Assembly (NCBI RefSeq): GCF_030552475.1
Contig: NZ_JAUPED010000017.1
Location: 1-64,000 of the forward strand
Source: Mariniflexile sp. AS56
GTDB lineage: Bacteria; Bacteroidota; Bacteroidia; Flavobacteriales; Flavobacteriaceae
DNA: 64,000 nucleotides
Reading direction: 5' to 3'
Both the position numbers and the translations under genes were made by a program. The stretch's first letter is position 1. Each line of letters starts with the position of its first letter. The notes below the pieces were generated by a model. That model was given only the letters and a program-made list of their open reading frames with translations. It had not been told where the DNA came from and searched no databases. Below are positions 1 through 64,000 of the stretch, in pieces.

Positions 1-25
1 ATAATATTAAATTAAAAAAAGATAA

Positions 26-99
26 CTTTATAGAAGTTTTGGAAATTTAAACAGTTCTAACCAGGGGAAGCCTACAATTTAATATTCTCTGCCCAACAT
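26..99 (+). other. Degraded 5' remnant of ribB
   Basis: Upstream of the open ribB frame two separate frames still resemble the N-terminus of gammaproteobacterial-type RibB. Bases 26-43 read LYRSFG (compare LLSSFG in E. coli RibB) and the same frame ends at 59-79 as NQGKPTI followed by a stop. Bases 79-99, in the frame of the downstream ORF, read LIFSAQH. The acidic loop DDEDRENEGD that normally lies between these two pieces is absent, and the frames are not joined. This is my reading of short matches, so the exact deletion endpoints are inferred. Confidence 0.55.
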
Positions 100-603
100 A
101 TGACCAATAAAGATATGGCACTTATGATTCGGAAATGTAGTGGAATTGTTTGTCTATGTTTAACGAACGAAAAAGCAGATTTACTTAAATTACCTTATAT
201 GGTAACAGAAAACACCAGTAGTTATCAAACACCATTCACTATTTCTATTGAAGCAAAAGAAGGCGTAACAACAGGAGTTTCGGCTAAAGACCGCTTGACA
301 ACTATTCAAGTGGCATCTAGTGAAAATGCTAAAAGTAATGATTTAGCAAAACCTGGGCATATTTTTCCATTAAGAGCTAAAAACAATGGTGTACTTGAAA
401 GAAAGGGGCATACAGAAGGTAGTGTTGATTTAATGAAATTAGCAGGTTTAAAACCAGAAGCCGTACTTTGTGAATTGATGAACGACGACGGAACCATGGC
501 AAAAATGGAAACGATTATACCGTTTGCAAACGAACACGATTTGATGGTGCTAACCATTCAGGATATCATTCATTATCGTAAATTTGTAAGAGACTACAAA
601 TAA
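100..603 (+). CDS. ribB: 3,4-dihydroxy-2-butanone 4-phosphate synthase, N-terminally truncated (probable pseudogene)
   Basis: RibB converts ribulose 5-phosphate to formate and the four-carbon precursor of riboflavin. The 167-residue frame matches the family from the segment after the first catalytic loop to the end: [30 protein letters not shown] (His about 104) and [10 protein letters not shown] (Glu about 125) are all present. A full enzyme is about 205-217 residues. The missing part contains the DDEDRENEGD loop that binds magnesium and substrate, so the product should be inactive. Homology continues upstream of the ATG for seven codons and then breaks. The protein has no GTP cyclohydrolase II domain, unlike the usual fused RibBA of this phylum, so it was probably an accessory copy. 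The stop codon abuts the ATG of the Crp-like gene. Confidence 0.8.
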
Positions 604-1179
604 ATGACAAACTACATAGAACTCACCAAATACATAAAAAAGAATATAAATATTGAAGATAAAGATTTAAAAATCGTACTATCTTATTTCAAAACAATAA
701 ACAAAAGTAAAAATGACATTTTACTTTCAAATGGAAAAAATAGTCAGGTTAGTTATTTTGTAAAAAAAGGCTGCCTAAGACTATTTTACATCGATGCGGA
801 AGGAAAAGACATTACGCGGTATATTGCATTTGAAAATCAGTTTGCTACAGAACTTGTTAGTTTTATAACGAAGGAACCTGCACAAGAAACGATTCAAGTT
901 ATTGAAAATAGCGAACTGTTATACATCACTCACGATGATTTTAGACACCTTATTACCATTATTCCCAAATGGAAAGATTTTTATAATATCTATTTAGAAA
1001 AAGCGTACGTGAATAATTCAAAAAGATTAATATCATTTACAACTCTAGACGCTTCAGAACGGTATAAACAACTGTTTAAAATAAACCCCAGTATTGTTAA
1101 GCGTTTACCAAATAAAATAGTTGCTTCTTATATTAATATATCACAAGAAACTTTGAGTAGGGTAAAATCTAAAATATGA
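604..1179 (+). CDS. Crp/Fnr-family transcriptional regulator
   Basis: The 191-residue protein has the layout of a small Crp-like regulator. An N-terminal cyclic-nucleotide-binding beta-roll spans roughly residues 20-115, including the stretch SYFVKKGCLRLFYIDAEGKD. A dimerisation helix follows, and a short C-terminal helix-turn-helix ends at the very C-terminus (NKIVASYINISQETLSRVKS). The glycine-rich phosphate-binding cassette of true cAMP receptors is not evident, so the ligand is unknown. It starts at the base after the ribB stop codon, indicating co-transcription and possibly translational coupling. Such regulators in Bacteroidota often sit beside the gene they control, but what this one regulates cannot be read from the sequence. 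Confidence 0.85.
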   Translation: MTNYIELTKYIKKNINIEDKDLKIVLSYFKTINKSKNDILLSNGKNSQVSYFVKKGCLRLFYIDAEGKDITRYIAFENQFATELVSFITKEPAQETIQVIENSELLYITHDDFRHLITIIPKWKDFYNIYLEKAYVNNSKRLISFTTLDASERYKQLFKINPSIVKRLPNKIVASYINISQETLSRVKSKI

Positions 1180-1183
1180 TGTA

Positions 1184-1232
1184 TAAAAAAGACCTCATCT
1201 TAATCCCGAAAAATTAAGAGCAGGTCTTTTTT
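1184..1232. terminator. Bidirectional intrinsic terminator
   Basis: A long imperfect hairpin pairs AAAAAGACCT with AGGTCTTTTT, with a second inner pairing of CTTAAT with ATTAAG. It ends in a T-run on the + strand and in an A-run that becomes a T-run on the minus strand. It lies between the convergent Crp-like gene and the secreted-protein gene starting at 1257 and can serve both. Confidence 0.8.
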
Positions 1233-1256
1233 GCATGGTACCCGATATAGAGGTTA

Positions 1257-2723
1257 TTAATTTTTAAAAAGCGCTTTGGCATCAATTAAACTAAATTTAT
1301 CTGCGTCATAAAAAACTAAATAATCCACACTAAATCGTTTTGATCTTCCTGCTAAAGTTAACGTATAGTGTTCTCCTTTTTTTAATCCATAGATTAAATC
1401 AAAAAATACATGCGTCCCCTTTTCTGCGCGTTGCCCCCAATGCCATTCTAATTCATGTGTATTTGTACTACCTTCTTGAAAATATTTAATATAATCTTCT
1501 AATTCCGCTTTAGACAAATTAGTTTCTGAGGTAAAATCACCTTTCATTTTAACAAAACCATCATTACACCAATCGCCTTGTTCGCCTTCCAATCGTTTAC
1601 TGCTCATCATTAACAACCTATAATTTCCATCTTTAGGAGCTACAAAAGTGTAATCTAAAGGTGAATTAGGTTCTCCCGTATTCGCATTATTACCTGCAAA
1701 CTCAATATGCGCAAAACCAGAAGCTTTTTCAGTGTAATGAGCATCTCCTTTTTTTATAAGGTTCCATTCTTGTAAATTGGAAGTTGTATTTTCTGCTTCT
1801 ATAAAAATGTAATCGTTAGAGGTTAGTGTAATATCTGTTGTTGGGCTAGTCATTTCGATGGGTTTGTTTTCAAAAAGCGCTTTCACTTCCTTCCACCCTG
1901 CTTTTTCATTCCCATTGTTTGGGCCTCCAGTAATTAACCAATAAGTAATGCCTGTATCCGAAATATCAAAATGTTTTTCTGTATTAGAATCCCAAGTCTC
2001 TAACTCATCTACTTGGTATGTATCATCCAAATTATATAACCATTGCCAATTTTCATTTGAGCTATTCTTCAACCATTTCCAATTGTTTATATGTGATTGA
2101 AAATCATCTTCACCATTTGCATTGTTTTGGTCAATAATATCATAATAAGTTACTGATGGAAAATCCTTTTTCATATCTGCCCAGGTTTTTTCGTTTTCGC
2201 CATGGGTATGATCTTCATTCCAAGTACTATGAGATACAGCATAAATAAATTGACGTTTATTTTCTGGTGTAGCTTCTATCAAACTATAAGGCATTTGCAT
2301 TGGGCCAGCACAGATAAACCAAAGTGGATTACTTTTAGTACTTTTTTTCGCTTCTTTTGCAAAATTAGCTATTGCGGCTTCCTTTTCAGTTTGATCATTA
2401 AATACTTTAGAGACATTAAGTCCAAAACGTTTAGCTCCACCTTTGGCAGCCTCGTCCATCATTTTTTCCCAACTTTCTCTAGAATCTCCTAAATGATTAT
2501 TATAATCATAATGTACAAAGCGTTTTTCTAAATCTGCATAATGTAAAAGTGCTAGAGAAAAAGCGGTTGCTCCCCAATCATCTGAATCATGTAAATTTCC
2601 ATCAGAACTAAAAGCAATACGTCCATTTGGCATATTAATTTTTGATTTTTGAGCGGCACTTAATAGTGTAGAAATTAAGCATAATACTATTAAGGAATGC
2701 TTTAAGAAATTGTTATTGTTCAT
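1257..2723 (-). CDS. Secreted nucleoside-hydrolase-fold protein with C-terminal carbohydrate-binding-like domain
   Basis: This 488-residue protein begins with a clear signal peptide (cleavage near SAAQK). Residues about 30-290 open with RIAFSSDGNLHDSDDWGA; the Asp cluster resembles the DxDxxxDD metal site of inosine-uridine nucleoside hydrolase-like proteins. WFICAGP and the following stretch are compatible with that fold. From about residue 305 a beta-rich segment begins with IFIEAE and includes a GNYRLLMMSS strand, similar to CBM6/35-type modules. There is no T9SS tail and no lipobox. It is the last gene of the leftward xylan cluster but separated by 236 bp from its neighbour. The substrate is unknown; the fold assignment rests on a short motif and is moderate. 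Confidence 0.5.
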   Translation of the reverse strand: MNNNNFLKHSLIVLCLISTLLSAAQKSKINMPNGRIAFSSDGNLHDSDDWGATAFSLALLHYADLEKRFVHYDYNNHLGDSRESWEKMMDEAAKGGAKRFGLNVSKVFNDQTEKEAAIANFAKEAKKSTKSNPLWFICAGPMQMPYSLIEATPENKRQFIYAVSHSTWNEDHTHGENEKTWADMKKDFPSVTYYDIIDQNNANGEDDFQSHINNWKWLKNSSNENWQWLYNLDDTYQVDELETWDSNTEKHFDISDTGITYWLITGGPNNGNEKAGWKEVKALFENKPIEMTSPTTDITLTSNDYIFIEAENTTSNLQEWNLIKKGDAHYTEKASGFAHIEFAGNNANTGEPNSPLDYTFVAPKDGNYRLLMMSSKRLEGEQGDWCNDGFVKMKGDFTSETNLSKAELEDYIKYFQEGSTNTHELEWHWGQRAEKGTHVFFDLIYGLKKGEHYTLTLAGRSKRFSVDYLVFYDADKFSLIDAKALFKN

Positions 2724-2905
2724 TTTTATGTTTTTGTTATTAAATTTATAAAAATCTGTACTTTAAATACGACTTATCTGTTTTCCTGTATTAGGTAAAT
2801 AGTTATAGGGTCAAGACTAAATGATTTCATCATCCTTTAGCCTTAACCCATCTATCTAAACTAACAAACTAAACTAAACTATAGTATTACATTATATGGT
2901 TTAAT

Positions 2906-2930
2906 GCTGTCCAAAATCCAGGAAGACAGC
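2906..2930. terminator. Weak hairpin downstream of the SusCD operon
   Basis: GCTGTC and GACAGC form a six-base-pair stem around a 13-base loop in the 236-bp gap downstream of the Ig-like lipoprotein gene. A T-run is not obvious, so this could be a partial terminator or an RNA stabiliser rather than a strong stop. Nothing else stands out in this gap. Confidence 0.3.
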
Positions 2931-2959
2931 ACCTCCAATTAATTATTTGAATTGGAATT

Positions 2960-4549
2960 TTATAACTTTTCTAACTTAACATAGCGAACCATAATACCGT
3001 TGGCTTGATATCCATTATCCAATAAAATCCTAGCCGCATTCGTAGTAGTATTCGTCATTGTAAACACATTTTCATACATTGCGTATGCTGAATCGGTAAG
3101 TGATACGCTTCCTTGTGCGCCATAGGCTTGCCAGCCGTGACGTCCATCACCATCACCAACTGAGAAGCTAAAATTAAAACCTCCTTGACCGGGAACGGCC
3201 TTTATTTCTAAAGTAAGTTTATATTTGACACCATTCTCCAAGGTAAAGTTTGGTTTATACAATTGTAGGGACCATGGGTTGGTACCTACAACGATGTCCT
3301 TAGAAATCATAACTCCACCTTCCGCATAAACATTGGAAGAACCACCATCAAAGCCTTGATTAATCCAACCATCGATACCGGCAGTGAAATTAGATTCGTA
3401 CATAATCTCCGACCCCAAGGGTATGGAAATAGTATCTGCAATACCCGGATAAGTAACCACGATTTCCGTAGTCCCGTCCACATAGGATGTTCCTTCTGCT
3501 GGGTCTGTAATAATACCATAGATATCAAAATCTTGAGAGGCAACTATCAAGTCCGGTTTTCCAAGAATAGTCAAGATTACGCTTAGGCCTTTAAGGTCTA
3601 TCAATTCTCCAACAGCATAAAGCGTTTTATCTGGTTTAAATTCCAGAGTCATTCCGGTAACATTCAATTGGGTTACGGTTATAGGTATCCCTAACATGTT
3701 TCCCGAAACGGTCATTGCTTGAACTTCATTATCTGTAGCCTTAAGTTTATCCTCATTGGCCGGCGTGGTTGTAATATCGAAAGAAGCAAACTCCTCAAAA
3801 GAAAGCTCAAGTTCCAGTCCACCTGGAAGCATATAGTTAATAACCGTCCCTTCAAGGTTCAACCTTTCCCCTAATTCGTATACGTTTTTTGTAGGACCGC
3901 TCACTAAAGTGGCGCTTACCGGCTCAAAGGCGATTACACTAATGGGCTGAGTAACTTTTGCTTCTGATTCTAAATAGGAAATAACGACACCTGTATTATT
4001 TACCGTCAGAATAGCACCATTCATTGGAGTGGTTCCAAACTTTTTTCCAAAATCAGCGAAAGCCACATCTGCGGTCGTTCCATCCTCCTGCACCGTAGTT
4101 ACTACAAGGCCAGATAAATCTAATATCTCCCCGCTGACATAACTTGTTTTGGGTTCTATTTTCACTATTAGCTCTATAATATCATTAGTAACTTCTATGG
4201 GTTGAATCATACCTTTGCTTGTATTGCTCAACCTAATAGTTACGGCTTCATCTGTAAAACCTAATACCTTACCATTTTCGGGTTCAGTAGTAATCCCTTC
4301 TGCTCCAAAAGAGCTATAGGGAATATCTTTTTTATTATCCCCTGTACCTACGGAAATCACCATACCCGTAAGATCTAAACTTTCACCAAGTACATACTTT
4401 ACTTTGGGTTGTGTTTTCATTGAAATTCCACTTAATCTGGAATAGGTACTTTCTTCATCGCTACTACATGAAGTGGACAACAACACCAAAGGCAATACCA
4501 TTATTAGGACCACGAAATTTAATCGTGCGATATTTATAATTTTTCTCAT
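2960..4549 (-). CDS. Surface lipoprotein with Ig-like repeats and C-terminal glycan-binding domain
   Basis: The 529-residue protein has a lipoprotein signal peptide ending LLSTSC followed by SSDEES, an acidic stretch typical of surface-exported Bacteroidota lipoproteins. Four Ig-like repeats of about 85-95 residues follow, each opening with a pattern like K..Y..GE.LDL.G..V (near residues 40, 130, 215 and 305). From about residue 385 a jelly-roll module resembles CBM4/9-type xylan-binding domains, with NFTAGIDGW at its start and a C-terminal VKLEKL strand. The design matches surface glycan-binding proteins that extend a binding module away from the membrane. It overlaps no gene and lies 3 bp after the DUF1735 gene, so it is in the susCD operon. 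Xylan binding is inferred from context. Confidence 0.75.
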   Translation of the reverse strand: MRKIINIARLNFVVLIMVLPLVLLSTSCSSDEESTYSRLSGISMKTQPKVKYVLGESLDLTGMVISVGTGDNKKDIPYSSFGAEGITTEPENGKVLGFTDEAVTIRLSNTSKGMIQPIEVTNDIIELIVKIEPKTSYVSGEILDLSGLVVTTVQEDGTTADVAFADFGKKFGTTPMNGAILTVNNTGVVISYLESEAKVTQPISVIAFEPVSATLVSGPTKNVYELGERLNLEGTVINYMLPGGLELELSFEEFASFDITTTPANEDKLKATDNEVQAMTVSGNMLGIPITVTQLNVTGMTLEFKPDKTLYAVGELIDLKGLSVILTILGKPDLIVASQDFDIYGIITDPAEGTSYVDGTTEIVVTYPGIADTISIPLGSEIMYESNFTAGIDGWINQGFDGGSSNVYAEGGVMISKDIVVGTNPWSLQLYKPNFTLENGVKYKLTLEIKAVPGQGGFNFSFSVGDGDGRHGWQAYGAQGSVSLTDSAYAMYENVFTMTNTTTNAARILLDNGYQANGIMVRYVKLEKL

Positions 4550-4552
4550 TAT

Positions 4553-5581
4553 CTATTGGTCTTTAAGTTTAACTTCAAACTCTTCAAAAATGGCCGTTCT
4601 ATCCCGTATCACCAAAGTATCCTTTACAGTATGGGTCTCAGCATTAATGGCATCGGTATAGGTATAATTTAAATAGATTACATCCTTTGGTTTACCTCCA
4701 AAGGAATCGCCGTCTTCAACAAATTGGCCAGTGCCTGTAACATTATAAGTATCGCCCTTAAAACTACTGATGGTACAGGTATTGTCGTTCTTAAAGAAAA
4801 GTTCCATAATAACATTGCCTGGACTAGAGTTTTGACCACGTCCTATAAGATTTTGGTATTTCACCTTGTCCATTCCAGCAGTCTCTAACAGTGTTAATTC
4901 GTCTCGCTCAACAAAATCGGCATTATATTCTCTACCTAAAACAGAAGTTGGAGACGTAATCATATCCTTACCTCTTCTCAGGTAATTACCATGAAACCTG
5001 TTCATAAACTTAATTCCAAATAAGGTATAATCCTTTGGAAGCACATCCCAATCGGCAGGATTTACCCGATCTGGATTGGTCATAAAACTCCTTCCTACGG
5101 CCAAGGTATCCAAATTATCCGCCTTGTACATTACCAACGGAATTACATAATTAGTGGTATTTACTTTACCAAACGACAAGGTGTCCTGAAAAAACGCGTC
5201 GCGTAACTGCACGAGAATACGAGCTTTGGTAGAACCTACAGGTATAGACACGGGGCTTACTGTTTCAAAAGTATAATAGTCTGCCGGGAGTGCCTTTACA
5301 TTAGCTACGTTGTTCAAAAGACTATTATCTACCTTAAAATAGATTTTTCGTTCTTGATCATTAGTATACACCCCTGTCATTAAGGCTGTTATTTCGAACC
5401 TATGATCATTATCGTTATCGTTAAAAGCCAACTCATAATCTCCTAAGATTAGGGTACGAGCGGGGGTCTGATAGGGAAAATAGGCTCCCTGAAACACGTA
5501 ATCATCAAACTCCGGTTCGGTGTTGCTACATGATAAAGTTATCAGCGCACATATTAATAAAACTATATTTTTTGTATTCAT
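4553..5581 (-). CDS. DUF1735/BT_3987-type lipoprotein
   Basis: The translated frame can start at 5650, but the first 23 residues are basic and unlike a leader. The ATG at 5581 gives MNTKNIVLLICALITLSCSN, a proper lipoprotein signal, so I place the start there. The roughly 342-residue product has the N-terminal beta-sandwich typical of DUF1735 (residues about 30-160, with YYTF.....VSIPVGS) followed by a region similar to DUF4361. Proteins of this type accompany SusC/SusD in xylan and other plant-glycan loci and are thought to bind glycan at the cell surface. It sits between susD (gap of 99 bp) and the Ig-like lipoprotein (3 bp). Confidence 0.75.
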   Translation of the reverse strand: MNTKNIVLLICALITLSCSNTEPEFDDYVFQGAYFPYQTPARTLILGDYELAFNDNDNDHRFEITALMTGVYTNDQERKIYFKVDNSLLNNVANVKALPADYYTFETVSPVSIPVGSTKARILVQLRDAFFQDTLSFGKVNTTNYVIPLVMYKADNLDTLAVGRSFMTNPDRVNPADWDVLPKDYTLFGIKFMNRFHGNYLRRGKDMITSPTSVLGREYNADFVERDELTLLETAGMDKVKYQNLIGRGQNSSPGNVIMELFFKNDNTCTISSFKGDTYNVTGTGQFVEDGDSFGGKPKDVIYLNYTYTDAINAETHTVKDTLVIRDRTAIFEEFEVKLKDQ

Positions 5582-5680
5582 TAATGAAGAATTAATTGTT
5601 AAACATTTTTTTGATTTAGGTTCCCAGCACTTACCGGAAACCTTAACCAAACCTAATTTATTTTCTATTTATCCAAGAGA

Positions 5681-7405
5681 TTACCATCCTTGATTTTGCT
5701 CCAATTGGTTAAATTTCACAACCTCTTTCTGTGGTATGGGTCCATAGTTAGCGTTACTACTATAAATTCTAGATTCCACATTTAATATTGTATAATTAGC
5801 CCCATCATATTTTGCTCCAGTAACGTTAGGTATATTATCCAGAATACCCCATCGTCTTAGGTCGTATAAGCGATATCCTTCAAAACAAAGTTCCAATCGG
5901 CGTTCGTTGCGGATAAGATTGCGCATAGCTTCTTTAGAAGCTATGCCCGTTAAATAAGCATCCCCATTACCTTGCCCTATTCCAGCTCTGGCTCGTATAG
6001 CACCAATTATAGTCCGCGCACTCATACTTCCTACCATATGATCTGGACCTCCCAATTCATTGGCAGATTCAGCTAATAATAGATACAAATCGGTATATCG
6101 TAAATAAATATTCATTTTCTCTGTAGTGGTCGTACTCCCATCATTGCTGATTACTAAATCAGGATCTACCAATTTCTTCATGTAAAATCCAGAACGTGTA
6201 GATTTACCCGGCACCTTGTCAACCTCATTACTGCCTCCACCAACACCTGTATTGATAACCCTACCATTAAGATTGTTTCCATTATACAATACGTACTTCG
6301 ACAAACGAGGGTCTCTATTAGCATAAGGATTAGCTGCGTTGTAATTTGGGTGTGAAGTTGAAAACGGCGTACCGTCCAACATTGGAAACGCGTCTACTAA
6401 ATTCTGAGTAGGGTTTACACCTCCATTCCCATTCAAAGAAGGCGGAAAATTGGCTTGCTCTACCCATGCGGAGCTATAAACATTTTCTCTCCACAGTACT
6501 TCTAAAAATTTACGCGTACCGTTAGGGAAGTCGTAAAAATTAGTCACCCCGTTAGGGTCCAATCCGGCTACTCCTCCGTTATCGTTCAATAGACTTGCCA
6601 AGATATTTGCGGCTTTTTGGTAGTTATCTCCCGATCCGTTCAAAAACGCAGGGCTAGCTGCCAACATATTCATTTTTGCCTGAAAAGCTTTAATAATCCT
6701 TCCGCTAACACGGCCATCTTGGGTAGTACCAAAAACAAACTGATATCTTTGAGGATCAATACCGTCATATCTTGAGGGGCGATTGGCAAGATCTCCATCC
6801 CAATCCATCGGCAAATACTGTAGAGCCTCTTCAAAATCTACATTGATACGAGCCACCGTCTCTTGAAAGCCTAATCTTGGTATATTAAAATCTGCATCAA
6901 AAGACAAGAACTCCGAAATATAAGGTATTCCCAATAGTTTCCCGGAAGTACCCATCCCACCATGTTCTTGTAAAATCCAAAAATGTCGTATAGCTCTCAA
7001 CGCAATGGCTTCACCTCGCATTCTTTCCTTAAAAAGTTGATTGGTAACACTATCCCTTTTCCAAGATACATTATCAATAACTTCCAAGAAATTGTTCAAA
7101 TATAGGATTTGCTCGTACTGTCCCCACCTACTTGTAAATGCATTTTGAGCATTCCATTCACCTGTAGCCATCAGTCTATAATTGTTAACAACATTATTGA
7201 CCGCATCGTCGGTAGCCACGTCACTAAAAGAATACTGATTGGGCATTCCCTCATAGCCGTTGAGCAGTAAGCCTTCGGCAAAGATGGGATCATTGTTCAA
7301 TCGGTTCTCCCCTTGTAGGTTTTCATCCAATGGCTCCAACAAAGTACAAGCACCTACGGATAAAAGAACGAACGCTATCGTTGTATATTTAAAAATTTTC
7401 TTCAT
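5681..7405 (-). CDS. susD: SusD/RagB-family glycan-binding lipoprotein (second pair)
   Basis: The 574-residue protein carries a lipobox (LLSVGAC) and the alpha-helical TPR-like scaffold of SusD proteins. It has the conserved ending in which the chain finishes PIPQKEV..FN.L.QN.GW, and NERRLELCFEGYRLYDLRRWG, the hallmark of the C-terminal SusD domain. It forms the lid over its cognate SusC porin and delivers oligosaccharides. It lies 21 bp downstream of a susC gene. Sequence divergence from the other susD in the window suggests that the two pairs handle different xylan fragments. Confidence 0.93.
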   Translation of the reverse strand: MKKIFKYTTIAFVLLSVGACTLLEPLDENLQGENRLNNDPIFAEGLLLNGYEGMPNQYSFSDVATDDAVNNVVNNYRLMATGEWNAQNAFTSRWGQYEQILYLNNFLEVIDNVSWKRDSVTNQLFKERMRGEAIALRAIRHFWILQEHGGMGTSGKLLGIPYISEFLSFDADFNIPRLGFQETVARINVDFEEALQYLPMDWDGDLANRPSRYDGIDPQRYQFVFGTTQDGRVSGRIIKAFQAKMNMLAASPAFLNGSGDNYQKAANILASLLNDNGGVAGLDPNGVTNFYDFPNGTRKFLEVLWRENVYSSAWVEQANFPPSLNGNGGVNPTQNLVDAFPMLDGTPFSTSHPNYNAANPYANRDPRLSKYVLYNGNNLNGRVINTGVGGGSNEVDKVPGKSTRSGFYMKKLVDPDLVISNDGSTTTTEKMNIYLRYTDLYLLLAESANELGGPDHMVGSMSARTIIGAIRARAGIGQGNGDAYLTGIASKEAMRNLIRNERRLELCFEGYRLYDLRRWGILDNIPNVTGAKYDGANYTILNVESRIYSSNANYGPIPQKEVVKFNQLEQNQGW

Positions 7406-7426
7406 GTCTAAAATCTATTTTTTCAG

Positions 7427-10291
7427 TTAAAACTTCATTCTAAGTCCCAAGGAATAGTAACGGTACATTGGGCTATTATTCAATTGCAGTTCGCGAATGT
7501 CCTTGTTTTTTGAAATCTCCGCCAAGTTTGATCCGGAAGCGTATACACTAAAATCCTCCATGTTCATCTTGTCTACCCAATTTCTTGGTAGATCATAGGT
7601 CAATTGTACCCGTTGCAACCTAAAGTTACTATTGTCATACAACCAAAAGGTGGAGTTCACACCTAGGTTGTTCGTATTTGGCAAGGAAGACAATCTTGGA
7701 AAAGTTGCAGTATTAGCTGTTTCAGGAGTCCAACGCCCACGAACCACCTCAGAGTATTTCTGATCTCCCTGAGGGCGATAATAGTTACCATCGGCTACAC
7801 CATTACCCCCAACTTCGGCGGTTAAGAGCGCAAAGAGCGTAAAGGGACCATAATCCAAAGTAATATCAGAACTAAAGGTCCAAGGTGAATCCCATCGACC
7901 TATGGAAACTTGATCTTGATTGTTTACCATTCCATCGTTGTTTATATCTCTATAACGAAGGTCTCCTGGCTGTAATGCCCCGAACTGCGTAGGTATGCCT
8001 GCCTTAAGGGAACCATCAGTGTTAAAATCATCCTCACCAAAGAAGCCCATAGACTTCAAGCCAAAAATAGCATTCACAGTTTTACCCTCTCTATTCTGGT
8101 ACTCGTCAGCGTAAACTTCATCTACCTGTTTCCTAATAGAATTGGTGTATAATACCCTGGCACCGATGTTCATACCAAACCCACCAAAACGATCCAAATA
8201 GTTGGCACCGAATTCAAAACCGGAATATTTATCAGCGTTGAAATTGGAATAAGGCCTAAACCCTCCATAGTATTCTGGGTACGGAGTAGTTGCTTGGATT
8301 ACTTGGTCGCTCAAATCGGATCTAAAAACGTTGGCCTCTACCCATAATTTTTTGGCAATCAAGGCTTCGAAACCAAGGTTGTAGTCCATTCTTTTCTCCA
8401 TGCCCAGATTATCGTTCTGACCTCTGTCTATTGTGGTGTATTGATTATTGAATCCAGAACCAGATGTATCTCCCCAATTATAGTATCCATTAGGATTACT
8501 TTGTTGATAAATGGCATCATATAAAAAATATCCATCAATACCAAAATCAGAATAAACAACGCCATAAGAAGATCGTAATTTAAAATAATTTAACCAAGAA
8601 GAATCCTTTAAAGACGGTTCCTCAGTTAGCACATAGCTAAAGCCCAATGTGGGAGCAAACTTACCTCGATTGCCTTCGGGTAATTTTATGGAATGCACGT
8701 AGGACGAATTAAAATCGAACATCAATTTGTTCTTGTACGTATAGTTAACACTCATTCCTAAATGGTTATTCTTAGAGGATTGTTTCTCGTTGAGAACATG
8801 AGTGCTATTTCCAAGCGCTACTAAGGAAGCGTTGATAGCGTGATTTTCGCCTAACTGCTTCTCATAGTTGATCATCCCGTAGAAACCGTAACGAATGGTA
8901 AACAGATTGGAACTAATATTTTCTGTGAGTCCTGCACGGTCATTTTCCCTTACGTTTACCAATCCTACAATCTTACCCTCATCGTTCCAAGTTGGTTCAT
9001 AGGCGGCAAACTGGTTTACATTACTAGTATTATAAAAATTATAAAAATCAAAACTCAAATACGTTTTAGCAGATAAACCTTCCGTAATAGCACTCAAGTC
9101 AAAATCGATGGCATTGTTTACCTGACTTATTCTTGTTACGTTGGTTCTACTCCCACCAGCATATGCGTCACCCAAAGGGACATTGTCTCTAAAATTCTGA
9201 TTTCCGCCTATAAGGAATCCGCCAAATTTTTTGGCGGCCTCCAACACCCCTGCTAATTCGGGATTGTTAGTGGTATCTATAGCACTAATAGGTAATAAAG
9301 GAGAATATAGGTCAGGCCTAAAACTGTTACCTGCATCATAAAGATTGGTCAAAGAGGTTTTATTCTGTTCAAGAATAGCAATCATATCAAAGCTACTCTT
9401 GATCCAATCATTTACTCGGAAATCAATATTTCCACGAACATTAAACCGATTAGCACCTCTATCGTTCTCGGTAACATTCTGTAAGGTTTGATCGCTCTTA
9501 AAACCAATATTGATATAATATCTGGTATCCTTTACGGCTCCCGAGAAATCGGCCACTACATTGGAAAAGGACGCATAATCCTTCATATAATCACTACTGT
9601 ATAAATCTACACTGGGATACCGGTAAGGATTGATACCACTAGCATGATTGGCGATTACCTCATCAGTAAAACCTGGATTCGGAGCCAGCCCATCATTGGC
9701 TCTGGCTTCATTAAAAAGCGTCATATATTCAGCAGAGCCCAGATAATTTGGCATGCTTGTAGGAAACTTGATTCCCGAACTAACACTTACATTAAACTCT
9801 TGCTTTTCCGTACCACGCTTAGTGGTTACAACGATAACCCCATTCCTACCCATAGCACCATATAGAGCTACTGCATTGGCATCCTTTAGAATGGTGATTT
9901 CCTTGATTTCTTCCATATTAAGCAAATCAATACTTCTACCTGGAATACCATCCACAACGATCAAGGCAGTACCTAAGCCACGAATATTATCGCTTCCTTT
10001 AAGCCCGGTCATTCTGCCATACAAGGCATCACGGACCCATTGGGTGTTGTCATACTTAAGAAAATTGCCAGGCTCGATGGTAGATACCGCACCGACCACG
10101 TCTATATTCTCTCGATTCTGAAATCCTAGGCTTACCTCTTCCCTTATCTTGGATACCAAATTATTGGTATCTATTTCTAAGGAATCGATGTTTGCGGTTT
10201 TATCATTGTCCTGTGCGGATAATGTAAGGGTAAACATCACAGAGAAGCACCCGAACAACAATGATTTTTTATATTTATTAAAGTGTGTCAT
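7427..10291 (-). CDS. susC: SusC-family TonB-dependent transporter lacking the N-terminal carboxypeptidase-like domain (second pair)
   Basis: This 954-residue outer-membrane beta-barrel imports oligosaccharides using TonB energy. After the signal peptide (cut near LSAQD) and a short spacer, a TonB-box-like segment VSLGFQNREN leads directly into the plug (VRDALYGRMTGLKG, LIVVDGIPGRS, ALYGAMGRNGVIVVTTKRG). The CarboxypepD_reg-like domain of about 80 residues that normally precedes the plug, present in the other SusC here, is absent. The barrel is complete and ends in LGLRMKF with the C-terminal aromatic. It is 40 bp downstream of the first susD and 21 bp upstream of its own susD. Confidence 0.93.
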   Translation of the reverse strand: MTHFNKYKKSLLFGCFSVMFTLTLSAQDNDKTANIDSLEIDTNNLVSKIREEVSLGFQNRENIDVVGAVSTIEPGNFLKYDNTQWVRDALYGRMTGLKGSDNIRGLGTALIVVDGIPGRSIDLLNMEEIKEITILKDANAVALYGAMGRNGVIVVTTKRGTEKQEFNVSVSSGIKFPTSMPNYLGSAEYMTLFNEARANDGLAPNPGFTDEVIANHASGINPYRYPSVDLYSSDYMKDYASFSNVVADFSGAVKDTRYYINIGFKSDQTLQNVTENDRGANRFNVRGNIDFRVNDWIKSSFDMIAILEQNKTSLTNLYDAGNSFRPDLYSPLLPISAIDTTNNPELAGVLEAAKKFGGFLIGGNQNFRDNVPLGDAYAGGSRTNVTRISQVNNAIDFDLSAITEGLSAKTYLSFDFYNFYNTSNVNQFAAYEPTWNDEGKIVGLVNVRENDRAGLTENISSNLFTIRYGFYGMINYEKQLGENHAINASLVALGNSTHVLNEKQSSKNNHLGMSVNYTYKNKLMFDFNSSYVHSIKLPEGNRGKFAPTLGFSYVLTEEPSLKDSSWLNYFKLRSSYGVVYSDFGIDGYFLYDAIYQQSNPNGYYNWGDTSGSGFNNQYTTIDRGQNDNLGMEKRMDYNLGFEALIAKKLWVEANVFRSDLSDQVIQATTPYPEYYGGFRPYSNFNADKYSGFEFGANYLDRFGGFGMNIGARVLYTNSIRKQVDEVYADEYQNREGKTVNAIFGLKSMGFFGEDDFNTDGSLKAGIPTQFGALQPGDLRYRDINNDGMVNNQDQVSIGRWDSPWTFSSDITLDYGPFTLFALLTAEVGGNGVADGNYYRPQGDQKYSEVVRGRWTPETANTATFPRLSSLPNTNNLGVNSTFWLYDNSNFRLQRVQLTYDLPRNWVDKMNMEDFSVYASGSNLAEISKNKDIRELQLNNSPMYRYYSLGLRMKF

Positions 10292-10331
10292 AGATTATTT
10301 ATATTAACAAATAGTGAAAACAGTTTTGATT

Positions 10332-12164
10332 TTACCATCCCGGGTTTTGTGGGAATCCTTCGTACAATTCCGTATCATTCTGAGGAAACGGTAACCAATA
10401 ATGTTTTTCTTCAAAAACTTTAGTACGTATTATCTCTTCTTGGAAGTTGATCGGTTTTCCAGCCGCATTTCGGTCAAAACGGATACCTGTTTTTAATCGG
10501 TATTTCATATCTGTACCCAATTTCCAGCGTCTTACATCCATCCAGCGGTGGTTTTCGTAACTCATTTCTACGGCCCGCTCTCTACGGATTTCATCCATAA
10601 ACTTGTTTACACTGGTTAAATACTGTGGCTGAACATTTAAACTGCCGTCGGGAACGGCACGTTCACGTATGGCATTGATGGCGTCTACTGCCGACATATT
10701 GAATCCAGGTGCGGTTCCGTTTAAACCATAGGCCATTACAGCAGCCTCGGCATACATGAGGTAGACATCGGTAAGCCTTACATGTGCTCTCCACCCAAAT
10801 GCTTCTACATTATCGAACTTATTAAAATTTCTTGGAGACCATTTTTTCATGCCATACCCTGTTAGAGAACCAGTAGTCTTATTGGGATTACGGTGTGCCC
10901 CATCATTAAAAAATTGGGCATATCGGTGGACAGCAGCAGCGCCAGTAGCGGCTCCTAAATTGTCAATCAACTGATCACCATCTACCACAATCCATTTGTT
11001 AAAACGGGGATCCCTATTTTTCCAAGGATCTTGGGGGTCGAACAAAGGACTATCATCACATGCCAAGCCATCCTTCATTCCAAAATAATTATGGATATAG
11101 TTGTGGGTAGGGGCTGCACCAGTATCACCTGAACTCATAGCAACATCTGTTAATTGCCATATAGACGGTAAATAGCGAGGATACCAACCTACGTTTCCAG
11201 GTTGACTTAAAATAAACTCGGTAGAGAGAGGATACTGTCCGTTCGTTGAATAGAACACAGAACCATAATTATCCCAAGGCACCAATTGATATCTTGGCAT
11301 TTGAATTACCTGAGCCAACGCTTCGGCGGCTTTCATACTTAATTCCTTATTATATCCATAGGTATTATCACTGCCCTGCATTAATGGGCTAGCTGCAAAT
11401 AAAAGATTCTTTCCTTTCATTGCCATGGCCGCACCTTTGGTAATACGGAAACCATTCTGTCCTCTTGTCTTCGCGCCAGGAGCCCAATTTGAATCGTCCC
11501 AATCTGCAGGAAGCAACGCAATGGCTCTATCAAAATCCGCATCTATACTCAAAGCCGTTTCAGACCATTCCGAAGGTCTTGGCAACTGCCAATCATTTTC
11601 TAAAACCCTATCAATATATGGTATAGAACCCCAGAATTTCATAATTTCATGATGAAAAAACGCTCTAAAGAAATAAGACTGTCCCATAATGGCATCCTTT
11701 TCTTGTTGCGTAGCATTCACCATTAAGGTCTCGGCATTTTCAATGGCTATGTTCGCTTTTCGTATTCCTTGCCAGCTACTTACCCATATAGAACTTCTAT
11801 CAAAAGGATAGTCTGCATTAGTATCCTTTGGTGAAGAATTATTACCACCTTGCACAATCAGAAACATACCTCTTTGAGTTGCCCAGTTCCCGTAATTACC
11901 CTGATCTATACTAAAATCGAACATCCAAGTACGGTTGTTCACAGATTCTTCGCCATAATAGCCGTAATACTGCCAGAAAGCTCCTGCATAATCAACCATC
12001 ATAGCATACATTTCCTCTGTCCAACCTTGGGCATTGTTAAAATCTTTGAATACCTCATTGATGCTTAGGTCGGTTTCAATTGTTTTATCTAAGTAATCTT
12101 CACAGGAAACTGTAATTGTTCCTATCAAAAACACCCCACATATTAATTTAAATATATTTTTCAT
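10332..12164 (-). CDS. susD: SusD/RagB-family glycan-binding lipoprotein (first pair)
   Basis: The 610-residue lipoprotein (leader GTITVSC) shows SusD signatures: a helical N-terminal half, IRRERAVEMSYENHRWMDVRRWKLG near the C-terminus and the ending PFPQND.....FPQNPGW. It is 11 bp downstream of the full-length susC, forming the first pair of the tandem arrangement common in xylan loci of Bacteroidota. It probably captures the larger xylo-oligosaccharides at the cell surface; that specificity is inferred from neighbours rather than visible in the sequence. Confidence 0.93.
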   Translation of the reverse strand: MKNIFKLICGVFLIGTITVSCEDYLDKTIETDLSINEVFKDFNNAQGWTEEMYAMMVDYAGAFWQYYGYYGEESVNNRTWMFDFSIDQGNYGNWATQRGMFLIVQGGNNSSPKDTNADYPFDRSSIWVSSWQGIRKANIAIENAETLMVNATQQEKDAIMGQSYFFRAFFHHEIMKFWGSIPYIDRVLENDWQLPRPSEWSETALSIDADFDRAIALLPADWDDSNWAPGAKTRGQNGFRITKGAAMAMKGKNLLFAASPLMQGSDNTYGYNKELSMKAAEALAQVIQMPRYQLVPWDNYGSVFYSTNGQYPLSTEFILSQPGNVGWYPRYLPSIWQLTDVAMSSGDTGAAPTHNYIHNYFGMKDGLACDDSPLFDPQDPWKNRDPRFNKWIVVDGDQLIDNLGAATGAAAVHRYAQFFNDGAHRNPNKTTGSLTGYGMKKWSPRNFNKFDNVEAFGWRAHVRLTDVYLMYAEAAVMAYGLNGTAPGFNMSAVDAINAIRERAVPDGSLNVQPQYLTSVNKFMDEIRRERAVEMSYENHRWMDVRRWKLGTDMKYRLKTGIRFDRNAAGKPINFQEEIIRTKVFEEKHYWLPFPQNDTELYEGFPQNPGW

Positions 12165-12175
12165 AGTAATCGCTC

Positions 12176-15100
12176 TTAAAAGTTAATATTTAGCCCTAGA
12201 TTAATTCTCCTAAACGAAGGATAGCTTCCTCTAAAATTACCATCATCATTGCTCAATCTATCATCCGGAAGCTTGGACCAGAAGGCCAAATTGTTTCCGT
12301 TTAGGTACACCCTGTAACTGCTACCTTCTTTGGAACCAAAAGTGTATGCAAATTCCATGTTTTGTAATTTTATAAAAGAGGCATCATACCATTGTCTATA
12401 AGAATCTGTACTGTGTTGTGTGTTATTAAATCCACTAAGAACGTGTTCTCCATCAGGGTTCTCCTTGCTCCAGTAGTCCGAAAGGAAATCAAAGTACAAG
12501 TGAGATTCTCCAACAAATGTCCTGTCTTGATATGATTTGGTCGCATTGCTAACCCCATAAAATTGAATACTAAAACTAAATTTCTTGTAGTTAGTCCCCA
12601 AGGTAAGGTTATAAGTATTCTGAGGCCGCTCAGTATACCCATAAGGCACTGCATCATAAGCTCCACTTACAAACCCATCCATGTTCCAGTCCTGTTCATC
12701 ATAGAAACCAGGTCTACGCGCACCTTGGTTACTTTCTCGAGGATACGAACCATATACATCATCCCAATTCATCATCAAATCTCCCCTTATTATTTCACGT
12801 GGTTGATCTATAGCATACCCAGCCGCTTTTTGATACGACGGTCTAAGCTCAGGATCTTCTTTATAAATTATCTCATCCTTGGTAAAGGTGTAGGCAAAAT
12901 CGCCATTAACACTCCAATTCTCCGTAAGTTGTTGCTTATAATTTAGAGCCAACTCCATACCTTTTACAGATGTTTTTCCTAGGTTGGCATCTGGCGGTTG
13001 AAAACCAAAAAAGCTAGGAACACTTCGGTCATTGGCAGGAATAACGATATTATCACGATCCTCCTTAAAGAAATCCACGTCCAGGGTGAACATATTTTTT
13101 AGAACAGCTAATTCAAAACCGATATTCGCTTTCTGCGAGGTCTCCCATTGCAGATTCGGGTTTCCGATTGTAGTTTCTTTATAAAACGTATACGGCGATC
13201 TACTCCATTTATCACTGCTGTTTAAAAAAGCATTTCCTCCACTGCCCCACTGGGAAACATAGCCCCATCTGCCACCTGAAGAATCATCACCTACTATACC
13301 GTAAGAACCACGAATCTTAAGCTTGTTTAACCAACTATCTGTTCCGTTCATAAAATTTTCATTAGATACCATCCAGCCTAGTGCTACCGAAGGAAAGAGA
13401 TCGAACCTAAAACCTGGCCCGTATTTCTCCGAACCGTTATAAGCTCCGTTCACATCAATAAAATAACGGCTATCATAGTTATAGGTAGCTCGGGCCACCC
13501 AATCTTCCCGATATCTCGGGAACATATTTCCTATAGCATACTCCTCTCTGTTCATTAAAGCCAACAGGCCTACGGTATGTTCTCCAAAAACACGATCATA
13601 ATTAAAAGAAAGCTGGTAGAACAAACGTCGACTAGAATTATTATCATTAATATTCAAACCGTTTCTAGACCATGGCTGAACTACATAATCAAATTGATTT
13701 TTACCCGGAGGGGTCACATAATAAAACGTTCCATCATCATTATAAACCTTGAAAGTCACATTGTCATCTGCACCCTGTTTAGGGTCATTAATACCTTCAT
13801 TACCTCTAAAGTTGTTATCAAAGGAAAAAGAACCTCTAAAACTTAGTCCTTCTGTAACGAAGTCTAATTTTTGTTGCAGGACAAAATCGGTATTCACCTG
13901 TACCCTATGTTCATTGGTATCGCCTCTTGCTGTCAAAGAAACCGCAGGGTTAAGGATATCGTATCTATTGACTACTGCTTGACCATAAGTACCATCAGGA
14001 TACAAGGGATAAAACAAATCTGGTGCCATTTCGTAAATACTGTTATTAAGTAATGATCTATCAACACTCGTACCACCTTGAACCCCGTAATACCCAGAAA
14101 GGTTTACGGAAAGACGAGTAGATTTGGTTATATCAAAATCTATATTGCTCCTAAAGTTAAAACGATCATAAGAAAAATCTGTAGTATACCCCCTGTCGTT
14201 ATCAAAGGCGTTTGAGTCATAGATATCTCCTACATGGTTATAGTTAATAGCCCCAAAGTATTTCACAGACTCGGTACCACCACTAACGGAAAGATCTACC
14301 TTATAATCCATGGCAAAATCCTTTTGAGTCGTCTTTATCCAATCTACATTGGGATACACATATTTATCCGTATCATTAATTGGATTCCTATACCTATCTG
14401 CAATGGACTCAGGCACATAGTATCTCCAAGCCCCCTCATTAGCTGGGACAGAACGTTCAATAGACTCGTTGGCGACGGTTATACCATCATACGCATCGTA
14501 TTTTGTAGGTAATTTCGAAGGTGCCTTAAAAGTCGAACTTGCTGTTAATGAAAGCTGAGCCTTACCAACTTTACCACGTTTTGTGGTGATAAGGATAACA
14601 CCATTAGCACCTTTTACACCAAATACAGCGGTAGCCGAGGCATCCTTCAATACAGAGATGCTCTCCACATCATTGGAATTGACATCGTTCATACTCCGTT
14701 CAATACCATCTACCAAAATAAGTGGCTGTCCACTACCGTTCCAGGAACTCTTTCCACGAATAAAAATATCAGGAGATTCTTCTCCTGGACGTCCTGTAGA
14801 AGAAATGGTGGTAACACCGGGCAAACGTCCTGTAAGCGCTTGTCCTACTGTAGATACCCCACCGGACTGCATAAGCTTTTCCCCAGAAACCTGAACAATG
14901 GAGCCTACCACGCTTTCTTTCTTTTGTTGACCATAGCCGACAATAATTATTTCGTCTAAGCCAGTAGCTTCTCCCTGCATAACGACATTAATTACCGTTT
15001 TACTGTTAACTGCAATATTTTGTGTGGTGAAGCCCAAATAACTAACTACTAAAGTAGCATTAGCTGGAACTTTTAAAATAAAATTACCGTCAAAATCGGT

Positions 15101-15313
15101 CATTGCACCATTTGTAGTACCCTGTTGAAGAATATTGGCGCCAATTATGGGCATACCCGTTTCCCCTTCGGTTACGATACCTTTAACGGTAATGGTTTGC
15201 TGTGCCCAAAGGGTAAAATGAGACATGAAAATGAGTAATACAAAGGACCTCACTTTCCTTCCCAAATTAAAACCGATAGCGGGTTGTTTTGTGTAAAGGG
15301 TTTGTTTTTTCAT
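12176..15313 (-). CDS. susC: SusC-family TonB-dependent transporter (first pair)
   Basis: The 1045-residue protein has all SusC parts. There is a signal peptide, then a carboxypeptidase-regulatory-like domain at about residues 42-105 (VKGIVTEGETGMPIIGANI...). A TonB box follows (EIIIVGYGQQKK), then a plug with PGVTTISSTGRPGEES and LILVDGIERS, and a long barrel ending in LGLNINF. It is the first gene of the leftward operon susC-susD-susC-susD-DUF1735-Ig/CBM. It is preceded by the large divergent spacer with palindrome and repeated motif, so transcription of the operon should be controlled there. Confidence 0.95.
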   Translation of the reverse strand: MKKQTLYTKQPAIGFNLGRKVRSFVLLIFMSHFTLWAQQTITVKGIVTEGETGMPIIGANILQQGTTNGAMTDFDGNFILKVPANATLVVSYLGFTTQNIAVNSKTVINVVMQGEATGLDEIIIVGYGQQKKESVVGSIVQVSGEKLMQSGGVSTVGQALTGRLPGVTTISSTGRPGEESPDIFIRGKSSWNGSGQPLILVDGIERSMNDVNSNDVESISVLKDASATAVFGVKGANGVILITTKRGKVGKAQLSLTASSTFKAPSKLPTKYDAYDGITVANESIERSVPANEGAWRYYVPESIADRYRNPINDTDKYVYPNVDWIKTTQKDFAMDYKVDLSVSGGTESVKYFGAINYNHVGDIYDSNAFDNDRGYTTDFSYDRFNFRSNIDFDITKSTRLSVNLSGYYGVQGGTSVDRSLLNNSIYEMAPDLFYPLYPDGTYGQAVVNRYDILNPAVSLTARGDTNEHRVQVNTDFVLQQKLDFVTEGLSFRGSFSFDNNFRGNEGINDPKQGADDNVTFKVYNDDGTFYYVTPPGKNQFDYVVQPWSRNGLNINDNNSSRRLFYQLSFNYDRVFGEHTVGLLALMNREEYAIGNMFPRYREDWVARATYNYDSRYFIDVNGAYNGSEKYGPGFRFDLFPSVALGWMVSNENFMNGTDSWLNKLKIRGSYGIVGDDSSGGRWGYVSQWGSGGNAFLNSSDKWSRSPYTFYKETTIGNPNLQWETSQKANIGFELAVLKNMFTLDVDFFKEDRDNIVIPANDRSVPSFFGFQPPDANLGKTSVKGMELALNYKQQLTENWSVNGDFAYTFTKDEIIYKEDPELRPSYQKAAGYAIDQPREIIRGDLMMNWDDVYGSYPRESNQGARRPGFYDEQDWNMDGFVSGAYDAVPYGYTERPQNTYNLTLGTNYKKFSFSIQFYGVSNATKSYQDRTFVGESHLYFDFLSDYWSKENPDGEHVLSGFNNTQHSTDSYRQWYDASFIKLQNMEFAYTFGSKEGSSYRVYLNGNNLAFWSKLPDDRLSNDDGNFRGSYPSFRRINLGLNINF

Positions 15314-15586
15314 ACATTTAAATCTTGTTTAATCACTTAGATCTGTAAGTTTTAGTTGATACTTGTTTTTAACTAACCTATTCGGTCGGTATGGTTTTTA
15401 GTTTCCGTTGCTTTCGCTTAAATTTCATTAACACATAATTTCTTTGTCTTTGCTTATTAATATTAATTTATCTACACTTAAAAAAACGTACGGTTACAAA
15501 ATGAGTTAAATTTTAGTACGCTGATAAGTAACACAGCAATGTTAAAGAAATCTTAAACAAATAATAACCTTTAATGAAGCAATAAC

Positions 15587-15641
15587 TGTAATTAATGATG
15601 CAACAATACTATGAATCAGTATTAATGCAACATTAATTACA
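15587..15641. promoter_or_regulatory. Nested palindrome, candidate operator
   Basis: Outer arms TGTAATTAATG (15587-15597) and CATTAATTACA (15631-15641) are exact reverse complements. Inside them AATACT (15605-15610) and AGTATT (15618-15623) are also exact complements around a seven-base centre. The symmetry is unlikely by chance even in AT-rich DNA. There is no T-run, and it lies 274 bp from the susC start, so a protein-binding site is more likely than a terminator. Confidence 0.6.
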
Positions 15642-15654
15642 AAGCATGCAACAT
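15598..15654. promoter_or_regulatory. Cluster of three ATGCAACA boxes
   Basis: ATGCAACA occurs at 15598-15605, 15625-15632 and 15646-15653. A degenerate relative, ATGAAGCA, begins at 15573. Start-to-start distances are 25, 27 and 21 bases, roughly two to two-and-a-half helical turns. The boxes overlap the nested palindrome. I read them as binding sites for the AraC-type output domain of the HTCS or another activator; this is inference. Confidence 0.5.
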
Positions 15655-16222
15655 ATATAGGGATCTAGAAGGGTGTTGAAGTTTTTAATACTCTGATTTT
15701 CATTGGATGATTATAATAATTCTCATTTTCAACACTAAAAAAATGATGACATTGTCAAAATAAAAATAAAATCACGAATACTGATAAGTTTCGTTTCTCT
15801 ATTTATATAAATATTTAAAAATCAAAATGATATGGACAGATTATAAAGTGAATGATTACGAAAATATAAAAGGATTTCCCATATAGACAAAGCAAACCAC
15901 CACAATAAGCACCTAATTAAACATAAAGTTACTTCTAGTACGTCAAGAGAAAATTGAAATTTATTTTTTTAGTTAACTCGCTATAAGCAAACTTATAAAG
16001 AGAACCAACCACTGTCATGCTTCTTAAACCAATAAACATTAAAATGTTTAAAGAAAGGTAATCACCCAAGTGGTGTATTATATATAAGGACACTAGTTAC
16101 TAATGCTAAAAAGAATTTAATACCCTAAATTTTCTTAGTACTTCATTTTAAAAGCAAGTAAAACCAACATATTGATACTTGATTTAATTTAAACTAAATA
16201 ATTCAATCTTAAAAAAGATGAA

Positions 16223-16232
16223 ATGCAACAAT
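16223..16232. promoter_or_regulatory. Fourth ATGCAACAAT box upstream of GH10
   Basis: The 10-mer ATGCAACAAT repeats exactly the sequence at 15598-15607. It lies 102 bases upstream of the GH10 start codon, a reasonable position for an activator site. Confidence 0.45.
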
Positions 16233-16333
16233 TGTTTTAAGATTTGTTGATTTTGTTTTATTGCTCTAAACGACATAAAGGTATTTTTATTCAAAATAAT
16301 TTTATTTCAAAATTTTTAAAATAAAACATAATT

Positions 16334-17476
16334 ATGACGAACAAACCATCAACACTATTATTGATTATGATAGCTTTTAGTATTTTTTTAAACTGTAAAA
16401 ACACGACAGTTAAAGAAAACGCTATTTCGCCGTTGCCTTCACTTAAAGAATCATTTAAAAACGATTTCTTAATAGGAGCAGCCATCAGTAGGTCTCAAAT
16501 AAATCAAACCGATTCACTATCAAATGCCCTTCTGGAAAAAGAGTTTAATTCCATTACTCCTGAAAATGATATGAAATGGGAGCAAATTCATCCGAAAGAA
16601 GATTCTTTTAATTTTGAAACGGCTGATAAGTATGTTGCATTAGGAGAAAAAAACAATATGCATATTGTTGGACATACCTTATTATGGCATAGTCAATTGG
16701 CACCTTGGGTACAAAATATTCAAGACAGTGCTACCATGGCAAGCACCATAAAAGCACATATTAATAAAATTGTGGGTAGATATAAAGGTAGAATTAATAC
16801 TTGGGATGTTGTTAATGAAGCTTTAAATGAAGATGGGTCTCCAAGAGAATCTGTTTTCTACAAGGTTATGGGAGGAGAAAATTATATTGAACAGGCATTT
16901 ATGCTTGCCGCAAAAGCAGATCCGGATGCCAAATTAGTTTACAACGATTATAATTTATGGAAACCAGAAAAAAGAAAAGGAGTTCTTAGAATTGTGAAAA
17001 ACCTGCAAGATAAAGGCATTAAAATAGATGGTGTGGGTATGCAAGCCCATTGGAGCTTAGAAGGACCTACTCTAGAAGATATAGAGAATAGTATTATTGC
17101 ATATTCCAATGCGGGAGTTAAAGTTAGTTTTACAGAATTAGACGTTACCGTGCTTCCAAACCCTTGGGATTTAGACGGCGCAGCCGTTGAACAAAGCTAT
17201 GCTCAGTTTGAAAACGACCCAAAAATGAACCCTTATCCTGTTAAACTTACAGATGCAGCGCAAATTCAATTAGCCAAGCGTTATGAAGCTATTTTCAAAC
17301 TTTTCCTTAAACATAAAGATAAAATAGAAAGAGTCACATTTTGGGGCGTGAATGACGGTCATTCGTGGTTAAATGGTTGGCCAATAAATGGCAGAACAAA
17401 TCACCCTTTATTGTTTGATAGAAATTTTGAACCTAAAAAAGCCTACAACAGCGTATTAGACTTAAAAAAACAATAA
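16334..17476 (+). CDS. GH10 endo-beta-1,4-xylanase, lipoprotein
   Basis: The 380-residue enzyme is a GH10 (beta/alpha)8 barrel that cleaves internal xylan bonds with retention. Asn161-Glu162 in WDVVNEA is the acid/base and Glu268 in SFTELDV is the nucleophile; HTLLWHSQ, YNDYN and the late VTFWGVNDG complete the signature. The leader ends FLNC, a lipobox, so it is membrane-anchored. It groups with the GH10 at 25893: both have the longer TELDV.VLP loop, while the other two GH10s have SE(V/L)DI. It heads a tight operon, 4 bp before the symporter gene, so it probably acts in the periplasm on imported oligomers. Confidence 0.93.
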   Translation: MTNKPSTLLLIMIAFSIFLNCKNTTVKENAISPLPSLKESFKNDFLIGAAISRSQINQTDSLSNALLEKEFNSITPENDMKWEQIHPKEDSFNFETADKYVALGEKNNMHIVGHTLLWHSQLAPWVQNIQDSATMASTIKAHINKIVGRYKGRINTWDVVNEALNEDGSPRESVFYKVMGGENYIEQAFMLAAKADPDAKLVYNDYNLWKPEKRKGVLRIVKNLQDKGIKIDGVGMQAHWSLEGPTLEDIENSIIAYSNAGVKVSFTELDVTVLPNPWDLDGAAVEQSYAQFENDPKMNPYPVKLTDAAQIQLAKRYEAIFKLFLKHKDKIERVTFWGVNDGHSWLNGWPINGRTNHPLLFDRNFEPKKAYNSVLDLKKQ

Positions 17477-17480
17477 AATT

Positions 17481-18917
17481 ATGACCGCTAATACGCAAAA
17501 ATTATCAGTAAAAGAAAAGATAGGCTATAGCCTTGGAGATTTGGCAGCAAATCTTGTTTTCCAAACATTAATGACCTATCTCGCCTATTTCTACACAGAT
17601 ATTTATGGCCTTAAACCCAATGATGCTTCCATAATTATATTATCGGTTGGTCTTGTAGCAGCTTTTGCTTTTAATCCAATTATGGGTGCCATTGCAGATA
17701 GAACTAACACCAAATGGGGTAAATTTCGTCCTTGGATTTTATGGACGGCAGTACCTCTGGGTGTTGTTGCTTTACTTGCCTTTAGTACTCCAGATTTCAG
17801 TTATAAAGGAAAAGTTATTTATGCGGTAATTACCTATACCCTATTATTAATGTTATACGCCGCCAATAATTTACCTTATTCCGCTTTAAGTGGTGTAATT
17901 ACGGGTGATATGGGAGAACGTAACAGTATTTCATCGTATCGTTTTGTGGCGGTTATGGTAGCTCAATTTTTTGTTCAAGTATTTATGTTGCCAATAATTG
18001 AAACTGCTGGTGGTGGAGACAAAGCTGTGGGCATTGAAATTGTTATGACTTGGTTGGCAATTATTGGATCTGTGATGCTGCTAATTACTTTTATTACCAC
18101 AAAAGAACGTATTATTCCTAAACCTGAACAAAAATCAACGCTAAAAGAAGACATTGGAGATTTAGTTAAAAATAGACCATGGATACTCATGCTTGTTTTA
18201 ACCGCATTGGTATTTATTACATTAGCAATAAAGGGAGGCTCGTACGTGTATTATTTTGAAAACTACGTTGATAAAACGGCATTGACCCAGTTTTTAGAAC
18301 CTATTTTAGCTTTTTTATCAGGAATTGGATTCAATTTTTTTAGTGGAAATCCTGTTTCTGCCGGTTTTGGATTGTTTAATGCCGGTGGTATTAGCTTTAT
18401 GATTATAGGAATTATGTTTTCTAAAGGGTTGGCTGATAAATATGGGAAACGTAACATCTTTGGAATCTTCTTATTTGTCTCAACGCTGTTTATTTTAGCA
18501 TTTTACATAATTCCATCAACTTCTGTTGGTTTGATGTTTTTATCACAAATATTTCACGGGTTTTTCTACGGAATTACCATACCACTTTTATGGGCGATGA
18601 TTGCAGACGTCGCTGATTATTCTGAATGGAAAACAAACCACCGTGCAACTGCTATCATATTTTCAGCAATGATGGTTGGTTTAAAAGGCGGATTAAGCAT
18701 CGGTAGCGCCCTAGTTACCGGAATTTTAGGTAGTTATGGTTATAATGCTGATCTCTCAATACAATCGGATGGCGCTATTTTGGGCACAAAAATGCTTGTT
18801 AGCATTTACGCAGCTATTCCTTTTTTAGTTGGAACCGGTCTATTATTTTTCTATGAAATAAATAAAAACATGGAAGTGCAAATTGAAAAGGATTTAAAAG
18901 AAAGAAGAAATAATTAA
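17481..18917 (+). CDS. GPH-family sugar:cation symporter (xyloside transporter)
   Basis: The 478-residue inner-membrane protein has the 12-segment pattern of the glycoside-pentoside-hexuronide family. It includes the opening KIGYSLGDLAANLVFQTL, the cytoplasmic loop GAIADRTNTKWGKFRPW and the later IADVADYSEWKTNHRATA. Family members such as XynT/XylP-like carriers move xylosides with sodium or protons. Its place between a GH10 xylanase and a cytosolic GH43 suggests that it brings xylobiose or short xylo-oligosaccharides into the cytoplasm. The gene is 4 bp after GH10 and 12 bp before GH43. Confidence 0.88.
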   Translation: MTANTQKLSVKEKIGYSLGDLAANLVFQTLMTYLAYFYTDIYGLKPNDASIIILSVGLVAAFAFNPIMGAIADRTNTKWGKFRPWILWTAVPLGVVALLAFSTPDFSYKGKVIYAVITYTLLLMLYAANNLPYSALSGVITGDMGERNSISSYRFVAVMVAQFFVQVFMLPIIETAGGGDKAVGIEIVMTWLAIIGSVMLLITFITTKERIIPKPEQKSTLKEDIGDLVKNRPWILMLVLTALVFITLAIKGGSYVYYFENYVDKTALTQFLEPILAFLSGIGFNFFSGNPVSAGFGLFNAGGISFMIIGIMFSKGLADKYGKRNIFGIFLFVSTLFILAFYIIPSTSVGLMFLSQIFHGFFYGITIPLLWAMIADVADYSEWKTNHRATAIIFSAMMVGLKGGLSIGSALVTGILGSYGYNADLSIQSDGAILGTKMLVSIYAAIPFLVGTGLLFFYEINKNMEVQIEKDLKERRNN

Positions 18918-18929
18918 AATTTTAATACC

Positions 18930-19967
18930 ATGCCAGAAGATACTATTAAACATATCGACTTTAACGAATTAAATAAAAAAGCCATTTCAAAACCATTAAT
19001 ATCTCACATATATACCGCAGATCCATCGGCACATGTTTTTAATGGAAAAATATATATTTACCCTTCTCATGATATAGATGCAGGAGAAGCCTTTGATGAC
19101 TTAGGAAGCCATTTTGCGATGGAAGATTACCACGTTATTTCTATGGATTCCATTCACAGTGAAGCTATAGATAACGGTGTAGCGCTGCATGTGAATGATG
19201 TTCCATGGGCTGAAAAACAAATGTGGGCTCCCGATGCACATGAAAAAGATGGTAAATACTATTTATTTTTTCCTGCTAAAGCATATGATGGCATCTTTAG
19301 AATTGGTGTCGCAATAAGTTCATCACCTACAGGTCCGTTTACAGCACAACCGGAAGCTATAAAAGATAGCTTTTCTATTGACCCTGCGGTTTTTAAAGAT
19401 GATAACGGTAGTTACTTTATGTATTTTGGTGGTTTATGGGGGGGGCAATTACAACGCTGGAGAACTGGTGAATTTAATGCAGAACAACCTGATAGTCCAA
19501 CAGCATTTTTACCAGAAAATAATGAACCAGCCTTATTGCCCATTGTTGCAAAAATGACGGATGATTTATTAGAATTTGCTGAAAAACCTAAACAATTAGA
19601 AATTTTAGACGAAGCAGGAAATTTACTATTGGCAGGTGATAACAACAGACGCTTTTTTGAAGCTTCTTGGATGCACAAATATAAAGGTAAATATTATTTT
19701 TCTTATTCTACTGGAGATACTCATTTGATATGTTATGCTATTGGAGACAATCCTTATGGACCATTTATTTACAAAGGTATCATTTTAGAACCTGTAGTTG
19801 GCTGGACAAGCCACCACTCTATTTGTGAAGTAGACGGAAAATGGTATTTATTTTACCACGATTCCTCACTATCTAAAGGAGTTACACATTTACGATCTGT
19901 TAAATTAGCAGAAATAACCTATAATGATGATGGAACCATTGTTCCTCTAAAGCCATACATTGATTAG
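18930..19967 (+). CDS. GH43 beta-xylosidase/alpha-L-arabinofuranosidase, cytoplasmic
   Basis: The 345-residue five-bladed propeller has the GH43 triad: Asp31 in TADPSAH (general base), Asp151 in SIDPAVF (pKa modulator) and Glu244 in FFEASW (general acid). There is no signal peptide, so it acts in the cytosol, where it would release xylose or arabinose from oligomers delivered by the adjacent symporter. The compact single-domain form resembles subfamily 1 enzymes found beside GPH symporters in xylan loci. Whether the main activity is xylosidase or arabinofuranosidase cannot be decided here. Confidence 0.9.
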   Translation: MPEDTIKHIDFNELNKKAISKPLISHIYTADPSAHVFNGKIYIYPSHDIDAGEAFDDLGSHFAMEDYHVISMDSIHSEAIDNGVALHVNDVPWAEKQMWAPDAHEKDGKYYLFFPAKAYDGIFRIGVAISSSPTGPFTAQPEAIKDSFSIDPAVFKDDNGSYFMYFGGLWGGQLQRWRTGEFNAEQPDSPTAFLPENNEPALLPIVAKMTDDLLEFAEKPKQLEILDEAGNLLLAGDNNRRFFEASWMHKYKGKYYFSYSTGDTHLICYAIGDNPYGPFIYKGIILEPVVGWTSHHSICEVDGKWYLFYHDSSLSKGVTHLRSVKLAEITYNDDGTIVPLKPYID

Positions 19968-19996
19968 TAAAGATTAGTTTAGTTAGTTTAGTTTGG

Positions 19997-20035
19997 AAAA
20001 AGGAGCCTTAACCGTTGTTATTGACTCCTTTTTTT
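19997..20035. terminator. Terminator between convergent operons
   Basis: AAAAAGGAG pairs with CTCCTTTTT around a 19-base loop and runs into seven T residues. It closes the GH43 operon on the + strand and, through the A-run, can also serve the SMP-30 gene on the minus strand. Confidence 0.75.
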
Positions 20036-20190
20036 AAATATATGTCCCGTGCTAAAATAGCGATACCCAAAACACAATTGATCGTGGCCATTTTATTCAC
20101 CGCGAACTTTGGGTTTTCATTATTTTTTACTTCTTGAGAATAAATGTTTTCAAAATTAGCTATATCAAATTTTAGGTTTACTAATTATAC

Positions 20191-21129
20191 TTATCGTACT
20201 CCATGCACCGCCATCTCTAAGGTATATACTGAATCCATGGCAGTAATAAAAAGTATTTTTAGTTTCGATCCACCAAAAGTGACATTGGAAGTCCAGTTTT
20301 CAGGCACAGCAATATGTTCTATTTGTTCCCCTTTTTTATTGAAAACAGTAACACCTTTTCCGGTGAGGTAAACATTACCTAAGTGGTCTATAGTCATCCC
20401 ATCAGAACCCATATTTGCAAACAGTTTTCTATTGGAAAGCTTGCCATTCTTTTCAATGGTATAGGAGTAAGTTTTTTTTCCTGCCTCATCGGCAACATAA
20501 AGGGTCTTGCCATCGGGAGTACCAATTATTCCATTTGGTTGATCGAAGTTATCGTCTGCGACATTTGTTGGTGTTTTTGTATTCGGAGCTAAATAATACA
20601 CCCGTTTTGATTTTTGCTGAGGCTCTTTATGTTTCCACCAAGTGCGTTGGTAATAGGGATCTGTAAAATAAATACCGCCTTTAGCATCTACCCAAAGATC
20701 ATTGGGACCATTGAATTTTTTGCCATCAAAATCAGTAACAAGTACGCTAACTTTTTTATCCACATCAATGCGCCATATTTCATTCTTTTCATCTGCAGCA
20801 GCCAACAAATTTCCTTGGTTGTCAAAATAAAGTCCGTTGGAACGACCTGATGGTTTCATATATACCGAAACCGTATTATCAAGGGCATTCCATTTCAAAA
20901 TACGATCATTAGGCTGATCTGTAAAATAGACATTACCTTCTTTGTCTGAGGCAGGACCTTCTGTAAATTCAAAACCGTCGGCAACTAAATTAAGTTGTGC
21001 ACCATCAGCAATTATGGATGTATTTTGATTTTTCTGAGCCTTACAAGATATATTTACTATCATTACCAAACTGATGCTAATTAAATTTAGACAATAGTTG
21101 GAAGTCTGTTTATTTGATTTAGTTCTCAT
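20191..21129 (-). CDS. SMP-30/gluconolactonase-like lipoprotein
   Basis: The 312-residue protein folds as a six-bladed calcium-dependent propeller of the SMP-30/gluconolaconase/LRE type. FTEGPASDKEGNVYFTD, NGPNDLWVDAKGGIYFTDP, QPNGIIGTPDGKTLYVAD and GSDGMTIDHLGNVYLTG supply the metal-binding Glu, Asn and Asp positions. The leader ends NISC, predicting a lipoprotein. It is the last gene of the GH3-GH10 operon, 15 bp after the ThuA-like gene. A role in opening a sugar lactone is plausible from the family; the actual lactone is not known. Confidence 0.82.
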   Translation of the reverse strand: MRTKSNKQTSNYCLNLISISLVMIVNISCKAQKNQNTSIIADGAQLNLVADGFEFTEGPASDKEGNVYFTDQPNDRILKWNALDNTVSVYMKPSGRSNGLYFDNQGNLLAAADEKNEIWRIDVDKKVSVLVTDFDGKKFNGPNDLWVDAKGGIYFTDPYYQRTWWKHKEPQQKSKRVYYLAPNTKTPTNVADDNFDQPNGIIGTPDGKTLYVADEAGKKTYSYTIEKNGKLSNRKLFANMGSDGMTIDHLGNVYLTGKGVTVFNKKGEQIEHIAVPENWTSNVTFGGSKLKILFITAMDSVYTLEMAVHGVR

Positions 21130-21144
21130 ATATTTTTAATTAAA

Positions 21145-21903
21145 TTAATCGCCTTTGGCCCAATAGATAGCTCCAAAAATGTGATTTAAAAAATTTTTGT
21201 CTTTAAACGATTCTGGTTTATGACCTAAAGCAGTATAAAACGATCTTCCTCCTTCATACTCTTGATACCACGAAACAGGATGTTCCTCTCCCATACCTTT
21301 TAACGGAATAGCATCATAACCCGCAGTATAATCATAAGAAGTTTCATCAACTGTCAATAGAATATGTAGTTTATCTAAATTCATATTTTCAAAGTTATAC
21401 CACTCATCAGTACGAAGCCATTTAGTTGGCAGATGCCAAGTTGCTGGAAAATCATGATTCTCAACTTTAACAATAGCGGCTTGTAATTTTGGATGATTCA
21501 CAAATTTAGCCCCAACAAGACCATCAAACCAAGCATTATCGTTTTCACCATCTGCTGTTCCGTGTATGCCTACAAAGCCACCATCTCGTTTCATAAATGT
21601 TTTTAAAGCATCCATATGTTTTGTGGTCAAAAAATTGGCATTGGCGTTCAAAAAAATCACGACATCATATTCTGGTAATTTTTCTATAAGATCATCTGGC
21701 CTTTGTGTCCAATCAAACTTAAATTGATTTTCTGCTGCCATTTCTTTGAATGCTTCAACAGCAACAGGGATGGTATTATAATGCCAAGTATCATGTTGGG
21801 CAAACAATAAAACACGAAACTGATCTTGCGCGTTCGTTTTAATCATAGTAAGGACACATATAATTACTATTAAATATTTTATTTTAAAAGGGCTCATAAT
21901 CAA
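21145..21903 (-). CDS. Secreted ThuA-domain protein
   Basis: The 252-residue protein is a ThuA-like, class I glutamine-amidotransferase-fold domain after a signal peptide (cut near TNAQD). Typical pieces are FAQHDTWHY, DVVIFLNANANFLT, GGFVGIHGTAD, NHPKLQAAIVKVENHDHP-like text (here ENHDFPATW), DEWYNF, and the end GGRSFYTALGHKPESF....F..HI.GAI.WA. ThuA proteins occur in sugar-utilisation clusters, but their reaction is mostly uncharacterised. It is 4 bp after the sugar-isomerase-like gene and 15 bp before SMP-30, so the three are translated as a unit. Confidence 0.82.
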   Translation of the reverse strand: MIMSPFKIKYLIVIICVLTMIKTNAQDQFRVLLFAQHDTWHYNTIPVAVEAFKEMAAENQFKFDWTQRPDDLIEKLPEYDVVIFLNANANFLTTKHMDALKTFMKRDGGFVGIHGTADGENDNAWFDGLVGAKFVNHPKLQAAIVKVENHDFPATWHLPTKWLRTDEWYNFENMNLDKLHILLTVDETSYDYTAGYDAIPLKGMGEEHPVSWYQEYEGGRSFYTALGHKPESFKDKNFLNHIFGAIYWAKGD

Positions 21904-21907
21904 AGGT

Positions 21908-23188
21908 TTATTTTAATAATTCATAATAAATATATTCCCAAGCTAAACCAACACTAAATAAAGGAGGAAAGCTATAATCTTCAACTTCAGACAAGATATA
22001 TTTCACTCCAGCTATTTCTTTATAGTTGAAAATGTCCTTGAAATCTATTTTTCCACTTTCTCCTAATTCTTTATAATCTTTTACATGCCAACTAATAAAT
22101 CGGTTGGGATAGTTTTTAAAATAATCGACAGGATTTACACCTCCCACTTGCATCCAATACAAATCAGATTGAAAATGGACATCCTCAGGATTGGTGTTTT
22201 GAAGAAAATAATCATAAATAGTTACACCTTCAACCTTTAAAAATTCATCGGCATGATTGTGATACACAAATTTAAGTCCGTTCTTCTTACACAGTTTTCC
22301 AACTTTATTATAATAATTACAATACTCTTGAAGTTCTTTAATGGTCTTAATGCCTTTTAATTTACTATTTGAGGTAGAAAGATATTCAACACCAGCTAGT
22401 TTATGGTCTTGTATTGTTTTATTCCACCAGGTTTTTATGGCGACATCATCATTTTTATCTTCAGGATCGAAAAAAGTCATGGAACCTAGAAATTTCATAC
22501 GTGCTTTTTCTACTACAGCCTTAAATTCTTTCGGACTATATCCATAAAAACGGCCTTCTTTATACACAAAAGTTTCAACATAGCTATAGCCCATTCTACC
22601 CAACTGAATTAAGGTTTGTTCTGGTTTTTTAAGCATTTCTTTGTGAACAGAAACGAGCTGAATGCCAATGTTTTTATTTTTAGGATTGTTTTTAATGTAT
22701 CTAGTTTTCCATAAACTCTTTACATCATTATCAAACCCTTCCAATATAACATCTGTATAATTTTGAAAGTCAAAATCTACCTTCATGGTTTTATTACCAT
22801 TGAGATCTCTGTCTTGCATCGTCCATTTATTTTCTGAAGTAAACATTCCTTTTCCAGTAAAAAAGGCCCCTTGTGTGTTATGACCAGCAGCAAAAACAGT
22901 ATCGGTTACAGTATCAAAGCCTATAATTTCATGCAGAATAGGTTTGTACTGATTCTTACTATCTTTTTGTAAAACTTCGACCGTGAGCGAATGATTACTG
23001 AAATTAGTCATACTACTCATCTTTATTTCTGGAAAATTTGCAACACTGTCTGAACTAGGACTCATGGCGCTTACCCATTGACCCGAATATTGTCTTAGCC
23101 TATCTTTTTGAGAAGATATACTATAATGTTCTTGAGCAAAACCGACAAAAGACTTTAAAACTATAATTAAACACAACACTACTTTCAT
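21908..23188 (-). CDS. Secreted sugar isomerase/epimerase-like TIM barrel with N-terminal lipocalin-like domain
   Basis: The 426-residue protein has a signal peptide (cut near VGFAQ). An N-terminal beta-barrel-like part (about 25-150, with KPILHEIIGFDTVTDTVFAAG) resembles DUF1579. From about 155 a xylose-isomerase-like TIM barrel of the AP-endonuclease-2 superfamily follows, with GIQLVSV, GYSYVETF, FVYHNHADEF, HFQSDLYWMQVGG and SWHVKDY carrying the His, Glu and Asp metal ligands. Most family members are cytoplasmic, so a secreted two-domain form is unusual. It follows a GH10 gene at 94 bp and precedes ThuA at 4 bp. I infer epimerisation or beta-elimination-type chemistry on an exported sugar, with low certainty. 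Confidence 0.75.
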   Translation of the reverse strand: MKVVLCLIIVLKSFVGFAQEHYSISSQKDRLRQYSGQWVSAMSPSSDSVANFPEIKMSSMTNFSNHSLTVEVLQKDSKNQYKPILHEIIGFDTVTDTVFAAGHNTQGAFFTGKGMFTSENKWTMQDRDLNGNKTMKVDFDFQNYTDVILEGFDNDVKSLWKTRYIKNNPKNKNIGIQLVSVHKEMLKKPEQTLIQLGRMGYSYVETFVYKEGRFYGYSPKEFKAVVEKARMKFLGSMTFFDPEDKNDDVAIKTWWNKTIQDHKLAGVEYLSTSNSKLKGIKTIKELQEYCNYYNKVGKLCKKNGLKFVYHNHADEFLKVEGVTIYDYFLQNTNPEDVHFQSDLYWMQVGGVNPVDYFKNYPNRFISWHVKDYKELGESGKIDFKDIFNYKEIAGVKYILSEVEDYSFPPLFSVGLAWEYIYYELLK

Positions 23189-23282
23189 TTTTCTTATTTT
23201 TTATTCATGTAATTACATATTTCGTTTATTCATTTCCATTTTATAAGTATTCCATCCAAATCATTTTTTTTAACCTAATTTT

Positions 23283-24383
23283 TCAATCTTTTAAACCTTC
23301 TAAAAACCCAAAGTAAGCCGGCTTCGGTTGTAACTTATCATCATAAATACTGGGCCAATCTTTCATATTAAAGAAGCCTATAATCCAGGTATCCCTATCA
23401 GTAAAATCCCATAATGTAATGCCGAACTGTTGCTTTTTAGGCACTATTTCTTTATACATTTTAATCAAATTTTTATACTTCTCGCCTTGGGCTTGTTTCA
23501 TTTCATCTGTTAATACACTATAATTTTCAATTCCTCCTAACCTTTCGTCGTTATGTGTATTAAAAATAATGTCGACTTCAGATAAATGTATTTGCAAACC
23601 TGTTTCTGCAGCCTTTTTTAAAGAATATGCAATAATTTCATCAGGGATATCCATTCTAATATTCATTTGAAAGCCTATGCCTGAAATAGGAACTCCCTTA
23701 GCTTTAAATTCATCCACCATTTTTAATAACGCATGTAACTTTGTGGTATCCCGCTCTATATTGAAATCGTTGTAAAATAATACGGCATCGGGATCCGCTT
23801 CGTGCGCATAGCGAAAAGCATTTGCTATATATTCCTTACCCAAATTATTGTACCAGAACGTTTTTCTATATGCGTCTCCTGAAGATTCAAAAGCTTCATT
23901 AACAACATCCCATCCTGCTACTTTGCCTTTGTATCGGCCGACATACTTATGAATATATTCCTTCATAAATGTATCCAGCCATAGGCTGTCTTTGGCTCCT
24001 TTTTCTTCTACCCATTTAGGCGTACTGCTGTGCCAAATAAGATTATGACCAAAAACACGTTGGTTGTGCTTGTTGGCAAAAGATAAAATGGTATCGGCCT
24101 TTTTCCAATTAAACTGGTTTTCTGCAGGCAAGATAGACTGCATTTTCATATCATTCGTAGCTGTAATGCTATTGAAATTTGAAACTTGCAACGCCATTAA
24201 TCTATCATCATTAATAAGCCTATTAATATTAACAGCAGTACCTATTGGAAATTCTGAAACATTTTTTAGCCCTGCCGCTTCAATTGTTTTTTGGTTAGAA
24301 TTTTTACATGCTGTACATAAAAACAGGATTAAAACAACTTGTATTACTTTAATTTCAGGGAAATTTTGTTTTTTATATATCAT
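23283..24383 (-). CDS. GH10 endo-xylanase, lipoprotein
   Basis: The 366-residue GH10 enzyme has acid/base Glu163 in WDVVNEAF and nucleophile Glu269 in HLSEVDI, plus NLIWHSSTP, FYNDFN and LWDFTDRDTW. The leader ends FLCTAC, a lipobox. It belongs to the shorter-loop subtype together with the GH10 at 24514. Its translation start is immediately preceded (7 bp) by a 42-base triplet repeat in place of a normal leader. It is the fourth gene of the GH3 operon. Confidence 0.92.
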   Translation of the reverse strand: MIYKKQNFPEIKVIQVVLILFLCTACKNSNQKTIEAAGLKNVSEFPIGTAVNINRLINDDRLMALQVSNFNSITATNDMKMQSILPAENQFNWKKADTILSFANKHNQRVFGHNLIWHSSTPKWVEEKGAKDSLWLDTFMKEYIHKYVGRYKGKVAGWDVVNEAFESSGDAYRKTFWYNNLGKEYIANAFRYAHEADPDAVLFYNDFNIERDTTKLHALLKMVDEFKAKGVPISGIGFQMNIRMDIPDEIIAYSLKKAAETGLQIHLSEVDIIFNTHNDERLGGIENYSVLTDEMKQAQGEKYKNLIKMYKEIVPKKQQFGITLWDFTDRDTWIIGFFNMKDWPSIYDDKLQPKPAYFGFLEGLKD

Positions 24384-24389
24384 TGAAAA

Positions 24390-24432
<43 letters not shown>

Positions 24433-24513
24433 GTCTAAAAAAAATGGATTTACAAAATCTTAATTATGAATATCAAGTTTTATAAATCCGTAAAATTAGT
24501 TGTTGATTAAACG

Positions 24514-25857
24514 TTACTTCAAGCCTTCCAAAAAAGCATTGTAAGCTGGTTTTTTAGAATAATCTTCATTAAACATCAAAGGCCAATCTATATGTTTCCA
24601 AAAAGCTATTAACCAAGACTCATTATCCCTTACACCCCAAGTTGTTAAAGCAAATTTGTTCGCCAGAGGTATTGAATTGTATATTTTTACGACTTCTTTA
24701 AATTTTGCTGCTTGCAAATCGGCTCTAGCAGTCGTTAAAGTTGTTTGATCATTATTAGGATTAGCACGTATATCCAGTTCCGAGAAATGTAATTTTTTTC
24801 CTCTTGAAACGGTACCGTCTGCTACGGCTTGAATGCTAGAAGCTGAAGGTTCATTATAAGAAATGTGCATTTGTGCGCCAACACCATCAATCAAACTTCC
24901 CAAATTATCAACAAGTGCAAAGATAGCCGCGCGTTTTGTACTGCTTGAAGCGATATTGTAATCATTATAAAAGAGTAATACATTTGGATCGGCATTTCTG
25001 GCAAACTGGAAGCACTTTTTAATATAATCGTCTCCCATTTTTTGTCTGAAAATTGAATTTCTTAAAGGGTGTCCTGTGCCATCTTCAAAGGCTTCATTTA
25101 CAACATCCCACGATCGCACTTTTCCTTTAAAATGATTCAATGTAGTCGTTATATAATTTTCAACCATGGTTTCAAACTCCGCATTAGTCCCTGCAAAATT
25201 CTCAACCCAACTAGGTGTAGAACTGTGCCATATTAAAGCATGACCATGAACATTCATACTATTTTCCTGTGCAAATTTCACAATAACATCTCCTGCACTA
25301 AAATCGTATTTCCCCAGAGATGGATTCATCTTATCCATCTTCATTTGATATTCCGAAGTTAAGTTATTGAAATCCGCTTTTAGAGTTTCAGTATGCTTAC
25401 CACCAGCAATTATGTATGAATCTCTGGTAATAGTTCCTACCGAAAAAGTTGTTGCAGCAGACTTTAAGGTCTCTGAACCTCCACCACTACACAAACCGTT
25501 AGGGCAAATACCAGTCGCATCCACTTTTATAGTTTTAGTTGCGGTTGTGGTTAAACCATCTTTTACAACTGTTAACTTAATAGTATAAGTACCTGCAGTA
25601 TCATAACGTACCGTATCCACCCCAGGAGCATCATTTACATTACCTCCTCCTAAGCCATAATCCCAAGAACTTGTAAACCCATCACCAGAAGTAGTGTTTT
25701 CCAAAAACAAAAGATGAGAATCTACAGTTGAAATAGTATAAACAAACGATGCCTGCACTTTTATTGGAATTACTGGGTCATCGTCATTTCCATCGCTAGA
25801 ACAAGCGAATATGCCAAACAATACGATGCTCAGTATTAAAATTTTATTCATTTTCAT
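24514..25857 (-). CDS. GH10 endo-xylanase with N-terminal PKD domain, surface lipoprotein
   Basis: The 447-residue protein begins with a lipobox (GIFAC) followed by SSDGNDDDP, an acidic stretch of the type that exports lipoproteins to the cell surface. A PKD-like domain covers about residues 33-113 (TSSWDYGLGGG, YDTAGTYTIKLTV). The catalytic barrel follows from about 130, with acid/base Glu255 in WDVVNEAF and nucleophile Glu360 in HFSELDI. The barrel is short compared with a full GH10 because the first strands are abbreviated. It is the best candidate in this operon for the enzyme that attacks polymeric xylan outside the cell. Confidence 0.92.
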   Translation of the reverse strand: MKMNKILILSIVLFGIFACSSDGNDDDPVIPIKVQASFVYTISTVDSHLLFLENTTSGDGFTSSWDYGLGGGNVNDAPGVDTVRYDTAGTYTIKLTVVKDGLTTTATKTIKVDATGICPNGLCSGGGSETLKSAATTFSVGTITRDSYIIAGGKHTETLKADFNNLTSEYQMKMDKMNPSLGKYDFSAGDVIVKFAQENSMNVHGHALIWHSSTPSWVENFAGTNAEFETMVENYITTTLNHFKGKVRSWDVVNEAFEDGTGHPLRNSIFRQKMGDDYIKKCFQFARNADPNVLLFYNDYNIASSSTKRAAIFALVDNLGSLIDGVGAQMHISYNEPSASSIQAVADGTVSRGKKLHFSELDIRANPNNDQTTLTTARADLQAAKFKEVVKIYNSIPLANKFALTTWGVRDNESWLIAFWKHIDWPLMFNEDYSKKPAYNAFLEGLK

Positions 25858-25892
25858 AATATTTAGGTATCAATAATGTATGGATCTAATTG

Positions 25893-27074
25893 TTATTTGA
25901 GACTCTCTAAAACGGCCTGTCTCGCTAGTTTTGGTGTCATATCTCTATTATATAGAAGCGGATAATTCGTCCTATTTGGTATGGGGTAGTCATTTTTCCA
26001 AGACATACCATCATGCATTCCCCAAAAAGTGACTCTATCTATTTTATCGCTGTTCTTTACAAAAATTTCAAATAATTCCTTATAACGATTGGCTAAATCC
26101 TGTTCTACGGATTCCGGTAAACTATTTTTATAGGGGTCTAAGAAAGTTTTGAACTCTTCTAATTGAAACTGAGGTTCCATCATACTACGCCCAATAATTT
26201 GACCTTCCTTAGTAAGTGGTAATACGTCAACATCTAATTCTGTAATCATAACTTTAACCCCTAATGCAGCATAGGCATCTATAGCTTTTTGAATATATTC
26301 ATTCTTAGGAAAATTTAAACCCCAATGCGCTTGTATTCCTATACCATCTATTCTAATTCCAGCATCTTGAAGCATCTTGATCATTCGAACAATTCCGTCT
26401 CTTTTTTCAGGGCGCCAAGCATTAAAATCATTATAATATAATTCTGTATTAGGAGCAAATTCACTCGCATATTTAAAGGCCAGTTTAACCATTTCATCAC
26501 CATCACCAATACTATTTACCCATGTGGTCGGCCTATAAGAGCCACCATCATCAATAACCTCGTTTACAACATCCCAAGCATGCACTTTTCCAGCATATCT
26601 TCCGGCAACCGCTTCTATATGTTTACGCAATTGCTCTTTTTGTTCTTCAGGAGAATTAGGTGCTCCTTTTGTATTGGTAAAAAACCAATCAGGTGTTTGA
26701 TTATGCCATATTAACGTGTGACCAATAATATACATGTCGTTTTCTTGACCGAAGGCAACAAAAGCATCTGCTGCTTTAAAATCATAAACTCCAGGCTTTG
26801 GATTTACCACCTCTGCTTTCATACAGTTTTCAGGAGTTATGGTATTGAATTCCTTTTTTGCAAGTTGCTTAATAGTATTGTCTTTATCTAAAATATCATT
26901 TACACTTAAGGCACTACCTGTTAAAAAATGATTTTTAAAAGCAACCTTTAATCCGATATCTTGATTTCCATTTGGTTCTGGTGAAGGGGTGTTACCATTG
27001 GTTGTTTTATTATTGCAGCCAGTTAATGCTGTGCAAATTATTACCAGTAGAATGATTAACAGTTTAAACTTCAT
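25893..27074 (-). CDS. GH10 endo-xylanase, lipoprotein
   Basis: The 393-residue GH10 enzyme has acid/base Glu172 in WDVVNEV and nucleophile Glu279 in MITELDVDVLP. Its long insertion after the nucleophile matches the GH10 at 16334, with which it forms one of two subtypes in this locus. The leader ends ALTGC, a lipobox, followed by a low-complexity Asn/Pro/Gly linker. It is 23 bp downstream of the GH3 gene and 35 bp upstream of the PKD-GH10 gene. Confidence 0.92.
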   Translation of the reverse strand: MKFKLLIILLVIICTALTGCNNKTTNGNTPSPEPNGNQDIGLKVAFKNHFLTGSALSVNDILDKDNTIKQLAKKEFNTITPENCMKAEVVNPKPGVYDFKAADAFVAFGQENDMYIIGHTLIWHNQTPDWFFTNTKGAPNSPEEQKEQLRKHIEAVAGRYAGKVHAWDVVNEVIDDGGSYRPTTWVNSIGDGDEMVKLAFKYASEFAPNTELYYNDFNAWRPEKRDGIVRMIKMLQDAGIRIDGIGIQAHWGLNFPKNEYIQKAIDAYAALGVKVMITELDVDVLPLTKEGQIIGRSMMEPQFQLEEFKTFLDPYKNSLPESVEQDLANRYKELFEIFVKNSDKIDRVTFWGMHDGMSWKNDYPIPNRTNYPLLYNRDMTPKLARQAVLESLK

Positions 27075-27097
27075 ATAAAATGTTTTAAGTTATTTAT

Positions 27098-29770
27098 TTA
27101 GTTCGTTAAGAACACTTTTTTTGTTAAAACAGATGTAGAACTTGCATTAGCCACACCACTAAAACCAGGCTGCTTACCACCTACACTTAGAAGTACATTT
27201 CCAGGTTCTAGTAGTTTTTTTCCTTCGGAATTAATCCACGTATACTGTTCGGCATCTATTTTATATTTTAAAATTTTAGTCTCTCCAGCAGCTAAATGCA
27301 CTCTATCGAAACTTACCAAGGTTCTAATCGCGTTTTGCTCTTGTTTATCTAAATGTGATAAATAAACTTGAACCACATCATCGCCCGCTACTTTACTTGT
27401 ATTTTTTATTTCTACTGAAATTTCAATAGCATCTTTAAGCTTTACTTGCTCAAGTATTTTTAAGTTTGAATATTCAAAATTCGAATAACTTAGTCCGTGA
27501 CCAAAAGGAAATAAAGGATCACCTTTAAAATATTTATAAGTTCTATTCTCCATATTATAATCTTTAAAATCTGGTAAATCTGTTACCGATTTATAAAAAG
27601 TTACAGGAAGTTTTCCTCCCGGATTGTAGTCTCCAAACAATATATCGGCAATAGCTTTCCCTCCAAATTCACCAGGATACCAGGCTTCTAGAATAGCAGG
27701 AACATTTTCGGACGCCCAATTTACAGCCAAGGCACTTCCATTCATTAAAACAACAATAGTTGGTTTCCCAGTAGCGTGTACCTTTTTCATTAACTCTATT
27801 TGATTTTTAGGTAATGAAATTTCAGAGCGATCTCCTTTATCAAAACCTTCCAATTCCACTTCCATTTCTTCGCCTTCAATTTCTGGAGAAAGTCCTAAAA
27901 ACAAGATGGCAATATCCGATTTATTTACGGCTGCTATCGCTGGCGTTATTAAGTCTTCATTCAATTTAGCCCAAAGTAAATGTGCTTGTGGATCGGACAA
28001 CACATTGGTATATTCTATTTTAATATCGTATAATTTCCCCTTTTCAAGATTAGTATCGAAATACTTAGTTTTTGGTTCGTATTCTGCACTAAACTCAAAG
28101 TAAAGCGAATCGTTTACAAATAATTTAGCATAGCTACTCGCCTTTAAACCTATTCTGTAAGCTCCACTTTCTGTTGGTTTTAATGCTCCTGTCCATCGCA
28201 CTGAAAAATTATCTGATTTCATATTTTTAATAGGGCGCTTTGGAGTCCAAACAAAGTTAATAACACTATCTATTCTTGTAAACGCAGGCTTTCCTTGAAA
28301 GCTTTTATTAGTATAATAATCTGCTTTTAAACCCAATTTTCCTTCTGCATGAAGTACAGAATTAGGAATAGGAATGAATGTTGACCAACCCGAAGCTATA
28401 TCGCTACCCAAAGCGTAATGTATTTGGGCATTAGGCAATTTGGATTTTATAGCTTTCAATGGTGTAATAAATTGATTGGGGGTACCATGATAATTCCCTA
28501 ATAAAGCTTGGGTAGAATTTGCATTCGGACCAATTACCGCAATAGATTTCAAATCTTTACTTAGAGGTAATGTTTTGTTTTCATTTTTAAGTAACACCAT
28601 CGATTCGTGTGCTACTTTTTCCGATAAAGCAAAATGTGCCTCACTCGCTACCACATTATAAGGAATATTAGCCCATTTTACATGTTCTGGATTATCAAAC
28701 ATTCCTAATTTAAAACGCGCTGTAAATAGTTTTTTGACAGCCTCGTCAATAGCCTCCACATCAACAAGATTTTTTAAAACAGCCTCGCTAAGACTTGGAT
28801 CGTAAACATTTCCGCAGTTTAGTTCCGTTCCATTATTTATCGCCATAGCTGCTGCTTCCGCAGGTGTTTCTACAACACCATGGTGTTCTGGTTGCCAAAA
28901 ATCATTTATCGCCCAACAATCGGATACCACATAACCATCAAAACCCCAATCGTCACGTAAAATTTTTCGTAATAACATGTCGCTACCGCAGCATGGTACA
29001 TCCCGATATCTATTATACGCGCACATAACAGAATACACATTCGCCTCCTTAACAGCTGCTTCAAATGCTGGCAAATATGTTTCGTATAAATCTTTATTAT
29101 TCGTTTGGTAGTTATCTTGATGTCTCGATTTTTCTGGACCACTATGTACTGCAAAATGTTTAGCAGTGGCAACCACTTTTAGATATTTACCATCGTCGCC
29201 TTGTAAAGCATTAATATAATTAACACCAATTTTACTGGTTAACAACGGATCTTCGCCATACGTTTCTTGACCTCTCCCCCAACGTGGGTCTCTAAAGATA
29301 TTTATATTGGGTGTCCAAAATGTTAAACCTTGGCCCATACGTCTTTTTCCTTCCTTTAAAAATTGATGATGTTTAGCTCTAGCTTCATCTGAAACCGCTG
29401 TCCCCATTTCAAAAATTAAATCCGGATTCCATGTTGCTCCCATACCTATAGCCTGTGGAAAAACGGTTGCTTCTCCTGCTCGAGCCACGCCATGTAAACA
29501 TTCGTTCCACCAATTATACTCAGGAATCCCTAATCTATCTATTGCTGGAGCATCATATCTTAATTGAGATATTTTTTCCTTTAAAGTTAAGCGAGAGACT
29601 AAATTGTTTACCCGTTGCTCTATTGAAATGGACTCATCTTGAAATTCATAGGAGATTGTTGTTTTTTGTGCTTTACAAGACCACAAAGTACAAGAACACA
29701 CTAAAGCCAGTGCTAAAACATTTTTGTTTAAAAATGAATTGTTTAATGTTTTAAATTTGTTATTTATCAT
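27098..29770 (-). CDS. GH3 beta-xylosidase with inserted PA14 domain, lipoprotein
   Basis: The 890-residue enzyme removes terminal xylose from xylo-oligosaccharides by a retaining mechanism. The GH3 N-terminal barrel spans about residues 45-350, with nucleophile Asp284 in GYVVSDCWAI and KHFAVHSGPE for substrate binding. The GH3 C-terminal sandwich is split by a PA14 module at about 476-603 (LKADYYTNKSFQG ... HLLWAKL). EGEEMEVE supplies candidate acid/base residues, and a fibronectin-III-like domain ends the chain. The leader has a lipobox (LWSC). It is the first gene of the operon reading to 20191 and has a recognisable promoter about 125 bp upstream. Confidence 0.92.
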   Translation of the reverse strand: MINNKFKTLNNSFLNKNVLALALVCSCTLWSCKAQKTTISYEFQDESISIEQRVNNLVSRLTLKEKISQLRYDAPAIDRLGIPEYNWWNECLHGVARAGEATVFPQAIGMGATWNPDLIFEMGTAVSDEARAKHHQFLKEGKRRMGQGLTFWTPNINIFRDPRWGRGQETYGEDPLLTSKIGVNYINALQGDDGKYLKVVATAKHFAVHSGPEKSRHQDNYQTNNKDLYETYLPAFEAAVKEANVYSVMCAYNRYRDVPCCGSDMLLRKILRDDWGFDGYVVSDCWAINDFWQPEHHGVVETPAEAAAMAINNGTELNCGNVYDPSLSEAVLKNLVDVEAIDEAVKKLFTARFKLGMFDNPEHVKWANIPYNVVASEAHFALSEKVAHESMVLLKNENKTLPLSKDLKSIAVIGPNANSTQALLGNYHGTPNQFITPLKAIKSKLPNAQIHYALGSDIASGWSTFIPIPNSVLHAEGKLGLKADYYTNKSFQGKPAFTRIDSVINFVWTPKRPIKNMKSDNFSVRWTGALKPTESGAYRIGLKASSYAKLFVNDSLYFEFSAEYEPKTKYFDTNLEKGKLYDIKIEYTNVLSDPQAHLLWAKLNEDLITPAIAAVNKSDIAILFLGLSPEIEGEEMEVELEGFDKGDRSEISLPKNQIELMKKVHATGKPTIVVLMNGSALAVNWASENVPAILEAWYPGEFGGKAIADILFGDYNPGGKLPVTFYKSVTDLPDFKDYNMENRTYKYFKGDPLFPFGHGLSYSNFEYSNLKILEQVKLKDAIEISVEIKNTSKVAGDDVVQVYLSHLDKQEQNAIRTLVSFDRVHLAAGETKILKYKIDAEQYTWINSEGKKLLEPGNVLLSVGGKQPGFSGVANASSTSVLTKKVFLTN

Positions 29771-29894
29771 ATGTTTAAAAAAAACTAAAAAGCATGACTA
29801 AAATGAAAAGCATAAAACATACCAACGCTATTTCTGCTATTAGTTTTAACCGTGTTTTGCAATGTTTCATTTTGAAATTCTATTATTGTGAAAT

Positions 29895-29923
29895 CAAATA
29901 TAATGGACTAATATTTTTTTCAA
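29895..29923 (-). promoter_or_regulatory. Candidate Bacteroidota promoter of the GH3 operon
   Basis: On the minus strand TATATTTG (29902-29895) fits the -7 box TAnnTTTG exactly. A TTG (29923-29921) lies 18 bases upstream at the -33 position. The implied transcript starts about 115-120 bases before the GH3 ATG. Such a match can arise by chance in AT-rich DNA, so confidence is moderate. Confidence 0.45.
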
Positions 29924-30117
29924 TAGAACGCATTAAGCAAACAGTAAGAATTTTGTTGCGATTATGGGTGAAAAATCGTGTTTTACACCATTTGACATAA
30001 TAGATGCTACATTTTTCATATAAACAAACACTACTTTAAAACGTAGATATCCATTTAAAAAAAAACTTTATTCATGTTAAAATTTAATACTTGTATGGCA
30101 GACTTTAAAAAAAGAAA

Positions 30118-30156
30118 CACATAAAAATAACGCTATAAAAAGCGATTTTTTATGTG
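30118..30156 (-). terminator. Terminator of the HTCS gene
   Basis: CACATAAAAA pairs with TTTTTATGTG and an inner CGCT with AGCG around a six-base A-rich loop, giving a long hairpin starting about 30 bp after the HTCS stop codon. The arms include A and T runs, so it can terminate minus-strand transcription. Confidence 0.75.
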
Positions 30157-30186
30157 ATTTCTTAATTAGCTGTAAGTAACTATTTT

Positions 30187-33100
30187 CTAAAACTCCTCAT
30201 CCTTTACTTTAACCTCGGTAGGAAGAATTCCGAATTGGGCTTTAAAACATTTTGTAAAATAAGAAGGCGAAGAAAACCCTATTTTATAACAAACTTCACT
30301 AATATTAGAATTTCCAGTTTCAAGAATTTGTTTGGCCTTTTGAATACGTATTTTTCTTAAAAACTCATTTACCGTTTGTCCTGTAAGCGATTTAATTTTT
30401 CTATAAAGCTGACTTCTACTTAAATTTAACTGCGATGCCAATACCTCTACACTTAAATCGGAATCACTCATATTTTCACTAATATAGCTTAACACTTTCT
30501 GTATAAACTCCTTATCAATTGATGTCGTTCCCGCTTGTTCCTTGCCACTAATGTCCCCAAAATACTTATCAAATATTAACTTTCTACTTGTTATCAATTG
30601 TGCCAAACGTAGTTTTAATAAGCGCATATCAAATGGTTTCACCATATAAGCATCGGCACCGTAACCAATACCCTCCATTCGGTCGTCAATTCTAGTTTTG
30701 GCAGTTAGCATTAATAACGGAATATGGCTCGTTTTTATATCTGTTTTTATTTGTTTACAGAACTCAAACCCATCCATTTCAGGCATAATAACATCGGTTA
30801 ATATAATATCTGGAATCGTTTTTTTTGCAATTTCTAAACCTTCTTTACCATTACTAGCAACTAATATTTTATAATGATTTTTTAATTCACTTTTTAAATA
30901 TTTTCTAAGTTCAACACTGTCTTCAACAATAAGTAATGTACTAGATATATTTCCATTTGCTTGACTGCTATCTACTTCCGAAGGTTCTAGAGCAGAATTT
31001 AGTATGAATTTTTCCTTTTTAGCCGTTTCTGAAATAACTTGAGGCGCTAGCTGCTCTTTGGTAAAATGCTCATTACCAGCTGGCAACAAAATTCTAAAAA
31101 TGGTTCCTTTGCCTACTTCACTTTCAACCTCCACTTTTCCTTTATGAAGCTTAATAAAACTTTGTACAACTTCTAAACCAATACCTGTACTGCCATAATA
31201 ACCTTTATTTAAAGTTTCAATTTGATAAAAACGCTCGAAAATTCTACTTATTTGATCTTTTTCTATTCCTGGTCCTGTGTCTGATATTCTAATTTCTAAT
31301 GCTTTACACGGATTTTTCTCATCAACCAAAGGAAATAAAACCAAATCGTCTGTCGATAAGATATCGGCATTAATAGCGCCACCATCTGGCGTTACCTTAA
31401 TCGCATTGGATAGAATATTGAAAATTATTTTTTCTAACATGCTCACATCTGCCCAAACTGGTAAATGGGGCACATCGGAATCCATTGAAAGATAAATATT
31501 TCGGTTGGAAGCTTCTTCTTTAAAATAGGCAACAACATCTTTTGTTAAACTAACAAGATTAAATTCTGAGGCTCTAATATTAACTTTATCGAGCTCTAAC
31601 TTTCTAAAATCCATAAGCTCGTTTATCATTCTGTAAAGTCTATCCGTATTTCGATAAATAATATCTAATTTATCTTTAACCGTAAAAGGAAGACTTAAAG
31701 TTTTGTCTCGTAAAATGTCTTGCAACGGGTTAATTATTAAAGTAAGTGGCGTTCTAAACTCGTGAGAAATATTGGTAAAGAACTGAATTTTCCTCTCATT
31801 TAATTGATCTTCCTGAACACGCTGTATGCGTTCGTTTTTAATAGTCTCCCGCTCTTTTATTCGAGATTTAGTCATTTTATTCAAAAGATATAAACCCATG
31901 AAAAATAACAAAATATAGCATACCATGGCTACATTAGTTTTCCACCAAGGTGGTAATACCGTTATTTTAAGTGTTAGTGGAGTTTCATTCCAAACACCAT
32001 CATTATTTGCTGCTTTTAATTTAAAAGTATACTCGCCATAATCGAGATTTGTGTATGTGGCGCTTTGTAAATTACCAACATAATTCCACGATTTCTCAAA
32101 ACCTTCTAAATAATAAGCATATTGATTTTTCTCTGGTCTTGTGTAATTAATTCCAGTATATTCAATAGTAAATACAGTTTGTTGATAATTAAACTCCAAA
32201 CTTTTGGTTTCCGTAATCACTTTAGTAAGTGGGCTGTTATCCTGATTTGGAACGACATCCTTATTGAAAATTTTTAATCCTGTTATATACAAAGAAGGCA
32301 CAATAGAGTTAACCTCTATTTTTTTGGGATTGATATAATCTATGCCTTTGTAATTACCAAAATAAAGAACGCCTTTTTCATCTTTTAGCGTGGCATTGAA
32401 ATTAAAATCGTCGGATAGCAATCCATCGTTAGACGAAAAACTTGTTACTTTATTAGTATCAATATTTAATTTAGAAATACCTGAATTACCAGTTAACCAA
32501 ATGTCACCAGCATTATCTTCAATAATTCCAGTGATATTTTCTTCCAATAAACCTGTAGTTTTATTGTACCATTTAAATTTATTAGTTTTTTTATTATAAC
32601 GACAAAGCCCTGCTCCGCGCGTTCCTATCCAAATGTATTGATTAGAACACTGGTATAGCGACAGAATATGATTGGCACTTTTTTGGTTATTTAGAGCCTG
32701 CGACATCTGATCTTCTAATGAAGTAAGCTTTACTTGCCCATTTTTATCTTTAGTTATTTTAAAAAGACCTGCTGTGGTACCAAACCAAATAACATTATCA
32801 TTATCTACCAAAATTTTTCTAACATCGGTAGTTGCGATATTTTCAAATGCACCAGAATTGTAATTTTTAAGCACCTTTGTTTCTGGATTATAAGCATATA
32901 TACCAGAGTAAAATGATCCAATCCAAATAATGCCATCCTGGTCTTCTGTTATTGTTAAAATAGCATTTGAAATTAGAATGCCTTTTGAGTTTTCAACATT
33001 AATATTTTCAAAGTTGTTTTGTCCTTTTTTAAGAACATACAAACCATTATCCCAACTTCCTGCCCAAACATTTTCTTTACTGTCAATAAATACGGTTTGG

Positions 33101-34320
33101 ATGTAATTACTTGTTAAACCCGAATAACTCTCGGAATTTGATAAATTTATATGGCTAAATTTTAAACTTTTAGCGTCTATAACATCGATACCTCCACCGT
33201 CCATAGACACCCAAAGCTTATTGTTTCCATCTTTAACGATGCCGGTTACAGAGCCCGTTTGTAACGAGTTTACATTACTTGTTAAACTTTCAATGTTACC
33301 AAATTTATCATAGAGTTTATCGCTTACAGCAACACCACTGTTGTAGTAACCAAGCCATATTCGCTCCTCCTTATCTAAAAACAAAGACCATATTGAGTTT
33401 GAAAGAATGCTATTTTCATCTCTTTTATGATACACATATCTCTTTATAAGTTCTCCGTTTGAATTAAGATGAAAAAGTCCATCATTTTCCGAACCAATTA
33501 ATATGGAATGGTCTGGCAATTGAATAATTGCAAGGATGCGTTTGCTACTTATTTCAAAATTCGAAAATTGCGTTATCGTATCATCTTCTAGTTGATACTT
33601 AACGATACCATTTCCATAGGTTCCTGCCCATAAATCTTTATTTGCACTTCGTTTTAGAGTTTGTATTGGTAGATTAAAATTGGCACCGCTACTATTATGC
33701 GGTTTTCTAATCTTGTTATTCGAATAATCTAATACACGAAGTCCCACACTGGTTCCTAAAAAAACCGTTTTATTACATATTTCTATGGCATTTATAGCAG
33801 CATATCTAACTCTATCAATTACCCTTATAACCTTGCGTGTTTTTAAATTTAATAAAAACAAACCTGCTCCTCTGGTGCCAATTAAAAGATTCCCACGATC
33901 GTCTTCTTTAATACTTAATACAGAAATGCCTATTTCATCGCTTTCACCAATAGGTATTTTTTCAAACTGATCTAAATCTCTATTGTATAAATTCAAACCA
34001 GCTTCTGTACCAATCCACAGTTGATTTTTTTTATCTAAAAAAGAAGAAAAAACGAGGTTGCTACGTAAGGAGTTAGGATCTTCAACTTTAAACTTATAGG
34101 ATGTATAATTAATTCCATCAAATTTATATAAGCCCGATCCGTTGGTACAAATCCACATAAACCCATGATGATCTTGTGTCATAGAATAAATACCTACTTT
34201 TGAAATACCTTCTCTGATATTTACAAAATTAAAATCTTGGGTAGCTGTTTGTGACCAAAAATTTAAGCTTAAAAAAAAGCTGAAGAATATTAAAAGATTA
34301 GTACATCTTTTTAGTTGCAT
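30187..34320 (-). CDS. Hybrid two-component system sensor/regulator (HTCS)
   Basis: The 1377-residue protein joins all parts of a two-component pathway. A signal peptide precedes two periplasmic beta-propellers built from about 14 Reg_prop repeats (pattern D..G.LWIGT...GL), then a Y_Y_Y domain near 700-780. One membrane helix lies near 795-812, followed by HisKA with the phospho-acceptor His near 851 (ISHEFRTPL) and an HATPase with DTGPGI and GSTGIGLEVV. A receiver with phospho-acceptor Asp near 1174 (ILTDVIMPEMDG) follows, and then an AraC-type DNA-binding domain from about 1275. HTCS proteins bind oligosaccharide in the periplasm and switch on the adjacent locus. Position between the xylanase operon and the xylose operon predicts xylo-oligosaccharide as ligand. 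Confidence 0.95.
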   Translation of the reverse strand: MQLKRCTNLLIFFSFFLSLNFWSQTATQDFNFVNIREGISKVGIYSMTQDHHGFMWICTNGSGLYKFDGINYTSYKFKVEDPNSLRSNLVFSSFLDKKNQLWIGTEAGLNLYNRDLDQFEKIPIGESDEIGISVLSIKEDDRGNLLIGTRGAGLFLLNLKTRKVIRVIDRVRYAAINAIEICNKTVFLGTSVGLRVLDYSNNKIRKPHNSSGANFNLPIQTLKRSANKDLWAGTYGNGIVKYQLEDDTITQFSNFEISSKRILAIIQLPDHSILIGSENDGLFHLNSNGELIKRYVYHKRDENSILSNSIWSLFLDKEERIWLGYYNSGVAVSDKLYDKFGNIESLTSNVNSLQTGSVTGIVKDGNNKLWVSMDGGGIDVIDAKSLKFSHINLSNSESYSGLTSNYIQTVFIDSKENVWAGSWDNGLYVLKKGQNNFENINVENSKGILISNAILTITEDQDGIIWIGSFYSGIYAYNPETKVLKNYNSGAFENIATTDVRKILVDNDNVIWFGTTAGLFKITKDKNGQVKLTSLEDQMSQALNNQKSANHILSLYQCSNQYIWIGTRGAGLCRYNKKTNKFKWYNKTTGLLEENITGIIEDNAGDIWLTGNSGISKLNIDTNKVTSFSSNDGLLSDDFNFNATLKDEKGVLYFGNYKGIDYINPKKIEVNSIVPSLYITGLKIFNKDVVPNQDNSPLTKVITETKSLEFNYQQTVFTIEYTGINYTRPEKNQYAYYLEGFEKSWNYVGNLQSATYTNLDYGEYTFKLKAANNDGVWNETPLTLKITVLPPWWKTNVAMVCYILLFFMGLYLLNKMTKSRIKERETIKNERIQRVQEDQLNERKIQFFTNISHEFRTPLTLIINPLQDILRDKTLSLPFTVKDKLDIIYRNTDRLYRMINELMDFRKLELDKVNIRASEFNLVSLTKDVVAYFKEEASNRNIYLSMDSDVPHLPVWADVSMLEKIIFNILSNAIKVTPDGGAINADILSTDDLVLFPLVDEKNPCKALEIRISDTGPGIEKDQISRIFERFYQIETLNKGYYGSTGIGLEVVQSFIKLHKGKVEVESEVGKGTIFRILLPAGNEHFTKEQLAPQVISETAKKEKFILNSALEPSEVDSSQANGNISSTLLIVEDSVELRKYLKSELKNHYKILVASNGKEGLEIAKKTIPDIILTDVIMPEMDGFEFCKQIKTDIKTSHIPLLMLTAKTRIDDRMEGIGYGADAYMVKPFDMRLLKLRLAQLITSRKLIFDKYFGDISGKEQAGTTSIDKEFIQKVLSYISENMSDSDLSVEVLASQLNLSRSQLYRKIKSLTGQTVNEFLRKIRIQKAKQILETGNSNISEVCYKIGFSSPSYFTKCFKAQFGILPTEVKVKDEEF

Positions 34321-34451
34321 ACAGTTACATTTTATTTAGGACTAAAGTTAACATCTTTTGTTATAATAATAAGATCCATTTTTAAACCATCTTCTATCAT
34401 AAAGAAATATAAGATAAATCCTCCTTTTTTTGGATCTAAAAATATGATTTT

Positions 34452-34459
34452 TGTTGCAT
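34452..34459 (-). promoter_or_regulatory. ATGCAACA box upstream of HTCS
   Basis: TGTTGCAT on the + strand is the reverse complement of the box found four times in the susC/GH10 spacer. It continues as TGTTGCATTACA, echoing the TGTAAT of the palindrome arm. Its presence here suggests autoregulation or a shared activator. Confidence 0.45.
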
Positions 34460-34659
34460 TACAATGATAATCATTTTCACGCTGTACCTAAAATGGATGT
34501 ATAAGATGAATACACAAATACTGAATGCGTATCAAAATCGAAAATAAACTAAGTCAAATTTAAAGCCTATAAGAAATGAAGCATTAAGTATAACAAATGT
34601 CTCTTTTAAAAGATAAACTATGCGATGTAGTTAACATGCGATCATTTCATAAAACAAAC

Positions 34660-34694
34660 AACCCCTTAAAAACGGATTGCGTTTTTAAGGGGTT
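34660..34694. terminator. Strong terminator downstream of the xylose operon
   Basis: AACCCCTTAAAAAC and GTTTTTAAGGGGTT form an uninterrupted 14-base-pair stem with a seven-base loop about 40 bp after the stop codon of the transaldolase gene. Confidence 0.85.
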
Positions 34695-34732
34695 TATACC
34701 TAAAATCGGTAAACAAAGTACCGTACTTATCT

Positions 34733-35386
34733 TTAATTTCCTTTTTGATAATCCAATAGAAATTGAGCCAAACCACTATCTGTTAATGGGTGTTTTAACA
34801 ATCCTGTAATGGAGCTTAAAGGACCTGTCATGACATCTGCACCTATTTTCGCACAGTTAATGACATGCATTGTATGACGAATGGATGCTGCTAATATTTG
34901 TGTTTCAAAACCATAGTTATCATAAATCTGTCTAATCTCTGCTATAAGCTGCAATCCATCGGTTGAAATATCATCTAAACGTCCTAAAAACGGTGACATA
35001 TAAGTCGCTCCAGCTTTTGCAGCTAAAAGCGCTTGCCCTGGTGAAAATACCAAAGTAACATTGGTTTTAATGCCTTTATCTGAAAAATATTTACATGCTT
35101 TAACACCATCTGCAATCATGGGCAATTTTACCACAATTTGAGGATGTAAAGCAGCTAATTCTTCACCTTGTTGTACCATGCCTTCAAAATCGGTTGCAAT
35201 AACCTCTGCTGAAACATCGCCATCAACAATATTACAAATATCTACATAATGCTTTAAAATATTTTTAGCGCCAGTTATGCCTTCTTTTGCCATTAAGGAT
35301 GGGTTTGTTGTAACGCCATCTAAAACGCCTAAAGCTTGCGCTTCCGCAATATCACTTAAATTTGCTGTATCTATAAAAAATTTCAT
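34733..35386 (-). CDS. tal: Transaldolase, TalC/FSA type
   Basis: The 217-residue protein is a small class I transaldolase that transfers a dihydroxyacetone unit in the non-oxidative pentose phosphate pathway. [13 protein letters not shown] and GVTTNPSL open the barrel, and Lys87 in VVKLPM is the Schiff-base residue. [20 protein letters not shown] and QILAASIRH are family hallmarks. FSA and TalC cannot be separated with certainty from sequence, but pairing with transketolase 13 bp upstream favours transaldolase. It is the last gene of xylB-xylA-tkt-tal. Confidence 0.92.
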
Positions 35387-35399
35387 TCTTTCTAATTTA

Positions 35400-37424
35400 T
35401 TATTTTAATAATTCTGTTACTTGTTTAAAAACGTTTTCTCCTGTAAATCCGAATTTCTCATCTAACACCGTAGCAGGTGCCGAGTACCCAAAATGATCCA
35501 AACCAAATACTTTTCCATTAGCACCTACCAAACCTTCTAAGTTTACAGGTAAGCCTGCAGTTAAACCAAAAGCCGGTTTATTTGTTGGAATAATACGTTC
35601 TTGATATGCTTTTGATTGCAATCTAAAAACACCTTCTGAAGGAACCGATACTACTTTTGCTTTTATGTTTTCTCTTTCTTCTAATAACTTAGCTCCTTCA
35701 ATTAAAGTAGCTACCTCTGAACCATTCGCTATTAAAACAACATCTGGATTTTCAACCTCTAAAACGGTGTAACCTCCCTTTTTAGCATTTAATGCTTCTT
35801 TGTATCTCGACGTTGTTGCAGGAAGGTCTTTTATCCCTTGACGCGATAAAATCAACCCTGTTGGTGTTTTATCATTTTGCAACGCCATTTCCCAGGCAAC
35901 ATTTGTTTCGGCAGAATCTGCAGGACGTAGTGCTGTAAAACAAGGATCTCCACTATGATTTTTCAATTTCTCTAACAAACGAATTTGAGCTTCTTGCTCT
36001 ACTGGTTGATGCGTTGGACCATCTTCACCCACTCTAAAAGCATCGTGTGTCCAAACATATTTTACAGGTAATTCTTGAATAGCACTCATTCTAATTGCTG
36101 GCTTCATATAATCTGAAAACACAAAAAATGTGGCTACTACAGGAATAACACCGCCATGTAAAGCCATCCCATTTGCAATGGCAGCCATTGTTAATTCTGC
36201 AACGCCTGCTTGTAAAAAGGCTCCTGAAAAATCGTTCTTTTGCATAGCGTGTGTATGTTTTAAGAAGCCATCCGTTTTATCAGAGTTTGATAAATCGGCT
36301 GAAGAAACAATCATGTTTTCCACATTTTGAGCCAAATAGCCCAACACATTTGCTGAAGCTGCTCTGGTTGCTAATCCTGGTTTATTAACGACAGATTCAA
36401 AATCTAAATCTGGTAATTTCCCTGCTAAAAAACCATCCAATTTGGTTGATAATTCTGCATTTGAGGCTCTCCAAGCTGTTATTTCTGATTTTTTCACCGC
36501 TGCTGCTGCTTTTTTATTTTCTAAAAGTGTTGCATAAAAAGCTTCAACATCGGCATATTTTGCAAAAGAATCATTGACATCAGCCCCTAAGTTTTTTAAA
36601 GTTTCCTTAAAATCAGCGCCTGTATGGCCAATAGGTTGTCCATGCAATTCACAATGACCTTCCCACATTGCACCTGTTTCGGTAACACAACCTTTACCCA
36701 TAATGGTTTTACCTATTATTAAGGTTGGCTTGTCTTGCTCGTTATTAGCGTCTTGTAATGCTTTTCTAATGTCATCGTGATTATGACCATCAATAGTCAC
36801 CACGTTCCAACCCCAAGCTTCGTATTTTTTAGCAGTATCTTCAGAAGTAACTTCCTCAGTCATCGTTGACAATTGCACATCATTCGCATCATAAAACATG
36901 ATAAAATTGTTCAATCCTAAATGACCTGCAATACGTCCAGCGCCTTGTGAAATTTCTTCTTGTACACCACCATCAGAAATAAAACTATATACTTTATGAT
37001 TCATCCAATTTCCAAAACGCGCCCCTAAAAACTTAGCTGCAATCGCTGCTCCCACTCCCATAGTGTGCCCTTGACCTAAAGGTCCAGACGTATTTTCAAT
37101 ACCTCTTTTAACATCAACTTCTGGATGACCTGGCGTTACAGAACCCCATTGTCTGAAGTTTTTTAAATCTTCTTTTTTATAATTACCCAATAAATAATAT
37201 TGCGCATATAATAAGGTTGATAAATGCCCAGCATCCATAAAGAAACGATCTCTAAATGGCCATGACATATCGCTTGGATCAAAATTTAAAAATTCTGAAT
37301 ACAGAATATGCATAAAGTCAGCTCCCCCCATTGGCCCACCTGGATGTCCAGAATTTGCCTGTTCAACCATTGAAATAGCTAATGCTCTAATATTATCGGC
37401 TGCTCTTAAATTAATGTTACTCAT
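35400..37424 (-). CDS. tkt: Transketolase
   Basis: The 674-residue enzyme has the standard layout. A thiamine-diphosphate domain comes first ([37 protein letters not shown] with the ThDP loop ending in N), then the pyrimidine-binding domain ([11 protein letters not shown]), then the C-terminal domain. It moves two-carbon units between pentose and triose/hexose phosphates and lets xylulose 5-phosphate enter glycolysis. A housekeeping transketolase usually exists elsewhere, so this is probably a copy dedicated to pentose growth. The gene is 106 bp downstream of xylA. Confidence 0.95.
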
Positions 37425-37476
37425 GTTTTATTATTTATAAAATATTATAATTTATCTTGAATCAAATGAATTAACT

Positions 37477-37495
37477 CTATCATAATTTATGATAG
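37477..37495. repeat. Palindrome between xylA and tkt
   Basis: CTATCATA and TATGATAG form a perfect eight-base-pair dyad with a three-base centre. It lies in the 106-bp gap between xylA and tkt. No T-run follows on the coding strand, so it may be an operator or an mRNA-stability hairpin. Confidence 0.5.
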
Positions 37496-37530
37496 AAAAA
37501 CCTCACTAATCCTACTACAATCTATTGGTT

Positions 37531-38847
37531 TTATATATATTGATTAATGATGTTTTCGAACAATTCTTGCTTACCACTTTGTAATTTCAATTCTCCGTTC
37601 TCCTGAGCAATCATATATAAATCTTGAAGATTTAATTTTCCTGCTTCAAAATCTTTTCCTTTTCCAGAATCGAATGATGCGTAACGCTCAGTTCTTAGTT
37701 TGTCATATGGAGAAGATTTGATAATTTTATCGGCAATCAATAAAGCCCTTGCAAAAGTATCTGCACCTCCAATATGTGCGTGGAACACATCATCCATATC
37801 GGTTGAATTTCTTCTGATTTTCGCATCAAAGTTGACGCCACCACCTTGTAGTCCACCTGATTTTAGAAACACTAACATCGCTTCAGTTGTTTCTTGAATG
37901 TTATTTGGAAACTGGTCGGTATCCCATCCATTTTGGTAATCGCCTCTGTTTGCATCTAAACTCCCTAACATACCTGCTTTGGCCGCAGTTTCAATTTCGT
38001 GTTGGAAGGTGTGTTGTGCTAAAGTAGCATGATTCACCTCAATATTGATTTTGAAATCTTTGTCTAAACCGTATTCTTTTAAGAACCCAATAGCAGTCGC
38101 AGAATCAAAATCATATTGATGTTTAGATGGCTCCATAGGTTTTGGCTCGATAAAGAAATTTCCTTTAAAACCTTGAGCACGCGCGTAATCGCGACACATC
38201 GTTAAAAACTGGCCCATGTGGTCTAATTCACGACCCATATCGGTATTAAGCAACGTCATATAACCTTCACGACCGCCCCAAAACACATAATTTTCACCAT
38301 TTAAAGCGATGGTTGCATCTAAAGCTAATTTTATTTGTCCACCTGCTCTTGCAACTACGTTAAAATCGGGATTGGTTGAAGCACCGTTCATATATCGAGG
38401 GTTTGAAAAACAATTCGCCGTTCCCCATAATAATTTCACTCCTGAATCGGCTTGTTTCTGTTTTAGATACTCTGTAATGGCTGCCAATCTACTTTCTGAT
38501 TCCGCAAATGTTTTACCTTCTTGGATTAAATCGAAATCATGGAAACAGTAGTAATCAAATCCCATTTTAGTAATAAATTCAAAAGCAGCATCTGCTTTAT
38601 CTTTGGCTGCCTGAATGGCATCTGATGATTGATCCCAAGCAAAATTTTGCGTTCCTGGGCCAAATGGATCGCTCCCTTGTCCGCAGAAGGTATGCCAATA
38701 CGCCACCGAAAATTTAAAATGATCGCGCATGGTTTTTCCAGCCACCACTTGATCGGGATTGTAGTATTTGAATGCTAGTGGATTGTCTGACTCTTTGCCT
38801 TCAAATTTTATTTTGTTTATGCCTTTAAAATATTCTTTTGTTGCCAT
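37531..38847 (-). CDS. xylA: Xylose isomerase
   Basis: The 438-residue protein is a class II xylose isomerase that converts D-xylose to D-xylulose with two divalent metals. CFHDFDL gives the catalytic His103, [10 protein letters not shown] contains the metal-ligand Glu and active-site Lys, and NHATLAGH-like text (here [13 protein letters not shown]) and [18 protein letters not shown] give further metal ligands. [16 protein letters not shown] near the start is diagnostic. It is in the xylB-xylA-tkt-tal operon, downstream of a GC-rich repeat that separates it from xylB. Confidence 0.97.
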
Positions 38848-38899
38848 TTTTAAAAGTATTTATTATTTATATAGTTTTTAATTTTTTAGTTTATCACCC

Positions 38900-38988
38900 G
38901 CGTTAGGGATTGTAGAGGAAAGCCCACAGCCCGACCAAAGGAGGTGCGAGGACTTGTAACGGAAAGCCCGACCCTTTTCGGGTAACGC
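38900..38988. repeat. GC-rich intergenic repeat-like element
   Basis: The 89-bp segment between xylB and xylA is much richer in GC than its surroundings. It is bounded by GCGTTA and TAACGC, contains GGAAAGCCC twice (38917-38925, 38961-38969), and has a small ACCC/GGGT hairpin near its right end. I recall similar short elements with TCCCTAACGC-type ends scattered between genes in Flavobacteriaceae genomes. Only one copy is in this window, so its repeat nature is from memory rather than seen. Confidence 0.6.
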
Positions 38989-38995
38989 CCAAATG

Positions 38996-40480
38996 TTATT
39001 TATTTAATATCAGTTCTAATTCATTTTTCCAATTTTGATAAGCCTCTAAATAAGGAACCTTGTCTTTAAAAGGCATAAAGGTCATGACGTGGTCATTATC
39101 CATGATGGCTTTTCCAAAAGTTTCAAAATCACCTTTATGTAAATCTGCAGCCCTTGCTGCCCCTATAGCTCCGGTGGTATTGTAAATTTCTATTTCCTGT
39201 CCTATTAATGTTGCTACCGTATTGGCAAAAATTTCCGAACGGAACAGATTGTCGTTTCCTGCCCGAATCACTTTTGCTTTGATACCATCAGATTTCAATA
39301 TCTCCATACCATATACAAAAGAAAATGCGATACCTTCTAAAGCAGCACGACACATATGCCCTTTATGATGATTATTGAGATTTAGATTAACCATACGCGT
39401 GCCTATTTCTTTATTATTTAGCATACGTTCTGCACCATTACCGAAAGGAATTAAACACACGCCATCGGACCCTACAGGGATTTCTGAAGCCAGCGTATTC
39501 ATATCTTCATAAGAGCCTACGGATAAATTATTAAGCAACCACCGGTACTGAATACCTGCGCCGTTAATGCACAGTAATTTACCTATTCGAGGTTGTTGTC
39601 CTTTTTGGTAATTAACATGTGCAAAATTGTTAACCCGTGCACTTTCTTTAACAGATAAGCTATCGGTTACAGCATACACAACGCCAGATGTACCGCCTGT
39701 TGCTGCCACTTCGCCCGGGTTAAAAACGTTCAGGGATAAAGCGTTGTTAGGCTGATCTCCAGCTCTATAATAAATAGGTGTTCCTGCAGCAATACCACTT
39801 TCTTTTTCCCCTTTTTCATCTACTACGGATTGCAAGCCAAAAGTTTCCACAATATCAGGAACCAAGGCTTTATCTATGCCGTAATGTTCTAATAGAAAAT
39901 CTGCGACTGAATCATTTTTGAAATCCCAAAATATGCCTTCGGATAAGCCAGAAATCGTCGTATTTATAACATTTGAGAACCTATAGGCTAGATAATCACC
40001 TGGCAACATAAATTTGTATATGCGCTTATAAATTTCTGGTTCATTATCCTGTACCCATTTCAATTTTGAGGCTGTAAAATTTGCAGGCGAGTTTAATAAG
40101 TTGGAAGTACATGTAGCTTCCCCTATTTCTGTAAAAGCAGTATTCCCTATGTCTACGGCGCGACTATCGCACCAAATGATACTTTTGCGAAGTGGGTTAC
40201 CCCCTTTATCAACAAGCACCAAGCTGTGCATTTGATACGAAATACCAATGCCTTTAATTTGATTTCTTGTTATATTGTGTTGCTTTTTAATTTTTGTAAT
40301 GGCTTTACATGCATGATGCCACCAATCCTCTGGTTTCTGTTCTGCCCAGCCATTCTTTTGGGCGAACATACCCATTTCTTCTTTGGGCTCTTGAACAACA
40401 CCCAAGCTCTTGCCGTTTGAAATTTCAACTAACGCCACTTTAATTGACGAACTTCCTATATCTATTCCTAAATAATACAA
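38996..40480 (-). CDS. xylB: Xylulokinase
   Basis: The 494-residue FGGY-family kinase phosphorylates D-xylulose to xylulose 5-phosphate. The N-terminal LGIDIGSSSIKVAL is the ATP phosphate loop; YQMHSLVLVD and IIWCDSRA are sugar-binding; Asp242 in RAGDQPNNA is the catalytic base; GEVAATGGTSG and GAIGAARAA complete the nucleotide site. Length is normal. As the first gene of the leftward operon it is preceded by 480 bp of AT-rich spacer. Confidence 0.94.
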   Translation of the reverse strand: MYYLGIDIGSSSIKVALVEISNGKSLGVVQEPKEEMGMFAQKNGWAEQKPEDWWHHACKAITKIKKQHNITRNQIKGIGISYQMHSLVLVDKGGNPLRKSIIWCDSRAVDIGNTAFTEIGEATCTSNLLNSPANFTASKLKWVQDNEPEIYKRIYKFMLPGDYLAYRFSNVINTTISGLSEGIFWDFKNDSVADFLLEHYGIDKALVPDIVETFGLQSVVDEKGEKESGIAAGTPIYYRAGDQPNNALSLNVFNPGEVAATGGTSGVVYAVTDSLSVKESARVNNFAHVNYQKGQQPRIGKLLCINGAGIQYRWLLNNLSVGSYEDMNTLASEIPVGSDGVCLIPFGNGAERMLNNKEIGTRMVNLNLNNHHKGHMCRAALEGIAFSFVYGMEILKSDGIKAKVIRAGNDNLFRSEIFANTVATLIGQEIEIYNTTGAIGAARAADLHKGDFETFGKAIMDNDHVMTFMPFKDKVPYLEAYQNWKNELELILNK

Positions 40481-40958
40481 TTTATCGCGTTTTATTTTTT
40501 AATTTTTTATCTATTTCTCTAGATTACTAGGTTAATTTTTAGTCCTCTAATCTATTAAACCCTGTATTCCAATTACAGGTATTTAAATCGCTAAATCTGT
40601 GTCCTAATTATTGGATTTACAATGAAAGCAAATTAGCATGTATAGTAAATAAAGCAAAAAATACAAGGAAAATGTAAGTCGTTATTTCTTGTTTGCTTTA
40701 GTTAGAATATCAATAAATACTAGGGGTAAAATTACATTTAAAGCAAAAATAGAATTGTAACAAATCAAGCATTTTATATTACAAATGGCGCAAAAACAAA
40801 TGTTTTTCAACTTTGTAATACCATGATTTTATTCTTGATTTTAAACTATGGAAGGCAACGAATTAAAAATATAAAATATTTTGATTGAAATATGATTCAT
40901 ATAAATTGATCACTAAACCTGTTAATAATGCCATCTTAAACATTAATCCTAACCAGTT
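40481..40958. other. Spacer upstream of xylB
   Basis: These 478 bp separate xylB from the recombinase remnant. A minus-strand TATTTTTG (40744-40751) fits the -7 consensus TAnnTTTG but I see no convincing -33 partner. No gene or strong repeat is visible. Confidence 0.5.
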
Positions 40959-41273
40959 TTAAAAATCTCTAACCCTACCTAAGGGTTCCTCAGTCTGGTT
41001 TTGTAAAAAACTAAACTGATAAAGTATGGTCGTAGTCACTGAAGAATGTCTGTATAGTTTTTGCAACATTTGAATAGGTAATTTATCTCCTGAAATATTA
41101 CCAAAACTATGGCGAGCGATATGCATACTGATTTTCTTATCTATACCGCCTTTTTCAGCCACTATCTCTATGCGTCTATTAAAATTTCTAGTTGTAGTTT
41201 TTATTCTAGTTCGAAATAATCGGTTGTCATCAATATCGACACCTTCAATTACTTGAACAAAAACACCAACTCT
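40959..41273 (-). pseudogene. Tyrosine recombinase (integrase), C-terminal remnant
   Basis: The open frame of 104 codons begins right after an in-frame stop at 41274-41276 and lacks a start with a plausible leader; a GTG at 41162 would give only 67 residues. It reads like the end of a Bacteroidota tyrosine recombinase: EGVDIDDNRLFRTRI, then KISMHIARHSFGN with the catalytic HxxR, then MLQKLYRHSSVTTTILYQ with the second His and the nucleophilic Tyr. The N-terminal SAM-like domain and the first catalytic Arg are missing. A full enzyme is about 400 residues. It lies 360 bp from a tRNA 3' fragment, consistent with a decayed island integrase. Confidence 0.85.
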
Positions 41274-41514
41274 TCACTCCTTTCCAACTTAGCTAAAATC
41301 ATTAAAACTTTTTTAGGCACTCATAAAAACACTAAATTATCGTTTTTGTTCATTCGATAATATAACCTATGTATAAAAAAGTAGTTTTTCTATCCTTTGT
41401 GATTCTTATTGCAATAGGAAATAAATTCTAAGAATTTTGATTTGTCCTAATTACTACTTTAATTGATGCAATAATTGATACAAACTTATGTGTTTAGTAT
41501 ATATAAAAAGCTTC

Positions 41515-41536
41515 AGGTACAACATAGGTACAACAT
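41515..41536. repeat. Tandem AGGTACAACAT repeat
   Basis: The 11-mer AGGTACAACAT is repeated twice without a gap. It sits between the recombinase remnant and the tRNA fragment, where arm-type recombinase binding sites would be expected. Confidence 0.7.
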
Positions 41537-41633
41537 TTGGTGATATCATTTGACATCAAATACCATCACGAAATAATAAAATATTAAAAATCAGCATTAT
41601 ACAGGGTGTTTTGGTTGGTTTTAACATATAATG

Positions 41634-41688
41634 ATTAGAGTTCATAACTCGGAGGTCGGGGGATCGTGCCCCCCTCTCGCTACTTGTA
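41634..41688 (+). other. 3' half of a tRNA with CAT anticodon; candidate attachment site
   Basis: From TTCATAA (anticodon loop, CAT anticodon) the sequence continues as CTCGG (3' anticodon stem), AGGTC (variable loop), GGGGG-ATCGTGC-CCCCC (a five-pair T stem with seven-base loop) and TCTCGCT-A (3' acceptor strand and discriminator). The matching 5' acceptor AGCGAGA and the D arm are absent upstream. This is what remains when an element integrates into the 3' part of a tRNA gene and the 5' half is displaced. The T loop deviates from the usual TTC start. Confidence 0.7.
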
Positions 41689-41697
41689 AACACTAGG

Positions 41698-41728
41698 AAA
41701 GTCAGGAATTTTATTCTTGACTTTTTTT
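41698..41728 (+). terminator. tRNA terminator
   Basis: AAAGTCA and TGACTTT form a hairpin followed by a T-run, starting 10 bases after the tRNA fragment. Its position suggests that this is the original tRNA transcription stop left in place. Confidence 0.7.
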
Positions 41729-41993
41729 ATTTTGCTAAAACATTTGCACTTTTTCCCATAAAAAAACACCCCAAATAAGCGCAAACCGCTATAAATTTAA
41801 TGAACAATTCATACTAAAAATTAGTGGAGGTCGTTTTATATAGCTTGTCATAATTGAAATAAATAATAACTAGATAAATTAATGTTCACTTTAAATAAAT
41901 TTAAAGATTAGTATATTTCTATCTAAAAACTTGAAAAAGACATTATAATGGATATGTCTATCAATGTCCTGCAATGGATTTAAAACTGAAATT

Positions 41994-42034
41994 AAATAAG
42001 TCACTAATGGTTTACTACAATTAGTGACTTATTT
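41994..42034. terminator. 15-bp perfect hairpin
   Basis: AAATAAGTCACTAAT and ATTAGTGACTTATTT are exact reverse complements around an 11-base loop. T-runs at the ends make a bidirectional terminator likely; it could close the broken T9SS gene on the minus strand. Confidence 0.7.
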
Positions 42035-42207
42035 GATCTAACTAACTTTTTAAGGTTTGAAACCCGTTCATTCTGTCGGCTAATCCTTTATCCGCAATAG
42101 CCTTTTATTTTTTTTTTAAAATTAACGATTGAAAATACTACCAAAAATTTGTACAAACTCTCTTAATTCAACCTATTCAATGTAGGTTACATTCTAATGT
42201 AGAAAAA

Positions 42208-42884
42208 TCACCTTTTCAAAGTAAAATGCCTTGTAAATTTTTGATTTGGTATAATAATTACGTACCAATATTCATCAGATGGCAATTGAACATTATTGAA
42301 TGTCCCATCCCAAGAAAACGATCCGTTTTGAGAAAATTTTATAAGTTTTCCGTAGCGATTAAAAAGAGAAACTTGTGATTGAGCATAAAACTCGATACCA
42401 CTTAAGCTAAAAACATCATGGACCCCATCATTATTTGGTGTAAAATATTTTGGTATATAGAAATGTAAATAAGTTGTAGTTACTATTTCAGGACAATTTC
42501 GTTCTTTTATATAAATAGTATAACTCCCTCCTTTAATATTAAAAAAAGTGTTAGTAGATTGGTAAATATTTCCATCTAAAGAATATAAAAAATCACCAGT
42601 ATTTGAAGTTGTAATAACAATATTGTTACCATCTGATATAATCGTATCAATACTCGGAATAGCTGCTTGCGTGACACTGAAATGTATTGTTTCAAAAAAA
42701 CAAGCAGCACTAGTAATTTCTACTGAATAAACATTAGGAGTAGTAACGATAATAGAATCCGTTATTTCTCCTGTATTCCAAAGATACGACGGGTTTAACA
42801 GGCTTGTGTTTTAATTGCTCCCGCGTAAGAAGTTAATACACCTTTAATTGAAAGGACTGAAAGAAAAAATTTAGTGAATTTCAT
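42208..42884 (-). pseudogene. Broken T9SS type B secreted protein
   Basis: An ATG at 42884 opens a signal-peptide-like frame of 29 codons that stops at 42795. In another frame, from 42810 to the stop at 42208, about 200 codons encode an Ig-like repeat end (YLWNTGEITDSI) and a complete gliding-motility-type C-terminal domain: YFTPNNDGVHDVF, FNRYGKLI, WDGTFNNVQLPSDEYWY and a final FTLKR. This is the CHU_C/T9SS type B sorting signal. The body of the protein, usually hundreds to thousands of residues, is gone. A deletion joined start and end out of frame. It marks a rearrangement next to the tRNA fragment. Confidence 0.8.
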
Positions 42885-42965
42885 ATATTTTTTTAGTATA
42901 AATTTCTAAACGATATTATACTTACTATTAAACCCAAAACTTCTTGAACTAATTGGCCACTTCAT

Positions 42966-44933
42966 TTAAAAAACTGGAGTAAACCTTAACGTAATTGAAC
43001 CTTGAGAAATTGGTTGAGTAAAATCTACTCCTATTCGGTATGCTGGCCCACCTTCTCTTAAACGCTCAACGGGAACGCGCTCGTCCGTAATCTTTAAAAA
43101 TCCATCTTCACTAGATACTTCTGTCTTTAATGTATGGTTAGCTGTTTTTAAAATAACGGTATGAGCATCTACGATTTCATAATCTGATAAGGTCATAATG
43201 GCGATACCAAAATGTCCTGGTTCGGAAAGTGAAAACGCATCGGTGATACTAATAGATCCGTTTCCGGATTTATCATTTTCCATGATTCTCTCCAAATTGT
43301 TCAAAATAGGTATTTCATAAGCTGCCTTCATATCCATGACCACTTTATCACGACTTTCTGAAAACGCTGTAGCAGTTATTTTACCCTCAAACCTACGCCC
43401 CTTAGATTGCAACATATTATTTATTCTCGGAACAGGATGTCCCCATGAACTTCGGGCGGGATTATCGTCTGAAAATGCTCCAGCGGTATAAGACGGCGCA
43501 CCAATATCGCCCGCCATAATATCTTTTCCCATAACAATAGTATAGGTACCAACATCCATATGGTTATGGTTTTCACTATTGTGTCCTGCTTTAATTGCAA
43601 TAGACAACGGAATATCTTGATTACCACGAGACAATACCATTCCAAACTGATCAAAATAAGTGTGATCGGGAAGTTTATTCACCACTTGAACGCTTTCGCC
43701 TCCATCCTTCTCAGCAATCATATAATTCCACTCAATAAGTTGATAAAATGACGGATAGGTATCAGATGTTTTTAGATTTTTATTCACCCAAGGGAATCCT
43801 GCACCATATTTTCTAGCGACCATTCTTTTTGCAAACCCACCATCATAGGAAATTTTGGTCACCCCATCCGCGAATGGAGAAAACACACCTTCAGCAATTT
43901 GATATCTATACGGAAAATTTGCAACGTTCTCTAATTTCTCTGGATCGTCAAACGCAAACAAATTGATTGCCCCATTTGTAAAATCATAAATTATTTCCGA
44001 TAAATACAAATAATGACCAAATCCATAGCCCCAATAACCAGCGCCTTCAGAACAATAGCCATCATCTCCAAAGCCACTAATATAGCTTTTCATACTATTA
44101 ATTGCCGTTCCTACAGCTTGCAGGCGTTCATTATAATTCTGAGATGTACTAATCGTTACAAAAACAGCTCCGCTCGTACACACTGAATTCCAATTACTTG
44201 TTCCTGTATACCAATTAAGATGTGTTTGTGTTTCACCACTGGTAGATTGTAGGTAGGCATCAATTATTCGCTTTTGCAGCGCAACTTTAATGTTTTCCCT
44301 GATGTCTGCAGAAAGCTTATCTTGTAAAAGCACCTCTGCCAAGGCCAAATCTGAGCCAAATCGACGCGACCCTAAATCGATGGCCATACTGTTCCCTTCC
44401 AACACATCGTTAGATTCGTTATCGTGATTGGGATGTAACCAAGATTTCATACTCAAGATGGCTTCAAGATACACTTCTATTTGTGGCAAAAACAGTCCTT
44501 TATTTTCGATACATTCGGCAAGCATAAAATGCTCCAAACGTGTCATGGTTCGGTAATACCGAGGTTTGTAAATGTCACGATTGCCTTCTTTATTTGCCAA
44601 CCGGTAAATAGAATCTGTAATAGGAACTTCAGGCGCAAAGTTAAGATCAGACCGTGCATCTGCCACATATAATTTTCCAGAATCAGTAGCAGCGATGCCT
44701 TCCCAATAATCGCGATCACTTATAGAAGGTGCCAGCTGAAAGTGTTCTTCTGGAACAACAACTCGCAACATATCTAATTGTTCACTTGTAGGACTTACAT
44801 CATTGGAACTTGCCGCTGCCAAATACATATTAATATCTAACGTTTGCGGTTTGCTGTTTGCTTGTCCTTCCTTGCAACTTGATAAAAAAAGTGATACAAT
44901 TAAAAGCAGTAATGTTGGTATAATTCGGTTCAT
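42966..44933 (-). CDS. Heparinase II/III-like polysaccharide lyase, lipoprotein
   Basis: The 655-residue protein has a lipobox (FLSSC). An alpha/alpha toroid covers about residues 60-390 (TRLEHFMLAECIEN, WNSVCTSGAVF, GFGDDGYCSEGAGYWGYGFGHY with candidate Tyr/His catalytic residues). A beta-sandwich follows, carrying NSENHNHMDVGTY near 455-465, the metal and substrate motif of the heparinase II/III superfamily. Members cut uronic-acid-containing polysaccharides by beta-elimination (PL12, 15, 17, 21 and relatives); the exact PL family cannot be assigned by eye. It is the last gene of the leftward cluster of region B. Confidence 0.85.
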   Translation of the reverse strand: MNRIIPTLLLLIVSLFLSSCKEGQANSKPQTLDINMYLAAASSNDVSPTSEQLDMLRVVVPEEHFQLAPSISDRDYWEGIAATDSGKLYVADARSDLNFAPEVPITDSIYRLANKEGNRDIYKPRYYRTMTRLEHFMLAECIENKGLFLPQIEVYLEAILSMKSWLHPNHDNESNDVLEGNSMAIDLGSRRFGSDLALAEVLLQDKLSADIRENIKVALQKRIIDAYLQSTSGETQTHLNWYTGTSNWNSVCTSGAVFVTISTSQNYNERLQAVGTAINSMKSYISGFGDDGYCSEGAGYWGYGFGHYLYLSEIIYDFTNGAINLFAFDDPEKLENVANFPYRYQIAEGVFSPFADGVTKISYDGGFAKRMVARKYGAGFPWVNKNLKTSDTYPSFYQLIEWNYMIAEKDGGESVQVVNKLPDHTYFDQFGMVLSRGNQDIPLSIAIKAGHNSENHNHMDVGTYTIVMGKDIMAGDIGAPSYTAGAFSDDNPARSSWGHPVPRINNMLQSKGRRFEGKITATAFSESRDKVVMDMKAAYEIPILNNLERIMENDKSGNGSISITDAFSLSEPGHFGIAIMTLSDYEIVDAHTVILKTANHTLKTEVSSEDGFLKITDERVPVERLREGGPAYRIGVDFTQPISQGSITLRFTPVF

Positions 44934-45011
44934 ATTTTATAGCTTTACATAAAAAAAATTATTTATTTTATTACTTATAAGTGCTCTTTTTAGCAATAAA
45001 CAACTTCCTTT

Positions 45012-47018
45012 CTACTGCGTTATCAATTCATTGAGATATGCTGGGTAATTCTGTCCTTCTCTTCCACCACGGGTAATAGAATCTCCAAAACAAATAATAT
45101 TTTGATTTGGTTTCAAAAGTCGATGTTCTTTTAAAAAGTAATGCACATTTTGAGCCATAAAACGATATCCTAATGCTGTTGGATGCACACCATCTTTCTT
45201 TCCGCTATTCTTTTCATTCCTAATCAACATGTCCTGGTTGTGAATTGGCAAATTCAGGGCTTTAAACTCCGCATTTAAATCGTAAAAATGTACGTTGTTT
45301 TCAGCAGCTAAGGTTTTAACAATGTTACCAATGGCATCTATTTTCATATTTGGTGTTTCTGAAAACAAAACTTTATCGTGTCGTGAAAATAAGTAAACAC
45401 TATCTGCGGGAATGGGACTCATTAAAACCAACTCGCTTCCGCTAGATTTAATTTTTTTAATCAATGTTTCTAAGTTAGCTGTGTAGGTTTTGTAATCATT
45501 CAGTTTTCTAGTATTCAGCATATCATTAGTTCCTACCATCATAATAACTAAATCTGGTTTCTTTGCTATAACATCTTTATCTACGCGTTTTAATAAATCA
45601 TTCGTCGAATTTCCGCCAATTCCAGCATTGATAATTTTTTGCTTTTGTCTTGAATTTGTTACGATGCAATTCACAGATAAATCGTTCAGCTTTACAGGCA
45701 TTCCTGTGTAGTTGAATAGCTTAATATTTTCTGCTCCAGCATAGGAACCTTCAGCAGCATCTGGGTTTCGGTAACGGTGTACATCATCCCAAAACGATTC
45801 TCCAAATACAATCGGAGATTCAATGCTACGCTTCTTATTCTGATAATTACGAATGGTGATGTGATGTCCTGTGCCATTAATTTCTACCAAGCGTGATACG
45901 TTGTACTCACTCACAGTATCCACCAATTCTAAATCGACTTTACAGTTTTTCACATCATTCCCCACAAAGGTGATTAGTGGTCCATATAAAGCATCGCCTT
46001 TAGAATCCTCAATAACACCATCAGTTCCAATTGAAAATCCTTTTTCTTGACAACCAATAGCTGTTGATCCCGCAATTTTAGTTGGTGGTAAATTGGCACT
46101 TAAATCGAAACCTGAACGCATATTTTTCACAGTACAATTAATCACCGTAACGCCTTGTGTTCGTCTTCCGCTTAAACCTCCAGAAGGATATGCTCTAATA
46201 CCGTCTTCCGACAATGATTTTATTTCATTAGGCAGAATTTTCCCTGGCGGATAATCACTTTTAAAATCAACATCAAAAGCCAATCCCGAAGTTTCTGCAA
46301 GCATCTCATTCGTTGGTCTCATTTTTCCTTCCACATAACAATCTCGCAAAAGCGTATTGACAGCACCTTGCATAAAAATACCATGTCCATACGCATGTGT
46401 AACCACTTTACATCCCAACAATTTTGTATTCGATCCCTCTACTAACAAAACAGAATGTTTATGTAAAGGCACTAAAGCGTTTCCTCCTTTGCCTAGCAAG
46501 TGACCGTAACCGTATGGCGTTGAACCATGAACAAATAAATCGGCGTTCTTAATGGTATTATCATCTCCCATAACGCGTAACATTTGTACGCGATTTGCAG
46601 GCACATGGCTACCAACATCTTTTCCTTTTAAACCTTCAATGTAATTGTTATTACCACTTACCAAAAACTCACTAAACTCACTTTTCGGATAGTTATCATG
46701 TAACTTCCCATCAATATTAAGAGTCACTCCGTTTAAAAAATATTGACTATTATTTCCTGAGAAATGAATTAAAGAACCGATACGAAAATCACCTTTCTTG
46801 CTATTCTTTTCACTGTATTTAAAAATACTTAGTTCACCTATTTTAATAGAATTTATAGCGTATTCACCCGGTTTCATTTTAACCAACACATGGCTCTTTT
46901 GAGCATATTTAGCTAACTTTTCTACTGAATTTATAAAAATAGTATCCCGTAAAGTGTTTGTGGCTTGCGCTGAAAACACAAGTATAATTAGCAGTAAAAG
47001 ACTAACTGTTTTCTTCAT
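45012..47018 (-). CDS. Beta-helix protein fused to a circularly permuted SGNH esterase
   Basis: The 668-residue secreted protein (cut near SAQAT) has two parts. Residues about 25-450 form a right-handed beta-helix sharing PYGYGHLLGKG, KHSVLLVEG, YGHGIFMQGA, CYVEGKMR, AETSG and LSEDGIRAY with two other proteins in the locus. Residues 457-668 are an SGNH hydrolase in rotated order: block II IINAGIGGN (462-470), block III GTND (496-499), block V DGVH (609-612), and last block I GDS with the nucleophile Ser647. Normally block I comes first. No T9SS tail follows. The likely role is lyase or glycan binding plus removal of acetyl or other esters. It is 78 bp upstream of the heparinase-like gene. Confidence 0.75.
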   Translation of the reverse strand: MKKTVSLLLLIILVFSAQATNTLRDTIFINSVEKLAKYAQKSHVLVKMKPGEYAINSIKIGELSIFKYSEKNSKKGDFRIGSLIHFSGNNSQYFLNGVTLNIDGKLHDNYPKSEFSEFLVSGNNNYIEGLKGKDVGSHVPANRVQMLRVMGDDNTIKNADLFVHGSTPYGYGHLLGKGGNALVPLHKHSVLLVEGSNTKLLGCKVVTHAYGHGIFMQGAVNTLLRDCYVEGKMRPTNEMLAETSGLAFDVDFKSDYPPGKILPNEIKSLSEDGIRAYPSGGLSGRRTQGVTVINCTVKNMRSGFDLSANLPPTKIAGSTAIGCQEKGFSIGTDGVIEDSKGDALYGPLITFVGNDVKNCKVDLELVDTVSEYNVSRLVEINGTGHHITIRNYQNKKRSIESPIVFGESFWDDVHRYRNPDAAEGSYAGAENIKLFNYTGMPVKLNDLSVNCIVTNSRQKQKIINAGIGGNSTNDLLKRVDKDVIAKKPDLVIMMVGTNDMLNTRKLNDYKTYTANLETLIKKIKSSGSELVLMSPIPADSVYLFSRHDKVLFSETPNMKIDAIGNIVKTLAAENNVHFYDLNAEFKALNLPIHNQDMLIRNEKNSGKKDGVHPTALGYRFMAQNVHYFLKEHRLLKPNQNIICFGDSITRGGREGQNYPAYLNELITQ

Positions 47019-47135
47019 TTTTTGGTGTTTTTTTTTAATTTTGGTCTATGTTAAATTATAATGTTTCTAATAAATTTCCAGTCTATCTCTGAGTATTATT
47101 GAAAGAAAAATGACTTCTATTTAAAAATCAAACAG

Positions 47136-50100
47136 TTATTTTTTTATTATTTTATTTGTAACAATCGATGTCTCGTTTTTAAGTTTTATAAAATAGATAC
47201 CATTACTAAGGCTAAACATATCTAAAAAATAGTCACTGCTTGTTATTTCTTCTCGTCTTTCCAGTTTACCTAAAGTGCTATAAAGCTCTATAATACTCCC
47301 CACTTTATTATTAATGTGCAATTTGTCTATTACGGGATTGGGGTATAAGATAGTCTCATTTTCAAAACTATCAACTCCCAAACTTGAATCATACAATAAT
47401 TTAAACCAATTAAAATTAACTAAAGACACACCTGTTTGACCTCTAAAAACCAAATACAAACGATGTGTACCAGTAATAGATTGAATTTCAGCACTACTAC
47501 TTTGCCAACTTTGAGAGCCCCCAGTGCTTTCACTTACATCTACGGTTCCTATAAGTGTACCTGTAATGGGGTCGTCTAAACGTAATTCTACAAAAGTTTC
47601 CTTATAAGATGATTTTGCTATAGCGACTTCAAAAGCGTTCACATTATTTTCATCAAAATTGAAAGTTGCATAACCAAAATAATTACCATCTCTAACACCC
47701 GCTACGTAGAAACCACCTTCTGATGCTGCTTTCACTTCACCTCCCAAATTATCACAAAAATCTTCTGCGTTTATTTGTGTTTCTGGTGAAATGGTGGATA
47801 CTTCGCAACAATTTTCAGCAATATAAGATGTTGGCGTTATTACAGATTGACTTCCATTATCTTGAACTTCAGAGCTTGATGACACTATGGCTTGAGTAGA
47901 ATTAGCACCTATTTCCACTTTGTATCGCGTTTTATTTGTTAGTACCGTTTGACTTGCTGCAACATCTTGTTTGCCCGCATCTAAACGATATGCACCATTG
48001 TAACCTCCAATTAAAATTCTTCCAAAGCCATCATGTTCTTCACAACCAGATTCTTCTTTAATAGTTACGTCATTTCTTGTAGCAGCGATGTAGGCTATAA
48101 TATCGTTTCCATAATATTCGGAAGGATCACGTCTGATAACCGATATATCCATAGTAACATCATTAATATTCGTATAATAGAAAAATGCTAATGGTGCATA
48201 TAAAGCATCACCTTTGCAATTTTCAAACACATCATTATCACTAGGTATGAAACCCAATTCCTGAACGCCTAAAGCTGTTGTATTGGTAATAATATTATTA
48301 CCTGGCGTAAAGTTGGTATGTACACCTCGCCTCATGTTTTTTATGGTACAGTTATTTACCGTAATTTTATTCGTGTTTTTTGTTCCGCCTGAAAAGTAAT
48401 CTAAACCAGAAGCATAAGCTCTGATGCCATCTTCTGATAATGACGACATATACCCAGGAGATAATCTATCTCCAAAAGTTGTTAAAAAATCGATATCGTA
48501 TGCAGGTCCAGAAGTTTCCGTAAGCATATCGTCTGTGGTTCTTAATTCACCTTCTATATAACAACCATCAAAAGTAGTATTGGTGGCGCCTTGCATAAAC
48601 AACCCATGTCCAAAAGTTCGTGAGTAAAGCGTCATGTCTTTAATAGTGTTATTATTACCTCTCACTAAAAGCCCTGAATGTTTCGTGTGTCTAATTGTAT
48701 AATCAGAGCCTATACCAAAATAACTTCCATAGCCATAAGGAAATGAGCCTCTTGTAGTGTATTTTATGGCATCAAACAGGTTATTGTGCCCATCTATAAA
48801 AACGGAAACTGCTGAACTAAGCATAGATTCGCTATAATTATCGTCTACGTTTTCAAATTCCAGACCATATATATGATTGTTTGAGCCAACTATATGGATA
48901 TCTGTTAAACCTTGTGTGCCGCCATTGTTTCCTATAAAAGAATAATGGTAAGCTGAAAATTCTATTTTAACATTCGTTAAATCGTAAGTAGAATTTGAGC
49001 CTTCAAATAAAAGTAATGCATATTGCCCATATTTTCCTGGCACACATTTATAAACGTTATTTATAATATCTGCCTGCGTTACAGTATAAGTACCGGGAGC
49101 TAACTTAATGTTTACATTATCGTGAACCAAGTATTTTTTCAGGTCGTTGATACTGCTAACCGTTCCGTTATCGGTAGGGTTGGTTTTGGAACGAAACTCT
49201 AAATAATTTAGCAAGCCATCCCCGTCGGAATCAACGGTATCTAAATTTTCATATTCTGAAGGATTTGATAATCCTGAAAAATAGGTATCATACCAAGTAT
49301 AAGGGACGCCGTTTGATGTAGCTGTTCCATTATTGGAAGCTGTTACTCGAAGCGTATCGTCTTTTCCATCACTATTAGTGTCTACAAACTCAAAACTCCA
49401 GCGCGATTGATCTACCGATGGAGCAAATGCTAAACCATTATCAGTTATTGTGCCGTCCCATTTCATAACATCCCAACTTCCACTAATATCAACACCAGCT
49501 TTAAAAGCAACATCTAAAAGAGCACCATTGGCAAAGGTGACATCACCATCGCTTCCTGCACCATCAACATATTTCACTTCTACTGGCGTTACACCCCATG
49601 TATCCATATAAAGGGTTAATTTACCTCCAGATGATTGATTCCAAAAACCATCTGATGTTCCGTTTGTACCTAAAGATATATAATGACTTTCTGAACCATC
49701 TACAATAAAATTACCGCCATTATAAACGTATACTCCTGTTCTAGTTTGAAACTCTCCTCCTGAAATTTTAAAAGTACCGCTTCCGCCTCCAAGATGAAAA
49801 CTTCCTCTGGTAGCTTTAACCAAACCATTGTTCAAATTCCAAACACCTGTTCCAGACTGTCCTATTCTTATATCACTTGCTATTATGATGGCACCACTAT
49901 TTTGATTAATTGTACCAACATCTGAACTATTATGACCTACCAAACAGTTACCCGATGCGTTGGTAGTTGAATACACAGCACCATTTTCAATATCCAACTC
50001 ACCTGTACCGCTTACACCTACACGAAGACTTCTAGATGCCCCATTAATAATGGAACTTAAAATCGCTTTATTACTTCCTGATGAATTAATGGTGGCATTT

Positions 50101-50240
50101 TGTGTACTATTTGGAACTTCTCCAGTGTTCCAATTGCCAGGATTGGAGAAATCATTATCTCCAGCTGAATTTGTCCATGTTTGTCCTGTTGCCAATTGCA
50201 TAAAACAAGAAGCAAAAAACAAGAATATAATTCTTTTCAT
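47136..50240 (-). CDS. Multimodular secreted beta-helix protein with CBM6 and T9SS tail
   Basis: The 1034-residue protein has a signal peptide. An N-terminal beta-rich repeat region follows (about 20-290; WTNSAGDNDFSNPGNW opens it, as in autotransporter-like repeats), then a calcium-type DSDGDGLLNYLEF stretch. A central beta-helix (about 370-740) shows GSFPYGYG, KHSGLLVRG, FGHGLFMQGA, CYIEGELR, ETSG and LSEDGIRAY, the same signature as the two other paralogues. A CBM6-like module lies near 825-960 and a T9SS type A sorting domain (ILYPNPVIDKL ... IYFIKL) ends the chain. It should be exported to or beyond the cell surface. The catalytic activity is not known; a polysaccharide lyase is my inference. 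Confidence 0.72.
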   Translation of the reverse strand: MKRIIFLFFASCFMQLATGQTWTNSAGDNDFSNPGNWNTGEVPNSTQNATINSSGSNKAILSSIINGASRSLRVGVSGTGELDIENGAVYSTTNASGNCLVGHNSSDVGTINQNSGAIIIASDIRIGQSGTGVWNLNNGLVKATRGSFHLGGGSGTFKISGGEFQTRTGVYVYNGGNFIVDGSESHYISLGTNGTSDGFWNQSSGGKLTLYMDTWGVTPVEVKYVDGAGSDGDVTFANGALLDVAFKAGVDISGSWDVMKWDGTITDNGLAFAPSVDQSRWSFEFVDTNSDGKDDTLRVTASNNGTATSNGVPYTWYDTYFSGLSNPSEYENLDTVDSDGDGLLNYLEFRSKTNPTDNGTVSSINDLKKYLVHDNVNIKLAPGTYTVTQADIINNVYKCVPGKYGQYALLLFEGSNSTYDLTNVKIEFSAYHYSFIGNNGGTQGLTDIHIVGSNNHIYGLEFENVDDNYSESMLSSAVSVFIDGHNNLFDAIKYTTRGSFPYGYGSYFGIGSDYTIRHTKHSGLLVRGNNNTIKDMTLYSRTFGHGLFMQGATNTTFDGCYIEGELRTTDDMLTETSGPAYDIDFLTTFGDRLSPGYMSSLSEDGIRAYASGLDYFSGGTKNTNKITVNNCTIKNMRRGVHTNFTPGNNIITNTTALGVQELGFIPSDNDVFENCKGDALYAPLAFFYYTNINDVTMDISVIRRDPSEYYGNDIIAYIAATRNDVTIKEESGCEEHDGFGRILIGGYNGAYRLDAGKQDVAASQTVLTNKTRYKVEIGANSTQAIVSSSSEVQDNGSQSVITPTSYIAENCCEVSTISPETQINAEDFCDNLGGEVKAASEGGFYVAGVRDGNYFGYATFNFDENNVNAFEVAIAKSSYKETFVELRLDDPITGTLIGTVDVSESTGGSQSWQSSSAEIQSITGTHRLYLVFRGQTGVSLVNFNWFKLLYDSSLGVDSFENETILYPNPVIDKLHINNKVGSIIELYSTLGKLERREEITSSDYFLDMFSLSNGIYFIKLKNETSIVTNKIIKK

Positions 50241-50277
50241 TTTTAGTTAAGTTTAGTTAATCAATTATCTTATTTAG

Positions 50278-51660
50278 TTATCCCAAATAGGCGCCGTCTT
50301 CAATTAATTTAGCTTTTAAGTCGTTATAATCAACGGCATCGGGTACCGTATTATTTATGGCGGATAATCCGGCAAGAGTTCCCGCTCCTTGACCAATGGC
50401 CATGGCAATGGGTGTTACCCTTAAACCTGCACTGGCATAATGGTCTGCACCAATGGCTCTACCAGAAAGTATTAAGTTCTCCACTTCATTAACTAAAAGG
50501 GAATCGGTTGGAATGTAATAAGCACCATCATCTTTTAGGTGCACCGTATCGGTAGTGCCTCCATCCGGTGAATGGATATCCAATGGGTAACCACCAACGG
50601 CAATAGGGTTTTTAAATCGCACTTCGTTTACCAAATCCTCAGAAGTGAGCACGTATTTAGCATGTGGATGACGCGATTCGCGAACACCAATATGCGGTGC
50701 TGTACTTACAAAAGTGGCATTTTCAAAACCTGGTGCGTATTTTCTCAGGAAATTAAAAATTTCAACACATTGCTTACGTCCCATGGTTTCTGCTTTACTT
50801 AAATCGAACGGATTCATTGGGTTGAAACCAAGTACTCGTGAGGTATTGAAAATAAATTCACCTTCAGTATTAGTTTCAAAAAACAAGACATTATCTCTAG
50901 GAACCGTCACTTCGCCTTTGGCTTTGGCTTCTTTCCATAAATCGTAAAAGCCCCAAGTTGAAATACGTTTAGAACGTTTTAAAACTTCAGCCTTATCATC
51001 AGCTCGTTCATCGGCATCAAACTGATCCCAATTGTTAATCATGTATTCGCGAAGCTTTTCCGTATTCACATTACCTACTTTAATATTGGTAGTCATGGGT
51101 TGGGACTTATTATCTTCAGGACGCCCTTCGGTGAAAGGCACACCAGATAACTTAACTATTTCGCTATCTCCACTTGCATCGACAAACACCTTTGCTGGTA
51201 TTTCTTGAATACCGCCGCGGTTATGGACAAATACTGATTTGATTTTATTGTCTTCTTTTGAAATGTCAATCAGTCGGGTATGGTACAAAATTTCAGCACC
51301 AGCTTCAAAAACCATATCTTCTAAAACTACTTTCAACATTTCAGCATCAAAGGGTGTAACTGTTGAACAATAGCCTGTTCCATCTAGAATATGCCCTGGA
51401 CTCGCACCTCTTTCAATCAATCTATTCACCATTTCATTTGGAGAACCGAACACTAATTGTCTTCCAGCTTTATTATGAAAAGTCATCATAGGTCCTACTC
51501 CCATAGCTGTAAGCGTTCCTCCTAAAAACCCAAATTGCTCAATTAGTAGGGTTTTTGCTCCAGTTTTTGCTGCTGCAATGGCTGCATGACTACCGGAAAC
51601 TCCACCTCCAACTACTATTACGTCATATCCTTCTATTAATGTTGTCTTAAATGTTTTCAT
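50278..51660 (-). CDS. FAD-dependent oxidoreductase (PF12831-type)
   Basis: The 460-residue protein has a dinucleotide fold at its N-terminus (DVIVVGGGVSGSHAA, then LLIEQFGFLGG). A middle region contains KVFVDASGDSEI, and a C-terminal FAD motif reads NLILSGRAIGADHYASAGLRVTPIAMAIGQGAG. There is no signal peptide, so it is cytoplasmic. Family members occur beside polysaccharide genes, but their substrate is generally unknown. Sitting between a sodium:solute symporter and a beta-helix gene, it could oxidise or reduce an imported uronic acid or its derivative. That is inference. Confidence 0.85.
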   Translation of the reverse strand: MKTFKTTLIEGYDVIVVGGGVSGSHAAIAAAKTGAKTLLIEQFGFLGGTLTAMGVGPMMTFHNKAGRQLVFGSPNEMVNRLIERGASPGHILDGTGYCSTVTPFDAEMLKVVLEDMVFEAGAEILYHTRLIDISKEDNKIKSVFVHNRGGIQEIPAKVFVDASGDSEIVKLSGVPFTEGRPEDNKSQPMTTNIKVGNVNTEKLREYMINNWDQFDADERADDKAEVLKRSKRISTWGFYDLWKEAKAKGEVTVPRDNVLFFETNTEGEFIFNTSRVLGFNPMNPFDLSKAETMGRKQCVEIFNFLRKYAPGFENATFVSTAPHIGVRESRHPHAKYVLTSEDLVNEVRFKNPIAVGGYPLDIHSPDGGTTDTVHLKDDGAYYIPTDSLLVNEVENLILSGRAIGADHYASAGLRVTPIAMAIGQGAGTLAGLSAINNTVPDAVDYNDLKAKLIEDGAYLG

Positions 51661-51693
51661 TTATCTTTTTTCAATTTTTATTTTAAACTACTG

Positions 51694-53232
51694 TTACTTA
51701 TTATTACTTAATTTTGAATGTATTAAAGCTACTATTATTACTACTAAAGCCCCTACTGGGAACCACCAAAAGAAACTGATGCCATCATAATGCATCCATG
51801 CAATAACTAAAATAGCTAAAAATGCCCCCATTAGTATACCTATAAACTCCCCTTTTCTCATCAATGCTAAAAATGCGATTCCTATTAAAACGCCGTAGGC
51901 ATAACCAGGAACCTTAAATCCTAATGCCAATAAACCTCCATCTTGGAAAAAACTAAATCCGTAAGCCAATAGAGCCAAAACAACACCCCAAACCACGATG
52001 GCTATTTTTGATATTTTAACCACTTTGCTTTCATCCATTGTTTTTAACTTAGGTACTATCAATGTACCAACACCCATAACACTTGTCTGGGACAGGGCCG
52101 TTAATGCCGAATCTAATGTTGAAATTCCTGCTGCAAACATAGCGGCAATAATTAAACCGGAAACGCCATCTGGCAATTCGTTCACCACATAATATGGAAA
52201 AATTCTATCAGGCTCGGAAGCAATGGAACCACTTACTAAATCTGATAACGGGTTGATATCATAATAAGCCACCAAACCAATGCCAACAAAAGCCATAATC
52301 CAAGTAGTAGCAACACCTACTACCGAAAAAGCGACGGCTTTTCGTGCCTCTTTTAAGTTTTTACAGCATAATGCACGTTGTGTTACCACTTGATCTACAG
52401 CATTAGAACCAAATTCAAAAAATGTACAGCCTAAAATACCTACCCACAACGTGTAGGTTTTATGAGGGTCTAAAGATAAATCAAACAGCGCCAATTTTGC
52501 TTTTTCATCGGCTATGGACATCATTTCTCCAAAACCACCTGGAATATCTCCAATAGCATAAAACAAGGCAAATAATGCCCCTGCTATAAAAATAATAAAC
52601 TGAATTGCATCTGTCCAGACCACCGTGGTAATACCACCAATGTACGACCAAACAATAGCGAACAATGCAATGATGCCAATACACACCATAGTACTTTGTC
52701 CCGTAATAACACTAAGCACCAAAGCAGTACCCAATAAGCGTACACCTTGACTCATGGTAGCACCAATCATAAAAAATGATCGGGATAATTGACTTGTTTT
52801 TATACCTAATCTATTTTGAATAAAATCGTATGGACTAAAAATGCCTTCTTCGTAATACTCCTTCAATAGAACGTAAACGAATAACACATTACCCAATGCA
52901 AAGCCAATAGTCATTTGTAAATAGGTCAAGTTCCCATCCATTGAAAAAATGAAGGCTGGTACAGCAATAAAAGTAGCGACACTGGTTTTAGTGGCTATTA
53001 AGGATAAAGAAACCGCCCACCATGGCAAATTGTTTCCGCCTTTAAAAAAAGCATCCAAACCTTTATCTTTGTTTTTCACCAATTCTCCAATGACTGTGGT
53101 TCCTAATAAAAAAACAATAAGAATAATCCAATTGACGGTTGAAAAATGACTGGATGCTATTTCGTTTGATTGTTGTGCGAACATTGCTAAGCCACAAAAT
53201 AAGGCTATCATTACCATGAAAAATTTCTTCAT
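51694..53232 (-). CDS. Sodium:solute symporter (SSS family)
   Basis: The frame is open from 53262, but that start would overlap the upstream gene by 20 bp. The ATG at 53232 gives the typical leader MKKFFMVMIALFCGLAM and leaves a 10-bp gap with an A-rich start region, so I choose it. The 512-residue product has the SSS pattern of about 13-14 membrane helices, with WWAVSLSLIATKTSVATF in an early helix and AAMFAAGISTLDSALTALSQ, the sodium-binding motif, in a late one. It probably imports the unsaturated mono- or disaccharides released in the periplasm. Confidence 0.9.
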   Translation of the reverse strand: MKKFFMVMIALFCGLAMFAQQSNEIASSHFSTVNWIILIVFLLGTTVIGELVKNKDKGLDAFFKGGNNLPWWAVSLSLIATKTSVATFIAVPAFIFSMDGNLTYLQMTIGFALGNVLFVYVLLKEYYEEGIFSPYDFIQNRLGIKTSQLSRSFFMIGATMSQGVRLLGTALVLSVITGQSTMVCIGIIALFAIVWSYIGGITTVVWTDAIQFIIFIAGALFALFYAIGDIPGGFGEMMSIADEKAKLALFDLSLDPHKTYTLWVGILGCTFFEFGSNAVDQVVTQRALCCKNLKEARKAVAFSVVGVATTWIMAFVGIGLVAYYDINPLSDLVSGSIASEPDRIFPYYVVNELPDGVSGLIIAAMFAAGISTLDSALTALSQTSVMGVGTLIVPKLKTMDESKVVKISKIAIVVWGVVLALLAYGFSFFQDGGLLALGFKVPGYAYGVLIGIAFLALMRKGEFIGILMGAFLAILVIAWMHYDGISFFWWFPVGALVVIIVALIHSKLSNNK

Positions 53233-53242
53233 TCTTTTGTTT

Positions 53243-54658
53243 TTATTGTTTTTCAAACACATTGTTTTTTCCTAAATCTTCTAATAATTCGCCGTTAGAA
53301 ACCGCTTTGTTGTTTTCTGACAGTTCCTTAAAAACAATTGGCATGCCTGTTTGGTTATTTAAAGTTATATTGTTTGCCCCAGAAAATTTTTTTGGATCCG
53401 AATCAGGATTTCTATACCTATGTACATCGGACCAAAAGGATTCGCCAAATACGATAGGACTCACTTTGGTTCTGTTTTTATTATCATAATTTTTAATGGT
53501 TATAATATGTCCAGAACCATTTATTTCTGCCAAACGTGTCACAGGATAATCGCCTACGTTGGGCATCAATTCTAATTCTACTTGGCAATTTTTCACATTA
53601 TTCCCAGGAAAACTTAACAACGGTCCATATTGCGCATCACCCCTAGAATTTTTCACAACCGCATTTGATGCAACTGAATACCCTTTTTCTTGACATCCAA
53701 TCGTTGTACAATTTTCTATTTCTGTTTTACCTATATGTGCATTTAAATCGATTCCAGAGCGCATATTTTTGATGATGGTATTTATAACTGTAATGTTTTC
53801 TGTTTTTCTGCCAACAAGATACCCATATGGATAAGACCGAACACCATCTTCTGAAAGTGCTTTCATTTCATTAGGCAGTATTTTCCCCGGAGGGTAATCA
53901 CTCGCAAAACCGGTTTCGAAAGCAGGTCCTGATGTTTCAGCCAACATCGCATCGGTTGAACGCATTTCACCTTCAACATAACAATCTTTAATAAAGGTAT
54001 TAACAGCTCCTTGCATGACTATACCGTGACCAAACCCTCTAGTAATAACAGTACAGTCCAATAGTTTTGTATCTTTTCCTGATACTAAAAGGGATGAATG
54101 CTTTTGAGGCGTAACAATTGGGTTAGCTCCTTTACCAAGTAAATGCCCATAGCCGTATGGATACGAACCTTGAATGTGAAGTTTTACATTTCTAATAATA
54201 TTACCATCACCCATAACATGCATCATAATGGCTCCGCGAATGGGATGTTCTACTCCAATATCCCTTACTTCCAGTCCTTCAACCGTATTGTCATTTCCAC
54301 TCACAAAGACTTCAAAAATATGGTTTTTACCAAACGCTTTGTGCAATTTGGTATCTAGATGAATAATAACATCATTTAAAATATATTTACTGTTATTTCC
54401 TGAAAAATATAACAAAGCGGATACTGGATAATCTGTTTCTGGTTTGCCATAATTGTATTTTTTTAAAATGACATTATGGCTCAAATCTGTATTTGCGATA
54501 TGATACTCGCCTGGTGCTAATTTAACGGTTACATTATCTTGACTTAAATATCTTGATAGTTCTTGTAATGAACTAACCTCAATTATTTCGTTACTTCCTT
54601 TGCACGAAACAAAGAAAGCCATGGTAATGATTATGCACGTTAGCCTTTTTTTAAACAT
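53243..54658 (-). CDS. Beta-helix lipoprotein, paralogue without esterase domain
   Basis: The 471-residue protein has a lipobox (FFVSC) and consists only of the beta-helix seen at 45012 and 47136. It shares GSYPYGYGHLLGKG, KHSSLLVSG, FGHGIVMQGA, CYVEGEMR, AETSG and LSEDGVRSY, and also SPIVFGESFW.DVHRYRNPD with the 45012 protein. It ends about where the SGNH domain of that protein begins. Membrane anchoring suggests a periplasmic or surface step on the same glycan as its secreted relatives. It lies 26 bp downstream of the fasciclin gene and 10 bp upstream of the symporter. Confidence 0.75.
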   Translation of the reverse strand: MFKKRLTCIIITMAFFVSCKGSNEIIEVSSLQELSRYLSQDNVTVKLAPGEYHIANTDLSHNVILKKYNYGKPETDYPVSALLYFSGNNSKYILNDVIIHLDTKLHKAFGKNHIFEVFVSGNDNTVEGLEVRDIGVEHPIRGAIMMHVMGDGNIIRNVKLHIQGSYPYGYGHLLGKGANPIVTPQKHSSLLVSGKDTKLLDCTVITRGFGHGIVMQGAVNTFIKDCYVEGEMRSTDAMLAETSGPAFETGFASDYPPGKILPNEMKALSEDGVRSYPYGYLVGRKTENITVINTIIKNMRSGIDLNAHIGKTEIENCTTIGCQEKGYSVASNAVVKNSRGDAQYGPLLSFPGNNVKNCQVELELMPNVGDYPVTRLAEINGSGHIITIKNYDNKNRTKVSPIVFGESFWSDVHRYRNPDSDPKKFSGANNITLNNQTGMPIVFKELSENNKAVSNGELLEDLGKNNVFEKQ

Positions 54659-54684
54659 TAAAAGTTTATTTTATAAAATTAATA

Positions 54685-56310
54685 TTATTGAACAGGGACA
54701 AATTCAAAATAATCCAAACCAATAGCCCCTTGTTGAACGGTTGCTAACCTAAGCACATGGCTTTTTTGTTCTGAAAGCAGCAATTCCTTAGTTATAACAA
54801 ACCTAATATAAGTTTGACTGTCATACGCTGAGACACCTTTACTATTTACAATCTCTTTCAACCCAGGTCTCCAGCCATTTGCTTCCATAATTGCTTCATC
54901 GGGATAACCAACATTGTTGGCTTTTTTCCTTGCATCCCACACACCACCTAAAGGTTCTCCGTCCCAATATATTTGATAAACACCTCTAGAAGGAGCGCCT
55001 CCATTGCCACATACTGTTACTTCATACTTACCTTTGGGCAATACAGGTGTATCAAATTCGTACCATTGACGACTTGACGCACTCAACGTAACGTAATCGT
55101 GAGCAGTATTATTAGAACTTCTTATAAACCTTAAATTGGCCTCGGGATACCATCTCATACCCGTATAGGCTGTACTTGGGTAATATTTATGTGATTGGAC
55201 TAACCCTGATTGGTATTCGGGTTGCGATGTAACGGGATCGAAAATTACATATTTTGCTCTTGGAGTGAATATGGTAAATAATTTATTTACGGTATGGTAT
55301 ACCCCATTTTTGGCAGGGAAATTACTTTCATTAATTATCAATGAAGTCCAAGTATCATCCGCACCTGTCTCAGTTTCGTTTAATTTTAATTCTTTATCCG
55401 TTTTAAACGATTTCCATGCATTTCTTTCTAAAACGGTTTTTACAAACGCATCATCTGGAAAATTTCTAGAGTATAAAAAGCTAAGGGTAGCATGATACGC
55501 TACAAACCTATTGAGTTCATTTTCTTCATTTGTAAAATCCGTATTATTTGGAGAAAATCTATTTACCAAATCTTGAAAAGAATGGATACCTTCTTGAGCG
55601 TAAACTACATCCGATTCTGCTAAAATGGTAAAGTTATTTTTTGAACCAAACTCATTGTAAACAGCCGAAAACTTCTCATAGTAGCCCGTTTGCTTCAAGG
55701 CTTCCACAAAAATGGTGTGTTTTCCCGCTTTATCCATCGTTACTGGTACAGGGTCTATATAAGGATCCAAAACACCGTTTGTGGTGTGTATAACACCGTT
55801 GCTTACATCTATATCATATCGCTCTAACCCAACCTCACGGTTAATTTCCAAATTGGATATACCGCCACCTTTTAAAAAGGAGGTAGTAATAAAATCACCA
55901 GTATATGTTGTATCGGGAAGTCTTCCTTCTACAAAACTACTTGTTTTTCTAGTAGATGGTATGGTATTAAATTTTACCAGTATTTTTAAAAATTCAATAT
56001 CTTCTGGATTGGTAATTTCACTTACCGATTCAACATTAAATTTTTCTTTGATATAAACCTTAACAGCTTCGTTTGTTGGTACGAAACAGGTATATTTTCC
56101 ATAACTTTTAAAAGCATTATAGAATTCTGTTTTTTTTAGAATTTCAATGTATGACGAAAACGTTTCTGGATTTGATTCCAATGTTTGGATAATCGTCATA
56201 TCCTTTGAAGTAAAAAAGGTGTCATTGTCAAGTTTGTCTTCGCATCCTAAAGTGACGACAACAATTAACACGAAGGCACTTAGCCAAGTAAATAATTTAT
56301 TAGTTCTCAT
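54685..56310 (-). CDS. Fasciclin-domain lipoprotein
   Basis: The 541-residue lipoprotein (leader VVTLGC followed by EDKLDND, a surface-type signal) carries two fasciclin/FAS1 domains. The first (about 35-195) has YTCFVPTNEAVKVYI and NGVIHTTNGVLDPY; the second (about 205-375) has NFTILAESDVVY and KNGVYHTVNKLF. The last 150 residues are beta-rich, with YEVTVCGNGG and IGLDYFEFVPVQ, as in carbohydrate-binding jelly rolls. Such proteins usually belong to SusC/SusD operons of Bacteroidota and are thought to bind glycan or scaffold the surface complex; here no SusCD is adjacent. Confidence 0.82.
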   Translation of the reverse strand: MRTNKLFTWLSAFVLIVVVTLGCEDKLDNDTFFTSKDMTIIQTLESNPETFSSYIEILKKTEFYNAFKSYGKYTCFVPTNEAVKVYIKEKFNVESVSEITNPEDIEFLKILVKFNTIPSTRKTSSFVEGRLPDTTYTGDFITTSFLKGGGISNLEINREVGLERYDIDVSNGVIHTTNGVLDPYIDPVPVTMDKAGKHTIFVEALKQTGYYEKFSAVYNEFGSKNNFTILAESDVVYAQEGIHSFQDLVNRFSPNNTDFTNEENELNRFVAYHATLSFLYSRNFPDDAFVKTVLERNAWKSFKTDKELKLNETETGADDTWTSLIINESNFPAKNGVYHTVNKLFTIFTPRAKYVIFDPVTSQPEYQSGLVQSHKYYPSTAYTGMRWYPEANLRFIRSSNNTAHDYVTLSASSRQWYEFDTPVLPKGKYEVTVCGNGGAPSRGVYQIYWDGEPLGGVWDARKKANNVGYPDEAIMEANGWRPGLKEIVNSKGVSAYDSQTYIRFVITKELLLSEQKSHVLRLATVQQGAIGLDYFEFVPVQ

Positions 56311-56361
56311 TATATATAGTTTTAATATTTAGTCTTTAGGTTTAGTAGTTTGGATTCTAAA

Positions 56362-57552
56362 TTAGGCTTCCCATTTTTTAAGCCTCAATAAAGCCTCCAA
56401 ATAATAATAATCTGCATAAATTATTGGTACATCTATTTCTGAATTTTTAGGGTGGTGTCCTGTTGAATGCAGTAATAATGCTTGGTTTTTTTCATTACTT
56501 AAATAAGCATCGGTTGATAACATATTTACAAACCGTTTAGCAGCACGGTAGTATTTATTTTTCAACTCCTTATCTTTTACCAAACCAGCTAATTCCAGCA
56601 TGCCACATGCAGCTATTGCTGCAGCCGATGCATCTTTCGGTGAGTTTGGTATTCGAGGGTCATCAAAATCCCAATACGGGATGCCGTCTTCGGGTAAGCG
56701 TTCTAAATATTTATCGGCAAGATGGATGGCTGTATTTAAAAAATCTTCTCTTTTTGTTTCTCTGTATGCAAAAGAAAAGCCATAAATACCCCAAGTTTGC
56801 CCACGTGCCCACATAGAATTATCGGCATAACCTTGATGGGCTACCCCTTTTATAAACGCTCCTGTTTTATTATCAAAAGAACCTAAATGATAAGTGGTAT
56901 AATCTGGTCGCACTAAGTTTTTCATAGTAACCTCTGCATGACTTTCTGCAATATCATATAAACGCTTTTCGCCACCATTTTTAGCTGCCCAAAAAAGCAA
57001 TTCCAAATTCATCATATTGTCTATAATGGTATTATGAGGATATTGAGGCTTCATGGGCCATGAGTGAATAGAACCTACTATAGGGTTATAAAGCGTTGCC
57101 AAAGTATCGGCAGCTGCCAACAAAACCTGTTTGTATTCCGCATTACCGGTAAGTCTATAGGCATTACCAAAACTGCAATAAACCTGAAAACCTATATCAT
57201 GGTCTAGTGCAGGTGTATAAGCGATCGTTTTAATTGGTAAAGTAAATTTTTCTGCCGCTTTTTTGATGGCTTCATCGCCCGAATGTTCATAGGCATACCA
57301 TAAAACCCCTGGCCAAAAACCACTGCACCAATCTGTTACGCCAACACATTCCCATTCTTTTTCTCCTGAAGGTATATTTCTTGGAAAACTATCAAACGCT
57401 TTTATTTGTTTTAAAGTTTCCTTAGTTTTTATCACACTAAAATCCAGTATTTTATCGACACTTATGGTTGAATCTTCTTTTTTTATTGAAAAACACCCTG
57501 TGAACACTAGCGAAACAAATAATATATATATAGCTTTCCTAAAAAATTTCAT
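56362..57552 (-). CDS. GH88 unsaturated glucuronyl hydrolase, lipoprotein
   Basis: The 396-residue alpha/alpha barrel hydrates the double bond of 4,5-unsaturated uronic acids left by polysaccharide lyases and releases the sugar. Asp119 in HDIGFQVYC and Asp178 in IIDNMMNLELLFWA are the expected active-site acids; WCSGFWPG, ARGQTWGIYGF and YWDFDDPRIPN.PKDASAAAI fit the family. The leader ends FTGC, a lipobox, so it acts in the periplasm. It is strong evidence that the lyases of this cluster attack a uronic-acid polymer. Confidence 0.92.
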   Translation of the reverse strand: MKFFRKAIYILFVSLVFTGCFSIKKEDSTISVDKILDFSVIKTKETLKQIKAFDSFPRNIPSGEKEWECVGVTDWCSGFWPGVLWYAYEHSGDEAIKKAAEKFTLPIKTIAYTPALDHDIGFQVYCSFGNAYRLTGNAEYKQVLLAAADTLATLYNPIVGSIHSWPMKPQYPHNTIIDNMMNLELLFWAAKNGGEKRLYDIAESHAEVTMKNLVRPDYTTYHLGSFDNKTGAFIKGVAHQGYADNSMWARGQTWGIYGFSFAYRETKREDFLNTAIHLADKYLERLPEDGIPYWDFDDPRIPNSPKDASAAAIAACGMLELAGLVKDKELKNKYYRAAKRFVNMLSTDAYLSNEKNQALLLHSTGHHPKNSEIDVPIIYADYYYLEALLRLKKWEA

Positions 57553-57588
57553 AATGTATTTATAGTATTTTATAAATATTGCTCATGA

Positions 57589-57607
57589 ATTATAAAAATC
57601 CATGAGC
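57589..57607. terminator. Hairpin between the small T9SS gene and GH88
   Basis: TGCTCATG and CATGAGCA pair over eight bases. The hairpin lies 36 bp after the stop codon of the upstream gene and 37 bp before the GH88 start. The following T-rich stretch is interrupted, so it may attenuate rather than stop transcription. Confidence 0.4.
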
Positions 57608-57642
57608 ATATTTATTATAATCTTACCTGAATGATTTGTGGT

Positions 57643-58455
57643 TTAATTAAGTATAATCTTCTTAGTAAGCACTGATGTTTCTCCTGCTATTTTCACTACA
57701 TAAACACCCTTACTGAAGAAAGGAATTGAAAGTTGAGTAGATTTAGCAACAGAACTATGTACTTCTTGACCTAAAAGACTAAACACTTGCACTTTTGCGT
57801 TTAATTCACATTTTACAATGTCAATTTTGTTATCTCCAGTGATGATTTTAGTTTGAGATTTATTTGCAATATCGTTTACACTCAATGGATGAGCAGCAGC
57901 ATAATCTTTTATAGCTTGAACTGATGCAAATGTTTTAATCCAACCTACATTAACTGATGTTGTACCCGATGTATCACCTGTATTATCCAGACCAAATATG
58001 ATTCGCTCTATTGCTCCATTGGTTAAAGCCGTAGTTGTAAAATGCGCACCACTCATATCAAAGAAATAGATGTGCTGTGAATTTAATGCTGAATCTACTT
58101 CACCACGAGTTGTCTTATTGTCATACCACGCTCCAGTACCATTTGTTTTTAAGTAAAACATAGTTCTAGCAAACGGCGTGTTTGATAGCTGAATTGCTAA
58201 ATATGGGAAATTAGTTCCATCTAGATTAATAGCTGAACTCGGTGGGTTAAGTTCAAAGCCCGCTGTAGATGCTCCATAAGTAAAAGTTAAACTTCCTCCA
58301 GCAACACTAAATGCTCCACCTGAAAAGCTAGTAAAGCCTTCGGTATCTCCAGCGGTTTCAAATAAAAACTCAAAATCTCCAGATTGCGCTTTTACATTAG
58401 TTGTAATAAAAAACAATGCTATAAATAACATTGATACTTGTGTAATTTTTTTCAT
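57643..58455 (-). CDS. Small T9SS-secreted glycan-binding-like protein
   Basis: The frame is open from 58533, but only the ATG at 58455 gives a proper signal peptide (MKKITQVSMLFIALFF, cut near VKAQS), so I choose it. The 270-residue product has one beta-rich domain of about 160 residues opening with GDFEFLFETAGDTEGFTSF, and a T9SS type A tail (IDIVKCELNAKVQVFSLLGQEV ... GVYVVKIAG). The domain is a divergent copy of the one in the lyase at 58742 and the esterase at 62006. With no catalytic part, it probably acts as a free or surface-tethered binding protein. Confidence 0.75.
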   Translation of the reverse strand: MKKITQVSMLFIALFFITTNVKAQSGDFEFLFETAGDTEGFTSFSGGAFSVAGGSLTFTYGASTAGFELNPPSSAINLDGTNFPYLAIQLSNTPFARTMFYLKTNGTGAWYDNKTTRGEVDSALNSQHIYFFDMSGAHFTTTALTNGAIERIIFGLDNTGDTSGTTSVNVGWIKTFASVQAIKDYAAAHPLSVNDIANKSQTKIITGDNKIDIVKCELNAKVQVFSLLGQEVHSSVAKSTQLSIPFFSKGVYVVKIAGETSVLTKKIILN

Positions 58456-58686
58456 AATAAAATAGTTTAATGGATTAATAAATATTTGTTTAGCAACTAA
58501 ATAAGAGCTTAAGTAGCTTACCCTTTTTAGCATATTTCAATATTAAAAATTAAACCAGAAAAAGCATCCAACTTATAGTTCAAACCATCCACATTATTGC
58601 CCAAACCCAATAAAACAGAGGGTTTTTGAGAAATATTGGAAATAATTTGAATACTTTTTATGTTTTTTATTAAAAATTTTTGAAAA

Positions 58687-58713
58687 AAAACCACCGTTTT
58701 AAGCGGTGGTTTT
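58687..58713. terminator. Intrinsic terminator
   Basis: AAAACCACCG and CGGTGGTTTT pair over ten bases around a seven-base loop, about 30 bp after the stop codon of the alginate-lyase-like gene. The genes downstream therefore probably have their own promoter in the roughly 230 bp that follow. Confidence 0.85.
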
Positions 58714-58741
58714 CAACTCTAAATAGAATAAATTACAGTTT

Positions 58742-61700
58742 TTATTCCTTTATTATTTTCTTAGTTGTCATGATGCCATTATTACTTATGCGCACAAAAT
58801 AAATACCACTAACAAAACCACTAATATCTATCTGTTCCTTGTTATTTTCTATCTTCTCTTTAGTCAATAACTTGCCCACAATATTATAGATTTCCACATC
58901 AGCCCCTAAACCTTGAGATACAATAAAACTGCCTTTAACTGGATTGGGATATATTGACACAACGTCTTGTTTCAAACTGTTGACTCCTAAAGTTAACCCT
59001 GCATAAGCAGCGATATCTTGAAGTGAAGCGAAATTTTTAATCCATTCAATATCGTTATACGTAGCGTTGGTTGTACTACTCGTATTATTATCATCAATAA
59101 GGAATATTATTCTATTGGTATCTGTATAATTTGTACCACTTGCAAAAACTTGTGTTTTTCCGCTACCAAAACCTGGGCCGTTAGTACTTAAGTCAAAAAC
59201 ATAAATCCCTTGGTTGTTAAGTGTTGTATTGGCTACATTGGAAAACCCATCTTTATCGTTATTATACCAACCACTCGCCATATAAAACGACATTCTGGAT
59301 GCTGGTAAATGATCTATTTTAATAGCCACATAAGGATGGTCTACACTAAATTCTAAATCTGCTTGATGTTGAATGCCCAAATATCCATTTGTTGCTGGAT
59401 ATGTTGCTTGTAGCTTGCCAGAAATAACAGCCATTGAGGTTGCTACTGGATTATTGAAACTTGTCCAACCTTCGAAATCCCCATCTATATCAAAAAGGAA
59501 TTCGAATTGACCAGGAACCTTTGATTCATCAATATAAACCGGCAATGTTGTTTTAGAAATACCAGGACCTTCATACATTACAGATAAAGCACTATTAGAG
59601 CCCGATGCTGTAAAATATTCGACTTTTATTTTGTAATAGCCTTCATTTAAACAAATACTTACAGCACTTTCTTGTTCTTCATGCAATCCATCATTATCAA
59701 TTATTTTTATTCCTTCAATTGACAAATTCGATCCATCATCAGAACGAGTATAAAAGGTATAAGTACCACTATTTGGCGCATGAACATAGCCTTCAAATAC
59801 AAAGCCGTAATTATTTGCACTAGAAGCTTCGCTTAAATCAATTATAGCTATTTCACCTGTTTTTATTGGTGTTTCTGCATCAAAATCCGGAAGTTCATTC
59901 CATACGCCTTCATAGTAGCTATAATTAATACCTCCTTTAAAATTAGTAAAGTCCGTAGTAGAAATCATACAAGACAGTGTGTTGATATTTAAAGAAATAC
60001 TATTTAAATCAAAAGAATTATTAGCACCGCTAAACATTACTTTTAGAGCTTGCACTCCTTTTATTAAGTTCACATTGCTAGCTACGGTAAAATCTTTCCA
60101 ATCCGTTAATCCTGTTGAATTTGAAGCTCCGAAAGGTACATTTACTTCGGTTGTAACATCTACACCCCCAATGTTAAATTTAATCTTTCCGTTGGCATTT
60201 GTTGATGCATATCTAATAGAAATATCGTAGGTTCCATCAGCAGGTACATTTACTGTGTAAGTTAGCCACTCTCCATCTTGTATATCGGTAATGTTGTATC
60301 CGCCTTCTGAGCATACTTTTATATCTACATTTTCATCTATACGGTAAACTCCTCCATTGTTACTTATAGTTGTGTCATTATAAGTGTGGTCTTCTCCACT
60401 AGTAGTGAAGTAATCAAAGTTTTCTGCTTCAATAGTCGTTGGTAAATTATTCATTGAATAAATCGGCAAATTGTTTGTGTCAAAACCCTTTATAGGATCT
60501 CCGTAACAATTATCTGCCCTTCTAAATATTAAACCTCCATAGCCTAGATAAGATCCATTATCAGGAGCTGTTTCGTAATTACCATTCATTTCTATTGATT
60601 TTTCACGTGCGCGAAGTGTCCATTTAACTTCTTCAGGTGCTTTTATACCTCTGCCTATATAATGAGCCGTTGGCAATTCCCATGCTGCCACATCATTAAA
60701 TCTATCTCTATAAATTCTTGCAGGATCGTCTGCATAAATTGGACTTATGGCCAATGACATAGTACGGTTGGTTCTATCCATTTGTTGAATAAACTCACCA
60801 GACTCTGCTGTTGGTGTCCATTCGTTTGGCTGATCCATATATGATTGTACATATGAAACTGTATACCTATTATTAAACTCTAAACCTAAAAGGATTCTAG
60901 AATCAGCTTCCCCCCAAAAGTCCGCTCCTTGATTCCATGCTATTTCACCAATATTACACAACATATACTCTCCCCACCAAGTATGCCACAAATCCCTTGA
61001 ACTTTCTTGACTCTGTCCATTCTCCCAAATATAGTTGGTTAACACGCCATTAAAACCATAATCTGATATTGCGCTGCCAGTTGTGTAGTTATAATTTATT
61101 TGATAATCTGTAGTATTTATAACGCTTCCTCTTATATGGGGACCAGAAGCATAAGGTAAATCATCCGCACGATGTGGTAACCCTTTAACATATCTTAATG
61201 CCCTATCGTATATAATTTCATTATCTAAAAACGCACCAATCGCTAAACATGCTCGAACAGCACTTATTTCTTGATTACCAGCTCTAACATAATCGAACAT
61301 GTAAGCCCTCCAATACCAAGTACCCTGGGTAGTAAGATCGGACGGCTCTGCAGTATTGGAATACCCGGGATACACCAGCATATCTTTAAATTTATTAATA
61401 TCTGTTGGAGACCAACCATTGTAAGTGCTTTTAATTATTTCTGCACCTTCTAGCATGATGTAGATTAAAGAACTGGTTAAAGCTCTGGTTCCACTATGTT
61501 GCAGGTAGGTTAACCCCGTCCAAGCATTAAAAATTTCAATTGCTTTTTCTGCATGCCTATTATCTCCGGTAATAGACCACATTAGGGCATTTTGGTATGC
61601 AGCTCTACTATCATTTTCAAAAGCTGAAAGATTTGTTTTTGGTGCATCTCTATATAAAACAGTCATCGACGTATTACCTTGTACTACATAATCGTATTTT

Positions 61701-61918
61701 GACTTAGAATCAGCAGCCATCAAAAGGTAGGATTGGTAAAATGGTTCCTTTTGAGCTTCAACCATGTATTTCATTCTATCTAAATCAGATTTTTTATGGG
61801 ATAAACCTGGATGTACAAATTGGGCATGTACGATCCCAACTGACACAATAAGAAAGCATAAGAAACTAAGCACTTTCTTTTTATTAATTTTCATTTTATT
61901 CATTGTAGTTTTTTTCAT
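58742..61918 (-). CDS. Multimodular alginate-lyase-superfamily protein with CBM6, PA14 and T9SS tail
   Basis: The 1058-residue secreted protein has five parts after its signal peptide. An alpha/alpha toroid of the alginate lyase superfamily (about 35-445) contains NALMWSITGDNRHAEKAIEIFNAW, TRALTSSLIYIMLEGAEII and the aromatic WHTWWGEYML; this fold includes PL5- and PL38-type lyases. A CBM6-like module (about 495-645) follows, then PA14 (about 655-795), then the 175-residue domain shared with two neighbours (802-977). A T9SS type A tail (VSIYPNPVKGSF ... GIYFVRISN) ends it. It should be secreted and attack the uronic-acid polymer; exact substrate and PL family are not readable. Confidence 0.8.
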   Translation of the reverse strand: MKKTTMNKMKINKKKVLSFLCFLIVSVGIVHAQFVHPGLSHKKSDLDRMKYMVEAQKEPFYQSYLLMAADSKSKYDYVVQGNTSMTVLYRDAPKTNLSAFENDSRAAYQNALMWSITGDNRHAEKAIEIFNAWTGLTYLQHSGTRALTSSLIYIMLEGAEIIKSTYNGWSPTDINKFKDMLVYPGYSNTAEPSDLTTQGTWYWRAYMFDYVRAGNQEISAVRACLAIGAFLDNEIIYDRALRYVKGLPHRADDLPYASGPHIRGSVINTTDYQINYNYTTGSAISDYGFNGVLTNYIWENGQSQESSRDLWHTWWGEYMLCNIGEIAWNQGADFWGEADSRILLGLEFNNRYTVSYVQSYMDQPNEWTPTAESGEFIQQMDRTNRTMSLAISPIYADDPARIYRDRFNDVAAWELPTAHYIGRGIKAPEEVKWTLRAREKSIEMNGNYETAPDNGSYLGYGGLIFRRADNCYGDPIKGFDTNNLPIYSMNNLPTTIEAENFDYFTTSGEDHTYNDTTISNNGGVYRIDENVDIKVCSEGGYNITDIQDGEWLTYTVNVPADGTYDISIRYASTNANGKIKFNIGGVDVTTEVNVPFGASNSTGLTDWKDFTVASNVNLIKGVQALKVMFSGANNSFDLNSISLNINTLSCMISTTDFTNFKGGINYSYYEGVWNELPDFDAETPIKTGEIAIIDLSEASSANNYGFVFEGYVHAPNSGTYTFYTRSDDGSNLSIEGIKIIDNDGLHEEQESAVSICLNEGYYKIKVEYFTASGSNSALSVMYEGPGISKTTLPVYIDESKVPGQFEFLFDIDGDFEGWTSFNNPVATSMAVISGKLQATYPATNGYLGIQHQADLEFSVDHPYVAIKIDHLPASRMSFYMASGWYNNDKDGFSNVANTTLNNQGIYVFDLSTNGPGFGSGKTQVFASGTNYTDTNRIIFLIDDNNTSSTTNATYNDIEWIKNFASLQDIAAYAGLTLGVNSLKQDVVSIYPNPVKGSFIVSQGLGADVEIYNIVGKLLTKEKIENNKEQIDISGFVSGIYFVRISNNGIMTTKKIIKE
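58988..59515 (-). repeat. Duplicated domain, copy 1
   Basis: This segment encodes residues 802-977 of the alginate-lyase-like protein. It is nearly identical in protein, and visibly very similar in DNA, to 62264-62788. Long shared stretches include GYLGIQHQ, IKIDHLPASRMSFYMAS and YNDIEWIKNF. Confidence 0.9.
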
Positions 61919-62005
61919 GGTCTATTATTTATGTTTTAATATATCACATGTAACACCGATAAAGTGATGGACGTTTCATACTTATTTAGTTGTTGATAGT
62001 TTTTT

Positions 62006-63499
62006 TTATTTTTTTACGACTTTTATAGTCTTTTTTATGTTATCTCCTATTAATGAAATTATATATAAGCCTTTAGAATATCCAACCAAATCAATATCCA
62101 GTTTATCACTATAATTAGAAATAAAACCCTGCTTATATACCCTTCCATTTAAATCAATAACAGTGTATGTTTTAAATTTAGTATTCGGAATATTTACTGT
62201 TAAAATGTTATTTACGGGATTAGGATACACTGACACCTCATCTTGTTTCAAATCGATAACTCCTAATGTTAAACCTGCATATGCAGCGATGTCTTCAAGT
62301 GAAGTAAAATTTTTAATCCATTCAATGTCATTATACATAGCATTAGTTGTACCACTCGTTTTGTTATCATCAATAAGGAATATCACTCTATTAGTATCTG
62401 TGTAATTTAAACCTTCATTAAATATTTGAGTACTCGAAGCGCCAAATCCCGGACCATTGGTACTCAAATCATAAACATAAATACCAGCATTATTAAGCGT
62501 TGTGTTCGCTAAACTAGAAAACCCATCTTTATCATTATTATACCAACTACTAGCCATATAAAATGACATTCTTGAGGCTGGTAAATGATCTATTTTAATA
62601 GCTAAATAAGGATGGGTACTACTGAACTCTAAATCTACCTGATGCTGAATCCCCAAATATCCATTGGTTGCAGCATAGGTTGCCTGTAACTCGCCCGAGG
62701 TAACCGCCATTGAAGTTGTTGATGGGTTATTGAAACTTGTCCAGCCTTCAAAATCGCCATCTGTATCAAAAAGAAATTCAAATTCACCAGAATTCAATGT
62801 TTCTCCAGAAGCACCTGTTAAAAGATTGTATAATAATTCTGGGTAATGCGTTGTTATACTGTCTCCAAAACAAACAATTTTACTTGTTGAAAAATTGTTT
62901 TCCACAATGGCATTGTATGCTAAGTCTGCAATACTTTGATAACCTAAATTTGTTGGATGGACCCCATCACTGGATAAAAGCCCCATATCATTATTGAACA
63001 AACTATAAGTATCTATAAGTACGATGTTTTTCTCTACCGCAATTTCTGCTAAGACTTGATTAGCTTGAATAACCCTACCATTGGGACCTTCTGGTTCATA
63101 ATAGGAAGCATCATGTCTTTCTAAAAGAGTTGATCCTATACATGGTGGAATGGTCATTAAAATTATGTCGCTATTTACAGCAAGCACTTGGTCTATTATA
63201 TTTCGAATGTTGACACCAAATTCGTTTAGAGGTACCAATTTTCCTGAATTAAGCATATCATTAGTACCGGCAAGCAAAATTGTAGTTGTAGGATTATGTA
63301 CTAAAAGATCTGAATTAATCCTATTTAGCATTTGAATGGTATTGTTTCCTCCAACTCCTGCCATTATCACTTCTGTTTGGGCATTCATTGTATTAAATAA
63401 CCCAACAAATAAGCCAATCAGAAAAAATTCAGGTAGCAATAAATTGTGAAAGAATGAGTCTAAAAAGGTCTGTTTTCTTTTAAAATATTTTTTTACCAC
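62006..63499 (-). CDS. Circularly permuted SGNH esterase with shared binding domain and T9SS tail
   Basis: The 497-residue protein appears to start with GTG at 63499; a stop lies three codons upstream and no ATG precedes the signal-like helix (LLLPEFFLIGLFVGLF). The esterase occupies about 40-228 in rotated order: block II VIMAGVGGN (44-52), block III GTND (78-81), block V DGVH (178-181), then block I FGDS with Ser214. The domain shared with the lyase gene follows (238-412), then a T9SS type A tail (VSVYPNPVNNIL ... GLYIISLIG). It probably removes acyl groups from the polysaccharide outside the cell so the lyases can act. It is the first gene of the region B cluster in the window. Confidence 0.75.
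   Translation of the reverse strand: MVKKYFKRKQTFLDSFFHNLLLPEFFLIGLFVGLFNTMNAQTEVIMAGVGGNNTIQMLNRINSDLLVHNPTTTILLAGTNDMLNSGKLVPLNEFGVNIRNIIDQVLAVNSDIILMTIPPCIGSTLLERHDASYYEPEGPNGRVIQANQVLAEIAVEKNIVLIDTYSLFNNDMGLLSSDGVHPTNLGYQSIADLAYNAIVENNFSTSKIVCFGDSITTHYPELLYNLLTGASGETLNSGEFEFLFDTDGDFEGWTSFNNPSTTSMAVTSGELQATYAATNGYLGIQHQVDLEFSSTHPYLAIKIDHLPASRMSFYMASSWYNNDKDGFSSLANTTLNNAGIYVYDLSTNGPGFGASSTQIFNEGLNYTDTNRVIFLIDDNKTSGTTNAMYNDIEWIKNFTSLEDIAAYAGLTLGVIDLKQDEVSVYPNPVNNILTVNIPNTKFKTYTVIDLNGRVYKQGFISNYSDKLDIDLVGYSKGLYIISLIGDNIKKTIKVVKK
62264..62788 (-). repeat. Duplicated domain, copy 2
   Basis: This segment encodes residues 238-412 of the permuted esterase and matches 58988-59515. The similarity runs on without a break into the linker (AAYAGLTLGV) and the first bases of the T9SS tail, suggesting copying of the whole module with its tail start. 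Confidence 0.9.
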
Positions 63500-63687
63500 G
63501 TGCAGTTAATTTTAGAAAATAAAATTATGCATTACAATAAAAAAACAATAGAACTTATGATTTTAAACGTCCAACTTATAGTCCATTTTATTCAATAAAG
63601 CTGCCCCTTATTACTTAAATAAAAATAGAGGTTGAATTTATTGGCCATAAAAAACACTTTAATCTATATATAGCAAAATAAAACTAT

Positions 63688-64000
63688 TTAAGATTCCTTG
63701 TGGTTTTCTATATACTCACTTGGTGTTAAATTATATAGTTCTTTAAAAGTCTTCCCAAAATATGTTGTAGAATTAAACCCCGACATGTTTGAAATTTCCT
63801 TAATTGAAAAACTACTTTTCAATAAAAGTTCGGAAGCATATTTTAATCGTATTGTTCTTATAAAATTACTTGGGTTTTGTCCTGTTAACGTTTTTATTTT
63901 TCTATAAAAATGAGATCTTCCGACACCAACTTCTTTTAATAAATCGCCAAGTTGAAAATCTTCATCACTTATATTGTCAAAAATAATTTGGGTAACTTTT
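63688..64000 (-). CDS. AraC-type DNA-binding domain, C-terminal part (probable HTCS)
   Basis: The window cuts this gene; about 104 C-terminal codons are visible. They encode the two helix-turn-helix units of an AraC family protein: LGDLLKEVGVGRSHFYRKI, TGQNPSNFIRTIRL, then SIKEISNMSGFNSTTYFGKTFKELY and TPSEYIENH. The FRKIK...GQ.P..FIR.IRL.KA-type spacing is the form found at the end of HTCS proteins, as in the one at 30187. Position next to the lyase cluster makes it the likely regulator of region B. The sensor part, and so the ligand, is outside the window. Confidence 0.85.
   Translation of the reverse strand, partial: KVTQIIFDNISDEDFQLGDLLKEVGVGRSHFYRKIKTLTGQNPSNFIRTIRLKYASELLLKSSFSIKEISNMSGFNSTTYFGKTFKELYNLTPSEYIENHKES

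Follow-up and report, generated by a model that had tools for sequence, protein, structure and literature searches.

The proteins encoded at 45012, 47136 and 53243 of the window (the whole 64,000-nucleotide stretch of Mariniflexile sp. AS56 DNA analyzed here) belong to a known lyase family, that of the fucoidan lyase FdlA, and one of them, the 45012 protein, is an architectural variant in which the lyase is joined to a permuted esterase. Taken together, the evidence makes it likely that they are secreted or lipid-anchored FdlA-family lyases acting on a brown-algal fucoglucuronomannan-type polymer, and that their locus is a satellite of a larger fucoidan locus on contig C23 of the same genome. 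The genes and domains concerned are as follows.

45012..47018, minus strand: 668-aa protein with signal peptide, joining an FdlA-like lyase to a circularly permuted SGNH esterase
45684..46946, minus strand: FdlA-like beta-helix domain of the 45012 protein
45012..45695, minus strand: permuted SGNH domain of the 45012 protein (GIGGN at residue 466, GTND at 496, DGVHP at 609, FGDS at 644; block I last)
47136..50240, minus strand: 1034-aa FdlA-like lyase that also has an N-terminal extension, a CBM6 and a T9SS tail
47871..49175, minus strand: FdlA-like domain of the 47136 protein
53243..54658, minus strand: FdlA-like lyase, a bare domain after a lipoprotein-like signal, 471 aa

Membership in the FdlA family

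Alignment of the 45012, 47136 and 53243 proteins reveals a common domain of ~430 residues containing every motif that a sequence-only reading had quoted as shared, and the three open reading frames are in place, all on the minus strand. Searching the genome with the 53243 protein finds the 45012 protein at 53% identity over query residues 4-450 (E 8.5e-159), and the 47136 protein at 40% identity over query residues 27-366 (E 7.3e-66), a similarity among paralogues that by these alignments lies far beyond chance. The proposed architectures are likewise borne out, with an SGNH/GDSL domain on the 45012 protein, a CBM6 and T9SS tail on the 47136 protein and a bare domain with lipoprotein-like signal on the 53243 protein.

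Comparison with proteins of known structure places all three beside FdlA, a crystallised fucoidan lyase (sulfated fucoglucuronomannan lyase) from Flavobacterium sp. SA-0082 (PMC9410043; PDB 7xz7-7xzf). Matches by phmmer to FdlA chains span the whole domain, with E values of 1.6e-62, 1.5e-79 and 4.7e-67 for the 45012, 47136 and 53243 proteins, respectively. Among the paralogues, the fold comparison was made with the 45012 protein alone, whose predicted model (pLDDT 87.3) matches FdlA in Foldseek at E 3.2e-29 and superimposes on it with Z 48.3 over 408 residues at 1.9 A. The FdlA core residues H176, E236, R240 and Y242 are kept in all three proteins. By sequence, and for the 45012 protein also by its model, the three are members of the known FdlA family of right-handed beta-helix lyases. 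The homology, the fold of the 45012 protein and the conserved catalytic core are direct observations.

These matches rule out a new lyase family: a clear match to a characterised family of known activity, which the sequence-only reading had named as its refutation, is provided by FdlA. The sequence-only reading was thus correct in seeing a single, lyase-like paralogous beta-helix family and mistaken in recognizing no established one. Its expectation that the conserved charged residues share one face agrees with the FdlA crystal structure, where they line a single groove (PMC9410043). Family models give little guidance: for the lyase domain, Pfam and NCBIfam returned the generic Beta_helix model or nothing, with no specific family and no PL1, PL6 or other beta-helix polysaccharide lyase match. 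The 2022 FdlA paper described its enzyme as then without a CAZy class and possibly representing a new PL family, and no CAZy number for FdlA-type lyases was found in the literature searched.

The next closest fold to the 45012 model is the A-module of the mannuronan C5-epimerase AlgE4, an enzyme that, like lyases, performs C5 chemistry on uronates. It is scarcely conceivable that the resemblance to FdlA is one of fold only and that the proteins are instead beta-helix proteins of the PL1, PL6, epimerase or GH28 class. The fold is shared, at Z 30, with the epimerases AlgE4 and AlgE6 and, at Z 24 to 26, with PL6 lyases, but FdlA stands alone both by sequence, where other matches are at 0.24 or worse, and by structure (Z 48 versus 30); the AlgE4 A-module is only 10% identical, and phmmer detects no sequence relation to it.

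The circularly permuted SGNH domain

The sequence-only reading had described the 45012 protein as an esterase fusion, to which circular permutation can now be added. Blocks I (GDS), II (G), III (GTND) and V (DxxH) are all present, in the order G-N-H-S, and a second protein of this type lies nearby:

62006..63499, minus strand: second permuted SGNH protein with T9SS tail (GVGGN at residue 48, GTND at 78, DGVHP at 178, FGDS at 211)

The G-N-H-S domain is fused to an FdlA-type lyase in seven genomes (loci L027, in G173, and L060 are one genome and were counted once) and stands alone elsewhere. In stand-alone forms, the signal peptide runs directly into block II. Across 15 aligned permuted-SGNH members, GTND, DGVH and GDS are invariant. 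Standard SGNH profiles match the fused esterase only in part; the Pfam SGNH match of the 45012 protein begins at profile position 33 of 178.

Searches against 7ddy with the native domain returned two swapped pieces of 54.6 and 5.2 bits, the second not significant alone, whereas a rotated query gave one contiguous piece (residues 4-199) of 69.0 bits versus the native total of 62.0. This gain is modest, such that the case for permutation rests mainly on the conserved block order and on structural alignments, where 49 of 50 rows end by model residue 198 and have their chain start no earlier than residue 29. Only the top row, 3mil_B, departs from this, extending to residue 227. A degenerate SGNH remnant is ruled out by the full-length conserved domain, the invariant motifs and the signal peptides that enter block II. 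A chance C-terminal GDS is ruled out by the block order, the structural alignments and the contiguous match of the rotated query. Block order and model comparison together identify the 45012 esterase as a circularly permuted SGNH domain.

The nearest solved relatives, the canonical acetylxylan esterases Axe2 and AlAXEase, share the core fold and blocks II, III and V, but carry block I with the catalytic serine at the N-terminus rather than the C-terminus. A circularly permuted SGNH core is also found in AlgX/AlgJ and DHHW (PatB1) proteins, for which the available part of a review (PMC9487903) gives the order H-S-G-N; the 45012 esterase differs from them in its G-N-H-S order and retained GDS, GTND and DGVHP motifs. 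No G-N-H-S order was found in a search of mostly open-access permuted-SGNH literature, which brought up AlgX, AlgJ and PatB1 in the review and, as listed titles, PMC4148444 and PMC10302187 (WssI). Among 19 further SGNH loci (L034-L052), no open reading frame contained three or more blocks under the pattern used.

Neighboring genes and copies in relatives

The GH88 gene and two further lyase genes that the sequence-only reading had placed around the paralogues (at 56362, 58742 and 42966) are confirmed:

42966..44933, minus strand: heparinase-like lyase (best solved relatives 8r6z and 8r75)
50278..51660, minus strand: FAD-dependent oxidoreductase (PF12831), a recurrent neighbor of permuted SGNH
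51694..53262, minus strand: sodium:solute symporter (PF00474)
54685..56310, minus strand: fasciclin-domain lipoprotein-like protein
56362..57552, minus strand: GH88, likely an unsaturated glucuronyl hydrolase for lyase products
58742..61918, minus strand: Alginate_lyase (PF05426) domain protein with CBM6, PA14 and T9SS tail

Among solved structures, the GH88 protein lies closest to a GH88 entry and to unsaturated glucuronyl hydrolases. The window also contains a xylan-type set (four GH10 genes plus GH43, GH3 and xylose isomerase-like genes). Pfam found no sulfatase among 30 of its 35 open reading frames, which counts against a sulfated-fucoidan reading.

The genome holds 13 copies of the FdlA-like domain, three here, which were those known to the sequence-only reading, and ten on contig C23. 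In a scan of 20 of the 56 open reading frames there, the neighbors of the latter include four sulfatases, GH95, GH29 and GH31 genes, and genes of fucose-type catabolism. In six named loci (L060-L065), a 45012-type gene adjoins homologues of C23 genes, the closest 59-90% identical; relatives place the locus within fucoidan loci in several genera. Against this reading, in Mariniflexile fucanivorans, the nearest named relative, the locus is not joined to C23-type genes and ends in unrelated ones, its own sulfatase and a GH97 being exceptions among these neighbors. A motif scan located sulfatase-like open reading frames no more than ~10 kb from genes of the 45012 or 53243 type in L057, L061, L062, L064, L065 and L066; it undercounts, since of the four sulfatases that Pfam finds on C23 it recovers only two. 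A family search over 395 genomes returned matches in the genome of origin only, but says little on rarity, since at most four candidates were scored per genome and 4 of the 13 own copies were returned.

Active-site variation and proposed role

Active-site positions were compared across 146 aligned domains, with the following equivalents of FdlA residues.

45012 protein: D137, K141, K151, H176, F179, E236, R240 and Y242 correspond to H173, K177, K187, H212, F215, E271, R275 and Y277
47136 protein: D137 is S506, K141 is I510, K151 is K520; H545, F548, E603, R607 and Y609 are kept
53243 protein: D137 is H172, F179 is V214; K176, K186, H211, E270, R274 and Y276 are kept

H176, R240, Y242 and K151, the lysine of the KHS motif, occur in 146/146 domains and E236 in 145/146. 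D137 is Asp in 104/146, and K141 is Ile or Leu in 25/146. In FdlA, D137A and K141A each abolish activity, and K141 is the proposed catalytic base (PMC9410043). The three proteins resemble FdlA (and FdlB) over the entire domain, in fold and in core residues, and the 47136 protein also in its T9SS-type architecture, but they differ from FdlA at D137 throughout, at K141 in the 47136 protein and at F179 in the 53243 protein. The extra domain of FdlA itself is of F5/8 type C (PMC9410043), in place of which the 45012 protein has its SGNH fusion. Specificity or activity may differ from FdlA as a result of these substitutions, and, with D137 replaced in all three, identity of activity is not claimed.

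D137 and K141, whose mutation kills FdlA activity, are both replaced in the 47136 protein, which also bears a CBM6, so it could be an inactive lyase kept as a carbohydrate-binding protein. We find this unlikely, because all domains lacking K141 keep H176, R240, Y242 and K151, and the tree requires three changes for the loss, indicating that whole lineages retain the remaining site. Somewhat more weight, although still well short of a favored explanation, is given to the proposal that the His137 clade (the 45012 and 53243 proteins) belongs to the same family but acts on a uronan, for example glucuronomannan or glucuronoxylan, that is acetylated or carries less sulfate, which would explain an esterase in place of sulfatases. 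On the tree, all 13 domains with His137 group together (support 99) in a clade that holds all seven SGNH fusions and an Algibacter miyuki lyase directly followed by a separate permuted SGNH gene; the scanned part of the window, moreover, combines a xylan-type gene set with no sulfatase. Against this stand the sulfatase-like genes near 45012- and 53243-type genes in the six loci listed above and the C23-type fucoidan genes that adjoin 45012-type genes in other genera.

Under the preferred fucoglucuronomannan reading, the activity and substrate of the three proteins are extrapolated from FdlA. The lyases would cut the mannose-glucuronate link of a sulfated fucoglucuronomannan-type polymer through a beta-elimination that needs no metal, the invariant Tyr being the putative acid and the invariant Lys, His and Arg being predicted to surround the uronate. 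From the gene neighborhood, GH88 may next take off the unsaturated glucuronate, while O-acyl, probably acetyl, groups may be removed by the permuted SGNH domain. Even the reference activity is disputed, since FdlA and FdlB are described, in the available part of PMC6267234, as acting on Sargassum and Fucus fucoidans with no rise at 232 nm.

A broader proposal, which we advance tentatively and judge nearly balanced but leaning slightly against, is that G-N-H-S constitutes a third SGNH topology, with the fold opened between blocks I and II, in secreted carbohydrate esterases fused to FdlA-type lyases with an O-acylated substrate, and that in the FdlA family the general base is not Lys141 but the KHS Lys151 or another invariant residue. 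The published FdlA mechanism rests on one enzyme, and the 146-domain comparison separates invariant residues, including Lys151, from the variable Asp137 and Lys141. FdlA-type lyases are rare tools for depolymerizing glucuronate-containing fucoidans, and the lyase-esterase fusion suggests ester groups on the substrate. If the proposal is true, a single polypeptide would both de-esterify and cut an algal uronan.

Lyase domains of the FdlA family

The three ORFs proposed by the sequence-only reading were recovered at its coordinates, on the minus strand, and all of its listed motifs are common to the three proteins in a single alignment. Pfam also bears out the esterase fusion and the multimodular T9SS protein it described:

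45012, minus strand: lyase domain fused to an SGNH domain
47136, minus strand: lyase domain with CBM6 and a T9SS tail
53243, minus strand: Beta_helix match below threshold, nothing else

The 53243 protein is 53% identical to the 45012 protein and 40% to the 47136 protein (own-genome search). No NCBIfam model matches the lyase domain. That reading recognized no established family, but the window lyases are members of a known one. A phmmer search against the PDB matches ~430 residues of each protein to chains 7xz7-7xzf of the crystallized fucoidan lyase FdlA (E 4.7e-67 for 53243, 1.6e-62 for 45012 and 1.5e-79 for 47136). The whole 45012 protein was modeled with AlphaFold2 (pLDDT 87.3, 33 sequences), and this model matches FdlA by Foldseek (E 3.2e-29) and VIA-align (Z 48.3, 408 residues, 1.9 A, 34% identity), which establishes the fold for one member; the next fold, AlgE4 epimerase, reaches only Z 30.

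In the accessible text on FdlA, the enzyme is a metal-independent lyase acting on sulfated fucoglucuronomannan, with Tyr242 and Lys141 proposed as its acid and base, respectively, and D137A, K141A, H176A, F179A, E236A, R240A, Y242A and Y242F each abolish activity (PMC9410043). This activity is disputed in the accessible part of a second report, where FdlA and FdlB broke down fucoidans from Sargassum and Fucus without a rise at 232 nm (PMC6267234).

Conserved core and its variants

Relatives were collected from 84,980 species genomes with the pattern YGYG[DH]x[FL]GK, giving 209 stretches, 186 of them relatives, from which 75 distinct loci were retained. They fall chiefly in Bacteroidota and Verrucomicrobiota; Planctomycetaceae contribute single assemblies and Hydrogenedentota a few. 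The closest, Mariniflexile fucanivorans, matches the 53243 domain at 93%. The alignment holds 146 domains: FdlA, 13 from this genome and 132 from the retained loci (L057-L131; 136 lyase ORFs, with rows under 330 residues or identical left out). A conserved core is evident, with H176, R240, Y242, Q181, K151 and R272 (FdlA numbering) in all 146 domains, E236 in 145, F179 in 125 and D137 in 104. Invariance alone does not prove catalysis, because the R272A mutant of FdlA is fully active in the text available (PMC9410043). K141 occurs in 121 domains (Leu in 14, Ile in 11), a count to be read knowing that the scan pattern itself selected Lys at this position; in the 40 rows lacking the pattern, FdlA excluded, position 141 is Lys in 15, Leu in 14 and Ile in 11. 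Each of the 25 rows that lack Lys141 retains Lys151.

On a quick tree, K141 changed three times, the Leu rows forming one clade and the Ile rows two groups. The 13 rows with His at position 137 form a single clade (support 99), and the 47136 domain, with Ile at 141, has a long branch (1.03) and an unsure placement. In the 45012 model, K187 (K151 of FdlA) and H212 (H176) lie immediately before strands, while R275 and Y277 fall within a strand or directly behind it; these modeled positions are consistent with the FdlA groove, which the accessible text places at such strands (PMC9410043).

A permuted G-N-H-S esterase

The SGNH blocks of the 45012 protein run in the order G-N-H-S. Two further permuted copies occur in the genome, one a separate protein with a T9SS tail (window 62006-63499) and one adjoining a GH88 gene (C23:151629-152198, on the contig with a larger, probable fucoidan locus).

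SGNH block positions in the two permuted window proteins
45012 protein: GIGGN 466, GTND 496, DGVHP 609, FGDS 644
62006 protein: GVGGN 48, GTND 78, DGVHP 178, FGDS 211

When the sequence is rotated to S-G-N-H, its match to 7ddy becomes contiguous and rises from 62.0 to 69.0 bits. A model of the domain (pLDDT 85.0, pTM 0.84, nine sequences) has structural matches among SGNH proteins, acetylxylan esterases included (Foldseek, Axe2 1.8e-07; VIA, Z ~16 to 17.5), and in 49 of 50 rows the sequential structural alignments omit the last 30 residues of the model and at least the first 28 of the target. A family-level search of 397 genomes (E <= 1e-12; any match in 40) found G-N-H-S order in at least 10 other genomes besides the three own copies, with 19 further loci outside this tally. 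At phylum level (395 genomes, E <= 1e-25, no more than seven candidates per genome scored), at least four genomes, this one and three others, all show that order. In contrast, the permuted families named in the accessible part of a review, AlgX and DHHW, run H-S-G-N (PMC9487903); no G-N-H-S order was found in the accessible literature searched on permuted SGNH proteins.

Fusions of lyase and SGNH domain occur in seven genomes: this one, Tamlana sedimentorum, Gramella sp. AN32, an uncultured Formosa, Algibacter amylolyticus, Formosa algae and M. fucanivorans. In Algibacter miyuki a permuted SGNH gene stands separately after a 53243-type lyase, and the 45012-type lyase of this species is unfused. 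A PF12831 FAD oxidoreductase (window 50278-51660) shares an 18-21 kb stretch with a permuted SGNH gene, often directly adjoining it, in 17 of 20 loci (including L138-L148, L058, L061, L062 and L064-L066; L142 and L147 gave two of the three queries). A functional link between the two is possible.

Genomic setting and proposed action

The enzyme genes said to surround the lyases, GH88 and two toroid lyases, were confirmed: Pfam finds GH88 and an alginate-lyase domain nearby, and a heparinase-like protein is encoded at 42966. A xylan-type locus adjoins the lyase genes (16334-40480: four GH10, GH43, GH3, xylose isomerase- and xylulokinase-like genes, transaldolase, transketolase and a hybrid sensor). 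A second hybrid two-component sensor, matching the one at 30187 at 29%, flanks the lyase set just past the window (L014:3689-7849; C9 about 63688-67848).

The genome holds 13 lyase-domain matches, three of them on this contig; the other ten, each confirmed as an ORF by profile, lie within 202-274 kb of C23. Several copies are usual for such degraders, since eight other genomes reached via named loci hold 5 to 12 each. The Pfam scan of C23 covered 20 of 56 ORFs and found four sulfatases, GH95, GH29, GH31, a heparinase-like protein, a GH67-like protein and a SASA esterase, together with an SDR, an FAH hydrolase, an amidohydrolase and an MFS permease, the last four resembling an L-fucose oxidation set.

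In relatives, 45012-type genes recur in the order GH88, symporter, FAD oxidoreductase, ~830 aa protein, lyase-SGNH (L062, L064, L065). The ~830 aa protein (L066:7418-9907, L064:7414-9909) has no Pfam match and is absent from the window. In L060-L065 the 45012-type gene adjoins homologues of C23 genes, including sulfatases 72-76% identical to their C23 counterparts (L062, L065) and a four-gene run 68-90% identical to C23:192389-199567 (L063), whose first two genes, judged by their size and position, look like SusC/SusD. Against this, the M. fucanivorans locus (L066) gives way at its end to unrelated genes, a topoisomerase among them, and the Puniceicoccaceae locus L059 has no matching gene beyond the lyase itself. 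M. fucanivorans has a sulfatase and GH97 between FAD oxidoreductase and lyase-SGNH, where the window has the 47136 protein. Its fasciclin-domain gene is present as two tandem copies (L057:6456-9909) versus one in the window.

Variants for which we found no description in the accessible literature searched are the Ile141 paralogue, the His137 clade and, most notably, the fused G-N-H-S esterase. We infer that the lyases would act in endo fashion on the mannose-glucuronate link, that GH88 would clear the unsaturated end, and that the SGNH domain would take off ester groups.
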